This document shows, in pieces, positions 1 through 64,000 of a DNA stretch of 64,000 nt. Positions within the stretch are counted from its first letter, which is position 1. Each line of letters starts with the position of its first letter. The notes under the pieces are model-generated. The model was not told where the DNA came from, searched no databases, and saw only the letters and a program-made list of their open reading frames with translations. Source of the DNA: Chaetoceros tenuissimus (lineage: Eukaryota > Bacillariophyta > Thalassiosirophyceae > Chaetocerotales > Chaetocerotaceae); the NCBI GenBank assembly GCA_021927905.1, contig BLLK01000019.1, positions 1,488,001-1,552,000 on the forward strand. The letters run 5' to 3'. The position numbers were made by a program, and so were the translations under genes.

Positions 1-320
1 GAAGAGATCATTTGAATGTCTTTTTATAGATTTACTAGCAGTGATGATAATAAAATTAGAAATAACATGAATATTCATCAGTTTCCATTTCTCACATCCA
101 TTCTTTTGTTTTCACGTACAATGGCAGACCACAAAGACCAGATTTATAATCTCTACCCGAGAGGGTTGTAAAGATGGGACTCGACCTGACTATCTTCTTG
201 GTTCGCTTGGTATGCTAGAAAACATGGAACTTGGTACCTTACTTACTACTTACGTCGCTGTTGAGAATACATGAAAAAGTTCGCCATCCAAAGACTACTC
301 ATAAATATATTTAATACACA

Positions 321-1526
321 ATGGTTCATATTGCAGTTATTGGTGGAGGCCCAGGAGGGATAGCGTTTGCTCAACAACTGTCGAAATCACTATCTTCTTC
401 CTCCTCTTTTAGTTTTCCATTCTGTAAAGTTGGTACAATTCTCGACGTACAAATTACAGTCTTTGAAAAGCGTGAATTCTTTTTCCATGCTCCAGGTGCA
501 CTTCGAGCAATGGTGGATAATTCTTACACTCCAAAAGTATTGATTCCATTTGATAAAGTGTTTGAAGGATACCCGAACGTTGAGCTAAAGTTTGCATCTG
601 TGGATCGCATTGATTACGATACCAAAACTATCCATTATGTGTCCAATAATCAAGAAGATACTCTGACAAATATGAGATATGACTATCTTGTACTTGCTAC
701 TGGAAGCTCTTCCTCCTCTCCATCAAAGCCTTCTGCGAGTATTACTACCAGTAAACAAATGATGGATGCATTTACATCCACAGCTGATAATATCCAAAAG
801 TCAGATCGTATACTCATTGTAGGTGGTGGTGTCGTTGGTATTGAATTAGCAGGTGAATTGAGATACACTTATCCAGACAAGAAAATCATTTTGCTTGATT
901 CTCATGGTGAGCTTCTTTCAAGGCAAAATGTTCCAAAGCTCCGTGAACCTGTTAAAAAGATTCTCTTGGATCATGATATCGAATTGCACTTCAATGAACG
1001 AATCAAACGTACTGATAAGATGGGAATCAATCAGTTTGGAACTCAGACTATTACCACAGAGTCTGGCCTTGAATTGGAAGTAGATGCGATTCTATGGAGT
1101 ATTGGAATGAAACCCAATGTTGAATTGATGACGGATTCTGAATGTATTTCCAACAATCGTTTCATCAAGGTGAAACCAAATCTTGAAGTAGATTCTACAA
1201 AAGAAAAATATCAGAAAGTGTACGTGATTGGAGATGCGAGTAATCATCCCACTCCGAAATTGTTGTTTTGGGCTATGCAGCAAGGTCAACATCTAGCCAA
1301 AAATCTTGCATCGTTGATTCAATCCAATGGGCAAACTGAAATGACTGAATTCACTGCTCTATCTTCGGAAATACTAGTGATTCCATTTGGTCCAGAAGGA
1401 GGTATCAGTCAACTTCCATTGTTTGGAGGCTTGGTTGTCGGCAACTATCCCACCAAGCTTATCAAGAGTAAAGATCTTATGGCGGACATGTTTTGGACCA
1501 TGATGAATCAAGAGATTCCAGAATAG
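321..1526 (+). CDS. FSP1/AIFM2-like NAD(P)H:quinone-type flavoprotein oxidoreductase
   Basis: Single-exon protein of 401 residues. It is a pyridine-nucleotide-disulphide-type oxidoreductase expected to bind FAD and NAD(P)H and pass electrons to quinone-like acceptors. An N-terminal dinucleotide fold VIGGGPGGIA sits at about residues 7-16. A second Rossmann glycine motif, ILIVGGGVVGIELAGEL, lies near residues 163-180. The FAD-closing motif VIGDASN lies near 301-308, followed by WAMQQGQHLAKN. Order and length fit the AIFM2/FSP1 and yeast NDI-like branch (about 370-400 residues). There is no clear signal or transit peptide; the ATG begins directly with the first beta strand (MVHIAVIGGG), which supports this start. 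It runs convergent to the next gene with about 70 bases between stops. The subfamily (FSP1 versus a general NADH dehydrogenase) is inferred from overall pattern. Confidence 0.85.
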   Translation: MVHIAVIGGGPGGIAFAQQLSKSLSSSSSFSFPFCKVGTILDVQITVFEKREFFFHAPGALRAMVDNSYTPKVLIPFDKVFEGYPNVELKFASVDRIDYDTKTIHYVSNNQEDTLTNMRYDYLVLATGSSSSSPSKPSASITTSKQMMDAFTSTADNIQKSDRILIVGGGVVGIELAGELRYTYPDKKIILLDSHGELLSRQNVPKLREPVKKILLDHDIELHFNERIKRTDKMGINQFGTQTITTESGLELEVDAILWSIGMKPNVELMTDSECISNNRFIKVKPNLEVDSTKEKYQKVYVIGDASNHPTPKLLFWAMQQGQHLAKNLASLIQSNGQTEMTEFTALSSEILVIPFGPEGGISQLPLFGGLVVGNYPTKLIKSKDLMADMFWTMMNQEIPE

Positions 1527-1598
1527 GAATGATATTCAAAATTTTTGAAGAAATACAATTTTACATAACTTTAGAATAAAGCAAGAATCAAATGCCAT

Positions 1599-2299
1599 CT
1601 AATCATCTTGTTCATAAAGCTCGATATAGTGCAACTCTCGAGGTTCCTCATCTTCTTCTACATGTTCTTCTTCTATCACAATATTCTTGACAGTAGTCCA
1701 TTCCGTTTGCAAATAGGTAATCCTCTATCACTCACACCTGTATGCTGCTGTTGATCAATCAAATAAAAACCAATCAATCCTATCGCTAGAAGAATATGTA
1801 TCATACAATAATACCTCAATAACCTCTTGGACAAACATATCCTCTTTCGTTTCCGTTCATCGTCATTGTCTAAATCAATAATGTTTGGATTTTCCAAGAA
1901 TTGTTCTTCGACATCAATATCATCCCATGGCCGTTGCTGTTGCTGTTGTATAGGATCAGTAGTTTTGTGACTTGCCAAGGTATTGATTGTTTTGGTACTA
2001 TCTACTCTCCGTATATCTCGAAATGTCACACTAGATAATGGCCATTCTAGTTCTGATTCATAGCCATCATATTCCATTGAATCAATGTGTTTGGCTGATT
2101 TCCATGATTCTAAACTTGCTGAATTGATTTCCTTTTTATAATCTGAAAATGTCTTGTGTGAAGACGTACTGTCGATAGAGGAAGCCGCACCCGCTGCATG
2201 TTGCCCTCGAGAATGACTTTTTCTTTGAGTAGCACTTCTTCTTCTGCTTGCTGTATGCTGTGGCTGTATATCGTTGCCGATGTTGCTTCCTCGATCCAT
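1599..2299 (-). CDS. Hypothetical single-pass membrane protein (two exons, acidic C-terminal tail)
   Basis: No family recognised. The N-terminal part is polar and basic (SRRRSATQRK), then comes a WKSAKHID motif, a glutamine run, an acidic stretch and a KRKR cluster, followed by one hydrophobic helix (MIHILLAIGLIGFYLI). The uninterrupted frame ends at 1676, but a GTGAGT donor after codons ACA GGT (about 1741) and an AAG acceptor 50 bases later restore a frame. That frame encodes an acidic tail, NIVIEEEHVEEDEEPREL, and stops at 1599. I favour the spliced form because the tail is in strong compositional register; the acceptor is not the usual YAG, so this is inference. Features shared with the gene at 2770-3492 (RRR-S, WKS-KHI, basic cluster then a C-terminal helix) suggest a diverged pair. 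Confidence 0.55.
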
Positions 2300-2769
2300 T
2301 TTAGCGCTTCTCGTGTTTCTTTGATTTAACTATCTACTGCTCACTGTGTTCAATGGTGCTGATAGATGTAAGCAATGTACGATAGATAGATGTAAATAAA
2401 GAAAGCAAAGCACATCTATTTCCATAATGACAAATCATTCTCTATTCATTGGATTCCTTCTTCCTTGCATTCCTCGTGTTCGCAAAGATGTGTTTGTCAT
2501 TTTTAAAATTGGATTCTCACTGTACGTAATAACAGCACAAGATGCAATGACCACTTTTTCTCCGATGTCAGTCGAGTCCCATTTTTACAAAAAGCTAGTC
2601 AAGCAAAGCAATCAATACGCGTTAAATATAAAAATCTTGTTATGCAATAATTATTCTTTTATAAATGTAATATTTGCAATATGTGTGTTTCAAAGTAATT
2701 ACAGTAGCTATTAGCCAGCCCTAGCCAGCCAATGTCTACTCCCTCTCATCGCTCGTCTAGTAGTAATTA
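2300..2769. other. Intergenic spacer, no supported gene
   Basis: AT-rich spacer between the two minus-strand membrane-protein genes, carrying the promoter of the gene at 1599-2299 and the 3' end of the next. A plus-strand open frame at 2427-2714 has no recognisable features and looks accidental. Confidence 0.5.
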
Positions 2770-3492
2770 CTATCTCATCATTGTAAAGAATGGAAACCAA
2801 GCAACATCTATTTTGAAAAATGAACTCAATAGGAAGGCAATCAAAAGAATCCCAACTATTATTTTCTTTCGATGCTTCTTTTGTAGATAACTTTTGTTTG
2901 TCGCTTGGTGTAAATCAATTTGCAAATCGTATGGAAGACGATCGGTTGTCCTTCTTATTTTTTTGCTCTTGACGATGGTAGTATTCTCATGTTCTTTTCC
3001 ATCAATGGATATCGTATCATAGCTACAATCATCGTCATTATCCTCATCCTCGTCACTACAATTTGCATATTGCATTTCTTCATCTATATCTCCTTGAAAG
3101 GAATAATCACTTTGATTTTCCTTCGTACTAGTAGTATCCCCCACTTTTACATCATCATGTTCTTTTGTAAATGACGATGCTACAATACCACAATCATCAT
3201 TACATTCTTCATATTCATATTCGATATGTTTCAATGATTTCCATAATTGTACATCTTGCAATAAACATTGTGTATGAAGTAGTCTCTGTCCTCGTTTGAT
3301 GGTATGTTCTAAACTATTTCTTCTTCTCGTAGTTCGACCCCTATTCCAATCCTGCTTTGCATCATAGTCATCATCACTATGATTACTATCCATGGAATAT
3401 ATTTTCAATCTAGTATTCAAATTCATGATTTCAAAAATAGTAGATATTTGAATCACTTTTTTCTTACGAAAAGTATCACAAACTGCATCCAA
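2770..3492 (-). CDS. Hypothetical acidic protein with C-terminal membrane helix
   Basis: Open frame of up to 240 residues, family not recognised. The true start may be the internal Met before DSNHSDDDYDAKQD (about position 3391), because the sequence ahead of it is less protein-like. It contains TTRRRNSLEHTIKRGQ, then WKSLKHIEYEYEE, a long Asp/Glu-rich middle, a basic stretch (KSKKIRRTTDR and QKKHRKK) and a hydrophobic helix IIVGILLIAFLLSSFF close to the C terminus. The layout suggests a tail-anchored or single-pass protein with a cytosolic acidic domain. It resembles its downstream neighbour at 1599-2299 in motif order, so both could come from an old tandem duplication. It is divergent from the Hsp110 gene, sharing about 260 bases of upstream sequence. 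Confidence 0.55.
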   Translation of the reverse strand: MDAVCDTFRKKKVIQISTIFEIMNLNTRLKIYSMDSNHSDDDYDAKQDWNRGRTTRRRNSLEHTIKRGQRLLHTQCLLQDVQLWKSLKHIEYEYEECNDDCGIVASSFTKEHDDVKVGDTTSTKENQSDYSFQGDIDEEMQYANCSDEDEDNDDDCSYDTISIDGKEHENTTIVKSKKIRRTTDRLPYDLQIDLHQATNKSYLQKKHRKKIIVGILLIAFLLSSFFKIDVAWFPFFTMMR

Positions 3493-3756
3493 TTTTGGAA
3501 AGAACCCTTCTCATAAAATGACTCTTGACTCCCATCCATTCCTCCGAATAGAATAGGTAGTAAGTACAGCAGGTCTGTCCCTCCTTCTATTCCCAAGTCA
3601 ACAACCTACCATACTCCCAACTTGACAAAGATACAATCATCGGCTAGAGAGTTCCAATCGTTTCTTCTTTTTTTCGTCGAGAAACTTTCTTCTCTGATGA
3701 ATCTCTATTGTCTCATATCTATTACCAGTACATTATAAATACCACTAAAAGATAGA
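3493..3756. promoter_or_regulatory. Divergent promoter region between membrane-protein gene and Hsp110
   Basis: 264 bases separate the divergent start codons, so this stretch must hold both promoters. Scattered GAA/TTC triplets (for example around 3680-3700) hint at heat-shock elements, but none matches the nTTCnnGAAn spacing cleanly. Confidence 0.4.
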
Positions 3757-6700
3757 ATGAGTGTTGTAGGATTAGATTTTGGAAATCAGAATGCAGTGAT
3801 TGCAGCTGCTGGAAGAGGAGGAGTCGATGTCATTCTCAATGGAAACTCCAATCGTCTCAATGCGTAAGTAGCTATTAGAGGAAGCTTGTTGTGTTGGCTG
3901 TGTACTGTCTGGTGTTTGCAGTATTGGCTTGTTGGCTTGTTGGCTATCATTCTTGTCGAGACTTTCAATTCTATTTTGAAAATGAATTTTATTTTATTTC
4001 AAATTTGAAAAAAGAAAGAAAGAGACTCTCTCGACTTTGACTCTCTTCACTGTTTTACTTGTGATACAATGACAAGAACAGAGAATCAGAGAGATTCAAT
4101 AGACTTGATAGAAGGAGATGGAAGAAAACTCTATCTCTTTATCTTTTCACGTCTCTTGTCCGATGAATCTATTTTCAAATTTGATTTCCCCGAAATTGAA
4201 AATTCGGTTCAAAAAGAAAAAAAAAGATTCCCTGAAAATATGAAATGAAAGAGACGCTCCTCTTTCTTATTGACTCTCTATGGATGATCAAATATTCAAA
4301 TCAAGTCATTTCTTTATCTTTATCTTCTTCAATTTACTAACATGATTTCTCTCTCCTCTATTCTCTCTCTAACAGTTCCATGGTGGGCTTCAAGGAAAGT
4401 CGTACAATGGGAGAAGCAGCAGAAACACAATCCAAATCAAACTTTAAAAACACAATCAAATACATGAAACGTCTTGTTGGACTATCCTTTCACTCTACCA
4501 AAGCACAGGAAGAAATGAAACACTGTCCTTTTCAATGTGTACCTCTCCCACACAAATCGGGTGGACCCGATGCTATCGCTGTCAAGGTAACTTTTGGAAC
4601 AGAGGGAAAGGAGGAAATCATTGCTGTGGAAACTGTGATGGGAATGTTGGTCAAACACATGGGAAATCTTGTAGCGGATAAATCGGCTGAAACTTCCAAC
4701 GCTGATAAAAAAGATTTGTTTCCTAATGATTGGGTCATTGCCATTCCTGGTTACTTTACAGATGCACAACGTCGTGCACTCTTGGATGGATGTCAACATG
4801 CGGGTATTGAAGGTATTTTGAGATTGATGCATGAACATACCGCTACTGCTCTTGCGTATGGTATTTTCAAGGATATTCGTAAAGAATTTCAAAAAGACGA
4901 AGCGACCAATGTCATGTTTTTGGATTTGGGTGCTACTTCTTATACTTGTAGTATTGTTTCCTTTGTGACTGGAAAGTTGATTGTAAAGGCTGCTCATCAT
5001 GATTCATCTCTAGGTGGAAGAGAATTTGATATGAAAATTGCAGAATGGATTGCAACTAAATTTGAAGAGAAATTCAAGGGAAAACTCAGTGGAAATCCAA
5101 TGGAACGTCCAAAAACTCTACTCAAATTATTGGTGGCGGCGGAAAAAGCCAAAAAGACTCTATCACCAGCGGGAGTCAAGGAGGCGAGAATTAGCATTGA
5201 AATGCTCATGGATGATTATGATTTCAATGTTACTCTTACGGCACAGGAATATGAAGACATGTGTGCTCCACTCCTTGCGAGATTGAATCCACCAATTCAA
5301 GCTTGTCTCTCTGAAACTGGACTAAGTGCAAAGGATTTGAGTTCTGTCGAAATTGTAGGAGGAGGATCACGTGTTGGATGTGTCAAACGTACCCTTGCCA
5401 AGATTCTTGGACTTGACATTAACGCTACCAACAATGGATTGAGTACCACCATGAATGCAGATGAGGCTGTTGCAAGAGGTGCAGCACTTCAATCCGCGAT
5501 TCTTTCTCCAAGATTCAAAGTATTGCCTTATGAAATCATTGAAGCACAGCCATTCCCAATCAAGATTTCTTGGGAAAGTGATGGATCGGAACCAGCGGAA
5601 GGAGAAGAAGCTACTGATTCTGTTGTCATGTTTGATCGTAATTCCAACTTTGGAGTTGTGAGAAGAGTGACTCTTCGTCGTGCGGGTGAATTCACTGTCA
5701 GTGCTTCCTACGATGATAAAGCTATGGAGTACAATTGTTTCCCAGATGCGGATAACAAGTCCATTGTGGACTTTAAAATCAAGGCACCTGCTGGAAATGA
5801 TAACAAGATTCGTGTCAATGTCAAGCAAGATATCAATGGATGTATCCTATTGAGTTCTGTACAAATGGTGGAGGAAATCATTGAAGAAGAAAAGGCTACA
5901 GATGAGGAAATTAAGGATGGAGAAGCAAAGGAAGGAGAAGAGGCGAAGAAGGAAGAGCCTGAAAAGAAGAAAAAGATTAAAAAGACCAACCTTGAATTCA
6001 CTGAAGTACGTCCAATGTCTTGGACCAAGGAGGAAATGGATGCTGCGTTCGAGAAGGAAGTTGCAATGACCAACGTTGATCGTATTGTCAAGGAGACTGC
6101 TGACATGAGAAATGATCTTGAATCCTACATTTACGATATGCGTGACAAGATCATCTCTGAGAGTCAACTTGCTCCATATGCTACCGAGGAAGAAAAGAGC
6201 AGCTTCTCCAAGCTCTTGGAAGATACCGAGAACTGGTTGTACGAAGATGGATACGATGCAACCAAGTCTGTTTACGCTGACAAGCTTGCTGCACTCAAAA
6301 AGTGTGGAACTCCAATCGAATTCAGACAGCAAGAGAATGCTACTCGTCCAGCTGCAATGACTTCTTTGCAAAGAACTGTAGAAAAGTACCAAAATTGGAT
6401 CAACACTGCTACAAGTGATGAGAACTATGCTCACATTACTGAAGAAGAATTCACAAAGTGCCGTGAAGCATGTGATGCAGCATCCAGTTGGATGTACGAT
6501 ACCATGGACAAGCAAGGATCCCTTGCTCCAAACCAAGATCCAGCTGTAACCACCGATGAAATCAATGCAAAGACTAACGAGTTGACCAAGACCATTAGTC
6601 CAATCATGCACAAGCCAAAGCCTAAGCCAAAACCAGAGGAGAAGAAGGAAGAAAAGGCTGAGGAGCCAGCAGCAGAAGATGCAAAGGCTGAGCCAATGGA

Positions 6701-6761
6701 CACTGAGGAGACACCAGCTGCTGATGCTGAGAAGGAGGCTGAGCCAATGGAAACCGACTAA
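3757..6761 (+). CDS. HSP110: Hsp110/HSPA4-family chaperone (two exons)
   Basis: Cytosolic Hsp110, a nucleotide-exchange factor and holdase for Hsp70. Exon 1 (3757-3863) encodes MSVVGLDFGNQNAVIAAAGR, the phosphate-1 region of the ATPase fold. A 512-base intron (GTAAGT at 3864, branch site TTTACTAAC near 4333, acceptor AACAG at 4375) separates it from exon 2 (4376-6761). The join creates NRLNASMVGFKESRTMGEAA without frame loss and gives 830 residues, the family's usual size. The ATPase domain includes DLGATSYTCSIV and IVGGGSRVGCVK. A long acidic and lysine-rich insert (about residues 535-575) separates the beta domain from the helical lid. The tail is acidic and ends EPMETD, with no ER-retention signal, which supports a cytosolic rather than ER (HYOU1) member. 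Starting at the internal ATG at 4380 would lose the nucleotide-binding loop. Confidence 0.95.
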
Positions 6762-6847
6762 TCGTAGGGAATCTAAATAACGACTAATAAATAAGAGAAA
6801 GATACAAAAGGATATTTATTTATAGGTACATATTATTAGCATTTTGT

Positions 6848-8322
6848 TTAAACCTTTTGTACTTCGGAATAAAATCTACTCAGGTCAATATCGTCTCCGC
6901 TTTGTCTTTCAATGTTGGACCAGTCCTGACAATTGATTTCAGAACTCTCTTCTAGATTTGAACCAGCATGAGCAAACAAGTAAGAATTAGAATCAATGCT
7001 TTGCAAGCATTTCTCGGATTCATGACTGCTATTCTTTTTCTTTTTCAAGTTGTTCATCACAAGAGTCTTGTTTCTATGTTCTTCCAAGCTAATATCTCGA
7101 CTTTTGACCTGATCCACAACTGTGGATGCGTGTGTTTGTGTAGGTGCATCTCCACCATTGGACAATACAATCCAAAAGGCTTTCCATCGCCCTAGATGCG
7201 GTGATTTCGTTCGTACTACTCTTCTCGCAGGTCTTGTAATAATGAGTATGTTGAATAGCCCCTCTAGCGGTGCAAACATTTGTACAATAAAAATCAAAAT
7301 GTCACTTGGGGTTTGATTCAAGGTAAACATAATGTTGATGGCAGCCCAAGGTAGATAAGTCACTGTATATGCCAAACTATACAGAACCAATTGACTAATC
7401 ATTTCCTTTTTATAGGAAGCAGCAAGTTCCTGTCGTGTCATGGCTCCATCTCGTATTTGAGAATGATTCGAGTCAAAACCTAGCTCTTGTTCTTCTTGTT
7501 GTTGATTTTGAGGAACTAAAGAGTTGACAGTATTCGTGACTGGAGAGGAAAGATGCTTTTCCCTCAAGATGATATCCCATAGCAATCTTGATAGTAGACA
7601 CAAGATCACCAAGAGACTCAGGATGGGAATAACGACTGTTGCCAAGAGAAAAATCACAGTGTTGATGGCCTCTGCTGTTTCATTATCACCATTGTCAAGA
7701 TCAGTGCCCGAGTAAGAACAAAGATTGCCATAAGACACTGGATTGATGGCCTTTGTAGCTAGAGCAATAATGTTGAGAACTACAACGAGAGTAATGTTGA
7801 ATCTGTGTGACCACTTCTCAATTCTCCTAGCAAATTCGTCATCTCGTATTTTCAAATGTAATTTTGAATAATAGTAAATGGCAAGAGTAGCAGAATACAA
7901 TGGAACCCAAGTACTTCCCATTACAAATAGTAAGCCTACAAAGGAACAGCTGCCCTTCGTGCCATGTCCCCAGTACGCAAATTTATGTGATGCTGGCACT
8001 ACAAATGGTGATAGAAATATACCGATACTCTGAAGAATATCTGCCACTGAGATTAAAAATAATATGCGCTTGAAAGGCTTTCTGATAAGGTCTACCTTTT
8101 TACGAAAGATCATGACTGCAAGTGCTAGTGAAGCTAATTGAATGAAAAGATATATAACCAATGTATGAGTCAAGGTTATCGGAAAAATGGTGGTAGTAAT
8201 TCTTTCAATAACAAGAGAACAATCATATTTTTCTTCTTGGCAGACTTACCAAAGAAACTAGTAGCCGCTGATGAGATCTGCAGCGAAGTCGCTACTTTCC
8301 ATCCGACCTCGATACTGCTCAT
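6848..8322 (-). CDS. Seven-transmembrane receptor-like protein (GPCR/cAMP-receptor type), two exons
   Basis: The large exon (6848-8133) encodes a seven-helix protein. Recognisable helices include ILFLISVADILQSIGIFL (TM2), CSFVGLLFVMGSTWVPLYSA (TM3), TLVVVLNIIALATKAI (TM4), TVIFLLATVVIPILSLLVI (TM5), LVLYSLAYTVTYLPWAAINI (TM6) and a last helix before ITRPARRVV. A Cys at the start of TM3 and one in the following lumenal loop (NLCSY) could form the classical GPCR disulphide. No ATG starts TM1 in this exon. An upstream exon (8250-8322) encodes MSSIEVGWKVATSLQISS and ends at GTAAGT; splicing to TTAG at 8134 gives SFFASLALAVMIF, completing TM1 in frame (452 residues). The C-terminal tail is long, polar and Ser-rich, as expected for a regulated receptor. 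The ligand is unknown. The upstream exon is my inference from splice sites and reading phase. Confidence 0.7.
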
Positions 8323-9762
8323 GACTTGTTCTTTGTAAGTTAAAACAAGTCAGGTTGAAATCGGTTTGTTTGTTTTTTCTTATCGAAACTAAAAGTAAAT
8401 GATAGTACATAGTAGGTTCACCCTATTTTGTAAGAAGCACCATGACCCTTCTTTTCCCTTTCTTTTCTCTATGTTTTTGAAAAAATCAATCTAGGAGTAG
8501 TGTTTTCTCATTCTCACACTTTGATAATTGAGTATAATACTTTCAATAAGCTTAGTTACACCATAGACACATCCTTTAATTAATAAAGCATTATAAGAAA
8601 ATAATGCAAAGAAATCTTACGAATTCATATGTATGAAATATATGTCACGAAAGAGGTAGACTTGAATGTTGCTGGTAATGAAATAATATTTATATTGCCC
8701 AAAAGGCTTACATAATTAAGAAAGTCTGTAATTGAAGAGTTAAAGTGGATATGTTTAAAGCTAATTATTTTGCAAAACAAATGACGTACTCGTACGTACA
8801 AGCTTAGCATGACGATTTTTTGTATGGAACGGCTCATAATCCTTTGTATGAAACGACCCACATTGGGTACAGCACTTACTCGTCACTGTGTTAGAATGTC
8901 TGTACAATAGAAGAATGGTCCTAGGTAGAGTGTCTACTTTACTTGCAGACAGTCTGGCCTTCTATCCGTCAATCATGTCAAGTAGGTAGTTACTAATTCT
9001 AGTAATTGTGAGAATGAACGAATCATCTTCACCCATTTAGAGTCAACAGTTAGTAGTGCGACGCGAACAATAGAACGGAGCGAATCATTTCACCCCGTTG
9101 GGGTCATCTGTTAGTAGTGTGACACGAACGAACGCACGCACGCACGGAAAAATAAACGGGGTAAGGAATCGGTTCCCTGACAAACCGATAATAAAGTTTC
9201 TTTTGATAAAGAAGATAACACAAGAAGCTACCTCGTCTCAGGGGCGCCAATACACAAGTTATGGAATTACTGTTTTCGTTTTGTTGTATCTAATCTTGTT
9301 TCCTCCTTCCCACTCCCGCAGTTCTCTACTTCCCTTAAACGTCATTGACATCTTATGACTTATCTATTTCAAAGACATTTATATCTAATCGTGCGTTTGA
9401 ACGACATTGTTGATTCTCGAGAGGAAGGAACATACATTCCCTCAGACAAACTGATTCGGAATAATTAAAACTTGACTGAAAACAAAGTTATAGAGCAATA
9501 TCCAATAGATGAGAAATACATTTCAAGTATTCTCAATGATATCTGCATCATTTATATGCAACATTGTGTTTTGCAATTTCATTCTGATTTCGAAATTATC
9601 TTTATACGACTAAATCAAGAAACAGCGCGCCAAAACGTAAGGCAACGTTGAAAAATGTAGGAAGAACATATTCCTTCATTCTATTTTGCTTTGTTTGATT
9701 TATATATGCATTACAGAAAGACATGAGTCTCTTGCACTTGTTGAAATAGACGTGCATTGAAA
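8323..9762. other. Intergenic region, mostly featureless apart from a dispersed repeat
   Basis: About 1.4 kb between the divergent receptor and TBL-like genes. Short open frames here (for example minus 8625-8861) show no protein-like features. A repeat described separately occupies about 9005-9190. Confidence 0.5.
9005..9190 (+). repeat. Dispersed repeat, copy 1 (inverted relative to copy at 13.5 kb)
   Basis: The stretch contains two internal units built on GTTAGTAGTG (near 9050 and 9110), an ACGCACGCACGG tract, then GGAAAAATAAACGGGGTAAGG and a short inverted motif ATCGGTT...AACCGAT. The reverse complement of 13503-13675 has the same order: two GTTAGTAG/GTTGGTAG units, an ACGGACGG tract, the AAAAATAAACG block and an ATCGG...CCGATAATAA end. 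Identity is moderate, so the copies are not recent. No coding potential seen. Confidence 0.7.
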
Positions 9763-11004
9763 ATGACACTTCATAAAGAGCAGAACAAAGAAACCGAGGT
9801 TCAGAGTTTATGGCTTGAAGATCAAGATGCAGATGATGCCAATGATGACACACCAACTACCAATGATCATTTCAACTGCTTCTGGAAAAAGATGGCGTTG
9901 ATAGTAATAATAGCAACAACTTGCCTAGGATTTCTCTTTGCAATAGCTCAAGATGATGAACCATCAAATTCCTTCAAAAGTCATTTGTACAGTTCACATC
10001 CATCAAGAAAGAATGATTTGCCAATTTGTCCAATACAAAATCAAAGCTGTCCAGATAAATATGCGTATAAACCGTCCTGCAAAATATCGGCTATGCATCA
10101 AGCAATTCATGAGGAAGGTCATTTAGCACTTCCGAAATTAAAAGATCCAAGTAATTTTCTTGCTGACTTGGTTACATTCTTTCATGGGAAAAGAATTTCC
10201 CTCTTTGGAGATTCATTGACAAGGCAATGGTTTGAAACTTTGTCATGTCGTCTAGGGCTCAAACAAACTTGGGTTAAAACAATGGAAAAGTCGGATGCAT
10301 TACCACCTCATTTGATATTGGCAAAGAACAAATACAATGTAACTTTTTCAAATGTGCATATTGGTCCTCGTCATATGAAGAGTGGACACTATCTGGGATA
10401 TGTTACTTCTGCCAATCAATTTTCTTCCACATCCAAACTTGACAAACTTCAAGACGGTTCTGCTTGTCAACCATTCTTTACAAGTATAGAATATTATCAT
10501 GTAGACTTGCTGAAAGAGCAAACATCAGATACAAAGAATTTAGTAAAATTCATTTCGAATGTATCGGACATTATGATTTTTAATATAGGTGCCCATTATG
10601 CCGATGAAAAGCAACTACACAACCTTGACAGTGATCTACAGACTTTGTTAGAATTTTGTGGTTCTTATAATACAGATGCTACAAGCCGATGCTTCTTTCG
10701 TGAGACTCTACCTGCTCACTTTCAATTCAAAGACAAGCCATGTGGAGAATATAATTTCGAGGAGAAAGCTATTGCATGTGGACCAACGGATCCAAACTTG
10801 ATGAGCCCCTTCAATGAAAATCTGGATGCATATGGAAACAAATTCAATGTCCCAATAATAAAAGCATCCATGTTACAACCTGCATGGAGATGGCATGGAC
10901 ATACTCAATCTGGACATAAGCCAGACTGTCGACATTATTGTCAAGATGATCTCGTATGGGATCTATTGCATGAAAGCTTACTAACTACAGTAAATAGAAG
11001 ATAG
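9763..11004 (+). CDS. Type II membrane SGNH/TBL-like (PC-esterase) protein
   Basis: 413 residues from the ATG at 9763 (MTLHKEQNKETEV). A short acidic cytosolic tail is followed by one membrane helix (about residues 45-63, MALIVIIATTCLGFLFAIA) and a lumenal domain, a Golgi type II layout. The domain carries a GDS block (ISLFGDSLTRQWFETLSC, about residues 144-161) and a late Asp-His block (KPDCRHYCQDD, about 386-396). These are the Ser and Asp-x-x-His catalytic elements of TBL/CAS1-type PC-esterases that O-acetylate polysaccharides. Several Cys residues around the catalytic blocks would form disulphides. Acetyl transfer to a cell-wall or secreted polysaccharide is expected from family knowledge; the acceptor cannot be read from sequence. 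It is convergent with the DUF4336 gene, with about 40 bases between stops. Confidence 0.75.
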   Translation: MTLHKEQNKETEVQSLWLEDQDADDANDDTPTTNDHFNCFWKKMALIVIIATTCLGFLFAIAQDDEPSNSFKSHLYSSHPSRKNDLPICPIQNQSCPDKYAYKPSCKISAMHQAIHEEGHLALPKLKDPSNFLADLVTFFHGKRISLFGDSLTRQWFETLSCRLGLKQTWVKTMEKSDALPPHLILAKNKYNVTFSNVHIGPRHMKSGHYLGYVTSANQFSSTSKLDKLQDGSACQPFFTSIEYYHVDLLKEQTSDTKNLVKFISNVSDIMIFNIGAHYADEKQLHNLDSDLQTLLEFCGSYNTDATSRCFFRETLPAHFQFKDKPCGEYNFEEKAIACGPTDPNLMSPFNENLDAYGNKFNVPIIKASMLQPAWRWHGHTQSGHKPDCRHYCQDDLVWDLLHESLLTTVNRR

Positions 11005-11046
11005 TATTTCCTAAAGTAAATCTCTCTTACTTTTAACTACTCATAA

Positions 11047-12660
11047 TTATTTTGAAGCAAAACGTCCAACAGTCCGTGCTGGTTCCAAATCACAAACTTG
11101 ACTAGCCTCCACAACACCAAAATCAGTCAGCAAATCACTAGCCTTTTGCAACAATGCCAAATCTTCCGCCAATGGTCGTTGATCCTTGGCATTCCCAGTT
11201 TGTGGATCACTCGCTAATACAGCAAATGCCTCTCGAAAATCATCTGGAGTAGCCTTGACATCATTGTTCAAATGACAAGTGATGAGTCTTTCAAATGGAA
11301 ATCGATCTGCAACTTTATTCGCCCATTCCAAAGTTTTAACTGGTTCTCTATCTAAAATCAATTTAGTCAAAATTGGCGGACAGAATATTTTACCATTTTG
11401 AGAAATTGCCTCAAAGTTCTTTTCATCTGCATCATTTTCATGCCATGTCCATGGATACAATGAAAAAGGAACAGCACCTTGTCCCAATGGTTTCATACGC
11501 TTATCAATTTTGGATGCTTGTGAAATCGCTTTTCCAGCACCAACAACTTCAATTTGCGATGGAAAGAATACCAGTCCAAATTGTACCATACGTCTCCATC
11601 CCTTTTGTCGATTCTCAGGAGTATCCTCTACTACATCTTCAATGGAATCTCTCGCATGAAACAACATGGCTCTAGGATCTTCTTGTATAATTTTCGGTGG
11701 ATCCTTTGTGACTGACACGACGGTATCTGTAATCAATAGAGTTTTGGATGATTTATGAAACATTGCCGTCTCACTGAATGCTCCTACGGATTTGAAAGAC
11801 AAAGGACCCAATGATTCCCATTCAAAATCAGCCGCGAATTCCGGTTTTGGATCTTTGTTTGCATAATATTTATACTGACGATTGACCTTTACTAAATCTT
11901 GTTCTCGGTCCGAAGATGGAATTTCCCTCAGTCTTGGTCCACGTTGTACAACCCCCAACCATTCAGGTGCAACTGGTAGTGGAAAAGACCATTGACCAGG
12001 TTGAAGCCATACAGTCGCTTTAGGAAACATGGATGCAAACGCACCAAAGGTAGCTTTATGTTCCAATGCAACAGTCCCCAATACCAAATGTCGTACTGGT
12101 CCATGATCTTTTTCAAGGTTATGAATCATGGAAAGTAATTGTGGAGTGGGTGCTACTGGATTGTAAATCAATAAACCTCCCCCTGCTTCTGGACTGAGTT
12201 TGACAACGGTTTGTCGGACGGGTACATTGACATTCACCACTCCTTGAATTTGATCATGTGTCCAAATTTGATCTTTTAGGATTGTTTGTTCGACTGTGGC
12301 TCTTCGTGTGGAAGTTCCTGCGAGTGGTAGTAATGAGAATGCAATTGTTCCCAATGGCCACGTAGTACTAGCTTTGTCAAATGCTGGTGATGCAATGATG
12401 GAGGATGCTGTAGTAGATTCAGCCATTGCAGATGATGGAATGGTAGATGAAGCGAGTGCTGTAGTGATGGCTGCCATGTCCGATAGAAAACTTCTTCTTG
12501 AATCTTTGCTGTTGTTGCTGTTGCTGTTGTCTTCTTGATGTTGTTTCATGTCAAGAGAAGATGAAACACGAGCTTTATTTGCTTTGTTGGAAATTGAAGA
12601 AAATGCTTCACATTTTTGAAGACACAAATAGACAAGGAATGTCGATGGAATCAGTCTCAT
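11047..12660 (-). CDS. DUF4336 family protein with predicted thylakoid-lumen presequence
   Basis: 537 residues, no intron. The body resembles DUF4336, a family found in plastid-bearing organisms and cyanobacteria, related by fold to metallo-beta-lactamase-like hydrolases (VRHLVLGTVALEHKATFGAF, LLITDTVVSVT); activity unknown. The N terminus is layered. A signal peptide (residues 1-19) ends KCEA before F20, matching the diatom ASAF-type site with Phe at +1. A Ser/Asn-rich transit segment follows. Then comes a twin-arginine stretch, DSRRSFLSDMA (RR at 55-56), with a weakly hydrophobic Ala/Thr/Ser-rich core ending SSAMA at residue 80. This order predicts import into the plastid and then Tat export to the thylakoid lumen. 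That localisation is inference from sequence pattern. Confidence 0.8.
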   Translation of the reverse strand: MRLIPSTFLVYLCLQKCEAFSSISNKANKARVSSSLDMKQHQEDNSNSNNSKDSRRSFLSDMAAITTALASSTIPSSAMAESTTASSIIASPAFDKASTTWPLGTIAFSLLPLAGTSTRRATVEQTILKDQIWTHDQIQGVVNVNVPVRQTVVKLSPEAGGGLLIYNPVAPTPQLLSMIHNLEKDHGPVRHLVLGTVALEHKATFGAFASMFPKATVWLQPGQWSFPLPVAPEWLGVVQRGPRLREIPSSDREQDLVKVNRQYKYYANKDPKPEFAADFEWESLGPLSFKSVGAFSETAMFHKSSKTLLITDTVVSVTKDPPKIIQEDPRAMLFHARDSIEDVVEDTPENRQKGWRRMVQFGLVFFPSQIEVVGAGKAISQASKIDKRMKPLGQGAVPFSLYPWTWHENDADEKNFEAISQNGKIFCPPILTKLILDREPVKTLEWANKVADRFPFERLITCHLNNDVKATPDDFREAFAVLASDPQTGNAKDQRPLAEDLALLQKASDLLTDFGVVEASQVCDLEPARTVGRFASK

Positions 12661-12938
12661 GTTGATAGTATGCTATTGATATAAATTATGCAGACTATCC
12701 TATTACATTCATCAAATGTAATTTTCTTCTTTCTCACTCTTGGAGTGCTGTTTGCTGTTGTGGCTCGCTGATGTAAGTATTTCAATCATAACCTATTATC
12801 AGAATACACTATATCTTTAGCGTCGTCATTGTTTTTATGAAAAGTATCTTTTTCGTGATGGAACGCAACTTCCTTTTTACTTTTTATCAACATTTTTACA
12901 TATTTACCAATTATATTATCCCCCTTATATTACAATGT
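12661..12938. promoter_or_regulatory. Upstream region of DUF4336 gene
   Basis: Short AT-rich spacer upstream of the plastid-protein gene. No distinct element recognised. Confidence 0.35.
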
Positions 12939-13457
12939 TTATGGCATTTGAACCTCTTCAATGGCAATATCACGAAAGTACTCGTCCCCTAAAGTGACTT
13001 TCACACAAAAACTTGGAAGTAATGACTTCCCATTGAACCTACCAATTAAAGAGACCGCAGCAATGCGCCTTACATCCTTTGCATTGACATCTTTCCCACG
13101 AACCAAAAAATAGCAATAAAAAGTACATCCCTTCTTTCTTTCAATTTTAGGAATTCTTTTCAATATATAAAACCATATAGCACCCGAGCATTTTCTATGC
13201 ATGAAAATGGCATCATAGAACTTGAATCTTCTTGATCACACTGGAAATGATCCTTGCACAGCTCAACAGTGCGCGCCCTTTTACATACAAATTGAGTGCA
13301 GCCATCAGGGTGTGTACATACTCCGTAACCACCATGCTCACCACACTTTTGTGATTCAGTATTTGCTCGAAAGTTAGTACAACCTTCTTGTGGGGGATCG
13401 CTGATGGTTCGTTGTACGTGTTTACGAGTAATATTTGGCGCGAACTGTTGAGAACAG
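12939..13457 (-). pseudogene. Decayed gene fragment with Cys/His motifs
   Basis: Two overlapping protein-like stretches lie in different minus-strand frames. The upstream one begins after an acceptor-like TTCTCAACAG (near 13458) and reads FAPNITRKHVQRT, then a Cys/His-rich segment with C-x2-H, C-x-H, GC and C-x2-H spacings (KCGEHGGYGVCTHPDGCTQF, then ELCKDHF). This resembles the short CxH/GC zinc-binding repeats common in stramenopile nuclear proteins. The downstream one (12939-13202) reads HRKCSGAIWFYILKRIPK, CTFYCYFLVRGKD, then VTLGDEYFRDIAIEEVQMP. No intron consensus joins them, so a frameshift is likely. No upstream exon was found; the dispersed repeat lies immediately beyond. The family assignment is weak and it could instead be an untraced spliced gene. 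Confidence 0.4.
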
Positions 13458-13502
13458 AAGATACTGTACAGACATACATACAGTCAGCTTGTCATTGGTA
13501 AT

Positions 13503-13675
13503 TCTTTAATATTTATTATCGGATTGATATCCGATCCCTTACCGCGTTTATTTTTCCGTCCGTTCCATCCGTCCTTCCGTCCGTGTTTTCACACTACCAA
13601 CGGTTGACAACCATACTTTCGTTCTATTTTTTCATACACTCTACTAACGGTTGACATGCAATTTTTCTCTGCCTA
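13503..13675 (-). repeat. Dispersed repeat, copy 2 (inverted relative to 9.0 kb copy)
   Basis: Reverse-complement counterpart of 9005-9190, with the same block order. Here the end motif is a near-palindrome, ATCGGATATCAATCCGAT, around 13520-13537, which could fold into a hairpin. No coding sequence seen. Confidence 0.7.
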
Positions 13676-14338
13676 CGTACTTATCCAATAGCCATTCCAT
13701 CTCTATTCGAAACGTCATTGGTTCTAAATATTTTACTTTACTTAGTCTGGGTTACTAGCTAACTACAAGAGTCCTCCTCGCTCCTCCTGCCTTTGGCCTC
13801 TTAATCAATCGCTCGTACATACTTGCACTGTTCATCGTTCATCACTTACTTACTACCCATCTACCTTGTTACTACCAGGAACTCCTCTCTATTGCAAATA
13901 CTACGTACGTACCTACAATAATAAGTAAGAAATGTTCACCATCAATCCGATTCAGCTTGACTTGTGAAAAGAAATTGAGGAAAGAACGAACCTTCATAAA
14001 TACATCTAATAGTATATTTTCAATGGGTAAATGATTGTATATATTACATCTTTGCTTCTTCCTTGCCACGAACGAATGATCATCCCTCAGCAAGGCAGAT
14101 TTGTAAATGAAAATATAAAGCTAACGTGAATAAGGGAGCATTTTAATGATACAAATTGAAAAGAAATGGATGAATTCACAACAAGTAAGTTATGTGTCTC
14201 CTAGAAGAAAATCATGCATTTACGAATGTCGAAGAACAATAACATTATATAAAAATTGGCTACAAAGCCTTTTCAATTAGAAAAAATATTTTATAGTTTG
14301 ATCAGTCTCCAAAATAATGAATACGAAATTTATTGAAT
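13676..14338. other. Intergenic region, nothing identified
   Basis: AT-rich sequence between the repeat copy and the Cys-rich gene array. The small minus-strand open frame at 13872-14093 has no protein-like features. Confidence 0.5.
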
Positions 14339-15304
14339 CTAATAACACCATTCTACACATTTTGCATTTGTTGGGCAGCACTCGTTGGTTGAGAATGGGC
14401 TATAATCACAATGATCATATCCGCAATATGGATCACTCTGTTGGGGACAATTACATGGATCTTTCTCGCATACCACACCTTCGCAAGAATTTGGAGGGGT
14501 AATGGTTGGGTCAATAGGGATTATCTCTTCCACTACGTCTGAGCAAACTGCCTTTGGACAACAACGTCCTTCAAACTGGACTGGTCTGCATACTTGATCA
14601 ACTCCACAGAAAAAGTTTTCACAAGGATCTGCGCAGTTCAAATCAGAAGGGCATGGACCATCACAACGGGCAATGCAACCTTCCAAACTTGTTGGGCAAC
14701 AGAGAAATGAAGGGAATGGATCATAGTTACATTCATATCCACATCCATCGTATCCATCGAGGTCAGTAGGACAATTGCATGGATCTTCGCTGCATACAAC
14801 ACCTTCACAAAGATTAATAGGGCTATTAGGATTTTCGTCCGGAGCAGGCATAGCTTCATCGAGAACAGGAATAGCTTCATCCACTACGTCGCTTCTGGTA
14901 GCCGAACAAATTGCCTTTGGACAGCAATATTCTTCAAACTCAATCGCTCTGCATACTTCACTATCTCCACAGGTAAAGTTTTCGCAAGGATCTGGACACT
15001 GTGCTTTCAAGTTCGAAGTACATTTTCTACATTTTGCTTCTGGGCAACAATTACCTGCGATTAAAAGTTCATCGCAAAACATATCAGGACTGCAAGGATT
15101 TGATTCTCCTACACAGGCTGATGCACACTTGAATTGCGAGCACTTCTCATTCTTTCCATTCAACGTGATCTCCTCAAAGCCTGAAGTCGTTTGTTTGTTT
15201 CTTCTCCTTACTCCTTGTTTTGCTCCTGATACGTGAGGAGCAATGAGTAGAAGGAGAATGAAGGATAAAGTTTTTGGAGAACCTAGGGTAATTTTGAAGA
15301 ACAT
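14339..15304 (-). CDS. Secreted Cys-rich repeat protein 1 (tandem array)
   Basis: 321 residues, no intron. A signal peptide (TLSFILLLLIAPHVSG) precedes a basic GVRRRNKQ segment. Then follows an N-terminal Cys block (about residues 55-95) and alternating modules in the order A-B-A-B. Module A reads DPCENFTCGDSEVCRAIEFE then YCCPKAICS; module B reads CEGVVCSEDPCNCPTDLDG, a GCGYECNYDPF core and a CCPT ending. The protein stops at CVEWCY, and all three array members end in a paired-Cys motif plus one residue. Cys spacing predicts many disulphides in an extracellular or wall protein. Spacing is reminiscent of antistasin/WAP-like small domains, but I do not recognise the family. Acidic linkers (VVDEAIPVLDEAMPAPDE) join the modules. 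Confidence 0.75.
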   Translation of the reverse strand: MFFKITLGSPKTLSFILLLLIAPHVSGAKQGVRRRNKQTTSGFEEITLNGKNEKCSQFKCASACVGESNPCSPDMFCDELLIAGNCCPEAKCRKCTSNLKAQCPDPCENFTCGDSEVCRAIEFEEYCCPKAICSATRSDVVDEAIPVLDEAMPAPDENPNSPINLCEGVVCSEDPCNCPTDLDGYDGCGYECNYDPFPSFLCCPTSLEGCIARCDGPCPSDLNCADPCENFFCGVDQVCRPVQFEGRCCPKAVCSDVVEEIIPIDPTITPPNSCEGVVCEKDPCNCPQQSDPYCGYDHCDYSPFSTNECCPTNAKCVEWCY

Positions 15305-15600
15305 TCTATAATATTATGTGCTGAACAAAGCAAGAGTGAAAGGAGGGCTTCTTTTTCGAAAAGGCTTCATCTTGGAAAGAACTTCTCTCGATGAGAAGCC
15401 TCAATGTCATACAACGCTAATGAATTCTTATCAAACAACTGCTATCCTTCCTCTTAGCTACGAATACTGTCATTGGATACGAAATTCGAGCTTTTTCGAA
15501 TGTGACTCAGTTGCAAAGTTGTCACAGGTGCTGGGTTTCCCTTTTCTTTTTGAGAAGGGTATTGCGATATATTTGGTTTTGTAGAGATGCACCACGACGA
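15305..15600 (-). promoter_or_regulatory. Conserved upstream region of Cys-rich gene 1
   Basis: Shares short blocks with the regions upstream of the other two array genes. These are a GGCTTCTT-like block, a TCTCGATGAGAAGCCT-like block near 15388, a GAGCTTTTTC block near 15490 and a GGGTTTCCC block near 15534. The order is largely kept, suggesting the promoter was copied with the gene. Confidence 0.45.
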
Positions 15601-15888
15601 AAAGGATTTTGCAAATTTCCCTTGCACAGCAGCAGATCTTCTATCGAGACTATTGAGCCAGATGGAGTACTGATATGATTTATATTTCATATTTGATCCC
15701 TTTACATTAAGTTATGAGTATCCTTATATAATGTACTACATTAGATTCATGAGATCGCTCATACTTAGATAGTTAGCTCATGTAGAAGAAATCGGAATTC
15801 TTTTAAGTAGCTAATTTTAAGTAATGTTTCGAAAGTATTGCGTAGCTACTATTTAAGAATCAAACAGTGATGTATTGTAATTGTAAAG
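15601..15888. other. Intergenic spacer
   Basis: AT-rich spacer within the Cys-rich array. No feature recognised. Confidence 0.4.
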
Positions 15889-16778
15889 CTACATACATAC
15901 GTCTTGGCATCCAGAACTTGATGGGCAGCATTCGCTTGTGGCAAATGGATCATAGTGACAATGGATATCGCAACCACCACTAGCCAACAAAATCTCGTCA
16001 TGGCAATCACAAGGATCATTAGCGCATTTCACATTATCGCAAGAAGCTGTAATTCCATCAGATTTGGAGCAAATTGCCTTTGGACAGCAACGACCTTCGA
16101 ATTTGATTGCTCTGCAAACCTCACCATCTCCACAGCTGAAATTCTCGCAAGGATCTGGGCAGCTGTAGTCAGAAGGGCATGTATCTTCACAATGAGCAAT
16201 ACAACCTGTGGAACTTGTTGGACAACAATTAGTAATTGCTGAAAATGGATCATACGCACATTTGTATCCACATCCATCATGTCTGTCGAGGTCAGTAGGA
16301 CAATTGCATGGATCTTCGGTACATACAACACCTTCACAAAGATTAATAGGGCTATTAGGATCAGTATCGGGGAGAGGAATTCCTGCTGGCTCGTAAGAAC
16401 ACATTGCCTTCGGGCAGCAACGATTCTCGAATTCGATTGCTCTACACACTTTACCATTTCGACAAGTAAAGTTTTCGCAAGGATCTGGACACTTTGATTT
16501 CAAACCAGGATTGCACCGACTACATTTTGCATCTGGGCAGCAATTGCCTGCAATGACAACTTCAGAGCAAAACTCATCAAGCCTACAAGGGTTTAGATTA
16601 GCTTCGCATGGAGATGCACATTCCTTGGCAATACAAGAAGCCTTCTTTCCTTTGTTGCTAAAAGAACTTTCTCTTCTTCGCACTCCTTGGCCAGATGCTA
16701 AAAGAGGAGAAGCAAAGGCGCGATGAAGACTAGAAAGGTAACAAGTGGGAGGTTGTTTGATTTGAATTTGGGATACAT
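15889..16778 (-). CDS. Secreted Cys-rich repeat protein 2, signal peptide out of frame
   Basis: Paralogue of the neighbour at 14339-15304, with the same Cys-block then A-B-A-B order (PCENFTCRNGKVCRAIEFEN, CEGVVCTEDPCNCPTDLDR, and a second A and B pair, ending SSGCQDVCM). The mature region is open from about 16683 and begins GQGVRRRESSF. The expected start lies at 16778, where ATG opens a good signal peptide (MYPKFKSNNLPLVTFLVFIA). That frame ends in a TAG about 80 bases later, just before LASGQGVRRR in the adjacent frame. One base has been lost or gained near 16698-16710, and no intron consensus explains it. Either this member is a recent pseudogene or the assembly carries an indel. Confidence 0.6.
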
Positions 16779-17100
16779 TCTCTCAATTATGTGTGGAGAG
16801 CGTGAAGAAAACAGAGGTCTTCTTATTATAATTAGGGGTTACGCATCAAACACTTATCTCGATGTGGGAAGTCCTCTGTAAAGTAAACTTTAATGAAACT
16901 GCTTTCGTTCATATAGCCAGATTGTTGGCCCCTGAATAAGAAAAAATAGAGCTTTTACAGACAAAACCATTCGAATCTCTTTCGAAAAGTCGCAGATTCC
17001 GGGCTTCCCTCATCCTTCAATACGATTCATACAATATAATACATGTACTTTCACAACGCAACTAAAAGCTGAGTTTGTGATGCTTATTCTGCACTGAAAA
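16779..17100 (-). promoter_or_regulatory. Conserved upstream region of Cys-rich gene 2
   Basis: Contains a CACATAATT-type leader directly before the ATG, a TCTCGATGTGGGAAGTCCT block near 16857 and a GAGCTTTTAC block near 16950. These match in order the blocks ahead of the other two array members. Confidence 0.45.
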
Positions 17101-17515
17101 ACCATCGTCTTGCTTCAGGGAATTCCTGTTCGATCCTATGAGCCAATCGTAAATAAGATAATAGCATGAATGGTCGCTCGTAAACAATAAGAAAACTGAA
17201 CGGATGACATACTCGTACTTTGTACGAAAAGAGATTTGTAAAAGCTTCGTACTTCGAAAAATGCACTATGGTAAAAAGTTTCCTTTTCTTCTTTTATTGT
17301 TTTTAAAAATATATGCAACGATCAATAGATGAATTTGCGGTGCCTATTTCTCTCCAGTTGGTTTTCCACGCAGGAGCTATTTGAAAGAAAAGTTTGAAAA
17401 GTTTCTTGCTATTGGTAATAATAAAAACATTCCACAAACAAAAGAGCGATTTGTTGGTAGCTTGCTTATACAAAAGTTTAAATTATATCGTTCTTTGAAA
17501 AAGCTTCTATGAGAG
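17101..17515. other. Intergenic spacer
   Basis: About 400 bases between array members 2 and 3. Short open frames only, nothing recognisable. Confidence 0.4.
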
Positions 17516-18073
17516 TCAGAAGCACCAATGTGGACATTTACCTGTTGGGCAGCACTCGTCAATAGGAAGTAGATCATATTCACATTCATCATACCCACAA
17601 GTATCATCAGGATCTACTGGACACACATGATCTACTGGACACGGATCTTCACAAACAACTCCTCCACAATCAGGAGTCGGAGTATCTGATTCAACATCAG
17701 AACAAAATGCCGTAAGACAAGGTTCTCCTTCAAATTGAACTGTTCTGCATGTCTGCCAACTTCCACATGAGTGATTTGCGCAAGGATCAGAACACTGCGT
17801 GAATGTAAAATCTAGAGCTATACATTCTGCCACTGGGCAACATTCTCCTTCAGGAAGAACTTCAGTACAAATTTCACTCCATCTGCAAGGGTCTGCTGCA
17901 CATGGAGATTCGCATGTAACTTTACGGCAAGGATCCTTTCCTCCTGTGGTGAAATCCGTTGTTCTTTTTTGTCTGTTTCTTCTACGCACTCCTCGTCCTG
18001 ATACCAAAAGAGGAGAAAAAAGAAGGAGTAAAAGAAATAGGGAAGTGTAGGTTGAATTATTTTTGGAATACAT
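17516..18073 (-). CDS. Secreted Cys-rich repeat protein 3 (short member)
   Basis: 185 residues, no intron. The signal peptide MYSKNNSTYTSLFLLLLLFS ends at VSG, followed by GVRRRNRQK as in the other members. It has the N-terminal Cys block (CRKVTCESPCAADPCRWSEIC), one A module (CSDPCANHSCGSWQTCRTVQ) and one B module (CGGVVCEDPCPVDHVCP then CGYDECEYDLLPIDECCPT), ending KCPHWCF. It therefore has half the repeat content of its neighbours and is the most diverged. Its intact signal frame is the best guide to what the second member should look like. A secreted or wall location is expected. Confidence 0.75.
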   Translation of the reverse strand: MYSKNNSTYTSLFLLLLLFSPLLVSGRGVRRRNRQKRTTDFTTGGKDPCRKVTCESPCAADPCRWSEICTEVLPEGECCPVAECIALDFTFTQCSDPCANHSCGSWQTCRTVQFEGEPCLTAFCSDVESDTPTPDCGGVVCEDPCPVDHVCPVDPDDTCGYDECEYDLLPIDECCPTGKCPHWCF

Positions 18074-18320
18074 TCTTTAAATATATGCGCGTAAATTATG
18101 AAGAGAGGAAAGAAGGCTTCTCCATTCCTCATGTAATAGGGGTTCTGGATGAAAAGTGATGAATTCTTTCGATGGGAAGTCCTGTTTAGCCCTTGGAGCT
18201 TTTTCAAACGTCAAATAGTCAAATTTGTCCCATTATAGTTGCAACTTTGAGTTTCCCTTCCCATTCTAGGTTTCCCCTTTGTGCATACTGTTCGACGCGA
18301 TGAGGTAGAAGGGCTTTTTA
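18074..18320 (-). promoter_or_regulatory. Conserved upstream region of Cys-rich gene 3
   Basis: Carries GGCTTCTCC, TCGATGGGAAGTCCT (near 18170), GGAGCTTTTTCAAA (near 18198) and GAGTTTCCC (near 18249) in the same order as upstream of the other two members. Confidence 0.45.
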
Positions 18321-18499
18321 TTTTCTCATGGGCCCCTATCCTTCTCATATTCCACTACATAAAAATGGTATTTATGCAAGAGGCGATTATACACGACGCG
18401 ATATAGTCGAAGAGATATCTATTCTTCCTACTTTCCTATTATTATACTGCTATAGTCTAGTCGTTTTATTTAAATTTATGGAAGAAATAGGATTTGCTG

Positions 18500-19927
18500 T
18501 TATACACTCTCTAATGATAAAGTTTTCACAATTGCGTCAAATTCTTTGGCTGTAGCATCTGTCTTGATGGACTTTGTACAGAAATGAGTTCGAGAAGAGT
18601 TGAAATTATGTTGACACAATCGTTCTAGAATATTTGTAAGCTTTGGAATATTTCCTTTCCCTGCTACATCGGGTCTTCTATGGAACATTCCTTTCACTTG
18701 AGCCTCCTCTTCTAAAGTTTTTAGAAGCTTCTTTGTATCTCTTGAGATGAACTCACTTGCTTCATGTAGGTCCGCTAAACTATTCATATCTTTGATTATT
18801 TCGTAATCGTGCAATGGCCCTACCCAAATTGGACCTTCTTCTATTGCTTCTTTGCCTACACCCTGAATATCAGGTTCACAATCACACATTGGAGCATCAT
18901 CTCTAGAAGAAGACGCTCCACATGTTTGACATATTTTTATAGGTTGAATGAGGTTTGCAGTTTCATCTGCTGCTTTTGCTCCTCGTAACACTTTGACTGA
19001 TAGCAAACAGAAATGTTCTGTACTGATACTATATACTGGTGAAATCCCCCTATCGTTTCGTCCAGCAGCTTGAGCAATTGCTGCAAGCATTAACCTCACT
19101 CCCCGTTCTCGATAACATGGAGGTCTTTTTGCAGATAAGTGCGCATTGTAATGTCGCTTTGCCATATTTGGCCTTGTACCATACAATACCCCTACATCTG
19201 TTGCACATATTTCAATCATACCATTGGATGGTGCTCTAGCAAATGCGGCATCAAGAAATGGTTGCACCGAACCAAATGGGTCAAGGACAGATATTTCAAA
19301 AGTTTCTTCGTGCAAAAGCGACTGTGCTACTCTTTGACTCATTTCTACTCCTGTGTTTTGATTTTCGTTTTCTCTATTCAAGGAATCTGCATTCTTTTTC
19401 GCAATTTCTAATGCATTCTCATCTAAATCATTTAAAATCACATTCAAATCGGGTATCTTTACATTTGTTTCTCCAATATCTGATAAAAACGCCTTTGCTA
19501 AAATAGGAGATTCTTGATACACTCTTAGACCTTGAATTCCAGTCGCACAAGTTGCATCCAACAGCCTAGCCATTCTCATCTCTTTGCAATATCCATCTTT
19601 TCTAGATTTTTCATGATGCTTTCTAGATTCATTGACGAGAAAATGAGCCGTACTCAATACCACCATATCTCGTCCTATTCTTCGTTTTGGATTATAGAAA
19701 CCTGAAGATGAACCCGGTTTCGATGCCATTGCTTGGGAAGTGTATACATTTGTCAACGATCCTTCACTAATGGTTGTAATTTTTGGTTGAGACAGGGCAT
19801 GTGCAACAATTGTAGTAGAACAGTCGAGTAAATAGTAGATGAGAAGTATCATGAAAGCGAAGAGCTGCCTCGAGCCCCTGCACCCCCGGAACCTAAACTG
19901 AAACATTTCTCTATTAGATGAGTACAT
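18500..19927 (-). CDS. TRM1: tRNA (guanine-26 N2) dimethyltransferase, TRM1 family
   Basis: 475 residues, no intron. It transfers methyl groups from S-adenosylmethionine to N2 of G26 in tRNA. An early FYNPKRRIGRDMVVL block matches the TRM1 entry motif. The SAM-binding motif LDATCATGIQGLRVY and NDLDENALEIAKKN follow, then the catalytic-region motif ATDVGVLYGTRPNMAKRHY. A CYRERGVRLMLAAIAQAAGR block, SISTEHFCLLSVKVLRG and a zinc-binding segment (CQTCG then CDC) lead to GPIWVGPLHD, all in family order. The N terminus has a hydrophobic stretch (FAFMILLIYYLLDCST) ending near HALS, unusual for a nuclear TRM1. It could be an organelle presequence, or the start may lie downstream at the Met of MASKPGSSSGFYNP. 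Function is firm and location uncertain. Confidence 0.92.
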   Translation of the reverse strand: MYSSNREMFQFRFRGCRGSRQLFAFMILLIYYLLDCSTTIVAHALSQPKITTISEGSLTNVYTSQAMASKPGSSSGFYNPKRRIGRDMVVLSTAHFLVNESRKHHEKSRKDGYCKEMRMARLLDATCATGIQGLRVYQESPILAKAFLSDIGETNVKIPDLNVILNDLDENALEIAKKNADSLNRENENQNTGVEMSQRVAQSLLHEETFEISVLDPFGSVQPFLDAAFARAPSNGMIEICATDVGVLYGTRPNMAKRHYNAHLSAKRPPCYRERGVRLMLAAIAQAAGRNDRGISPVYSISTEHFCLLSVKVLRGAKAADETANLIQPIKICQTCGASSSRDDAPMCDCEPDIQGVGKEAIEEGPIWVGPLHDYEIIKDMNSLADLHEASEFISRDTKKLLKTLEEEAQVKGMFHRRPDVAGKGNIPKLTNILERLCQHNFNSSRTHFCTKSIKTDATAKEFDAIVKTLSLESV

Positions 19928-20540
19928 AGACGACTTGAAAGTATGGGATATGTATGTTGAACCAAACCAAATAGATATCTAATGAAATAGACATCAAATG
20001 AGAAAATTGTGTGATGTAAAATTGTTCTGTGAAAAAAAAGGGCGCGCCACCGATCGATCCAAAGACAAAATAGAAAAAGAAGAGAATGAGTGGAAGAGAT
20101 TGAGATAAAATATATAACAATATTTTGCAGTTTATAGAATCATAGAATTTTGTTTGAATTCAATATTTCAATCTCTACATATTCTCTAGGAGCATCTATT
20201 TCTATATATTCTCTAGAAGAATCTAATAATCAAGAGCTTCTTCATGGAAAGTGAAAAGAGTACGTCATTGGCTTTTGACTCGATAAAATGTCTCTTAAAG
20301 ACACTTTCATTTTGCGTATCTTTTTCTCACGCACGTAAGGTAGTCTACTTACTCATCACTCACTTCCTCTTCTGATGGATGTAAATTAATTCAGTTCCTT
20401 TATCATTTACTCTATTCTAAGTATTGATACTACTGGATCACCTATTGGATATTACAGTTCCTTTATCAATACCAGTATTCACCTTTAAGCATCGTTAGCT
20501 ATTGACCACCTTTGCATTCTCAATATCTAAATCACTAGAC
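19928..20540. promoter_or_regulatory. Divergent promoter region between TRM1 and GNAT genes
   Basis: About 600 AT-rich bases shared by two divergent genes. A small imperfect direct repeat (TATTCTCTAGNAG units near 20179 and 20207) is visible. No other element recognised. Confidence 0.4.
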
Positions 20541-21299
20541 ATGAAGTCATTTGCAAGCTTTTCCTTTTTCTTGCTATTCACGGCCATTGCATCTGTACAA
20601 AGTTTTACACCTCCAACACTCTCATCATCGTCTCTGCCAATCTTTGGTCTCGGAGCGATTCTATTCCGTCCTAAAAATCTATCTATTGTTTTAAATGAAG
20701 GCGATGATCAACAACTCGTAGAAACGGCGAAATTCTTCACAGCAGCATTCTGGGCAGGAAAGGCAGGTGGAGCTGCAAAACTATCACCGACACAAGTTCG
20801 ATCCCTTTCCAACTCACAGATTGCCGAGTTTCGTAAACGATATGGTGGTCGATTACTCAAGAATAAACGAGATGCAAAATCTGAAATCATTATTTGTAAA
20901 AATTCTGAGAATAATCAAGTCTATGGATGTGCTGGTATTGAAGTATCGAAAATATCTACTCCCAATGGCAAATCTGTTGATTTCTCTGCTCCGTTAATGT
21001 CTAACTTAGCCGTAGGGAAACAAGTTCGTAGAAAAGGGATTGCAGAAGATCTAGTCAAGGCTACTGAAGATTTGGCGAGGTTAAAGTGGGGATACAATGA
21101 GGTTTATTTATATGTAGAGAAACAGAATACTCCTGCTTTGAAATTGTATAAAAAGTTGGGATATAAGGTTCAATGGGAAGATGATACTGCTACTACTTTG
21201 ATACCGACTGCCAAAGGAAACATTGTGACTCAACCGACAGTCATTCTTTGCATGAAGAAGAATCTGGGAGCTGGTTTCTTTGGAAGATTCTTTGATTAG
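20541..21299 (+). CDS. GNAT-family N-acetyltransferase, predicted plastid-targeted
   Basis: 252 residues from the ATG at 20541. The N terminus is a signal peptide (MKSFASFSFFLLFTAIASVQS) followed directly by F at +1 (FTPPT) and a Ser-rich stretch, the diatom plastid presequence pattern. The GNAT fold follows. Motif A reads LMSNLAVGKQVRRKGIAEDL, with the R-x-x-G-x-A acetyl-CoA loop near residues 158-166, and motif B reads NTPALKLYKKLGYKV. It acetylates an amine or protein N terminus; the substrate is unknown. It resembles the chloroplast GNAT group in plants by location and pattern only. It ends FFGRFFD and is convergent to the RsfS gene. Confidence 0.8.
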   Translation: MKSFASFSFFLLFTAIASVQSFTPPTLSSSSLPIFGLGAILFRPKNLSIVLNEGDDQQLVETAKFFTAAFWAGKAGGAAKLSPTQVRSLSNSQIAEFRKRYGGRLLKNKRDAKSEIIICKNSENNQVYGCAGIEVSKISTPNGKSVDFSAPLMSNLAVGKQVRRKGIAEDLVKATEDLARLKWGYNEVYLYVEKQNTPALKLYKKLGYKVQWEDDTATTLIPTAKGNIVTQPTVILCMKKNLGAGFFGRFFD

Positions 21300-21434
21300 G
21301 ATTGAGTCTCAGGCTATGACATGTTTGAAATTGAAAAAGAATCATAGGTGTAGTGACTCCTATGCAAAGGCTATAAAATAAATCGAAGCGCTCATAACTT
21401 TACTATTAGCACTGCTATAAATTTACTCTTACTT

Positions 21435-22790
21435 CTAGAATCTACTTCCTCCGCGATTCTTTGCCTTTTTTCGTTGATTACTAGCTGGAGTGTAGCGATT
21501 ACTACTTTGTCTGGCCTTTTTATTCCTAGCGTATCCACCTCTACTATCTCCAGTCCAAAAGTCTCCTGTGACCTTCATGCTCTCGATATAGTCATCTGGA
21601 ATAGGATTTTCAGCCACGTAATCATCTACAGAATCATCATCCAATGGATTGACCTCCAATAAACGTTTGGCTTCACTTGAATTGGGACTCCATAATCCTT
21701 CCAAATCGATAGAAGAACGAGTAATGGAATCTTGTACATGAACAATGTAATTTCTGCAATCTACAGACATCCATCCATCATCCATCTTTTTACCTCTTCC
21801 CAAATTACGTTTCTTTCTTGCATATTTACTCATGGTACTATCTTCACCTCCTTCAGCACCATACTTTGCTCCAACCACACCACGTTCCGCCAAACCTCGT
21901 TTCCGTAAATTGTATACAATTTGATCCGTCAAGAGTCTTATATGTGCATAAGAGGATGCAGTTGCAATAATGAGTCCTTTCCACCCCAAATAGGATTGAC
22001 GTTCTTTAGATGGTTGAATAAAGACTACATCTTTGGCACCATTGTTTACAAGTGATGTCATGATTTCATCCTTTGATAAGAGAGTATACTTGATGATTGG
22101 GATATCCAATGAAGAGTGCTGTGATTGCTTGGCTTGTTGAGGAGTCATCATTCCTACAGGAGTGGCGGTAGAGGTTTTGGACAGACGTGCTCTACGAGTA
22201 GCTAACCAATCCGGTACCTCGGAGGAAGATGAAGTAGAAGACAATGTAGAGCTGTCTGATAAAAAGTCTTGAGATTCAAAATGTTTTTGAAAAACATCTT
22301 CTTCTTGTAAAATATCAGTGGTTTCATCATTCATGTCTATTAACTTTTCTTCAAGAGTGTCATCACCTTGATTATCGGATTCCATGAGCTCTAAATCTTG
22401 AATTAGTTTTGCAATCGTCTCCTCGTCCATGTCTTCATCACTATCAAGCTGTTCAAATTTTAACTTCAACTTGTCTTCATTCATTCCATCTAAGTCAATT
22501 AATTCATTATCGGTATCATCCATTTGACTTTTGAGTATTTGTTGAATCGCTTCTTCTTCAGTTTTCTGATTGACATAGAGATGGGACTGGCCTTTATCTC
22601 CACTTAGAGGTCTCGAAGGTGGGATCCATTCCTTTTCATTGGAATCTGATGAATTTGAAAAGTTTCTTGTATGTTGTAGTAATGAGATTGTATGATTGTT
22701 TTTTCTGTACTGCGAGGAAAGACTTGTAATGTTTCTATTTATAAAACTTTTGCAGAAAATTCTTTTGACTAGTTGATGCGATGAAGACAT
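21435..22790 (-). CDS. Iojap/RsfS-family ribosome silencing factor, predicted mitochondrial
   Basis: 451 residues, much longer than bacterial RsfS (about 110). The first 60 residues are basic and Ser-rich (SSHQLVKRIFCKSFINRN), as in a mitochondrial transit peptide. A long acidic middle (LDSDEDMDEETIAKLIQDLE) precedes the conserved domain. That domain runs from AKDVVFIQPSKERQSYLGWK through ASSYAHIRLLTDQIVYNLRK to WMSVDCRNYIVHVQDSITRS and DLEGLW, the standard Iojap order. An insert of about 30 basic residues (MSKYARKKRNLGRGKKM) splits the domain. The C-terminal tail is Arg/Lys/Asn-rich. Family members bind uL14 of the large subunit and block subunit joining. An organellar ribosome is the expected target; plastid location cannot be excluded. 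Confidence 0.85.
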   Translation of the reverse strand: MSSSHQLVKRIFCKSFINRNITSLSSQYRKNNHTISLLQHTRNFSNSSDSNEKEWIPPSRPLSGDKGQSHLYVNQKTEEEAIQQILKSQMDDTDNELIDLDGMNEDKLKLKFEQLDSDEDMDEETIAKLIQDLELMESDNQGDDTLEEKLIDMNDETTDILQEEDVFQKHFESQDFLSDSSTLSSTSSSSEVPDWLATRRARLSKTSTATPVGMMTPQQAKQSQHSSLDIPIIKYTLLSKDEIMTSLVNNGAKDVVFIQPSKERQSYLGWKGLIIATASSYAHIRLLTDQIVYNLRKRGLAERGVVGAKYGAEGGEDSTMSKYARKKRNLGRGKKMDDGWMSVDCRNYIVHVQDSITRSSIDLEGLWSPNSSEAKRLLEVNPLDDDSVDDYVAENPIPDDYIESMKVTGDFWTGDSRGGYARNKKARQSSNRYTPASNQRKKAKNRGGSRF

Positions 22791-23440
22791 GATGGAAAAG
22801 ATTGGCTAAGCTATGGCTATTTCTTATGTGTTCTAGTCAAACATAGATATGCACACAATAGAAAATTTGGTAGATGTTTGTATTTGTTCTCTATTGATGA
22901 AAGATGTCACACTATTTCGACTCCCCTTTCTTCTTGGACCACCTCGTGTCCATTCATTTTTTCGCCAAAAGATGTCAGCATGAAGGACGGTTTGGAAGCG
23001 TTAATAAAAAAGTAAACCACGACTGACATATTCACATTTTGAACATCTTTTGTTTCCCTTTTCCTTTTCTGCCTACCAAAGCTAATGGCCCCAAAAGCCA
23101 TTCAAAAATGAGAATATCAGCATCTTTTTACATCAACCTCGTACGCATAGAATAATGAAAGGTTTGAGAAGCCATATCTGCTTCTTTCTGTTCCACCCTG
23201 CCTCCTTTTCGTTTATTCCACATTCCAGTACGACATCATGATCTTTTCAAAACTGTCCTTAGCATATGGATGTGTGAATTCAGTATATCTTTGGTGATTG
23301 CATTCCACCTGCGACTGTTTGGATCTGACACTGGAGTTCGTAAACATCAAAAGATACGCATCGATCGAGGTTTAGGATCAGAAAGAAGCAAACATAAGAT
23401 ATTTTAAGAGCACATAATTTGATAAAGTTCGAACTATATC
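22791..23440. promoter_or_regulatory. Divergent upstream region of RsfS and silacidin-like genes
   Basis: About 650 bases between divergent starts. Nothing specific recognised; the open frame at 22907-23101 is unsupported. Confidence 0.4.
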
Positions 23441-23962
23441 ATGCATTTCAAATCAAACACAATTTTCGCACTCATCTTTGCAGTATCATACAGTCAAGAT
23501 GCAGCGGCACATCGTCATCTTCGAAGAGTAATGAAACCTGATGAGACACAAGGGTTCTTATCAATTGAAGAAAAAGTTATTGAAACTGAGGTGAGTGAGA
23601 TTATTCATCACCATTCCTCCTTTTTCTACTACGACTTATTCATAAAATAACTCTCTTTCCTTTAGGAATACAAAAGAAAGCTTCCTCGCAGAGAGGCATG
23701 CGATTGTTGCTCTGTTAGCTCAGATTCTTCATCCTCGTCCAGTAGTAATTCATCATCTGATAGCGATTCGGACTCTTCCTCGAGTAGTAGCAATAGCTCA
23801 TCATCAGATAGCGATTCGGACTCCTCTTCGAGTAGTAGCAATAGCTCATCATCAGATAGCGATTCGGACTCTTCCTCAAGTAGCAATAGTGATAGTAGCG
23901 ACGATTCATGTGACGAGTACTGTGATTCTTTTAGTGACAGTGGAGAATGGGAGCCATGTTAA
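23441..23962 (+). CDS. Secreted Ser/Asp-rich polyanionic protein (silacidin-like), two exons
   Basis: Exon 1 (23441-23590) encodes a signal peptide (MHFKSNTIFALIFAVSYSQD) and a short propeptide. The intron runs from GTGAGT at 23591 to TTTAG at 23665 in phase 0. Exon 2 (23666-23962) opens with EYKRKLPRREACDCC. The total is 148 residues. RKL matches the RXL motif at which diatom silica-associated precursors are cleaved. After a CDCC cluster the protein is almost only Ser, Asp and Asn, organised as three 16-residue repeats (SSSDSDSDSSSSSSNS-like). It ends in a small Cys/acidic block (CDEYCDSF, WEPC). Ser next to Asp is a typical casein-kinase-type context, so heavy phosphorylation is likely. Silacidins of Thalassiosira are acidic phosphopeptides of this kind. 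Homology is by composition and layout only. Confidence 0.7.
23750..23893 (+). repeat. 48-base tandem repeat, three units, coding
   Basis: Units start at 23750, 23798 and 23846, each encoding 16 residues around the block GATAGCGATTCGGAC. They are nearly identical, so the array expanded recently and may vary in copy number. Confidence 0.85.
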
Positions 23963-24513
23963 AAATATCCAGCCTAAAAATCAATATTTGATCTGTTGGC
24001 TACTGGCTTGACTATCAAATGTGAGTGCTCTGTTATATCAGAAGCCGCTGGAACATGGAGTTTGCGTAATATAGTTGAATTTGCAATGCATGAATTTGAT
24101 TATAAAAAAGAATAGCTAGTACATAGTACATTTCCGAAGCTGAATAAAAACAATATTCTAATTACATTCTATTTCATTCTGAGTATTTTTGAAGCCCTTG
24201 TAGTTCTGGAAATAACTTCATGATGAGGAGAGAACTTGAGCTCGATTCTTTATTCCATTATCGACCATAACATCCTCACATGAAAAAAGAACCATGTCAC
24301 AAATCTAGAGTTACACTGCGACAACTTTGCGACGCAATGAGCTTACTTAGCTGCGAGTTGAACTAGATTACAATGATTTAAATCTTATAGGTTGATTTTT
24401 AGCTGGTGATTCAAAAAAAGAGTTCTTTGTTGTCCAATAAGTAACGTTGATTAGCCTACTGATTTCTGTTCTCCTGTTGCCATAATTCTTTCAAAACGAT
24501 CTTCAATCAAATC
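23963..24513. promoter_or_regulatory. Spacer and promoter between silacidin-like and silaffin-like genes
   Basis: About 550 AT-rich bases holding the 3' region of the first gene and the promoter of the second. No specific element recognised. Confidence 0.4.
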
Positions 24514-25253
24514 ATGAACTTTAACTCTTGTGGTCTCTTTCTTTCTCTAATCCTGCTTGTATTTGCAGTTACCGATGGAGATCGTCCAAAATTTCGTGGA
24601 TACAACAAGAAAAAAGATGTTGAGAATAAATCAGGTCTGAATGAGCAGTTTCTCAGTAATCAAAAGGTAAGAGTTCTGATTCTTTTTCTTTGAATCGTGA
24701 ATAAACTTTCAATATCTGAAACGCTTCTTCATTTTGAAAGAAGAAACTAAGGCTACTTACTTCTTCAAGCAAGGGATCCTCATCTGCGAGCTCTCCTTCT
24801 AAAGGTTACTCTGGAAGCAAAGGATCCTCATCTGCAAGCTCTCAATCCAAAGGGTACTCCAGTAGTAAAGGCTCCTCTTCTTCGGCGAGCTTTCCTTCTA
24901 AAGGGTACTCTGGAAGCAAAGGATCCTCATCTGCGAGCTCTCCTTCCAAAGGTTACTCCAGTAGTAAAGGATCCTCCTCATCTGCAAGCTCTCCATCGAA
25001 AGGTTACTCAAGTAACCAAGGATCCTCGTCTGCAAGCTCTCCATCCAAAGGTTACTCTGGAAGCAAAGGATCCTCGTCTGCAAGCTCTCCTTCTAAAGGG
25101 TACTCTGGTAGTAGCAGTGGCTCCTCTTCTTCAGCAAGCTCTCCTTCCAAAGGGTACTCTAGTAGTAGCAGTGGCTCCTCTTCTTCAGCAAGCTCTCCTT
25201 CCAAAGGGTATTCTTCTTCGAAAGGAGCATCTTGGTCTTACAGCAGAAAGTAA
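24514..25253 (+). CDS. Secreted Ser/Lys/Gly/Tyr repeat protein (silaffin-like), two exons
   Basis: Exon 1 (24514-24666, 51 codons) encodes a signal peptide (MNFNSCGLFLSLILLVFAVT) and a basic propeptide (DRPKFRGYNKKKDVENKSG). A phase-0 intron (GTAAGA at 24667, acceptor GAAAG at 24740) precedes exon 2 (24741-25253, 170 residues). Exon 2 starts KKLRLLTSSSKG, where RLL is an RXL cleavage motif. The rest is nine repeats of about 16-17 residues with core PSKGYSGSKGSSSASS, and it ends ASWSYSRK. The repeats contain no acidic residue, so the product is strongly cationic with abundant Ser for phosphorylation. Lys, Ser and Tyr spacing closely recalls the SGSYSGSKGSK-type repeats of Cylindrotheca silaffin-1. 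A role in silica deposition is inferred; no sequence search was run. Confidence 0.78.
24771..25235 (+). repeat. Coding tandem repeat (about 48-51 bases), nine units
   Basis: Each unit has AAAGGNTACTC (KGYS) followed by a GGATCCTC or GGCTCCTC Ser tract. Units 7 and 8 replace the SKG core with a longer Ser/Gly run, so the array has diversified by unit type. Confidence 0.85.
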
Positions 25254-25712
25254 GGAAGTAGAGATACGAAACAAGAAGGAACTTTCAAAGTCTTCTTTTG
25301 CATATTGCAGCCAAGCTTTGTCTACTGCTATATATACATGACTTTATGAATTATAGAACGATTGAAATTATGAAAAAGAAAAATATTGTAGCTAAGCTTT
25401 GCCTACTCGGCTGCTATACATGACTTTTATGAATTATGGAACGATCATTGGAATTACGAAAAAGAAAAAATATAGAAAATAAAATAAAATGCATATCAAG
25501 AGAGTCCAAAGTTGTGCTACGCCTACTTTGTAGTGATTATTTCTGACCCTATCATTACAATCATAAATTCTATGCGGTGATAGATAATCGAGAGATTAAT
25601 TACAAAATTTAGTTACCAAGAAAAAGGATGTTCGTCTATCATTCTTAGATACATCCACACTTATATAGTATTCAAATACAGCCACTCCAAACATACTTAG
25701 GACATAGGCACT
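25254..25712. other. Intergenic region with a short tandem duplication
   Basis: Non-coding. It includes the 80-90-base direct repeat listed separately, and otherwise nothing recognised. Confidence 0.45.
25309..25475 (+). repeat. 80-90-base direct duplication downstream of silaffin-like gene
   Basis: Two adjacent imperfect copies share GCTAAGCTTTGCCTACT-like, TACATGACTT, ATGAATTATGGAACGAT and GAAAAAGAAAAA blocks, beginning near 25309 and 25388. A weak third trace (GTGCTACGCCTACTTTGTAG) lies near 25513. Confidence 0.6.
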
Positions 25713-26088
25713 GGAAATATCAACTCTAGCTTATGCTTGGTATCGGTATATTTGTGTATTCTTCATAGGAAAATGAAAGCAACAACTTAAAGAATGAATT
25801 GAAGTAGACACTATTCTCATGAAGTTTTTTTTTAAAATTGCACGAAACTTGACATTGAGTTCTCAAAACCAATCAATGAAAGAAAAAATAAGAGAAAATA
25901 TATCATAACACAGATACACCAATGTTTCATTGGCAACAGATGAACAGTTAATGAAAAATGAAAATTCAAAGGTCATTTCTTACCCGCTTATTGCCGTTCC
26001 TCTTTTGCAGTCATGCTTTCACGTAGGAGAATCTAGGGCAGCCTTTTCAAAGAGTAGGCAGCTGGAATTACCAACTTCAAGAAGAAGT
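25713..26088 (+). pseudogene. Truncated tandem copy of the 5' end of the pseudouridine synthase gene
   Basis: Unit of about 376 bases beginning GGAAATATCAACTCTAG at 25713; the same words restart at 26089. It copies the promoter, leader and first codons of the gene at 26329. The copied ATG is at 25958 and reads MKIQRSFLTRLLPFLFCSHA, then FT and a stop. The real gene has MKLHSLFLAWISSFLCCSHA followed by FTLLGDS. The copy keeps promoter and signal-peptide sequence but no enzyme domain, so it could express at most a 22-residue peptide. Confidence 0.75.
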
Positions 26089-26328
26089 GGAAATATCAAC
26101 TCTAGATTATGCTTAGTATAGATTACAAATCCGTACTACTATGAAAATGAAAAAGCACCAACTCAAAAGAATGAGTTGAAATAGATACCGTTCTCATGAA
26201 GAGAAAATTGCGCGAAAACTTGACATTTGAGTTCTCATGCGTCCCACAACCATTCATTCAAAGAAAAAAGATATGATTACAAAGATACATCTGTTTCATA
26301 GTGGCAATAGATGCAGAGTTGATACAGA

Positions 26329-27435
26329 ATGAAACTTCATAGCTTATTTCTTGCCTGGATATCATCGTTCCTCTGTTGTAGTCATGCTTTCACTCTATTG
26401 GGAGATTCTAGGACAGCCTTTTCAAACAGTAGGCCGATTGAATCACCAACGACCTCAAGAAGAAAAACTGCTGCTACCGCGATTTTTAGTTATTGCAATG
26501 GTAGCACCAAGTCGTTATCGTTGCAAATTGATGACTCTGATGAAGTATTGCTAAACGATGAAGACAGCGATGAAATATTACATCATGAGTCTCTTGATAT
26601 CCCAAAAGAAGTTGCATCAATTTCAGTCATTTGTGAATCTGAAAATGTCTTGGCCATTCATAAGCCGCCAAACATTGCTCATCACAATGATGAAACTACA
26701 ATGGGAATCGTAACTTGTGTGCGATATTTACAATCCATCGACAAAATTGGCTACAAGGGAAGAATCTATAGCGTTCATCGCCTCGATAAACCCACATCTG
26801 GGATACTACTGTTTGCAAAATCACCTCAAGTTGCTCAAGAGCTTACAAAAGCTTTTCGAGAAAAGACGGCTGTTAAGTATTATGTTGCTCTGAGTAATAA
26901 GAAACCGAAGAAGAAGAAACAGGGATGGGTGAAAGGAGATATGGTACAGAGTAGACGTAAAACTTGGAAATTGACCAATTCAATGAAGAACGCAGCCATA
27001 AGTAGGTTTTATACGAGCGGGCTTGGGAATTGTGAATTCAATATCGATCCAACTACGTGGGATCATTGGAGTAACTCTTTTGACGTTCCAAATACTAGCA
27101 GTGATGACATGAAACCCTTATTACCGAAGACGCTGTTACTATTTCGTCCGCACACTGGACAAACTCATCAACTTCGTGTTGCTGCAAAGTCTCTAGGACT
27201 TGGAATTCTAGGAGATATTTTGTATAGTGACTCTACCGAAGCAAAGACTATGGATAGAATGTTTCTTCATGCCATTGCTATTCATGTAGAGCTAGAACAT
27301 GAATCTATTGTAGTATATGATCCTCCGACATCGTGGTTTGGCAAGAATGGAACCTCAAATGGTATTGAAAACGTGTTGACTACAATCATGAAGAAGCATT
27401 GCGAAGATGAAAAGATATCATCATGTCTACAATAA
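26329..27435 (+). CDS. RluA-family pseudouridine synthase, predicted plastid-targeted
   Basis: 368 residues, no intron. The signal peptide MKLHSLFLAWISSFLCCSHA is followed directly by F (FTLLGDSRTAF), the ASAF-like pattern, and a Ser/Thr-rich transit stretch. The enzyme domain includes VLAIHKPPNIAHH, the catalytic block YSVHRLDKPTSGILLFAKS (catalytic Asp near residue 152), KYYVAL, LLLFRPHTGQTHQLRVAAK and FLHAIAIHVE, in RluA order. It isomerises uridine to pseudouridine in organellar rRNA or tRNA; the site cannot be told. A Lys-rich insert (KKPKKKKQGWVKGDM) lies after the catalytic block. No S4 domain precedes it. The promoter is duplicated just upstream (25713-26088). Confidence 0.88.
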   Translation: MKLHSLFLAWISSFLCCSHAFTLLGDSRTAFSNSRPIESPTTSRRKTAATAIFSYCNGSTKSLSLQIDDSDEVLLNDEDSDEILHHESLDIPKEVASISVICESENVLAIHKPPNIAHHNDETTMGIVTCVRYLQSIDKIGYKGRIYSVHRLDKPTSGILLFAKSPQVAQELTKAFREKTAVKYYVALSNKKPKKKKQGWVKGDMVQSRRKTWKLTNSMKNAAISRFYTSGLGNCEFNIDPTTWDHWSNSFDVPNTSSDDMKPLLPKTLLLFRPHTGQTHQLRVAAKSLGLGILGDILYSDSTEAKTMDRMFLHAIAIHVELEHESIVVYDPPTSWFGKNGTSNGIENVLTTIMKKHCEDEKISSCLQ

Positions 27436-27602
27436 AATTAATGCATTGTTTTACTTCTGTTTACTTATTGAAGATTAATGAAACGTAGTGGAACGACTGG
27501 AAGCATGGAAACTCAACACCCCATTTATGAATTCCAAGTGCTTTGAAACTAGATATTGACTCAAGACCCATCTTGATATCGTATGACTATAAACTCTCTT
27601 CT

Positions 27603-29485
27603 CTAAACCGCAGCATTGCTGCCTTTTGCTTCTTTGGCTTTCTTTTCGCCCTCGCTATCCTCCTTTCTTTTTCTCTTTTTCACCTTTCCAACAGACTTTT
27701 CAACTACACCATATGGATCATCCAAACCATGCAGTCTACACCACATGAGTTCATAAAAGGTCTTGCGACTTCCATACTTTGGTCTCTCTTCAAAGCGACT
27801 TCTATGATATTGCTTCGCAACTTGATCCTTGCTATCTTGTACTTGCTTCGTAGCACGAATTGCCTCCTTGATTTCCTTTGGACACTTACGGCATTTGAAT
27901 GCAACATGCTTGAACATGGTCTGTGTAGTCGTGGTCTGTGAGAAGGAACGAATGGTAGATGGAAAGTATCTTCCAAACCCTGGTTCTCCATCGCAATGTT
28001 TGCAACAAAGACCTTTGAATCCAATTTCATGACTTTTGTATGTTCCAATCCTATCATGTTTAGTCACAAAGCATGGTCTCAACTGTGCCATGGTGAGAAA
28101 GATATAATCTGGAACATAATTTCTATCCGATGACTCAACAAGTTTGGATCCTCCTACAAGTTTCTTGAGTTGTTCTTCATCGTCTAGGTCAACATTGATT
28201 TTGGATGTATCGAGGCTAGCATGAATATCGAGGTCACCAGGATTTGCATCTGACAATCTACCTAGATGTGCAAACTGGCGACGTTTGGAAATGACTTCTC
28301 CCTGTATAAGGTAAAGAAGCATACGTTAGATACATATAAAATTAAACCTTACAAATAGCAATAGCAAATACATACCGGAACATATCCAGGAGGCAAACCA
28401 TTTGGCAGACTAGCATAGTATTGATAATCTCTTGAAATGTAAGATTCTTCCGTTCTGTCTGCAGGTTCCTTCGTATCCTTCTTTTTAAAAGAAGTTCCAT
28501 CAGGATTAGTACCTGGTGGCAAAGACCCTGGCTGCACTCCTCCAGTGGATGGTACTGGGTAGCGATTAGTAGGAGGCGGTTGCATAAATTTCGATGGGTA
28601 ATTTCCATAAGGGTTCCATCCATAGGGTGGTGGATACTGATACATTGGTGGATACATTCCATATGGCTGTTGCTGCTGCATCATAGGATTAGCTCCTTGA
28701 GTAGGTGAAGCATCTGTTCCTTCCTTTTTCACGGCATCCGTTGTAGAAGGAGCTGTTGCATCACTTTGTTTCTGTGCGGTTGCATCATTTGCAGGAGGTT
28801 GCTCTTTTGCTTCTTCCTTTGCATTGGTAACAGGTTGCACTTGTGCGCCTTCCTTTTGTTCATTTGAAGTATTTGCCTCAGAAACTTTCACTTCTTGATT
28901 TGCAGCAACATTTGGATTCTTTCCATCAGCTTGAATGGATGCACCAGCAGCAGTCTTTGGCGGAGAAGGTTGACCTTGATTAGGATTCATAGGTGGATAT
29001 CCTTGCATCATTCCAGGATATGGCTGATAAGGAGGCATACCTCCATAAGGATGACCACGAGGAGGATATCCATGTGAAGGAAACTGACCAGACATTCCTT
29101 GTGGAGAATTTCCCATTTGATTCATGTAAGGATGAGTAGGAGGACCAGCACCTGCTTGATGCTGCTGCTGAGGCGGAGGCTGTTGATAAAAAGGACGAAG
29201 CATCATTTGACTATTCTGAGAAGCAGCTCCAGCTTGATTCGGTGGAACCAACGCAGGCATTGCAGGGGTTCCATTATTTCCAGTAGCAGCTAGAGCAGCT
29301 GCATTAGTCCCTTCAGCTCCAGTTGCACCGCCACTAGGTGCAGCCGCAATAGTTTCTCCTGCTGCATTTGTATTCTGTTTCTTTTCTTCTCCTTCACAAA
29401 CTTCTGTCAAAAGCAAAAGAGATTTCATAGCATCACTGCTATCATTATTAGCCGCCTTGTGTTCATTCTTTTCGTCTTGGGTCAT
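27603..29485 (-). CDS. Pro/Gln/Gly-rich protein with Cys-motif domain, two exons
   Basis: Exon 1 (28376-29485) ends at GGA TAT GTT CCG followed by GTATGT. The 74-base intron ends TTATACAG, and exon 2 (27603-28301) continues GEVISKRRQFAHLGRL, giving 602 residues. The N-terminal half is low-complexity (Pro/Gln/Gly/Met/Tyr and Ala/Asn-rich), typical of nuclear or RNA-associated proteins. Exon 2 carries FLTMAQLRPCFVTKHDRIGT, then a compact domain with CCKHC, GFGRYFPST, a Thr-rich TTTTQT and CRKCP. This domain recurs in many diatom proteins as I know them and is probably zinc-binding. The protein ends in a Lys-rich KKRKRKEDSEGEKKAK tail that looks like a nuclear localisation signal. A chromatin or transcription role is a guess. 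Confidence 0.8.
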
Positions 29486-31104
29486 CTTAATTTGGAACGG
29501 TATTTAGTTCATTTACTCATGTGCAAAAATGAGAGGGTTGTGTCTTGCTCAAGCACTTGAGTGTAAAAAATGAAGCGTCCATAAAAATAAACTGTTGATT
29601 AAAAGAAAGATCTTGGGTTTCTACATGTCATAATCTAGTTAATTGAACATATATTTCTTACAACGAACACATAAGAACCGTTCATACAAGACGACGATTG
29701 CAAAAGAAAGGGAAGAAAAGAGGAAGATTGGAAAAGAAAAGAGGGAGAAAAGAGGAAGAAAAGAGGAAGAAAAGGGGTAGACATTCGGAGAAAGTAAAAG
29801 TTTGTCCGTAAAAACGAGAAGCTGTGAACGCTGAACATTGCACATACAAAATGTTCTTTCAAAAACAAAGAGTGGAGAAGAAGTATCTTATTCAATTGAC
29901 GGGCTATGTATATATATAATGAAGAGATTCTGTGAAATAATGTGTACATTCGAGATGTGTCTAATATCGAAGGGCTAATTTAGAGATATATAGATCTTGA
30001 ATGTAGTTTTTGCTATGAAAAGAAGAGAGACGAGAGACGAAATGAAAATCTAGATTTTGCTCGATCCAGAGGCTGAGCTTCGTACAAGAAGAAGCCTTCT
30101 TGATTTTATACCAGCTATAGCAAAAGAGATATCTGTATCCAAATCATATGTGATCATGGAATCAACCATTGCTTATCTCGCTTACTTTTCTTCCATCTGT
30201 AGCTTTCGTTCTTGATGGCTGCCGCTTGTAGAAGACGTTCAGGAGAAAGTTGAAAAGAACTCACGTAGTGGCATAGATAAGAATAGAAAGAGAAACAAGG
30301 TTGCTGAATCCAAATGTTTTGGTAGAACTTTTATAAGATTACCAATCCAATACTTGCATTCGCTCTGGATTGGATATTTGAGGGCCTTCTTTTTCATGAG
30401 TGCTACATTGGACTTGGATAGAATGAATTCAAGGAATGGGGTCAAGTTACGCTATCCAATTGTTATAATAATGCTGATCTTGACAATGACAATGAAGATA
30501 TTCAAGATAACTTTTGACATATGATGTAGCGAAAGGTACTACTCGCTTCTCACATGACTCTACTCCAAGGATTGAATGGACTTGCAAAGGATACCTCGGC
30601 TAATACCAAGCTTACTGAAGATTTTAAAAACTGAAAAGCTGTCAAACTAGATAAAGCAAGAGGTTCCAAAACATGAACTTTAAAGGCGTTCATGGTCTTC
30701 TGGAGAGAGATTTGTCCTAAAGCTATTCAACGAGGATCCTCTCGTTTACGAATCTTAGATTTGATGATTCTTTAAAAAAGTGTTTCTACGTCGAGCGTTG
30801 AGAAATTAGAAATTGACTCGGACATGAAATCATAAATCGCAATATCAAACATATGTTTAATAAATATAAATGAATATTATGCCTGAAAAATTTTTATATT
30901 TATGGAGAGAATGCATTGGTAGACGTAACTTCGAGCAATCCAGAGGTAGGACGCTGCGACTCGTAGCTTCAATAGAGTTTGTCTCAACTTATAACTCATC
31001 TAGATTATAAATTACACTTGGGCAGTATTTACAATTTATATAAATGTTGCTTTTGTTTATCTCATTCCATTAACAGTACATATATCCAAGAAAATTCAAT
31101 CATT
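29486..31104. other. Intergenic region with purine tract
   Basis: About 1.6 kb with no supported gene. A strong purine tract (GGAAGAAAAGAGGAAGA repeats) lies at about 29695-29785, just upstream of the divergent start of the Pro/Gln-rich gene. Short minus-strand open frames over it are low-complexity artefacts. Confidence 0.5.
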
Positions 31105-32114
31105 TCAACTCTCTGCGAAATACCAATTAGCCATGATTCTACTTGCATTCCATCCGAAACCAAAAGGATACCCGACGAGATTCAATACAAATATAAATAC
31201 CACCAAAGCCAATGGAAATAAAAAGAATTCGGTATTGTTCAAGAATGGCAAAGCTATGAATATAGAAATGGAAGTGTGAGAAAAAAAACTCACGACCTTC
31301 TCAATATTCCCTAATAAATTCACTAGCTCCAATAAAACTCACCTCTGTATCCCAAATGCGTAATGTAAAAGTATCCAAAGAACCCTACCGAATAAAGCAA
31401 ATTACTAACCAAGAAGCTAACAAATCCTTTTCCAAGTACGACCGGAAGTAAAAAGAATTGTATACCATAAATGACAACAAACCAGAATACAAATGCATTC
31501 GAGTGTACATCAAAAGCATACATGAATTCAACCGATTGCTGTGCATGATATTTATTCTGCAAAGGATTACCCGCATTCTCTGTAGTATTCACAAGACTTG
31601 CATTAAGATATGTATCACAGATAGTCCGTGCGGTAGCTGCAATAATGATTCCCATGAGTCCGTAGTTGATCAAGATGGATTGTAAAGTAAAGGTAATAAA
31701 TTGTCGAAGGATACTATCAGATCGAAATGCGATTGTATATGCCAAAGATGATACTGTGAGTGCGACTAGGATTAGAAATACAAATGCTGGATCGTCTCTT
31801 GCCCAATGGGACTTGGTCTGTTTTCTATAGTAGGCCATTTTATAGACGGAGTTCATTTTCATAGGTAGCAGAAGTGACTTCATTTGATCGAGAGCAGATT
31901 GAATATCCATCTGAGAGACATCCACGAGTCGCGATAAATAAATTGCCGGAGTCATATTGTTGCTGCTGGTCAGATTCATAGACGAAGATGGTGCATGATG
32001 TGAAGATGAGAATGACGACGACGATGCCACGGAAGATGTGTTACTTGAATATTTGTAAGGCAGAGATGAAGAGTCAGCAGAGACTCGAGAAGTCACCGAT
32101 GTTCTTGATGTCAT
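31105..32114 (-). CDS. UNC50: UNC50-family Golgi membrane protein, two exons
   Basis: Exon 1 (31343-32114) ends AGA G at a GTGAGT donor. The 89-base intron ends TTCATAG and exon 2 (31105-31253) completes LGYRALPFLNNTEFFLFP, matching the family's LGYSALPFL motif, to give 306 residues. The cytosolic N terminus is very Ser-rich. The core shows YYRKQTKSHWARDDPAFVFL, the hallmark motif, then about five membrane helices including QSVEFMYAFDVHSNAFVFWF and IQFFLLPVVLGKGFVSFL. UNC50 proteins act in Golgi/ER trafficking and maturation of membrane receptors. Without splicing, the frame would stop just after the GYRG junction and lose the last helix, so the two-exon model is well supported. Confidence 0.92.
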
Positions 32115-34263
32115 CTTTTATATATAAATGTTTGAATATATGTGATGGAGAGAGATGATATAAATATGGACGAGCAGAGAGTTATTGTACATTGTACACC
32201 TAAGTAGCTGAAACTTCGTTACAATTGCGTTGCCTTGAATGTTTCATTTCCCTTTTTAAGTTTAGTAAGTAATCTCATTAATTTAGCTCACTCTTGTGAA
32301 TTACAAAGGAATTTTAGTCTGGGCAAACGACTACGACAAACATGATAATATCAGTGTCTTCACGACTCTTTATCGAACACGATTTATAAAAATACTTTTT
32401 CGTGGAATCTACGCAGACGGATATGTTTTTGATACAAACTTGGGCATATAATTATCAAATTTAACCGTTTTCCAAGCCTCAAGGCAATTCTACTTAAGTA
32501 TTCTCTTTTACGTACGTATTTGAGTACCTCCATTAATTGGAATATCTTCTCGGAAGATTGCAGTGTTTATTGACCACACACTTCACGCCTATGTACTTCT
32601 ATTATCGAACTCATCATTACATATCGCTAGCAGCCGCTTTATTCTATGTTTAATGTCTCTTCTATAACTGTGTCAACTTTCCTTCTTTCAAATGCGCTTT
32701 CATTATGAGTTATGATGAATTATGGGGAGAACAACGCGAATAGCACTAGAGTACTATGCAGCAGATAGCTAGATGATGGTTCGCATTTCTGAGCTAGTAG
32801 CAGAAATAGAGGTCGCCGAGAGCAAATGGAAAATGGACATCTTGAAGGCGTTCCTACATGAAAACTTGTTTCATGATTAGGCTAGCTAGCAAGAAGCGTG
32901 GTATCTGTGACCGATGGGAAAATCTTTCGGAGAAATTCACTTTTACATAGGGAAGGATACAAAACAATACATTCATCAATTTGTGAGCGCGTGACACATA
33001 CTATAGGAGACAGTGCTTGATGATTCGACAACTGATATTAAATCTTCTCTTCCTTTTCACTCATATACAAAGATATATATTATTATGTGAAGGTTCGCTT
33101 CTCAGAAAAAAGAAAATATTTCTAGAGCAAGGATATATAGCGATGTATTTATTTACTAGACCGGGCTCCGGTATAGGAAGATGAGAAAAAAATTGAATTT
33201 GAATCTTTGGCATGGCTGTGTGGATTCTTCTTTCCTTCTGGTTCCATTCATATAGTCATGTGGTGAATACTTTTGAAAATACTTCATTATCATCGTCATC
33301 TCATTCAAGTGGAAAACTCCATTGGTTTACTCAATGCCGTCATGATATGAATATCATATGAAGAGTATTCGGCACCTCGTGCTCAAGCAAAATTCTCTAC
33401 ACAACAAATTTTCAAACATTTTATACGACATTCAATTGAAAATTGATACAGACTATACCATGCAATTTTAGATCATGACGAGGATTACTAAGCCATTGTG
33501 ATCTACAATTATATATAGACATGGCATTTGTACGTCTCTTTATGAAAACTCCGTTGTCGTCCGAAGTTACTAGCATCGACTTTATTGCTTAGGAATACGA
33601 GGTAAAGAAGTTTGATTCTTTCGCTATGTCTGTACTACCCAGTAGCAATAGCTAATTTCAATAAAATAAAATGCAAGGTGATAGACACGTTGAAATATTG
33701 GAACAACCCATTTTTTATACAAAACTAAAAATAACAGAAAACATAAAGATTTTTCTCGTCTCATTGTCTTCATGATGAATTCGTTTTCTTGCAAGAATAT
33801 TAGTACTTTCATAAACAAAAGCGCATCACATACATATTTATGATGACATAAAACATGTACTATGATATTACATGTTACATAGAGACATACTAATAGTACA
33901 GCCATCTTCTGTAAATTTCATTGCGCGTCTCTGTCTCAATTAAAATCAATTACACAAATCAAATATGAACAAATGAAAGAAAATAGCTACACTCTGCCAA
34001 TTGACAGGAAGTGTTCATCAAGCCTCTATCCATAGCCACACAGAAGGTTGGATGGTTTACAATCTAGGTTTCCATAGAATTGCTCTGTGTATGCTGACGA
34101 AGATTCGTTGATTCGATCATCTTATTCTTTAGTATTGAGCGAAGAGTGAGCTCACTGCCCACTGACGTGTGCAGTTTGCCACCTCAACTTCCACGTTGAG
34201 TACGTTGACCTCATTGCATTGGGATGTGTACGTAGTCGTAAATAAAAAATGAATGGATATCAC
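32115..34263. other. Long intergenic region, nothing firmly supported
   Basis: About 2.1 kb, AT-rich. A 49-codon open frame at 33212-33361 (MAVWILLSFWFHSYSHVVNT then a Ser run) looks faintly like a signal peptide, but I cannot support it. No RNA gene recognised. Confidence 0.45.
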
Positions 34264-34455
34264 TTCATGTGCATGATGAATGACAGACCGCTTGTACATC
34301 CCACAAAGTGTTAGAGGTTCAAAAATGGTGCATGTGCATGATGAATGACAGACCGCTTGTACATCCTTTCTTTAGAACGCCGCTGATACCACAAAGAGTT
34401 AGAGGGTCAAAAATGGTGCATGTGCATGATGAATGACAGACCGCTTGCACATGGA
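34264..34455 (+). repeat. Three-copy repeat upstream of the giant gene
   Basis: The block CATGTGCATGATGAATGACA followed by GACCGCTTGTACAT occurs at about 34267, 34330 and 34423. Two intervening segments share CACAAAGNGTTAGAGG and TCAAAAATGGTG. Copy spacing is about 63 and 93 bases. Identity is near perfect, so the expansion is recent. It lies about 230-410 bases upstream of the start codon at 34681. Confidence 0.85.
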
Positions 34456-34680
34456 TATTACTCACAATTAGCCAAAAATAAGACATCATGTGACTTTTCA
34501 TACCTTTTAATCGGTTAAAATAATGTCATTCACATGCTTGCGCGGAGTTTTGTTCTCGAATCCTTGAAATGCTGGCTCGTTTTTTTTTCCTCTCTGTAAA
34601 ATGATCTTCAGCTTTCTTCCAGCTTTTCTCAGAGAATTTGTTTTCGTCAAGTGTAAAACCAGTTACTCTCGGAAATTGAT

Positions 34681-37600
34681 ATGATAGTGAAACAAGCTAT
34701 TTTAACAGTGCTATTAGCAAGCTCGCATTGTAATGCGAAGGACGGAGTGAAGTTCCGTGATGCAAAGCCAAAGGTACGAATAAATGAATCGAGCAACGTT
34801 GGGGTTTAATATCTCATCATACTTGTAGAATGTTCTGAGCTTTGCATGAGCTCTGAAGGCATTTCCAATGTCTTCTATCATCATATCAAGCCATTGGAAT
34901 GCATCAGATGTGATTTGTTTGGGTTTCCAGCGGCTTGAATTCATTGTACAGCTTCATTTTTGATGAAGAACATTTGTGTCATGAATCTCTGGATATGTTT
35001 TGCAAGCCTATATGAAATATATTTGCTGCTGTACATCCTTCCATCGACCTATGTTCCATTGAGGTACAGGTATCGATCTGGGACCACCAAACACATCTTT
35101 TTCATTCCATAGGACGAGATGACTTGAACATATGAAAATGCACATGTGTTTTTGTTCATATATGTTCAATGTAGGAATCTATATTCCATATCTGATCTTA
35201 TATATGCATACATATATGTTTCAATGTATGAATGGATACATTTGTATCGCTCTGCAGTTCTTCTATTCATGTTTTACAATGTATATTCTCATTTCTATAT
35301 ATTTGGAACATCATTCGTGTCTCACTCTCTTTTTCATTTTCATAAATAGGGCTTTGCTCGAAAGCTTCGTGGAGGAGGGATGAATTCCCAGACTGTAGGT
35401 TTTGGAGGAGTTGGACTCGGACTAGAAAGAGACTCTGGATCAAAGAACGAGAAAGGGGAAGAGAAATCTTCTTCTGCCTCCTCTTTGGTTCACGATGACC
35501 CTGAAAGTTCCGGACTTGTTTACGATGACTATGGATCTGAATCTGTTTTCAAGGCGATGGATGAAGCTTTTCAGGTGAGATATCTCGACCTATGGCAAGC
35601 CTACGATGTTGCATCTTTCTAGAAAGCCGCTTCGTCTTGTATTTTTTTTTTCATATGTAAAATTTCCCATGACCGAAATGACCGCTCACATTTATATATT
35701 TTTATTATATAGTTTCATGAGTTATTGGTGGATAGCAATGATTCTACTCTTGCTACTGGTGGAGTAGCGAACGGATCAGATGCTGTCGGCGGAAAGAAGG
35801 AGGAGCAGGACGCTACTGCGATGTTCGGAGGGAACAACAAGAAGAAGAAGTCTGCATCTGCTGCTTCTTCTCTTTTTGCGGAGGAGTTAGTTGGAGCGGA
35901 GTTTGTGAAGGAGATGCTTGGAGATGCTGGATCCAACAAGTCCATGTCGGTAGGACATGGCGACAACAAGTCAAGCACTGCGGCTACTAGAAACGGTGGG
36001 TCTGCTCTCACTAGCCGTAGTACTGACATCAAGACTTCATCTTCCTCTGACAATGGAAGATCCAAAGGTCTTACTGGAGGAGGAAAGGAGGAGGATATGA
36101 AGAGAGGTACTGGAAATGAGGGTACCTATTATGGAGTTGTTGGTGGGCTGCAGGGAGTGAGAGTCAGTAATTCAAAAGATACTTCTTCAAAGGAAGGGAA
36201 GGGTACTGCTGATGCTAGTGATGGTGAGTGTTCTCTTTTATTGTATGCAGGCTTTCAATCATTTACGGAGTTTTCTGACATCTGTCTTTTTACCAAATTA
36301 GCAACTGTCATCAAGGTAAGAAGCAAGGAACAAAAGAACTTGAGAATTGTCCTTCAAGGATGTTTGAAGTCGAGAAGGTGTATTTGTTTCAAGGACACGA
36401 GAATATATCAACGTCACATTCTCGGAGAAACTACAGCTCTTCCTTTTCTTTATCTTCCTTCTCTAATTTTCACATGAGGAATGAGGAGCGTTTATGTGTT
36501 TTTCTCCAAAGTATAGGAGTACTATTCAAACTATCTCATCATTGTCAAAATCAAACTCACATCTTATTCTTTTACACTCTTTAGTCTACTCAAGATGTTA
36601 TTGATGATACTGCTAGAGCTTTAGTTGCTGAAGAGAAGGAACAAGAATCAAGAAATCTTGAGGAATCTTCGTCTTCTTCTTCTTGCTATCAAGTTACTTT
36701 CGAAACAGATATGGACTACATCTTACGAACTGATATTGACTTGGATTGTCCTTATGTTCGTGAAGGCCCTGACTATCGTGTGCCAGAAGATCAGTGTCTT
36801 GCTGTTGGAATAGAGATTGCTGCTCAGCAAGGTCTCGACCTTGTTGACAATACTCTATCAATCTTTATTGACACAGACTACTCTTTTCACAAACACAAAG
36901 ATAGCCCTGGTTATAATATAGAAAACTTTCAAGGAACCATTGAGGAGATGATAACTCGCTGTGAATCTCTTGAAAATTGTCTTGGGTTCAATACGAATGG
37001 ATGGATGAAGTCCTTCATACTAGATCAAGATAATTGGCATACCTGGACAGATGATGATGAGAAGGGATTCTACTTGAAACCTACTGCTCCATGTGGATGT
37101 TTTCTCAAGAATGTTGACACTGGCAGTGACTCCTCTTCATCCACTCCACAGTTCCAAATCACCTACAATAGAGGTAGAACATGCTCTTCGGCTTCATCTA
37201 CTGCAGGTCTTCTTTGTAAGCGTCCAAACTCTATTGTCAAGGATGGAAAAAACTTGCTTAGTTGGAATTCTCATAACAGCTGCAAAGGAGGTTGTCACCT
37301 TGAAACGAAGGCAGATACTGATGGTACATATCTTGAAATTACCCAAGAGCCTGTTTGGTCTGGTAGCTTTTGGATTCTTGACAACATTCAATTTGATGAA
37401 GGCGAAGATTTTTCAATGATTGCCAAGTTAAAAGTCAATGGAGTCGACGGAACTAGTACTAAAGCTGGCTTTTACATCAACGACAAGGATTGGTTTGCTT
37501 TTGATTTGTCCAATGAAATCGGTACAACTTCAGACTCTGCCTTTAATGATGTTACTTTGCCTGAAAACTTCTTCAGAAGAGAAGACTTTGGTACTCATAG

Positions 37601-40600
37601 TGACAAGCTTTTCACTTTCCAAATTGAACGAGTTGATGGGAGAATAAGTTTCTATATCACAGTGGGGAGTGATGAAGAAAAGGAACTTGTTGCATCGAAT
37701 GAATATAATCAAGCAATCAATAAGTTTCAATGGCGCCCATATCATGGAATCTTGAAGATCTATGAATGGAGCTTGTTTCCTACATACTCCTCTAGAGACT
37801 TCATTGTCGAGGGATATTTGAATGAAAACTCAAATAGTGTAATTCCATCTTCTTGTCACGATAAAACAGGAGCTAATTGCACACTTGAGATTTGTGATGT
37901 CGAGAAGATTGTGATAACCGCTAGCGAAGAAACCACTCTTGTTCCTAAGAATTATTGGAAGATGAAGGCTTATGGTACCGGTGTATATGATCTTGACACG
38001 TTTCATCTGATATCAAATGCGTCTCCACTAGATGTAAGTGTTTTGCATTTCTTTCTTTGTTTCCTTGCAACGATTTTGTCTCACTTTCTCATATTTGATT
38101 CGGTCCTCAATTACAGATTTGCCTTGATGATACTTCATGGTATGTCAGCGGGTCATCGAAGTACAGAGGTATGAGGTGCCAAGATTTTTCAAATGATGCC
38201 TGGTGTGATACTATCATGAAATTAGATGACTCTGCTCAGATGGGAAAGTCGATTGAGGAAGCTTGCTGTGTATGTGGAGGCTCCAAATCCTTTACAACAT
38301 ATCCATCTTTAGCACCTACGAATGCCCCGACTGTTTCTCAAATGCCTACTGCACCAACAGCACAGCCTACTGCATGCGTAGATGACGGTAGTTGGTATCT
38401 TGATGAAGATACAGGACTTGGATGTGAAAGTATCACAGAAGACATGTGTAATCTCTTTGGTGACTATGTGTACAACGAAAAGAGTTTGAAGGATGCATGT
38501 TGTGTATGTGGGGGCGGAAAGCATGAAAATGTCAAGTTGAAGTCTTGCCATCAAATCACGTTGAATACAGCTTCCAACATCATCAATAAAGGCTACTTCA
38601 AAGGCCTTGGCCATAGTTCTGGATCTGATGATGACGGCGAATATTGGTTTGTTACTGGAAGTGATCCTGCAAGTGATAATGACAACTGGAATATCACACT
38701 TCCTATTGATATGGGAGAGGACTTTGTCACGATTGCAAAGTTGAAAATTGAAAGGCTTTCAAGTAAATCGAGTGCAGTTGGTTTCTACTTGGATGATGAT
38801 TACTTTGGTTTTGACGGTGCAGGTGGCCCAATTTTCACGCATAATAATGGGTTTGATATAGTCGACAACCCTAAAAGGTTTCTCGATGACGTATTTACAT
38901 TCAAAGTTGAGCGTAGCAGAGGACACCATATCAAATTCTTCATCAACGACAAATTTGTAGGTGACAAACGTGGCTACAATAAAGCTATCAACACTCTTAC
39001 ATGGCGTCCGTGGAGAGGAAACTTGAAGATTTATGATTGGACTTTCATTCCCTCCAGTGATTTCACTTTGGATGGATACATGAACTCAGTAGGAACGAAT
39101 GTTATTCCAACATCATGCTATGATACACTTGATGATTATTGTAGTCTTGATATTTGTGGTGTAGAGAAAGTGGTGATTCAATCTACAGGAGGTTCAAGTC
39201 GGGCTTTCTTTTCCAATAGAGCTTTGAATCAAATCAATACACATACTGACATTCGACCTGGGGAGAAGCATTACATTGGTGGCTCATCAACAGTTCCTTT
39301 TGCATTACATCCATCCGATTTTCAGCCATTCATGGAGCTTGAGAAGAATGGTAATTTAGTTGCTCGAGCTTGGAATGGGAAAGAATACGTTAAGATCTAT
39401 GAATCTGGAAGAACCTTTGATTGTGATGAAAATGCTCTCATGGCTCTCTTTGATGGAAATACAGGTCTGGTTGTTGGATGTAACGATGGTACAGTTGATT
39501 GGGGAGAAGACATTATCGCCGAACAACTAGAGGAGAAAGCATGTGCAATAGCATATTTGAATGGAGCTGTGGTGTGTTTGTCTAATACAGGAGAAGTAAA
39601 AAGAACTTACGGAGGAGATGGGAATACACTTGGCATACAATACAATCACGAAGAAGGGCTTGTAGATGAAGTAACTTCCAGCTTTGAAGAGGTATGTACA
39701 TTATTATTGTATATGAATCTCATGTTTGTATTTGTTACTTTGAACTCATCTTTTTCTTGACTTTTACGCATCAGTTTTGTAGTTCCCCTGATAATTGCAG
39801 AGATGCTTCGTACCAATGTCATGACATTGAGTTGAGGCGACTTGAAGAGCCAATGGAAATTTCATCTATGGAGTACAACGTGAGAGCACATCTTGGAAGT
39901 AAAGGAGATATACCTACTGGTTCCTTTGTCATTCCTTACAGGTCGCGTTTTGATCTCACCAATGATTCGGATCTACAATCACTAGGGTTTGGAAATGGCG
40001 ACAAAATTCCATTTCTTACTTATCAAAGTGACAACAATATTCTTGCCTTTTTATACGGCCCTGGAAGGGCTTGTGGATCTCTCTACAATGCATATACTCA
40101 ACGTAAATGCTCTGGTGATAGAAGTCTCACCTTCACTAAGGATGGTCGAATTCATCTCAACTGTACTGCCGCTGACAATAACAACCAAAATTTTAATTAT
40201 ACTTTCCCAGATCCAAAGGTTACCTCACAGAATGGTCTCAACGAAAAGAATGAGCTATGCAAATTGAAATATTTCGATGGACAAGTTGTATGTATTTTCC
40301 CTGATGGTAACATTGCCTACACTTTGCCAGGTCATTCAAAACACCAGAAATGTGCACGTGCATGGTCCTTCGAGATACCTGGTTATACCAATCCAATGAA
40401 CTATCGTGGTAACAGTATTCCAAGACATTGTGTAGAGGAAGGATCTAGTTGCCATTTACGCGTATGTGGTGTGGATTCATTGAAAATCCCAGCAAGTGTT
40501 GACGTCTCTAGGTACACGTTTCTTGATGAATCAGGCAAAATGAATTTTTTTGAAAACTCTAAAGAAATGAGATATTATGAGTTCCCGTTTGGTAATTGCA

Positions 40601-43600
40601 AAGATGTGGATGGTTGGTTTGTTGGTGGAACGTCTATGTATAGTGGTATGACGTGTAATCATTTTACTGACGAAGCTTGGTGTGATACTATCATGGCATT
40701 AGATGATTCCACTTACATGGGAAAATCCATCAAAGAAGCTTGCTGTGTATGTGGAGGCTCCAAATCCTTTACAACATATCCATCTTTAGCACCTACGAAT
40801 GCCCCGACTATATCCCAAATGCCTACTGCACCGACAGCACGTCCCACTGCATGTGTAGATGACGGCAGTTGGTATCTTAATGAAGATACAAGACTTGGAT
40901 GTGAAAGTATCACAGAAGAAATGTGCAATCTCTTTGGTGACTATGTGTACAATGAAAAGAGTTTGAAGGAGGCCTGTTGTATTTGTAATGGTGGAGCACA
41001 TGTCTCTATGATTCCAAGTTTAGTTCCGACGAATCAGCCAAGTGAAGAACCTACCCCTTGTGTCGATGATACTAATTGGTCTGTCGGTGGATCATCGATG
41101 TACAAGGGTATGAAGTGCCAAGATTTTTCAAATGATGCTTGGTGTGATACTATTATGGCATTAGATGACTCTGCTCAGATGGGAAAGTCGATTGAGGAAG
41201 CTTGCTGTGTATGTGGAGGAAGTGCATTATTCACACCGCATCCCTCTGTTGCCCCTACAAATACACCAACTATATCCAAAATGCCCACTGCACCGACAGC
41301 ACGTCCCACTGCATGTGTAGATGAAATTGATTGGTATCTTCATGAAGATACAAGACTTGGATGCGAGAGTATTATGGAAGAAATGTGCGATCTTTTTGTT
41401 GACTATGTATACAACGAAAAGAGTTTGAAGGATGCATGCTGTGTATGTGGAGGCGGAATTCACTTCACAGTCATGCCATCTTCTTCAGTAGTACCTACTA
41501 TGTCTCCGGTAAGTGTGCATTCCAAATGAGGAAGAAGAAAATTTTCCTCTCACTTCAACCTAATTACACCATTTCTCTTAATTCCCTATTTTCAAAATAA
41601 AGAAATGTTTTGAATTTCAGATACAGTCCCTCAATGATAGTTTCGAAATTTCCGACTCTTTGCGCCAAGTTCGAGGCAATGTAGGAGGTGGAGTTGGCGA
41701 TGCTGATGTAAGTCATATTCAATACATTATCTTTTGTGGAATCTTGCCACTTTTGCTTTTACTTTGTGTTCTTTTCTCACAAAGAATCTTTTTCAATAGT
41801 CTGTGTTCAACTTTGCATTAAATCATGTATATTACCTAGACGACGCAGGGGGCAGTGATTGGTGGCATCAAAGCAATGTAACAAGGCCACACATTTCATT
41901 CCATGGAGATGGCCAAATCACTGCCTGGGCATTCTGTTCCACAGCAAAATGGAGAAGACCAATCTTCTCTACCAATACGCCAAAAAGATGTGATGGTAGC
42001 AAGGGACCTGTAAAGATGACCTTCACAGAGGACCGTCTAATTGAAATTAAATGTACGGAATCCAGTACTTCTCCCTTTCACAAAACAGCCGGTACAAGTA
42101 CCCCTCCACGTGATGACGGCGAGAAGTGTTTGCTCAAGTATTTTGATGGGAACGTCGTATGCATGTTCAAAGATGGGGAAATTGCATATACCATGCCACC
42201 AATTCTGTCAAATGCAAAGTGTGCACGTGAGACTTCTTTTCTTATTCCTGGATTTGTTGGTGCCAATGGTGGAAACGATAAGTATGTTCCAACGTCATGT
42301 CTAAAGAGTGGGGCTAGTTGTGAGATGAAAGTTTGTGGAGTTGATACATTGACAATCCCTGGGCATGTAGATATATCAAAGTATTCGTTTGTTGATGAAT
42401 ATGGAATAATGTCATTCTCATCAGTAACTTCAAGTGGTAGTAATGACAAGTACGAGCTCATATCTGGAGAGTATTGTAACAATTTCAAAATGCTTACTCT
42501 CACAAATAGCATCGAGATGTCCGACTCTTTGCGCCAAGTTCGAGGCAATGTAGGAGGTGGAGTTGGCGATGCTGATGTAAGTCATATTCAATACTTTATC
42601 TTTTGTGGAATCTTGCCACTTTTGGTTTTACTTTGTGTTCTTGTCTCACACGTAATCTTCTTCAAAAGTCTGTGTTCAACTTTACACCCAATCGAGTATA
42701 TTACCTAGACGATGCAGGGGGCAGTGATTGGTGGCATCAAAGCAATGTAACAAGGCCACACATTTCATTCCATGGAGATGGCCAAATCACTGCCTGGGCA
42801 TTCTGTTCCACAGCAAAATGGAGAAGACCAATCTTCTCTACCAATACGCCAAAAAGATGTGATGGTAGCAAGGGACCTGTAAAGATGACCTTCACAGAGG
42901 ACCGTCTAATTGAAATTAAATGTACGGAATCCAGTACTTCTCCCTTTCACAAAACAGCCGGTACAAGTACCCCTCCACGTGATGACGGCGAGAAGTGTTT
43001 GCTCAAGTATTTTGATGGGAACGTCGTATGCATGTTCAAAGATGGGGAAATTGCATATACCATGCCACCAATTCTGTCAAATGCAAAGTGTGCACGTGAG
43101 ACTTCTTTTCTTATTCCTGGATTTGTTGGTGCCAATGGTGGAAACGATAAGTATGTTCCAACGTCATGTCTAAAGAGTGGGGCTAGTTGTGAGATGAAAG
43201 TTTGTGGAGTTGATACATTGACAATCCCTGGGCATGTAGATATATCAAAGTATTCGTTCGTTGATGAATATGGAGTAATGTCATTCTCATCAGAAACTAC
43301 AAGTGGTAGTGATGACAAGTACGAGCTCATATTTGAATCCTGTACAGACTTACAGTCTTGGTCTGTCGGTGGATCATCGATGTACAAGGGTATGAAGTGC
43401 CAAGATTTTTCAAATGATGCCTGGTGTGATACTATTATGGCATTAGATGATTCCTCCAATATGGGAAAGTCGATTAAGGAAGCTTGCTGTGTATGTGGAG
43501 GCTCCAAATCCTTTACAACGTATCCCTCTGTTGCTCCTACGAATACTCCGACTATATCCCAAATGCCTACTGCACCGACAGCACGTCCCACTGCATGTGT

Positions 43601-46600
43601 AGATGATAGTAATTGGTATCTTCAGGAAGATACAGGACTTGGATGTGAGAGTATCACAGAAGACATGTGTAATCTCTTTGTTGACTATGTGTACAACGAA
43701 AAGAGTTTGAAGGATGCATGTTGTGTTTGTAATGGTGGAGCACATGTGTCTATGATTCCAAGTTTAGTTCCGACGAGTCAGCCAAGTGAAGAACCTACCC
43801 ATTGTGTCGATGATACTAATTGGTCTGTTGGTGGGTCTTCAGTGTATAGTGGAATGATGTGTGATGACTTTGCAAATGAAGTTTGGTCTCAAACTATCAA
43901 GGATACTTGGTGTGATACTATCATGGCATTGGATGACTCTATTAATATGGGAAAGTCGATAAAGGATGCTTGTTGTGCATGTGGAGGAAGTGCTCTTTTT
44001 ACAACGCATCCCTCTGTTGCCCCTACGAATGCCCCGACTGTTTCTCAAATGCCTACTACACCGACAGCACAGCCTACCACATGTGTAGATGATAGTAATT
44101 GGTATCTCGATAAAGAAACTCAGCGACTTGGCTGTGCGAGTATCACAGAAGACATGTGCGAACACTTTGATGAGTACATATATAATAGGAAAAGTGTGAA
44201 GGAGGCCTGTTGTGTTTGTAATGGTGGAAAACACATCTCTGTGTTTCCAAGTTTTGTACCAACAGATCAACCAAGTGTCCTACCAACATTGAGTCCGACC
44301 AGCCGACCAAGCGATCAGCCTTCTACAGTATTTTCAAAAAACCTAGAGCAGGCTAATTTAGAATTGGGATCGTGTTATCAAGTAACGATTGAAACAATTA
44401 CGGGATCTGATGCAAAATTAAAAGTTGATGGATACATGAATATAAATGGAACAAATATTCTTCCAACTTTCTGTCACGACACAGATGGTGCAACGTGTAG
44501 GATTGAAGTATGTGGTGTAAATTTCCATGACATAGCTGTGAGAGATGCAACCTCTTCTTCAAATCGTCGACTTGATTCTTCAGTAGGAGCTACATTGTGT
44601 GAGTAACTCTTTTCTTACGACATTTACATGTACGTATGTGTCGGTCTAAATCTCACTTTTTGTTTTCCCCCTTTTTATCTTTTTCAGTTGAACTTGATGT
44701 TGAAAGCAGCGAAGAGAAGGTAAGTCACACACCACAACATGAATTGAAAAGAACTCCAATTCAACTCCATCTGACACTTTTATTTATTTCAATCAAAGAA
44801 TGAATTTCAGTTTGATATCGTTCAAGATGCTCAATTTGCAGGCTCAAATGGAAAAAGAAGTCTTTCGGTGAGTTTTGACGTTTGAATTGAATTGAAATCA
44901 AAAAGGAATCGAATGAAGGAATCTAACAACTGCTCTTCTCCTATTTATCGCTCCTCTCTAGACTTACTCCGAATATCAAATTACAACCCATACTTGGATC
45001 AAAGTGGGAGAAAAATACAACATTGGAGGTCTAGCAGCTATTCCAGTCGAGAAGCAGCCATACATGGAAATACAGAATAATGGAAATATAGTTGCAAAAG
45101 CTTGGAATGGAAATGAATTTATTATTATCTACAACTCTGAGATACAAGTGACATGCGATGATGATGTAGATCCTATCGCTCTCTTTCAAGGAAATGCAGC
45201 TTTAGTTGTTGGATGTAACAAAGATACACATATAAACGGATGGCAAAAAGCCATTATTTCAGGCAGCCTTGGTAAAGATGGACTATGTGCGATTACTTAT
45301 CTCAGTGGCTATGTAGTCTGTTTGTCTAATACAGGAGCGATATTGCAGAGATATGGTAACCCTGATGGCGAAGTTGATCAGAGCAGGGCTAAAGGAACAA
45401 TTTTCCCTGAACGAATTGCAGCAGTTCAAAAAGCAACTCAAACAGAACTTCCATCTCATCAATGCCATGACATTGAGTTGAAACGTCATGAAAACAATCC
45501 AATGAAGATGACTGAAACAGAGTACAGTATTCGAGCAAATTTGAATGTAGAAAACAATGATGACTCTAGAGACTTTGTTCCTTTTGGTTCTTTCGAATTC
45601 AAAATAAATAAGAGTTACTATCTCGATGGCGATGATGATGTGAAAACATATATTATATTCCAAGGAGACAAGAATATTGTAACCTATACTTCTGGTTGTG
45701 GACCAACTACTTCTCTGCAAACAAATCGTCGTATAGACGCAGAAGCATCCTTTACAACAGAAGGTACAATTCTTGTCAAATTTGACAACGAAGAAAAAGA
45801 TCAATACATATTCCCAGAGGATGGAAATAATGGCCTCAACACAAAGAATGAACTGTGCAGATTGAGATATTTCGATGGGAAAGTCGTATGTATGTTTTCT
45901 GACGGTAAAATCGCTTACACTTTACCAGCTGCAAATATGATAAATGAAAATAATCAGAAATGTGCAAGAGGAAAATCCTTCAAGATACCTGGTTATACCA
46001 ATCCAGATACAAGTCTTGGAAACAGCATTCCACAATCCTGTGTGGAAGAAGAATCCTCTTGTCATTTGCGAGTATGTGGTGTGGATACATTGAAGATTCC
46101 AGCCAACATTGATGTTTCCAAATTTGAAATCACCAACATGTTGGGTTTAAATTCCACCAGAAGTTTTAATTCGACTGATGGATTCTATAACTTCAAGTTT
46201 TGCAGTGATTGTACTCGTCTGGACATACAGAGTGTGAGTATTTTCAAACACATTTTCACTCTTTATTGCATTTATTATTCTCAACTTATTTTTTGATTTG
46301 TTTGCAAAAGATTTCGATTAAAGTTCTTTCTGATCCAGTGATTGCTGATCCCGTACACGATATCGGGGTATCTTCTCTTCTTGATGATACAGGTTTTTTC
46401 ATTTCCAATAATGACAGCATTGAATTGCATGGCAATGCCTGGAAGGTATTCAAACTCCCAGACGAGTCCAAAGTCACCTCAACCATGCAGTTGGAACTGG
46501 ATATTGATATCGAGGACAAAGCAAATGGACATCTTATTTGCTTCGCAGACGAAATATCTGAAGATTTGGATTTTGATTATACAAATTGCCTTTCTTTGAT

Positions 46601-49600
46601 CAATACTGATGCTGCAATGTGGTCAAATGCTAAAAAAGCCTACAATCTTGCTTTGCGTAAAACTTCTACTATCAATCCTATTTCATTTAGCTGGTTAGGA
46701 GCTAGCAATGCCGTTGATGGTCTTAGTACTACCTTTACTCTTATCAAAAAAGAGAATGAAGAAGAGGCATCTCTAAATGGAGAAATAATGGTAGATTTGG
46801 AGACATCTCAAAGTATTTCAAGAATTGAAGTGTCTAGTATTTTTGGACTTCCACAAAGCTTAAATGTTGATTTTAGCAATACTGAGAATGAATGGGGAAA
46901 TAATGAAGGAACGCTGACGAATGGAAAAATTAACTTTGCCAACCCTCTTCAAGCGCAATATATTAAGATCACTCCCACCAGTGCCGAAAAAGACCTACTC
47001 ATTTCAAACATTGAAGTAATTGGTAGCAACGATCTGTCCTCGATTACGTATCCTCTGTCTGTTCTCTTTGAAGGTCGTGAAACTAGCTTCCAATACATTG
47101 CTTTGGTACAAGATAGCTCGAGCGATTCAAACGAAGGAAGATCGACAATTAGTAATATTCGATTCACCGAGACTAGCAGTAATGGTGTTAGTGGTCAAAC
47201 TCAAGCATATACGAATGATCTTGAGGGAACATACTTCCGCTTATCCCACACCTCATCCAATAAAGTATCTATTGGGGGTATCAAAAGTGGAAGCAATAGC
47301 TGTTTAGCGTTTCTTACAGACTCTGCTACATTTGATATGTCTCAAGTTTTTCTTCTAGAATGTGATGGACACATCAAGAGTCTCCAATTTCCAGAGTACT
47401 ACTTGCATATTGATGACAACTGCAACATTGAATTTATCAAGATGGAGAATATGGAGTCAATCTCATCCAAATGGCTTCTAGATCCGAATGCTTCGAACAA
47501 CATTTTCATTCAATGTCAAGGAGAGTTAAGGGCATTGACTGTAGTGGATGATGTACTAACATTAGGACCGAAACCTTCACAAGGTAAAGTTTACATTTGA
47601 ATGTGTTCTTATGCTTTTGCAATATTCGTGTTTGAAACTAACTCCATGATTTTTGTGCATCATAGACGAACAGCATTGGGCACTAGAGCGCCTAACTTCC
47701 AAGCAAATAAGTTTCATTTCTTCTTTAGAGGAATCTTCGACTTGTTATCAAATCAAATTGAATTCAGTTTCGAACATTATTAAAGAAGGACAATTTAATC
47801 TTATTGGTCCTATCTCACATAATGATGACGATGGCAGATATTGGAGTGTTAATGGAAGGAAACCGGGCGAATCTACTTCTGACAACTACGTTGTTGACAA
47901 TATACCAATTGATCAAGGCATAAAAGGCGAAAATTTTTCCATGATTGCAAAGTTAAGAGTCGAGGGGAGCGCATCTGGTGCTGCTTTCTACATCAACACT
48001 GACGACTACTTGGGATTTGATGGTGTTGGAGACAGAACAAACAAAATTTTTGTAAATGATGATTCTGCATTTTATCACGACTTGGATGGAACTGTAAACT
48101 TTTTCAATACTGAAGACTTTGGCACTCATAGTGATCAGCTCTTTACCTTCCGAGTCGAGCGTGAGAATGGGAGAATCAAATTTTATATCAATGATAATGA
48201 GGAACCAGTAGCATCAAATGAATACAATTCCACAATTAAGAAATTTACTTGGCGTCCATGGCGAGCAAATTTGAAGATTTATGAGTGGACCTTCATTCCA
48301 TCAAAGAGGTTGGGATTGGATGTTGAAGGCCACAAATTTTGGAAAGTTAATGGAAGTGATCCTGCAGATGACGACAACGACTGGGAAATCCCCCTTCCAA
48401 TTGCTACTAGCGAGGATTTTGTTACAATTGCAAAGTTGAAAATTGAAAGAATTTCCAATAAAGGAAGTGCAGTTGGTTTCTTTTTGGATAACGATTACTT
48501 TGGTTTTGATGGCCATAATTCTGGAGACCACATTTACACAGGTGACTTTGATATAGTTCAAATTGAGAGTACAAGTTATCTTAATGACGTATTTACCTTC
48601 AAAGTTGAGCGCACAGGGAACCATATCAAATTCTTCATTAACGACAAATTTGTAGGTGAAAAGCGTGGCTACTCTAAAGCGATCAACACTCTTAAATGGA
48701 GACCACGGCGAGCAAACTTGAAGATTTATGAATGGACTTTCATTAGTGATTACACTTTGGATGGATACATGAATGAACAAGGAACGAACGTTATTCCTAA
48801 ATCATGCTATGATACACTTGATGATTATTGTAGTCTTGATATTTGTGGTGTTGAGAAGAAGATGGTCGTTCAATCTACAGTGCATTCAACTCCTCGAGTC
48901 TTTTTGTCAAGTGATTTCAGGGAAGACTCATCTCTCCAATGCCATGACATTGAGTTAAAACGCTTGGAAGAGTCAATGAGCATGACTGAAACAGAGTACA
49001 GTATTCGAGCAAATTTCAAAAAAAAAAAAGAGAAGATGCCTCTGTAATGGTTCCCTTTGGTTCTTTCGAATTCGAAATGGATGAGAAATACTATCTCGAG
49101 GGTGATACAGAATCGACAGCATTTATTAAATTTCAGTATGACAAGAACGTCGTATCCTATTTTTCCGGATGCGGAGCAATATCCTCAACCAGAACCAATT
49201 CTGGTAACAATGCAAAAGCATTCTTCACAAAGGAAGGGCGAATTGTTGTCAAATATTACAATGGAGATACTGAAATATCTGAAAAAGTATTCCCAGAGGA
49301 TGGATCGATTGGTCTCAATGAAAAGAAAGAGCTATGTCGATTGAGATATTTCGATGGACAAGTCGTGTGCATGTTTCCTGATGGTAAAATTGCATACACT
49401 TTGCAAGCCGGAAATCATCATAATGAAAAAAGTCAGCAATGTGCACGAGCAAGATCCTTCAAGATTCCTGGTTATACCAATCCAGATACAAGTCTTGGTA
49501 AAAGCATTCCACAATCCTGTGCAGGAAATGGATCAAGTTGTCATGTACGTGTATGTGGTGTGGATACATTGAAGATTCCAGCCAACATTGACGTTTCCAA

Positions 49601-52600
49601 ATTTGCAATATTGAATGATTCCGGTAAAAGTCTTCGTAGAACTTGGCATCGCAAAGATGATTTCTTTGAGTATGAATTAATGTCTACCGCGTTTGGAGGT
49701 CGATCTGTCTTTCCAACCACTCCAGTAAGTACATTTGTTGATTGAGGTATTTTTGTATAGGCAAAGTTTCTAAGTATTTTGTATTTTGTTAGTTTCCGAT
49801 CCAAATTGATACCTATGAATCACCTGGAACTCGGGAATCTTCTGGTCGACGTCTGTCATTGGAATCTTCAGATTATGAAATGAGTAATAGTGATTCAAAG
49901 ATGAATGATAATGTGTCATTGGGTAAGTTGCAGTGTCTATGTTTTCATGTGTATTAATGTCATGATGTGACATTTGTAAATGAATTTGGTTTGGTTTGAA
50001 TCTCACTCTGTGTTTTTCCCATTTTCATCTTTTTCAGTTGACGTCGCTGAAGGCAGCGAAGAAAAGGTAAGCCACACAACAACTAATGAAAAATTGAAAC
50101 GAACACATTGGATCGATTCATGAGCTCACACATAACACGCATCTCTCTCTCTCTTTAGGTTGTTTTATCATCCAATATTCGTCAAGATGAACAATTCGAG
50201 AAATCATCGGATGGAAACAGAAGGCTTGCGGTGAGTAGCATTCTTCTTTCTTCTTTGTCTTTCAAAGCATCATTCCTTTTCAGCTACTAACTCGCTAGTA
50301 CTGCTCTATATAACCTAACAGGCATACAGCACCTGGTCTGAAAACTCCATAAAACCCGGCACATGGATCGAACCAGGCAGAAAGTACTTCATTGGAGGAG
50401 CAGGAACACTTGAACAAGAAAAGTGGAAACAGCCATGGATTTGGCTTAGAGAATGGGGAGTTTTCGAGGCATGGCATGACTTTAAAGAAGACAAAAACAC
50501 AAAACTCTTTAGTTTTGATTTTACAAGCTTGAAAACCGGATGCAATGCTTTAGAAAAAGGTTGGGGAGGTTACTTACAATCTGACCGTCATCTTATTTTT
50601 GCATGCAAAAAGAACGGAAGTAATGAATTGGATAAGGACGATGGTAATTGGAATGGTGGGTTGAAATTCGATCAATACAAATTTGGTCCAACATATGAAC
50701 TTGGTTCATCATGTGCATTGGTATATCTCAATCGAAAAGTCGTTTGTATGGATTTAAATGGACAAGTCTTTTATTCCATTGGTGATGGTGTCTCTGGTTT
50801 TGTCGACAAACAAATCAGATATCAAGAACTTCCTTATCAAGTCAAACGAACAACAGCAGCATCCTGTCCAATGAATTTTGAAGTGGAATATGGAGATTGT
50901 GTACATGCTGTTCGAAAGCATACGGATACCATGCTAGTACCATACAACAAATATTGTACTTTGGATGATAAACAGAGAGATTATCGAGGAAACATTTCTC
51001 AGGCCGGGCCTGACCTAATCTCATATTGTCAGAAATGGTATTTCCATATATCTAACCCTACCTCTTGCGGTCTAGTAAAAGAAAACTGTCTAAAAGAAAA
51101 CTATTGTCGAAACCCTGACAATAGTGAGAAAGCTTGGTGCTACACTTGGGATTACGACGATGATGGAAATAGCAAGAAATTTTGCAATGTACCAAGATGC
51201 ACAGACTCAAATTACTTGGATATGAAAGTGATTTCAAAAGATGATCCTGAGGCTAGTAAATACCCCGAAAAATGCTCATTCCGCAGAAACAGCGATGGGT
51301 TTGTTCAAGCAGTGTTTAATTTTGGATCTCCTAGCGAGGCGAAGATTAATCTTCTTTGTAAGAAGCCTCGTCCCATTTATGAAATTGATTACCTGGAACA
51401 AACAAGTCAATGCGAAACAGGTCTTGACATAGAAAAGCAAGATTGCTTCTACGCTGGTCTTGAGTCACTTGCGATGCAAAATATTGAATACAACCATGGA
51501 TTATTCGAATCAAATTCGGATGACAAACCATGTGGCTGCTATTATCTTGGTGGCAAAATCTACTTTGGCACAGGAACATGTGGAACAAATCCTAATGCAA
51601 AATTTTGCAGGAGACCTGTCAAGTACATTATGCCAAACATGGATCCGTTGCTTTGTCTAGGTCGAGACTCTTCTTCAGATCCTTTAAAAGTTTTGAATTG
51701 TGAATCTAATTCTTTCAATCCGCAATGGTTTTATCAAAAGCAAAGCACGACTTCTGAATACATTGCCATTTATTACAGAGCCCATATAGCTGACCAAAAG
51801 CAGTGTCTGAATGGTAGCCCAAACCTTTCTTTGGAACCCAAAGAATCAAATTCAAAATGTGATTTCGAATGGGAGTTCCTACAAGATGGCCAAATCAGAC
51901 ACAAAGGCAGCAATAGTGTTATTGAACTTGGCTCAGATAATTCTTCTCTCTCATTGCAAGAAAAGAATGATTTTAAAGCCAACCAAAAGTGGTTCGTGAG
52001 CGATCGTAGAGTTAAAAAAGAATCAAAAGTCGTCAATGCTCATTTCAAAGGATCCTATCAGAACGGCATCTTTTTCCAAGATCATACTGGTTTCGCAAGA
52101 GTCCAGAATGAGGAAGTGCATTTGTATGGAAATAGTTGGAAGCTTTTTGAGTTTGTAGGAAGAGGAGTGCATTTTCGAACAAAGCTTCAATTCAAATATA
52201 AGATTTTTGAGACGGCAGAAGATCATTTCATTTGCTTTGGTACCAACTACAACTACCATGTTTCCAAGGAAGTCAAACGCAACTGTGTAAATTTAGAAGA
52301 TTCTCAACTCGGGTCAAATTATCAAGTAGGTTCTGATAATAATGACTGGGCAACTGTATCTATCCCAATCTTTGACTTTTTGAAAGAGGAAAGTTTAACT
52401 CCGAAAATTGACTACATTGCATTTATTCAAAATAACGATGCAGATCCTTTGGATGGACATTCTGCCTTTTCTGATTTCCGAATTGGTACTATTGAATTGG
52501 GTACACCTTCATTCAGTTGTGGAGACAACTTTATCGCTGCAGATAACGAGGGCATGAGACCTACCAAGAATCTTAACACAGACACAGATTTTTGCGTAAG

Positions 52601-55600
52601 CTCGAACTTGAAGTCTCTTGTTTCTCATAAGGAAAGAGATGAGACAACATATGTCGAGTTTGCTACTCGTGGTTACAGTTTGGACTCGCTTGAATTGTAC
52701 GAGGCGCCAGATTTAACTGTCAAAGTCGAAGGTAAAACTACAATAGATGAAGAAAAGGTCTCTTTCGACGTTGCAACAAAAGATTACGCTGGAAAGAAAT
52801 TCCATGTAGTACAAACAAACGATACAAACGATGCCGGAAATCCATTCCAATTCCAATTCATTACCAAATGTTCCGGAGAAGTGTATGAAGACACAAATGA
52901 TTTGACTGGTGCTCCTCGTAACTTTGTTTCCTATCAAGAAAAGGGTCACGTGAGGTTCAGATTCATGGACAACTCCCTTTGCGAGGATGGATTTGCCTTT
53001 ACTCGTTTCGACAATCCATCTGAAAAAGAATTCTTGAACAAAGAATTCTTTGATGAAGGTGTAACCTTTTCCCCAATTTTCTATTTTAGCGGGAAAGATG
53101 ATTCTGGTGAAGATATAACCCCCGAGACAGAGGCATCGGATGATTTGACTCTTTCAACACTGACTGTAGGTGAAGAGTATGGATATTGTATCCGTGCTGT
53201 GCATAGAGAAAGGTACATGGATACAATGGGATTAGATCGAAGTGATGATGTTATTGATACGAAGTCCTCTTCCTCCACATGTCATGTGCATAGAATTCGT
53301 TGGGAATCATCCATTAGTGGAAAAGTTACTACCGAACCAAATGCCGGGACTCTTCCAATCAAACACGTCAGGATAGACTATGAATTGATGACAGAAATGC
53401 AGGAGCCTATTGACTGTGATGGATGTTCCGGTACAGTTTATACAGATCCTGGAGGAAGTTTCAATATTGACTTTAATCTCGATCATCCATTGCTGAAAGG
53501 AAAGGGAAGTGAGTCAATGCCTGTTAGACTCAAGTACAGCAAGGTTACCAAGTTTGGTGAAAACACAATCAAGCACATCTTTTTATGCAATAATGGATTG
53601 GAATTTTGCAAGGAAGAAGGAAATCTGGTTTATCTCAAGCATTTGCACTTTGAAGAACCTATCCATTTGTATGACGATACATCTGTTCCTTTCCGGGGAA
53701 AGATTTTCTATCATAACACTCGCTTCCCTGGCACAGAGGGATGTCCTATTGTGGATGCAGAAGTGTGTTTGGTACATCATACAACTGCCAATGCAGATAG
53801 TTCTTCCCTTACCAAATACGATCTTGTGTGTGTCAAATCGAATACTCTTGGAGAGTACAATGCTCCAATTATCATGGGTAGTGAAGTTCATGAAGTAGAT
53901 GTACGTTATCATGGACATAAATTCGGGAAATCATTGCACAATCGTTGGAATTACACAGAAGGTATAATTATTGGAGACAGTGAGGTTTACAGTGGTCATG
54001 ATTTTATGGATATATCGAAAGCTACATTGAGAGTGGAAGGTGAGTCGTGGTTTTGTTTGTCTTTCTCTTTCTTTTCTTCTCTTTCCATTCTAAATTTCGA
54101 ATTCTCTTTCAAAATCAAGTTGTTGGAGGAGACTGCAGCAAACCTCTCGGTGATAGCAAAGTGAATGTAAAAATTGAAGGCTGCGATTGGCATGGGCATA
54201 GTTTTGAATACAGCGGAATTCGTAAAGAATACAATGTGCCTCCTACTCTTGTCAAGGTTCAGGTTACTAGTAATGAATATCCTCACATTGAATCTTACTT
54301 TCAAAATGGAGACAGTCCAAGAACTGAATCTATCGATTTGACCGATGAACATATTCTTGAGGATGAAATAGAGAATCGACAAGATGCTGATGATGAAGAG
54401 GTTTCGGATGAGCCATCATTTGCTCCAACTTTATCTTCTGCCCCAACAGCGTCATCGGAGAGAGATCAGCAGGCAGAAGCAAAGAAAACAGAAGAAGATC
54501 AAATATCACTCGTTCGTTTCCAATACGATGGAACTCTTGCAATGGATGTGCAAATCACAAGTGGAGTTGAGGATATCAGTGCATGTGACAGTAGTACATT
54601 TATTTCTAATATTCGTACAGAGTATGGTGCAGATTCATTTCATGTAACTACGAAGGGAAACAAAGTCAATTTTAAAGTGATGCTAAAGTTTGATCTCATT
54701 AAAACAGCAGAGCAAAATATCTCGTGTGATATCGTTGGCGATGACTATACTGTAACAATGATGAATAACATTGGTGGAAGCTGTTCTGATGGATGCACTC
54801 TACAAGTAAATCATGATGAAGAAGATGGAACTAAAACTGGAGGTGCTCGTGCTGAAATAGAAAAAGACAATGAAGATGATATAGCAAATCAAATTACTGT
54901 GGGCGAGCCAAATATAATTTCTCCCTACACAAAGGTACGCTCAACAATCTATTTCTTTAAGAATTTTAGTCTTGCACTTGAGCATACTGACAAGTCGTAA
55001 TAGAATATTTTCTTTCAGGTTTCTGGGAATGGAGCTAGTGTGAGTCACAATGCACATTTCTTTATCCAAGGAATTGTGCAGGGTGGAGAGGGCAAGTCAT
55101 TTGCATTGCCCAATGCACAACCTGTCATGATATTGAGGGATCCACGTAAGTTGTCGGCTTCATATTTATTCTTTTCTTCAAAGCATCATCTCATCTCACT
55201 TATTTCAACATCAACAGCGGGAGGCTTGTCCTATGCTAAATTTGAAAATGTTCACACAAGTATGAAACTTGTGAAGGGATCAACTACAGTATCTAAGAAA
55301 ACAGGTCTTGAATACGAGAATTTGATGGCTACCAAACAGGTTTCCTCTAGTTGTGCTGGCATTGGTGCATCTTTATGTAAGGATATCCTAGACTTGAACA
55401 TGCGGGCCGGATTGCATTATGAAGGGTCGCTTGGTGGTAATGTCAAAGATTATGAAGAAGAAAAGTCAAATTCATACTCCACCACATGGAGCTACACAAC
55501 AAGCACATCTCCAGACATAGCTGGACGCATGTCTGACATTTTTGTTGTTCCCAATATCTTTGTGGAAGTGACAACTTATACAATTGTTGCTTGGCTTCTT

Positions 55601-58600
55601 CCTGAAGAGAAATGTAAACCGTATGAAGTTGAAGAAGGTAAACTTCCAACCTACACTGATTTTGACATTAATGTAAGTTTCCATGACGTATTTTTGTTTT
55701 TGAATTGTTCATGTCTCACACATTTGCCTCCAGAGTGAAGAAACTGCATTAGCATTTTTTTCAAGGCATCATATTGTCAACGTCAAAGTTCCAGAATTGC
55801 AAGCGGCTAGAGAAGACAAGGTGAAAGAGAAAGAGAGAATGAAGAATGACAATGGAGTTTTTAATGTAGTATGTTGCAATGAACCTCCATGCTTTGAAAA
55901 CTCTCCAAACCTCAGGACTTGTGACCTGACTGATTGGAGTAAAGTAGTAGAAGAAGTAAATGGATTGGACGATGCCATTAATGATTGGAATGATACTTTG
56001 AACATCGAAGCAGATATCGCAGACATTAATGAATTCTTTGGATCAAAAAATCCTTTTATTTACGAAATTAATGATGAAGGCGGTCGCCTTTCAATCGATA
56101 ACCATCCATCGGGACTAGTTCCACCTTTTTACGAGAAAGCACCATGTGGCTATGATAATGTGAATGGGATTTGTGCAAAAGAGTGCCATCTGTGCGAAGA
56201 TGGGAAATGTATTGATCACACCGAAACTGAGTCAGGGGAATGTCCCGCGTCTGTCATGGAAAGACGTGCTTTTCTGCAGACAGGTGCAAATACAAATAGA
56301 ATGCAATTCTCTGGAGGAGGAGGTGTCTTCGAAATGACGATGAATAATGAGTATAGCAGTTCTAAATCAGGTTTGAGCTCTTGGCATTTACCAAATGTGG
56401 AATTTGTAAGTAAACAAGGAAAAACCTGTCTAAAACATCATAGTTTCTCATTGATTTTATTTAAAGGAATCAAAACTTCAATTGAAATTGCTAGAAGAGC
56501 CAAAATTTATGGGGGTAGGATTTGAGCATGAAGCAAAACCTGTTCTAAAGCATCTGCACGTCGTTCATACATCTCACAAAGGCGATTCAGTACAAAGAGG
56601 TACGTCAGTTTCTTATGGTTTAGGAGATGAGAATCTAGGAGACGAGTTTGTAGTTGATGTTCATTTTGATAAAAGATATGGAACTTTTGCTTTTGATACT
56701 GTTGCTGGAATCTCCAGATGCCCTCATGAAGAAGGAACACTCAAAGCAGAAGATCCGCAACTAGTGTTACTTAAGTCACCCTCGCCATACGTGGACCCTA
56801 ACTCTCCAATGCTTTTTGAAGTTGAAATGAAGAATTTGGGAGAGGCCGAAGGAAATTTCCAACTTGAGGCGGAACAAAAAGATGAAAAATATCTCACAAT
56901 AGTTGTAGATGGAACAGAAGTTACTGAGGCCGGTATACCGTTTACACTCGAAAAGCGGGACAAGAAAAGAAAAATTGTTGCTCTATATCGAAATCCTTTT
57001 TCTTACCACTATAATCCTGTTGAGTTGACGATCAATACATGTGATGCTTCTTCAGAAACCATAAGTTTGTCCAACGATTTTGACTCAAATCAAAACGAAA
57101 CAATTGTTTTCCTACAGCCATGTCCTACCATCAAGTGGTCAGGGGATTTACAACGCGACCGGGAATTTGTACTTAATTTGCAAGCACCTGAACTTTTGCC
57201 TGTTGAAATTTTCAATAACGAGCGAATCGGAGGGACTTTAAAAGCTACAAAAGAAGAACGACGACTGGAGGCAGTACAACTCAAATATCGTAGATTGGGT
57301 GATGTAAATTGGAGTGATGCATACAAATCTACGGCAGACAGCGACAAAATGGATTTTCTGGAAACACTTGAAGATGACTATGGATACATGTCTCTTGAAT
57401 GGGACACCGAAAGTCTTGCTGATGCAACTTATGAAATAATGGTTGAATCTCAGTGTCAATTAGTTAGTAAGTACACTGTTTGCATTTATTTCCGACTTTC
57501 AAGATGAGGTTCTAACCAATATAATTGCAGATGGCGGTCCAGAACTAAGCAGATTCCGAGAGGAGATTATCGTAGGTGTCAAAGACAAGATTGCACCGAA
57601 GCAATATGGCAAAGCACTCCCATTAAAAGATGATATTCTTTTTGGGGAAGAAATGACAGTCCTTTTCTCTGAGAAGATTGACTGTTCCTTCCCATTCAAA
57701 TTTGACGTCACTCTTGAAATCCAAGACTTCTACGATTCGACTACATCTGAATCCTGTGTAGACGGAAATGAATTTTGCCATTTAAGATTGAAGAAAAGTA
57801 ACAACGATCTTCAGATTTCTTGTGAAGGCCGTAAAATTGGCTTAATTCCAGATTTTTCAGTCTTGGGCGATGTGGAGAAATTCCTTGGTAAATCATTCCA
57901 TGTTGAAGTTGGAAATGAAGGGGGTGGATCTCTTTCTCATGTGTTTGATGTGAATGGAAACCGCTTGAAACACAATGTCGAATTCGATAAGAGCTTTCTT
58001 GCACTTGATCTTTACACAATAACTGCAAAAATAGATGTGACAATCGATTCTTGCCCTGCTTGGGTAACATCAGAAATGGAATCGGAGAAAACAGCTGAAC
58101 TTGCATCGATACTTGGACTATCAGATTCTTCAAGAATCAAAATCACTGACCAACGTTGCTCAGGAGGGAAGGCACAATTTAGACTTCTCATCACGCCACC
58201 TTCTACCAACAACGGTCGATATTTGAGAAACCTATTCCAGAAAGATAGCATGTCTGATTTAGATTCTCTCAAGTTCTTATCCAAACTACGGGAGATGAAC
58301 AATCATAGAATTGTCAATGGAAGATATCTACAGGAAGATTCTCATCAAGTCAAGATTACTCTTGTGGAAATCATTCCAGGTGAACAAGACAGGCTTCGTT
58401 TGGAAACTCCTGTCGAGCTATTGCGAGAAGAAAGACACTTGCAGAATATCATGTCGTTTGAAGGTGATATTCATCATATTCGAGAGAATGACTTGCCTGA
58501 TGATATTGTAAGAAATAGCAACGAAGAGCAGTCGCAGATTGAATTGCTTCTCTTGGAGCAACAGAAGAAGATGGATGCAATGCGTGAAGAGGATACTAGA

Positions 58601-58846
58601 AAGATGAAGAAGATTGAAACATTAGAAGAAAAGATGGAAGAATTGCGCATGGAAGATGCAGAAATGCGCAAGGAGGATAATAGAAAGATGGAAGAAATGC
58701 GCAAGGAGGATGCAAGAGCATTGAAAGAGATGCAACAAAAGGAACACGAAGAAATAAAGGAAGTATTTATGGCATCGATTGCAATCATTGTAGGAACCAT
58801 ACTCATGGTTGGAGGAGCAATGTTTATATACTTTCGTAGATCATAA
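34681..58846 (+). CDS. Giant multidomain secreted/membrane-anchored protein, 25 exons, about 7,140 residues
   Basis: Exons: 34681-34773, 35350-35574, 35713-36223, 36302-36315, 36585-38033, 38117-39691, 39775-41508, 41621-41707, 41800-42576, 42669-44598, 44688-44719, 44811-44867, 44962-46233, 46311-47583, 47666-49724, 49793-49922, 50038-50066, 50159-50230, 50322-54039, 54120-54934, 55019-55145, 55218-55672, 55734-56405, 56467-57466, 57531-58846. Every intron is GT-AG and phases match, except one base missing in the A-run at 49018-49029. Order: signal peptide (MIVKQAILTVLLASSHCNA), RKL motif (residues 35-37), Ser/Gly/Lys-rich region, ConA-like modules (exons 5, 6 and two in 15), ten Cys modules ending ACC-C (exons 6, 7, 10), five QCHDIEL/CGVDTLKIP-type modules (7, 9, 10, 13, 15), F5/8C-like region (14), kringle and trefoil-like segments (19), regulatory-like beta folds with ILRDPPGG (19-22), coiled coil and one membrane helix ending YFRRS (25). 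A cell-surface or wall scaffold role is inferred. Exon 4 is the least certain exon. Confidence 0.82.
35350..36223 (+). other. N-terminal Ser/Gly/Lys-rich region of the giant protein
   Basis: Exons 2-3 begin GFARKLRGGGMNSQ and continue with biased sequence: GFGGVGLGLERDSGSKNEKG, KKKKSASAASS, STDIKTSSSSDNGRSKG. Composition is close to silaffin-type proteins, and RKL is placed as in the two small genes at 23-25 kb. Confidence 0.65.
38117..41508 (+). other. Cys-rich ACC-C modules with PT-rich linkers (exons 6-7)
   Basis: Two alternating module types. One is SWYVSGSSKYRGMRCQDFSN with DAWCDTIM and EACCVCGG; the other is SWYLDEDTGLGCESITEDMC with FGDYVYNEKSLKDACCVCGG. They are joined by linkers such as APTNAPTVSQMPTAPTAQPT. 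Six lie here (two in exon 6, four in exon 7) and four more in exon 10. The W...C...ACC-CGG pattern is common in diatom extracellular proteins. Confidence 0.75.
41651..43336 (+). repeat. 869-base tandem duplication containing a complete exon plus intron
   Basis: Unit 1 starts at TCCGACTCTTTGCGCC (41651) and the same words restart at 42520, an offset of 869 that persists to about 43336. The offset equals exon 9 (777) plus its following intron (92). Exonic identity is near complete over some 600 bases; the intron and the first codons of exons 9 and 10 differ more. Confidence 0.93.
44599..44961 (+). other. Micro-exon linker cassette 1 (exons 10 end to 13 start)
   Basis: Exon 10 ends after SSNRRLDSSVGATL (phase 1). 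Then come a 32-base micro-exon encoding ELDVESSEEK, a 57-base exon ending GKRSLS, and a module starting TYSEYQITTHTW. The same architecture recurs at 49923-50321. Confidence 0.75.
49018..49029 (+). other. 12-A homopolymer that breaks the frame of exon 15
   Basis: Upstream frame reads EYSIRANF then Lys codons and stops at 49047. The frame continuing the module (VMVPFGSFEFEMDEKYYLEG) is offset by one base. Thirteen A residues would keep the frame. The flanking sequence on both sides is fully module-like, so an assembly error or recent indel is more likely than decay. Confidence 0.8.
49923..50321 (+). other. Micro-exon linker cassette 2 (exons 16 end to 19 start)
   Basis: Exon 16 (SSGRRLSLESSDYEM, ending phase 1) is followed by a 29-base micro-exon (VDVAEGSEEK), a 72-base exon ending DGNRRLA and a module starting AYSTWSENSIKPGTW. 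This parallels cassette 1 in phase, exon size and RRL motifs. A TACTAAC branch site lies near 50285. Confidence 0.75.
50954..51206 (+). other. Kringle domain in the giant protein
   Basis: Reads CTLDDKQRDYRGNISQAGPD, then CQKWYFH, LKENYCRNPDNSEKAWCYTW and KKFCNVPRC. These match the kringle order YRG...C-x-W...NYCRNPD...WCYT...FC-x-V-x-x-C. Two extra Cys (SCGLVKENC) lie before NYCRNPD. It sits at about residues 4,651-4,735. Confidence 0.85.
58500..58846 (+). other. C-terminal coiled coil and membrane anchor of the giant protein
   Basis: About 80 charged residues with heptad-like Met/Leu/Ile spacing and repeats of MRKEDNRKMEE/MRKEDARALKE type precede one helix (MASIAIIVGTILMVGGAMFI) and a four- to five-residue basic tail. 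This predicts a type I anchor. Confidence 0.8.
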
Positions 58847-60164
58847 GTACAGTGGAGGAATTGAAAAAGGTTTGGTAGCTTTCCTTGTTTTGATGAAACG
58901 AATGCTATTTAGCAGCTACATATTTTTATCGATAGAAACAACATTCATAAGGAAATGAATTGTAAGTAGATATAACTCATAGTAATGTCAAATCTATTGG
59001 CAAAAATATTATATTTTGCATTCATATTTTCCTTGGCGAATGAACTGGATTGTCTTTTATTGCATTGCTGAGATACCGATTGAAAAATAATTCGGAAAAT
59101 AGAAAGATTCGAAATTGTACATATTCCTACTAAATCAGTGAAAGTGGGACAATGCAACTATTTTTACACGATCGGGAAAGTCGTAACCACGATTTCTAAT
59201 ACTCCGTATTTTGTTAGTACACTCAATACGTACATCTGTTTATTCCAAAAACGACGAAGATCTCATCATGTCTAAGACCTCTGCATAATAGGTACACTTA
59301 GAAATTCAATTCCAATCGAGATGTATGGTACGAGTATCTTCTTCATTCCAGTTCATTTTCATGTCATCAACACAATGGCTTCTTTGAGTTGACTTTGAAG
59401 CTACTATGGATGGGCTACTAGACAAGATACAACTACAAAACCGCCGATTCAAAAAGTAGCCGCTATTGTTTACAAGAACAAGAAGGAGAAGATCCTCTTT
59501 TCAATTTCAAAAACCCAATCTTGGAGATGCTGCATCTCAAGAAGCAATAAACAATAATTGAATGACACGAATCAATTTGCAAGTAGAATAAAGTCAGAGG
59601 AAACAAAAAAAGAAAATAAAGTGTTGGCTATTGCGAATCAATACACATTACTACAAAGCATAATATGAAGTAGAATGATTTACAGTACAATTCGGACTTG
59701 AATAATACTATAACAAAGCAAGGAGGCCAAGGAATCCAATACAGGAGAAGAGAGAGCAGATGACATGAATTAAAATTAGGATCCTTGGGTGAAATAGGTT
59801 CAGGTTGATTTCTTTGCAATGAAGAAAACATTGATTCTGTAATCTTTTGATGGAACCTGTTTCCACATTATTTTCACAAGAATTTCTTGATAGTTCAAAG
59901 ATTTATGAATGGGAAGTTGCCGATTACTTCTCCTACAAATAATGATTCAAAGTGGAAAAGAGACTAGTTCAGAGTCTATTGGAACCGTGCAGCAATACTA
60001 GAAAGATTCCGATCGACAAAAGTTCAGAATTTAAAGGGCTTTAGTTTGAGGTGTGCAAGAGTCCGAATTTATTCGGAATAAAGAAGCTTCAATAGATTTC
60101 AAAGATATCCTAGTTGTGCCCTTGTATTCTTTTCAATGAATCGTAGGCTATTAGATACCAATAA
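58847..60164. other. Intergenic region
   Basis: 3' flank of the giant gene and upstream flank of the broken BAR-PH gene. Scattered short protein-like fragments (for example SSKIYEWEVADYFSY near 59890) could be remnants of upstream exons of the latter, but nothing is firm. Confidence 0.4.
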
Positions 60165-61811
60165 CAAGAAGCGATGAGGTGGAGGTACATAACATCATCA
60201 TACATTACAATGTCGCTGATCCTAAAGAGCGTAGTGAAGAATTCCTAGAGTTGAGATCCTATGAAGCGAAACGTCGCTCCATCTATCTATTCTACGGCTC
60301 TTTATTGGAAAGCGTTCCGTGTAATGATGTCCAAGTCCTATGAAGAAACTGATCGTGCGGAAAATCTCAAAGCATATGGAAACTTTCTTAAATGTGCAGC
60401 GGAGAATAGACTTGGATATGATGGACGTACAGTAGATAAGCGTAGAGGAGAAAGATTAAAAGAGGATAAGGCCAAAAACTATGAGGAACTTGGATCTGGT
60501 GCAATGCTTCTTGGTGTCATTGTCAACTTAGATAGGATAGAGACTGCGACCAGTAACACAAGCAATATTCAATACGATTTGGCTGGATCTACCGTTGCAA
60601 ATCATGGCTCATTCGGAAAGAATATTATGATCCATGAGTTGGTCAATTCGCAAATGGAAATGACAGATGCATTCATTGAGAATGTCAACTTTGTAAAGGA
60701 TAATGCTCTGAAGAAAATGACAGAGTTGAGAAAGGAACTTGAAGGGTCTTGGTGATGCTACCATGCACGAATTAGCAAAGGCAGAGCTAGACGTTCACAA
60801 AACCTGGAGTAAGTAGTGAATCCAACGAATTTAGAAGTTACTTGCGATATTTCTTTCTCACCTATTCATCACGTTCAGAGGCATATTATAGTCTTGCAGC
60901 TCTTCTAAATACCGATCTTGATGCTGCACGAGCAAAGAAAAGCAGGAAATGGAAACTTGAATCCGAATGCTGTTACCAACGTGTGGTTTCTCGAGATGCA
61001 TTATCGTATGGCTGTCACATATCTTACTACTGTTTGGAAAAAGTCATCAAAGGAGCTGACCAATCTTTTTGCTGGCATGAAGAAAATGGAATGTAATAGA
61101 AGATTTCGTCTTCGGGAGCTACTCGTTCTATTTATGGAGCGTTCAAAGAGACTTTGGAATAGTATTCCTCCGCTTTTGACTCCAGTTCTAGATGAAGTAA
61201 ACCAAACTCCTACGGATCTGAAAGAATTTGAAAAGGATGTATCCGAGAAGATTCGTGTAAGGGCTCAGGAATTGCAAAAGAGTGACGAAGTGAATCAGGG
61301 ACCTGGAGCAAAGGATCCAATGAATGGGCCGGGTTTGCAAGGTGTTCCTGAACCAGATGCAGAGTTTGAGCTTCAATCTCCTTTGATGAGCGGACTTATC
61401 TGCAAAGTGGAGGTTATTTATAGAAAATGCGATAAGCTGTTGAGTATGTGGAGACCATGCCTCGCTGTGAAAACTTCCGATAATTACATGCATCTTTTCG
61501 AGATTCCAGCCATTGCCGATGTCAAGATTGGAGATTCGCCAGATGTTGCATTTCAAGCTCTTGTTCCACCAGTGGAAGTACCTACCGAAGATGCTGTTCT
61601 TGAAGGATATGTACCAAATGGTAAAACTTGGTTTGATCACTTGACTCCTGAGGTATCGTTTGACTTGAAGAATTGTTCCATTTCGCTGAATCAAGAAAAG
61701 GGCGGCGCAACTTTTGAAATCACAGAGACTTTAATTTCTGGTCCATTTAGACGTGAGATATCAAGAAAGTACGCTTTGAAATTGAAAGATAGTAAAGACG
61801 TCGTCACATGA
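60165..61811 (+). pseudogene. BAR-PH-like membrane-remodelling gene with several frame breaks
   Basis: Pieces read in order: EVEVHNIIIHYNVADPKER and EEFLELRSYEAKR (60170-60270), STALYWKAFRVMMSKSYEET to TELRKELEG (60285-60745), GDATMHELAKAELDVHKTW (to 60808), an intron (GTAAGT 60809 to TTCAG 60878), AYYSLAALLNTDLDAARAKK, then VTNVWFLEMHYRMAVTYLTT to the stop at 61811. The helical first part resembles a BAR or AH dimer. The end (MSGLICKVEVIYRKCDKLLS, MWRPCLAVKTSDNYMHLFEI) looks like a PH domain, together suggesting a curvature-sensing membrane adaptor. Joining the pieces needs at least three single-base frame changes (near 60270-60285, 60745-60750 and 60940), two of them beside short homopolymers. 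This is either a decaying gene or an assembly with indels. Confidence 0.55.
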
Positions 61812-62034
61812 CTCTCGGCTTTACGTGAGCTTGGAGCAAATTAGGAATCAATACTGTTGGAAGAACATCGAGTAGGTAAACACTTATTGAAACGCTTGGA
61901 TTACGCATGGATAACAAATAAAAATGTCAGTCATCTGTTTAATTATTTCATTTATTCTACTGCTGCTCTCATCTTTTGCGAATAAAGACTCCAACTCTTC
62001 ATTTCGAAAAGAACAATTGATAGGATGGCAAAGC
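61812..62034. other. Short convergent spacer
   Basis: 3' ends of the BAR-PH-like and SANT-like genes face each other here. No feature recognised. Confidence 0.4.
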
Positions 62035-62463
62035 TCAAAGCGTAGCCACTATGTCGTTGTATTTCTTCTGTTCTTGCTTAAGCAAATTGTAATATTTCTG
62101 CTTGAAATGTTCAATTGTATCACTTGGTCTCTCTGTCTTTAATTGTTGAATGCAGCGATGTTTCTCAACAGCTTTCCAATCGATTTGTCCTGTTCTTGTA
62201 TCACTTCTTCTGCTTTCTTTGATTGCAATCAACAATAGCTTGATTTGTCTATCTATCCAATTCTTTCTTCGAATTCTTTTGACTACTCTAGTGTCTAGCT
62301 CAAGTTCGACAGAAGTAGTGTTATTCCATTCCTCTTCTTCAAATGATTGGGATAGATTATCGTCTTCATCTTCGTCTTCCTTGTCAGATGAAGATGGAAG
62401 AAAACTATCATGTCCATCGTCTTCGTCTTCTTCTGACTCATCTTCCGAAGATAGATTATACAT
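62035..62463 (-). CDS. SANT/Myb-like (trihelix-type) DNA-binding protein, 5' end uncertain
   Basis: From the ATG at 62463 the frame encodes 142 residues. A very acidic Ser/Glu/Asp segment (MYNLSSEDESEEDEDDGHDS) is followed by a helical basic domain (RRKNWIDRQIKLLLIAIKES, IDWKAVEKH, then HFKQKYYNLLKQEQKKYND). Trp spacing and helix pattern fit a SANT/Myb-like or trihelix DNA-binding fold. The same frame continues upstream to 62655 but becomes basic and hydrophobic. The neighbouring frame there reads EENENSSEANEDTEISFVRA and NVFLDIRPFPSNNKENEEEE, which fits the downstream composition better. The full gene may therefore run across a frame break near 62464. I annotate only the part I trust. Confidence 0.5.
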   Translation of the reverse strand: MYNLSSEDESEEDEDDGHDSFLPSSSDKEDEDEDDNLSQSFEEEEWNNTTSVELELDTRVVKRIRRKNWIDRQIKLLLIAIKESRRSDTRTGQIDWKAVEKHRCIQQLKTERPSDTIEHFKQKYYNLLKQEQKKYNDIVATL

Positions 62464-62659
62464 CGAACGGGCGCTCTTCCTCTTCCTCATTCTCTTTGTT
62501 ATTGGAAGGGAATGGACGAATGTCAAGAAATACGTTGGGGCCATTGATATTAGCAGTAGCACGAACAAAACTGATCTCTGTATCTTCATTCGCTTCAGAA
62601 GAATTCTCATTCTCCTCTTAAATGACTGTAGAAATCTCATTCTCCATCTCTTCACTGAT

Positions 62660-62718
62660 GCAAATCACAGACTACGAAGTAACTCGATAAGCAAATCACA
62701 GACTACGAAGTAACTCGA
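62660..62718. repeat. 28-base direct repeat
   Basis: GCAAATCACAGACTACGAAG followed by TAACTCGA occurs at 62660-62687 and again at 62691-62718, three bases apart. It lies at the edge of the larger degenerate array. Confidence 0.85.
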
Positions 62719-62759
62719 GGCATTACTTCAATACACTTTCTCATTTCACATGAAGCAGC

Positions 62760-63840
62760 AGCTCGTCGACCTCGTTCACTACCTGAGTAGCTTCAAACTT
62801 ATCCTTTTTCATGTGGACTACAAAGTTACACAACAAGTAGCGACTCTTCGACCTTGTTCACTACCTGATGTTATAGTTCTTGTTGAGTCTTTCATGCGCA
62901 TCTTGAGTGACTGTCCTGGTGATAATACTACTCTTTCTGTTAAACTTTCAACTTCATAATCCGATTTGAGAACGATAGCTTTTTCAGAAGCGATTTTTAT
63001 CTTTGGAAGTAATGCTTCCCTTTGACTATACAATCCAGTTTGAGAACGATAGCTTTTTGCAAAGGCGACCGTGACGATCCTAGCCTCACTCGAGGTAAGA
63101 CTGCTTCTTGATCCTTGCATTACTCGAGGGTTTCCCTCTTCTTGAAGCTATCAGCTGCTTCTTGTGCGACTACTGAGGTAATCATACTTCCCATTAACTG
63201 CATAAACCACTTTGAGAGTAGTAGAGTTTCCACAAGCGACTTTGTAAGATATATCTTACCTCACTTGAGGTTATCCCTCTTCTTGAAGCTATCAGTCGCT
63301 TTTGGAGTGAGTAGGCTTTCCTCGAGGTTCTTCTTCTTCTTGAGGCTATCAGCCGCTTTTGGAGCGACTACTTTGATGTAACGCTTTCCTTGACTATACA
63401 ATCCGGTTTGAGAGTAATAGAGTTTCCAAAAACGACTATTTATGATTATCCTCATCTCACTCAAGGTTATACTTCTTGTTGAGGCATTCAACAATCTCTA
63501 GTTTGACTACTTTTGTAATACTACTTCCCTTTCGCTTTATGATCCGGTTTGAGACCAATAACTTTTTCAGAAGCGACCACGTATAATGATACTCATGGAA
63601 TAATACTTCCCTTTAGCGTTATGATCCTTGGTAGCAATTCTTCCCTTTTTGTTTTATAATGTGTTTTGAGACTTTTACAATTTCCAGAAAGCAACTTTGT
63701 ATTATGAACCTCACATCACTCGAGGTTGCACTTCTTCTAGAGAACTCCAGCTGCATTTGGAGTGAATACTTTGGAGGCAATACTTCCCTTTGACTACATA
63801 ATCCGTTTGAGACTTTCAAATTTTCCAGAATTATATTGAG
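62760..63840. repeat. Degenerate minisatellite, roughly 170-190-base units
   Basis: Recurring blocks in fixed order are CTCACTCGAGGTT, CTTCTTGAAGCTATCAG, CGCTTTTGGAGCGACTACTTT, GTAATACTTCCCTTTGACTA, ATCCGGTTTGAGA and TTTCCAGAAGCGACTTTGTA. About five to six units can be traced, with internal deletions (for example doubling of the CTTCTTGAGGCTATCAG block near 63290-63350). Open frames over it are artefacts of the repeat. The last 160 bases of the window show nothing further. Confidence 0.75.
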
Positions 63841-64000
63841 AGTAATATGGAATGTAGAAGCTACTCAGGAACTGCTGAGGTAGAGATGTGTAGTAGAAAT
63901 ACCTTTTATCTACTTCGTACTCCGTAGGCAAAAGGTAAGTAAGAAGGTACTCAACCTGAGGTACACAAGTCTCTTCCTTTGCAAATATGAAATATGCTTG

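What the first reader, a model, noticed from the sequence alone, without database searches (positions are those of the whole stretch)
34681..58846. A single 25-exon gene for a protein of about 7,140 residues
Splice sites I could place by eye join all open frames from 34.7 to 58.8 kb into one transcript, beginning with a signal peptide and ending with one membrane helix. All 24 introns are GT-AG, and phases agree at every junction if one A is added to the run at 49018. Intron phases are only 0 (17) or 1 (7), never 2. A roughly 780-kDa modular surface protein with this domain mix (ACC-C modules, kringle, F5/8C-like, ConA-like, trefoil-like) is not one I recognise. I infer a cell-wall or cell-surface scaffold or adhesin.
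Basis: partly seen in the sequence, partly recalled or inferred. Interest (0 to 1): 0.93.

Follow-up and report, generated by a model that had tools for sequence, protein, structure and literature searches.

The report
Giant eukaryotic surface protein, bacterial-type core
One large gene appears to encode a roughly 7,170-residue cell-surface protein built of repeated, partly lectin-like modules, and its last third shares ancestry with a family of large surface proteins of Bacteroidota bacteria.

Summary
The observation largely holds. Exon chaining mostly favours one plus-strand gene ending at 58846. My curated model has 24 exons and 23 GT-AG introns (not 25 and 24), 17 phase 0 and 6 phase 1, from 34681. 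A frame break lies in an A-run at 49018-49029; I read the protein as two pieces (4166 and 3009 aa, about 800 kDa together) without mending. Repeated modules lie on both sides of the break, and two segments carry the same three-intron set, so one polypeptide is well supported. Exon 1 is the weakest part.

New: residues 1426-2622 of the second piece are collinear with the core of a family of about 3,200-residue Bacteroidota surface proteins (M[VI]LRDPPG[SG] in 81 of 82): 155.8 bits, best of 42 controls -1.3. The match crosses six introns, and one splice creates the motif. No Pfam or NCBIfam model covers this core above cut-off. Kringle and F5/8C pass Pfam; ricin-B does not.

Most likely a surface-anchored lectin-type adhesin or scaffold on an old bacterial-type core. 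Precedent: diatom trail proteins of about 900 kDa and over 1 MDa (PMC11420354). Species, expression and binding are untested; 'diatom' is unproven.

The parts
34681..34773 (+). Exon 1, putative signal peptide (by eye)
   Evidence: not chosen with neutral splice scores; a 576-nt intron follows
35350..36315 (+). Exons 2-3 (35350-35574, 35713-36315): low-complexity N-terminal region
   Evidence: Coding log-odds 15.6 and 42.4
36795..37226 (+). Cys-containing region (first piece, residues 378-521), one copy found
   Evidence: only weak local matches to the second piece
37407..37775 (+). ConA-like (CONA) module copy 1 of 4; others 38720-39049, 47932-48297, 48415-48744
   Evidence: Iterated profile search within the protein, E 2e-45 to 1.5e-60; no Pfam match
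38120..44228 (+). Ten ACC-C modules in five long/short pairs, starting at 38120, 38375, 40597, 40852, 41059, 41314, 43341, 43596, 43803, 44082, with Pro/Thr linkers
   Evidence: alignment A6 holds nine of the ten
39314..50783 (+). Lectin-like (LEC) modules: 39314-39610, 39949-40392, 41803-42258, 42672-43127, 45046-45348, 45574-46002, 49050-49481, and a partial copy 50664-50783
   Evidence: QxDxNxVxY exact in two copies, 0.002 expected in shuffles
41637..43332 (+). Tandem duplication, offset 869 nt, 97.1% identical over 827 nt, intron included
44599..44961 (+). Three introns (phases 1,0,0), paralogous to those at 49923-50321
   Evidence: Same order, phases, small exons and similar sequence
46392..46619 (+). 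SOMA module copy 1; copy 2 at 52089-52295
   Evidence: one copy on each side of the frame break
46680..46985 (+). F5/8 type C domain
   Evidence: PF00754, E 4e-8, 33.8 bits against cut-off 28.2
49018..49029 (+). Run of 12 A in which the open frame changes
49923..50321 (+). Three introns (phases 1,0,0), paralogous to those at 44599-44961
50970..51200 (+). Kringle domain; six canonical cysteines assigned by eye
   Evidence: PF00051, E 2e-10, 41 bits against cut-off 34.3; plasminogen best single kringle i-E 3e-5
51762..51992 (+). Ricin-B-like region, below Pfam's cut-off
53670..57682 (+). Bacteroidota-type core: collinear segments 53670-54139, 54665-55850, 56328-57682, crossing six introns
   Evidence: HMM of 64 bacterial proteins, 155.8 bits, E 1.8e-48
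55127..55225 (+). MILRDPPGG motif, joined by splicing out intron 55146-55217; DPPGG is in no unspliced frame of the window
57531..58846 (+). Last exon: end of core, charged probable coiled coil (by eye), one hydrophobic helix (about 58754-58834), short tail ending FRRS

Best explanation
The locus is one eukaryotic gene for a secreted protein of about 7,170 residues (about 800 kDa, pI 4.8), anchored by a C-terminal membrane helix. The N-terminal two thirds is a string of Cys-rich modules (lectin-like, ConA-like, ACC-C pairs on Pro/Thr linkers, F5/8C, kringle, ricin-B-like) that would contact carbohydrate or protein ligands at many points. The membrane-proximal third is a stalk, probably of beta-sandwich domains, that shares an ancestor with the core of large Bacteroidota surface proteins, followed by a probable coiled coil and the membrane helix. 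It most likely works as a long multivalent adhesin or cell-cover scaffold, holding the lectin-like arm away from the cell. Shown by computation: gene continuity (with one frame break), module repetition, kringle and F5/8C homology, core homology, one C-terminal hydrophobic stretch. Inferred: secretion, sugar binding, adhesion, bacterial origin of the core.
For: One-gene chain (which could give only one gene; three of four settings) and in two of three settings; all segments coding. LEC, ICGV and SOMA modules on both sides of the frame break. Two segments with the same three-intron set. Core match of 155.8 bits across six introns, best of 42 shuffled or reversed controls -1.3; 76 of 82 bacterial sequences match the window core at E below 1e-3 by phmmer; two subfamily profiles give 150.4 and 155.9 bits. 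A splice creates the MILRDPPGG motif, found in no unspliced frame. Aureibacter's protein has four LamG stretches and a sub-threshold T9SS sorting-tail match, so the bacterial relatives look secreted. Kringle and F5/8C pass Pfam. QxDxNxVxY exact in two LEC copies; that this is the bulb-lectin mannose motif is recalled.
Against: No transcript or protein evidence. The frame is broken once in this assembly. Neutral splice scores drop exon 1 and at one of three settings split the gene at 47.6/47.9 kb; free gene boundaries split it too. Three short exons have another stop-free frame scoring about as well or better (44688, 44799, 50038). Pfam sees no B-lectin or ConA domain. The LEC structure model failed (pLDDT 37). 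No ligand-binding residue was tested. No eukaryotic collection could be searched.
Confidence: 0.6

Rival explanations
1. Two or more adjacent genes: one of lectin/ACC-C modules (about 34.7-47.6 kb) and one of core modules (about 47.9-58.8 kb).
For: A neutral splice score with a dear intron and a cheap gene boundary gives 35380-47600 and 47941-58846; cost-free gene boundaries split it further.
Against: The alternative start at 47941 falls inside a ConA-like module (47932-48297). 22 of 23 introns are 61-269 nt, short for intergenic gaps. LEC, ICGV and SOMA modules occur on both sides, and the three-intron sets are paralogous across the proposed split.
Confidence: 0.12
2. A decaying pseudogene or broken allele: the frame break is real and the product is truncated near residue 4,166.
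For: The frame changes inside a homopolymer and the N-terminal frame meets a stop about ten codons later.
Against: Only one break in about 21.5 kb of coding sequence; coding log-odds are positive on both sides; long A-runs are common sites of sequencing error (recalled); the tandem duplication kept its frame.
Confidence: 0.1
3. A mating or gamete-recognition receptor rather than an adhesin or cell-cover scaffold.
For: Large lectin-like ectodomain with one membrane helix; the Seminavis paper lists gamete fusion among functions proposed for adhesive diatom proteins (PMC7335047, passages seen).
Against: No expression data at all; nothing found in the modules is specific to mating.
Confidence: 0.2
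4. The resemblance of the core to Bacteroidota proteins is convergence of generic beta-sandwich strings, not common descent.
For: The first tblastn signal was only E 6e-3; fold matches of the bacterial core are generic beta-sandwich strings with TM 0.05-0.13 by query length; the window sits on a very long branch.
Against: Collinear profile match over about 1,200 residues, 155.8 bits against -1.3 for the best control, sharing MxLRDPPG, invariant in 29 aligned bacterial rows apart from x.
Confidence: 0.03

Closest known systems
Bacteroidota LamG / RDPPG surface proteins (Aureibacter tunicatorum WP_309940553.1 and relatives, L001-L082)
   Same: Same order over about 1,200 residues: segment before, RDPPG region and following domains
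   Different: Bacterial proteins are about 3,200 aa (67 of 82 open frames over 2,900 aa: 2992-3891, median 3221) and, in Aureibacter, carry LamG domains. The window protein has other modules and ends in a hydrophobic helix; no sorting tail was found in its last exon
Craspedostauros australis adhesive-trail proteins CaTrailin4 (about 900 kDa) and Ca5609 (over 1 MDa)
   Same: Similar size, modular, extracellular (PMC11420354, passages); trail proteins reported as acquired from bacteria (title of 10.1111/nph.19145 seen in that paper's reference list; the paper is not held)
   Different: Trailins are defined by a choice-of-anchor A domain (recalled); no such match in the pieces scanned. No Ca5609 sequence was available, so kinship with it is open
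Diatom vWD/GDPH adhesive proteins (Seminavis, Amphora)
   Same: Secreted, adhesive, multi-domain (PMC7335047, passages)
   Different: No GDPH string in either piece and no vWD match in the Pfam scans of the pieces given
Animal kringle proteins (plasminogen, HGF, prothrombin)
   Same: One kringle (plasminogen whole-chain E 5e-25, summed over five kringles; best single i-E 3e-5)
   Different: No protease or growth-factor domain seen; the kringle is one module among many

Membership tests
Bacteroidota RDPPG core family | Significant collinear match to a profile of bacterial members | tested here: met
   155.8 bits, E 1.8e-48 among 44 sequences, three collinear segments; best of 42 controls -1.3 bits
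Bacteroidota RDPPG core family | Motif M[VI]LRDPPG[SG] (81 of 82 bacterial sequences; 80 of 82 have RDPPGS, 2 RDPPGG) | tested here: met
   Window has MILRDPPGG after splicing
Bacteroidota RDPPG core family | LamG domains and T9SS sorting tail (as in Aureibacter; the tail there is itself sub-threshold) | tested here: not met
   No LamG or sorting-tail match in the window pieces scanned; so filed as sharing the core, not as a full-length member
Kringle domain | Pfam PF00051 above cut-off | tested here: met
   41 bits against 34.3; six cysteines assigned by eye
F5/8 type C domain | Pfam PF00754 above cut-off | tested here: met
   33.8 bits against 28.2
Ricin-B lectin | Pfam PF00652 above cut-off | tested here: inconclusive
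   27.2 bits against 29
Bulb-type (B-) lectin | Family match and QxDxNxVxY motif | tested here: inconclusive
   Motif exact in 2 LEC copies; no lectin family in Pfam for 7 members; NCBIfam putidacin lectin E 9e-4, 18.8 bits against cut-off 275
ConA-like / LamG | Pfam match | tested here: not met
   No such match in the exons that hold the four CONA modules
Trailin (CAA) family | Choice-of-anchor A domain (recalled definition) | tested here: not met
   No such match in the pieces scanned; not every exon was scanned with NCBIfam; that a model is in the library is recalled
GDPH adhesive proteins | GDPH motif | tested here: not met
   String absent from both pieces
Diatom protein | Organism is a diatom | not testable with these tools
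   No genome held for the window; no eukaryotic sequence collection on hand

The most novel reading that the evidence does not exclude
A eukaryotic alga took over, long ago, the stalk core of a Bacteroidota surface protein and built it into a giant multivalent lectin adhesin with animal-like modules: a founding member of an undescribed eukaryotic adhesin family, and the first link of the RDPPG core to a eukaryote in the sources searched here.
Probability: 0.35. Interest if true: 0.75.

Novelty: new variant of a known kind. Interest (0 to 1): 0.6.

Why it matters
Very large surface proteins shape adhesion and contact with bacteria in microbial eukaryotes, yet few are understood. This one ties a giant eukaryotic ectodomain to a bacterial surface-protein core for which Pfam and NCBIfam gave no model above cut-off. 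That gives a testable domain family in both bacteria and a eukaryote, and a possible further case of adhesin parts shared between the two.

Tried and rejected
A first exon chain with refitted splice weights over-called introns (35-47) and was discarded. Structure of the LEC region: pLDDT 37, not used. Structure of the bacterial core (L003, 850 aa, 29 rows): pLDDT 65.4, pTM 0.54; Foldseek against PDB gave generic beta-sandwich strings (alpha-2-macroglobulin, complement C5, central-pair proteins) and a local match to major sperm protein (TM 0.53 by target length), and against viral models nothing specific; no function was read from these. PDB sequence searches with the core and LEC profiles: no hits. 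ACC-C profile: four weak hits (best E 0.009, 25-28 positions each), judged chance. Viral contigs: no relatives of the core, LEC or ACC-C. Phages: no match for a 780-aa N-terminal segment. Tree of 54 rows: the window's branch is 3.83 changes per column and lies between two bacterial subfamilies at a midpoint root, with unusual composition, so no donor or direction can be named. A shared module for the two CGC stretches was not supported. Papers, listings only: the single papers holding the terms are on limpet adhesive and phosphoglycerate kinase; RDPPGS occurs in one unrelated paper; listings showed nothing on such a protein by title or abstract start. Rfam at gathering scores and tRNA scans of the window: none.
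Full report
The window is eukaryotic: neighbours include an HSP110/Sse1-like HSP70, a TRM1 methyltransferase, an UNC-50 protein and a DUF4336 protein, and the locus has many short GT-AG introns. No genome is held for it, so the species is unknown.

Gene model. A first exon chain over-called introns and was discarded. With stricter penalties, and only one gene allowed, the chain runs from 35380 to 58846. With codon statistics from 11 other ORFs of the window and a free number of genes, one gene 34681-58846 wins under three of four settings, with 23, 23 and 21 introns; without a cost for gene boundaries it splits. The splice weights there came from my curated introns, so I repeated it with a neutral consensus score: one gene 35380-58846 at two settings, two genes at the third. 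The curated model has 23 GT-AG introns, 17 in phase 0 and 6 in phase 1. All 25 coding segments have positive coding log-odds; for three very short exons (44688, 44799, 50038) another stop-free frame scores zero or more, once above the chosen one. Exon 1, with the putative signal peptide, is the least certain piece.

The frame break. The open frame changes in a run of 12 A at 49018-49029. The automatic chains pass it by weak alternative introns, which would remove residues that by eye match other copies of the module. I read the protein as two pieces of 4166 and 3009 residues and made no repair.

One polypeptide. An iterated profile search on the two pieces finds 10 ACC-C modules, 8 LEC modules (one partial), 9 ICGV elements, 4 ConA-like modules and 2 SOMA modules. 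LEC, ICGV and SOMA occur on both sides of the frame break. A six-frame search of the window with ACC-C, LEC, CONA and SOMA strings found them only inside this locus. The segments at 44599-44961 and 49923-50321 each carry three introns with phases 1, 0, 0 around small exons of similar sequence, which supports those splice sites by paralogy. A split at 47.6/47.9 kb would start a gene inside a ConA-like module.

Named domains. Kringle: 41 bits (cut-off 34.3); against plasminogen the whole-chain E of 5e-25 sums five kringles, the best single one has i-E 3e-5. F5/8C: 33.8 bits (cut-off 28.2). Ricin-B: 27.2 bits, below the cut-off of 29. LEC: exact QxDxNxVxY in two copies against 0.002 expected in shuffles, and a looser form, written after seeing the copies, in five further copies against 0.064 expected in all; Pfam does not recognise the module.

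Bacterial core. A tblastn of 1273 C-terminal residues against plasmids gave one hit, a LamG protein of Aureibacter tunicatorum, E 6e-3. Pairwise BLAST gave E 2e-9 around the RDPPG region. A scan of bacterial and archaeal genomes matched 225 stretches; 118 were confirmed and 80 kept; by title 78 of the 80 are Bacteroidota (genus placement partly recalled), one KSB1 and one unclassified. All 82 loci then in hand hold an open frame with the DPPG motif; 81 of 82 have M[VI]LRDPPG[SG]. A profile of 64 of them scores the second piece at 155.8 bits (E 1.8e-48 among 44 sequences) in three collinear segments; the best of 42 shuffled or reversed controls scores -1.3, and the first piece gives no match at E 10. 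In phmmer of the window core, 76 of 82 bacterial sequences match at E below 1e-3. The match runs over six introns of the model, and MILRDPPGG arises only when intron 55146-55217 is spliced out: DPPGG is in no unspliced frame of the window. Pfam and NCBIfam have no model above cut-off over this core in Aureibacter or in the window; weak sub-threshold matches there are CarboxypepD-regulatory-like, SpaA and ALK/LTK. PHROGs and PADLOC were not searched.

Spread. In samples of whole genomes the core occurs in 9 of 296 from the phylum of L003 and 8 of 82 from the phylum of L015, the centre genomes counted; not every first-look candidate was scored, so these are lower bounds. Among them is a shorter subfamily. 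The window matches both subfamilies about equally (150.4 and 155.9 bits). In a tree of 54 rows it sits on a very long branch between them, so neither donor nor direction of transfer can be named.

Function. A putative signal peptide, Cys-rich repeated modules, one C-terminal hydrophobic helix and a core shared with bacterial surface proteins all point to the cell surface. Multivalent lectin-like modules point to adhesion or a cell-cover scaffold. This is inference. Very large modular proteins are known from diatom adhesive trails (PMC11420354, passages), and GDPH/vWD proteins from Seminavis (PMC7335047, passages); the window protein lacks the features tested for both. The Trailin paper itself is not held.

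Noticed in passing
41637-43332: Tandem duplication with an 869-nt offset, 97.1% identical over 827 nt including an intron: apparently a recent gain of one LEC module.
   Followed up: partly
34250-34450: Near-identical short repeats upstream of exon 1 (CATGTGCATGATGAATGACAGACCGCTTG...), seen by eye.
   Followed up: no
6848-8173 (-): Rhodopsin-type seven-helix receptor match just below Pfam's cut-off (28.3 against 30.5 bits).
   Followed up: no
9757-11004 (+): PC-esterase open frame (29 bits against cut-off 27), with a weaker NXPE match.
   Followed up: no
L087-L106: A shorter bacterial subfamily of the core, open frames 1324-2393 aa plus two of over 4,000 aa (L094, L095), on its own branch (99/97 support).
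   Followed up: partly
L001 3798-13823: The core of the bacterial family has no Pfam or NCBIfam model above cut-off in Aureibacter, although 118 stretches were confirmed in one scan.
   Followed up: partly
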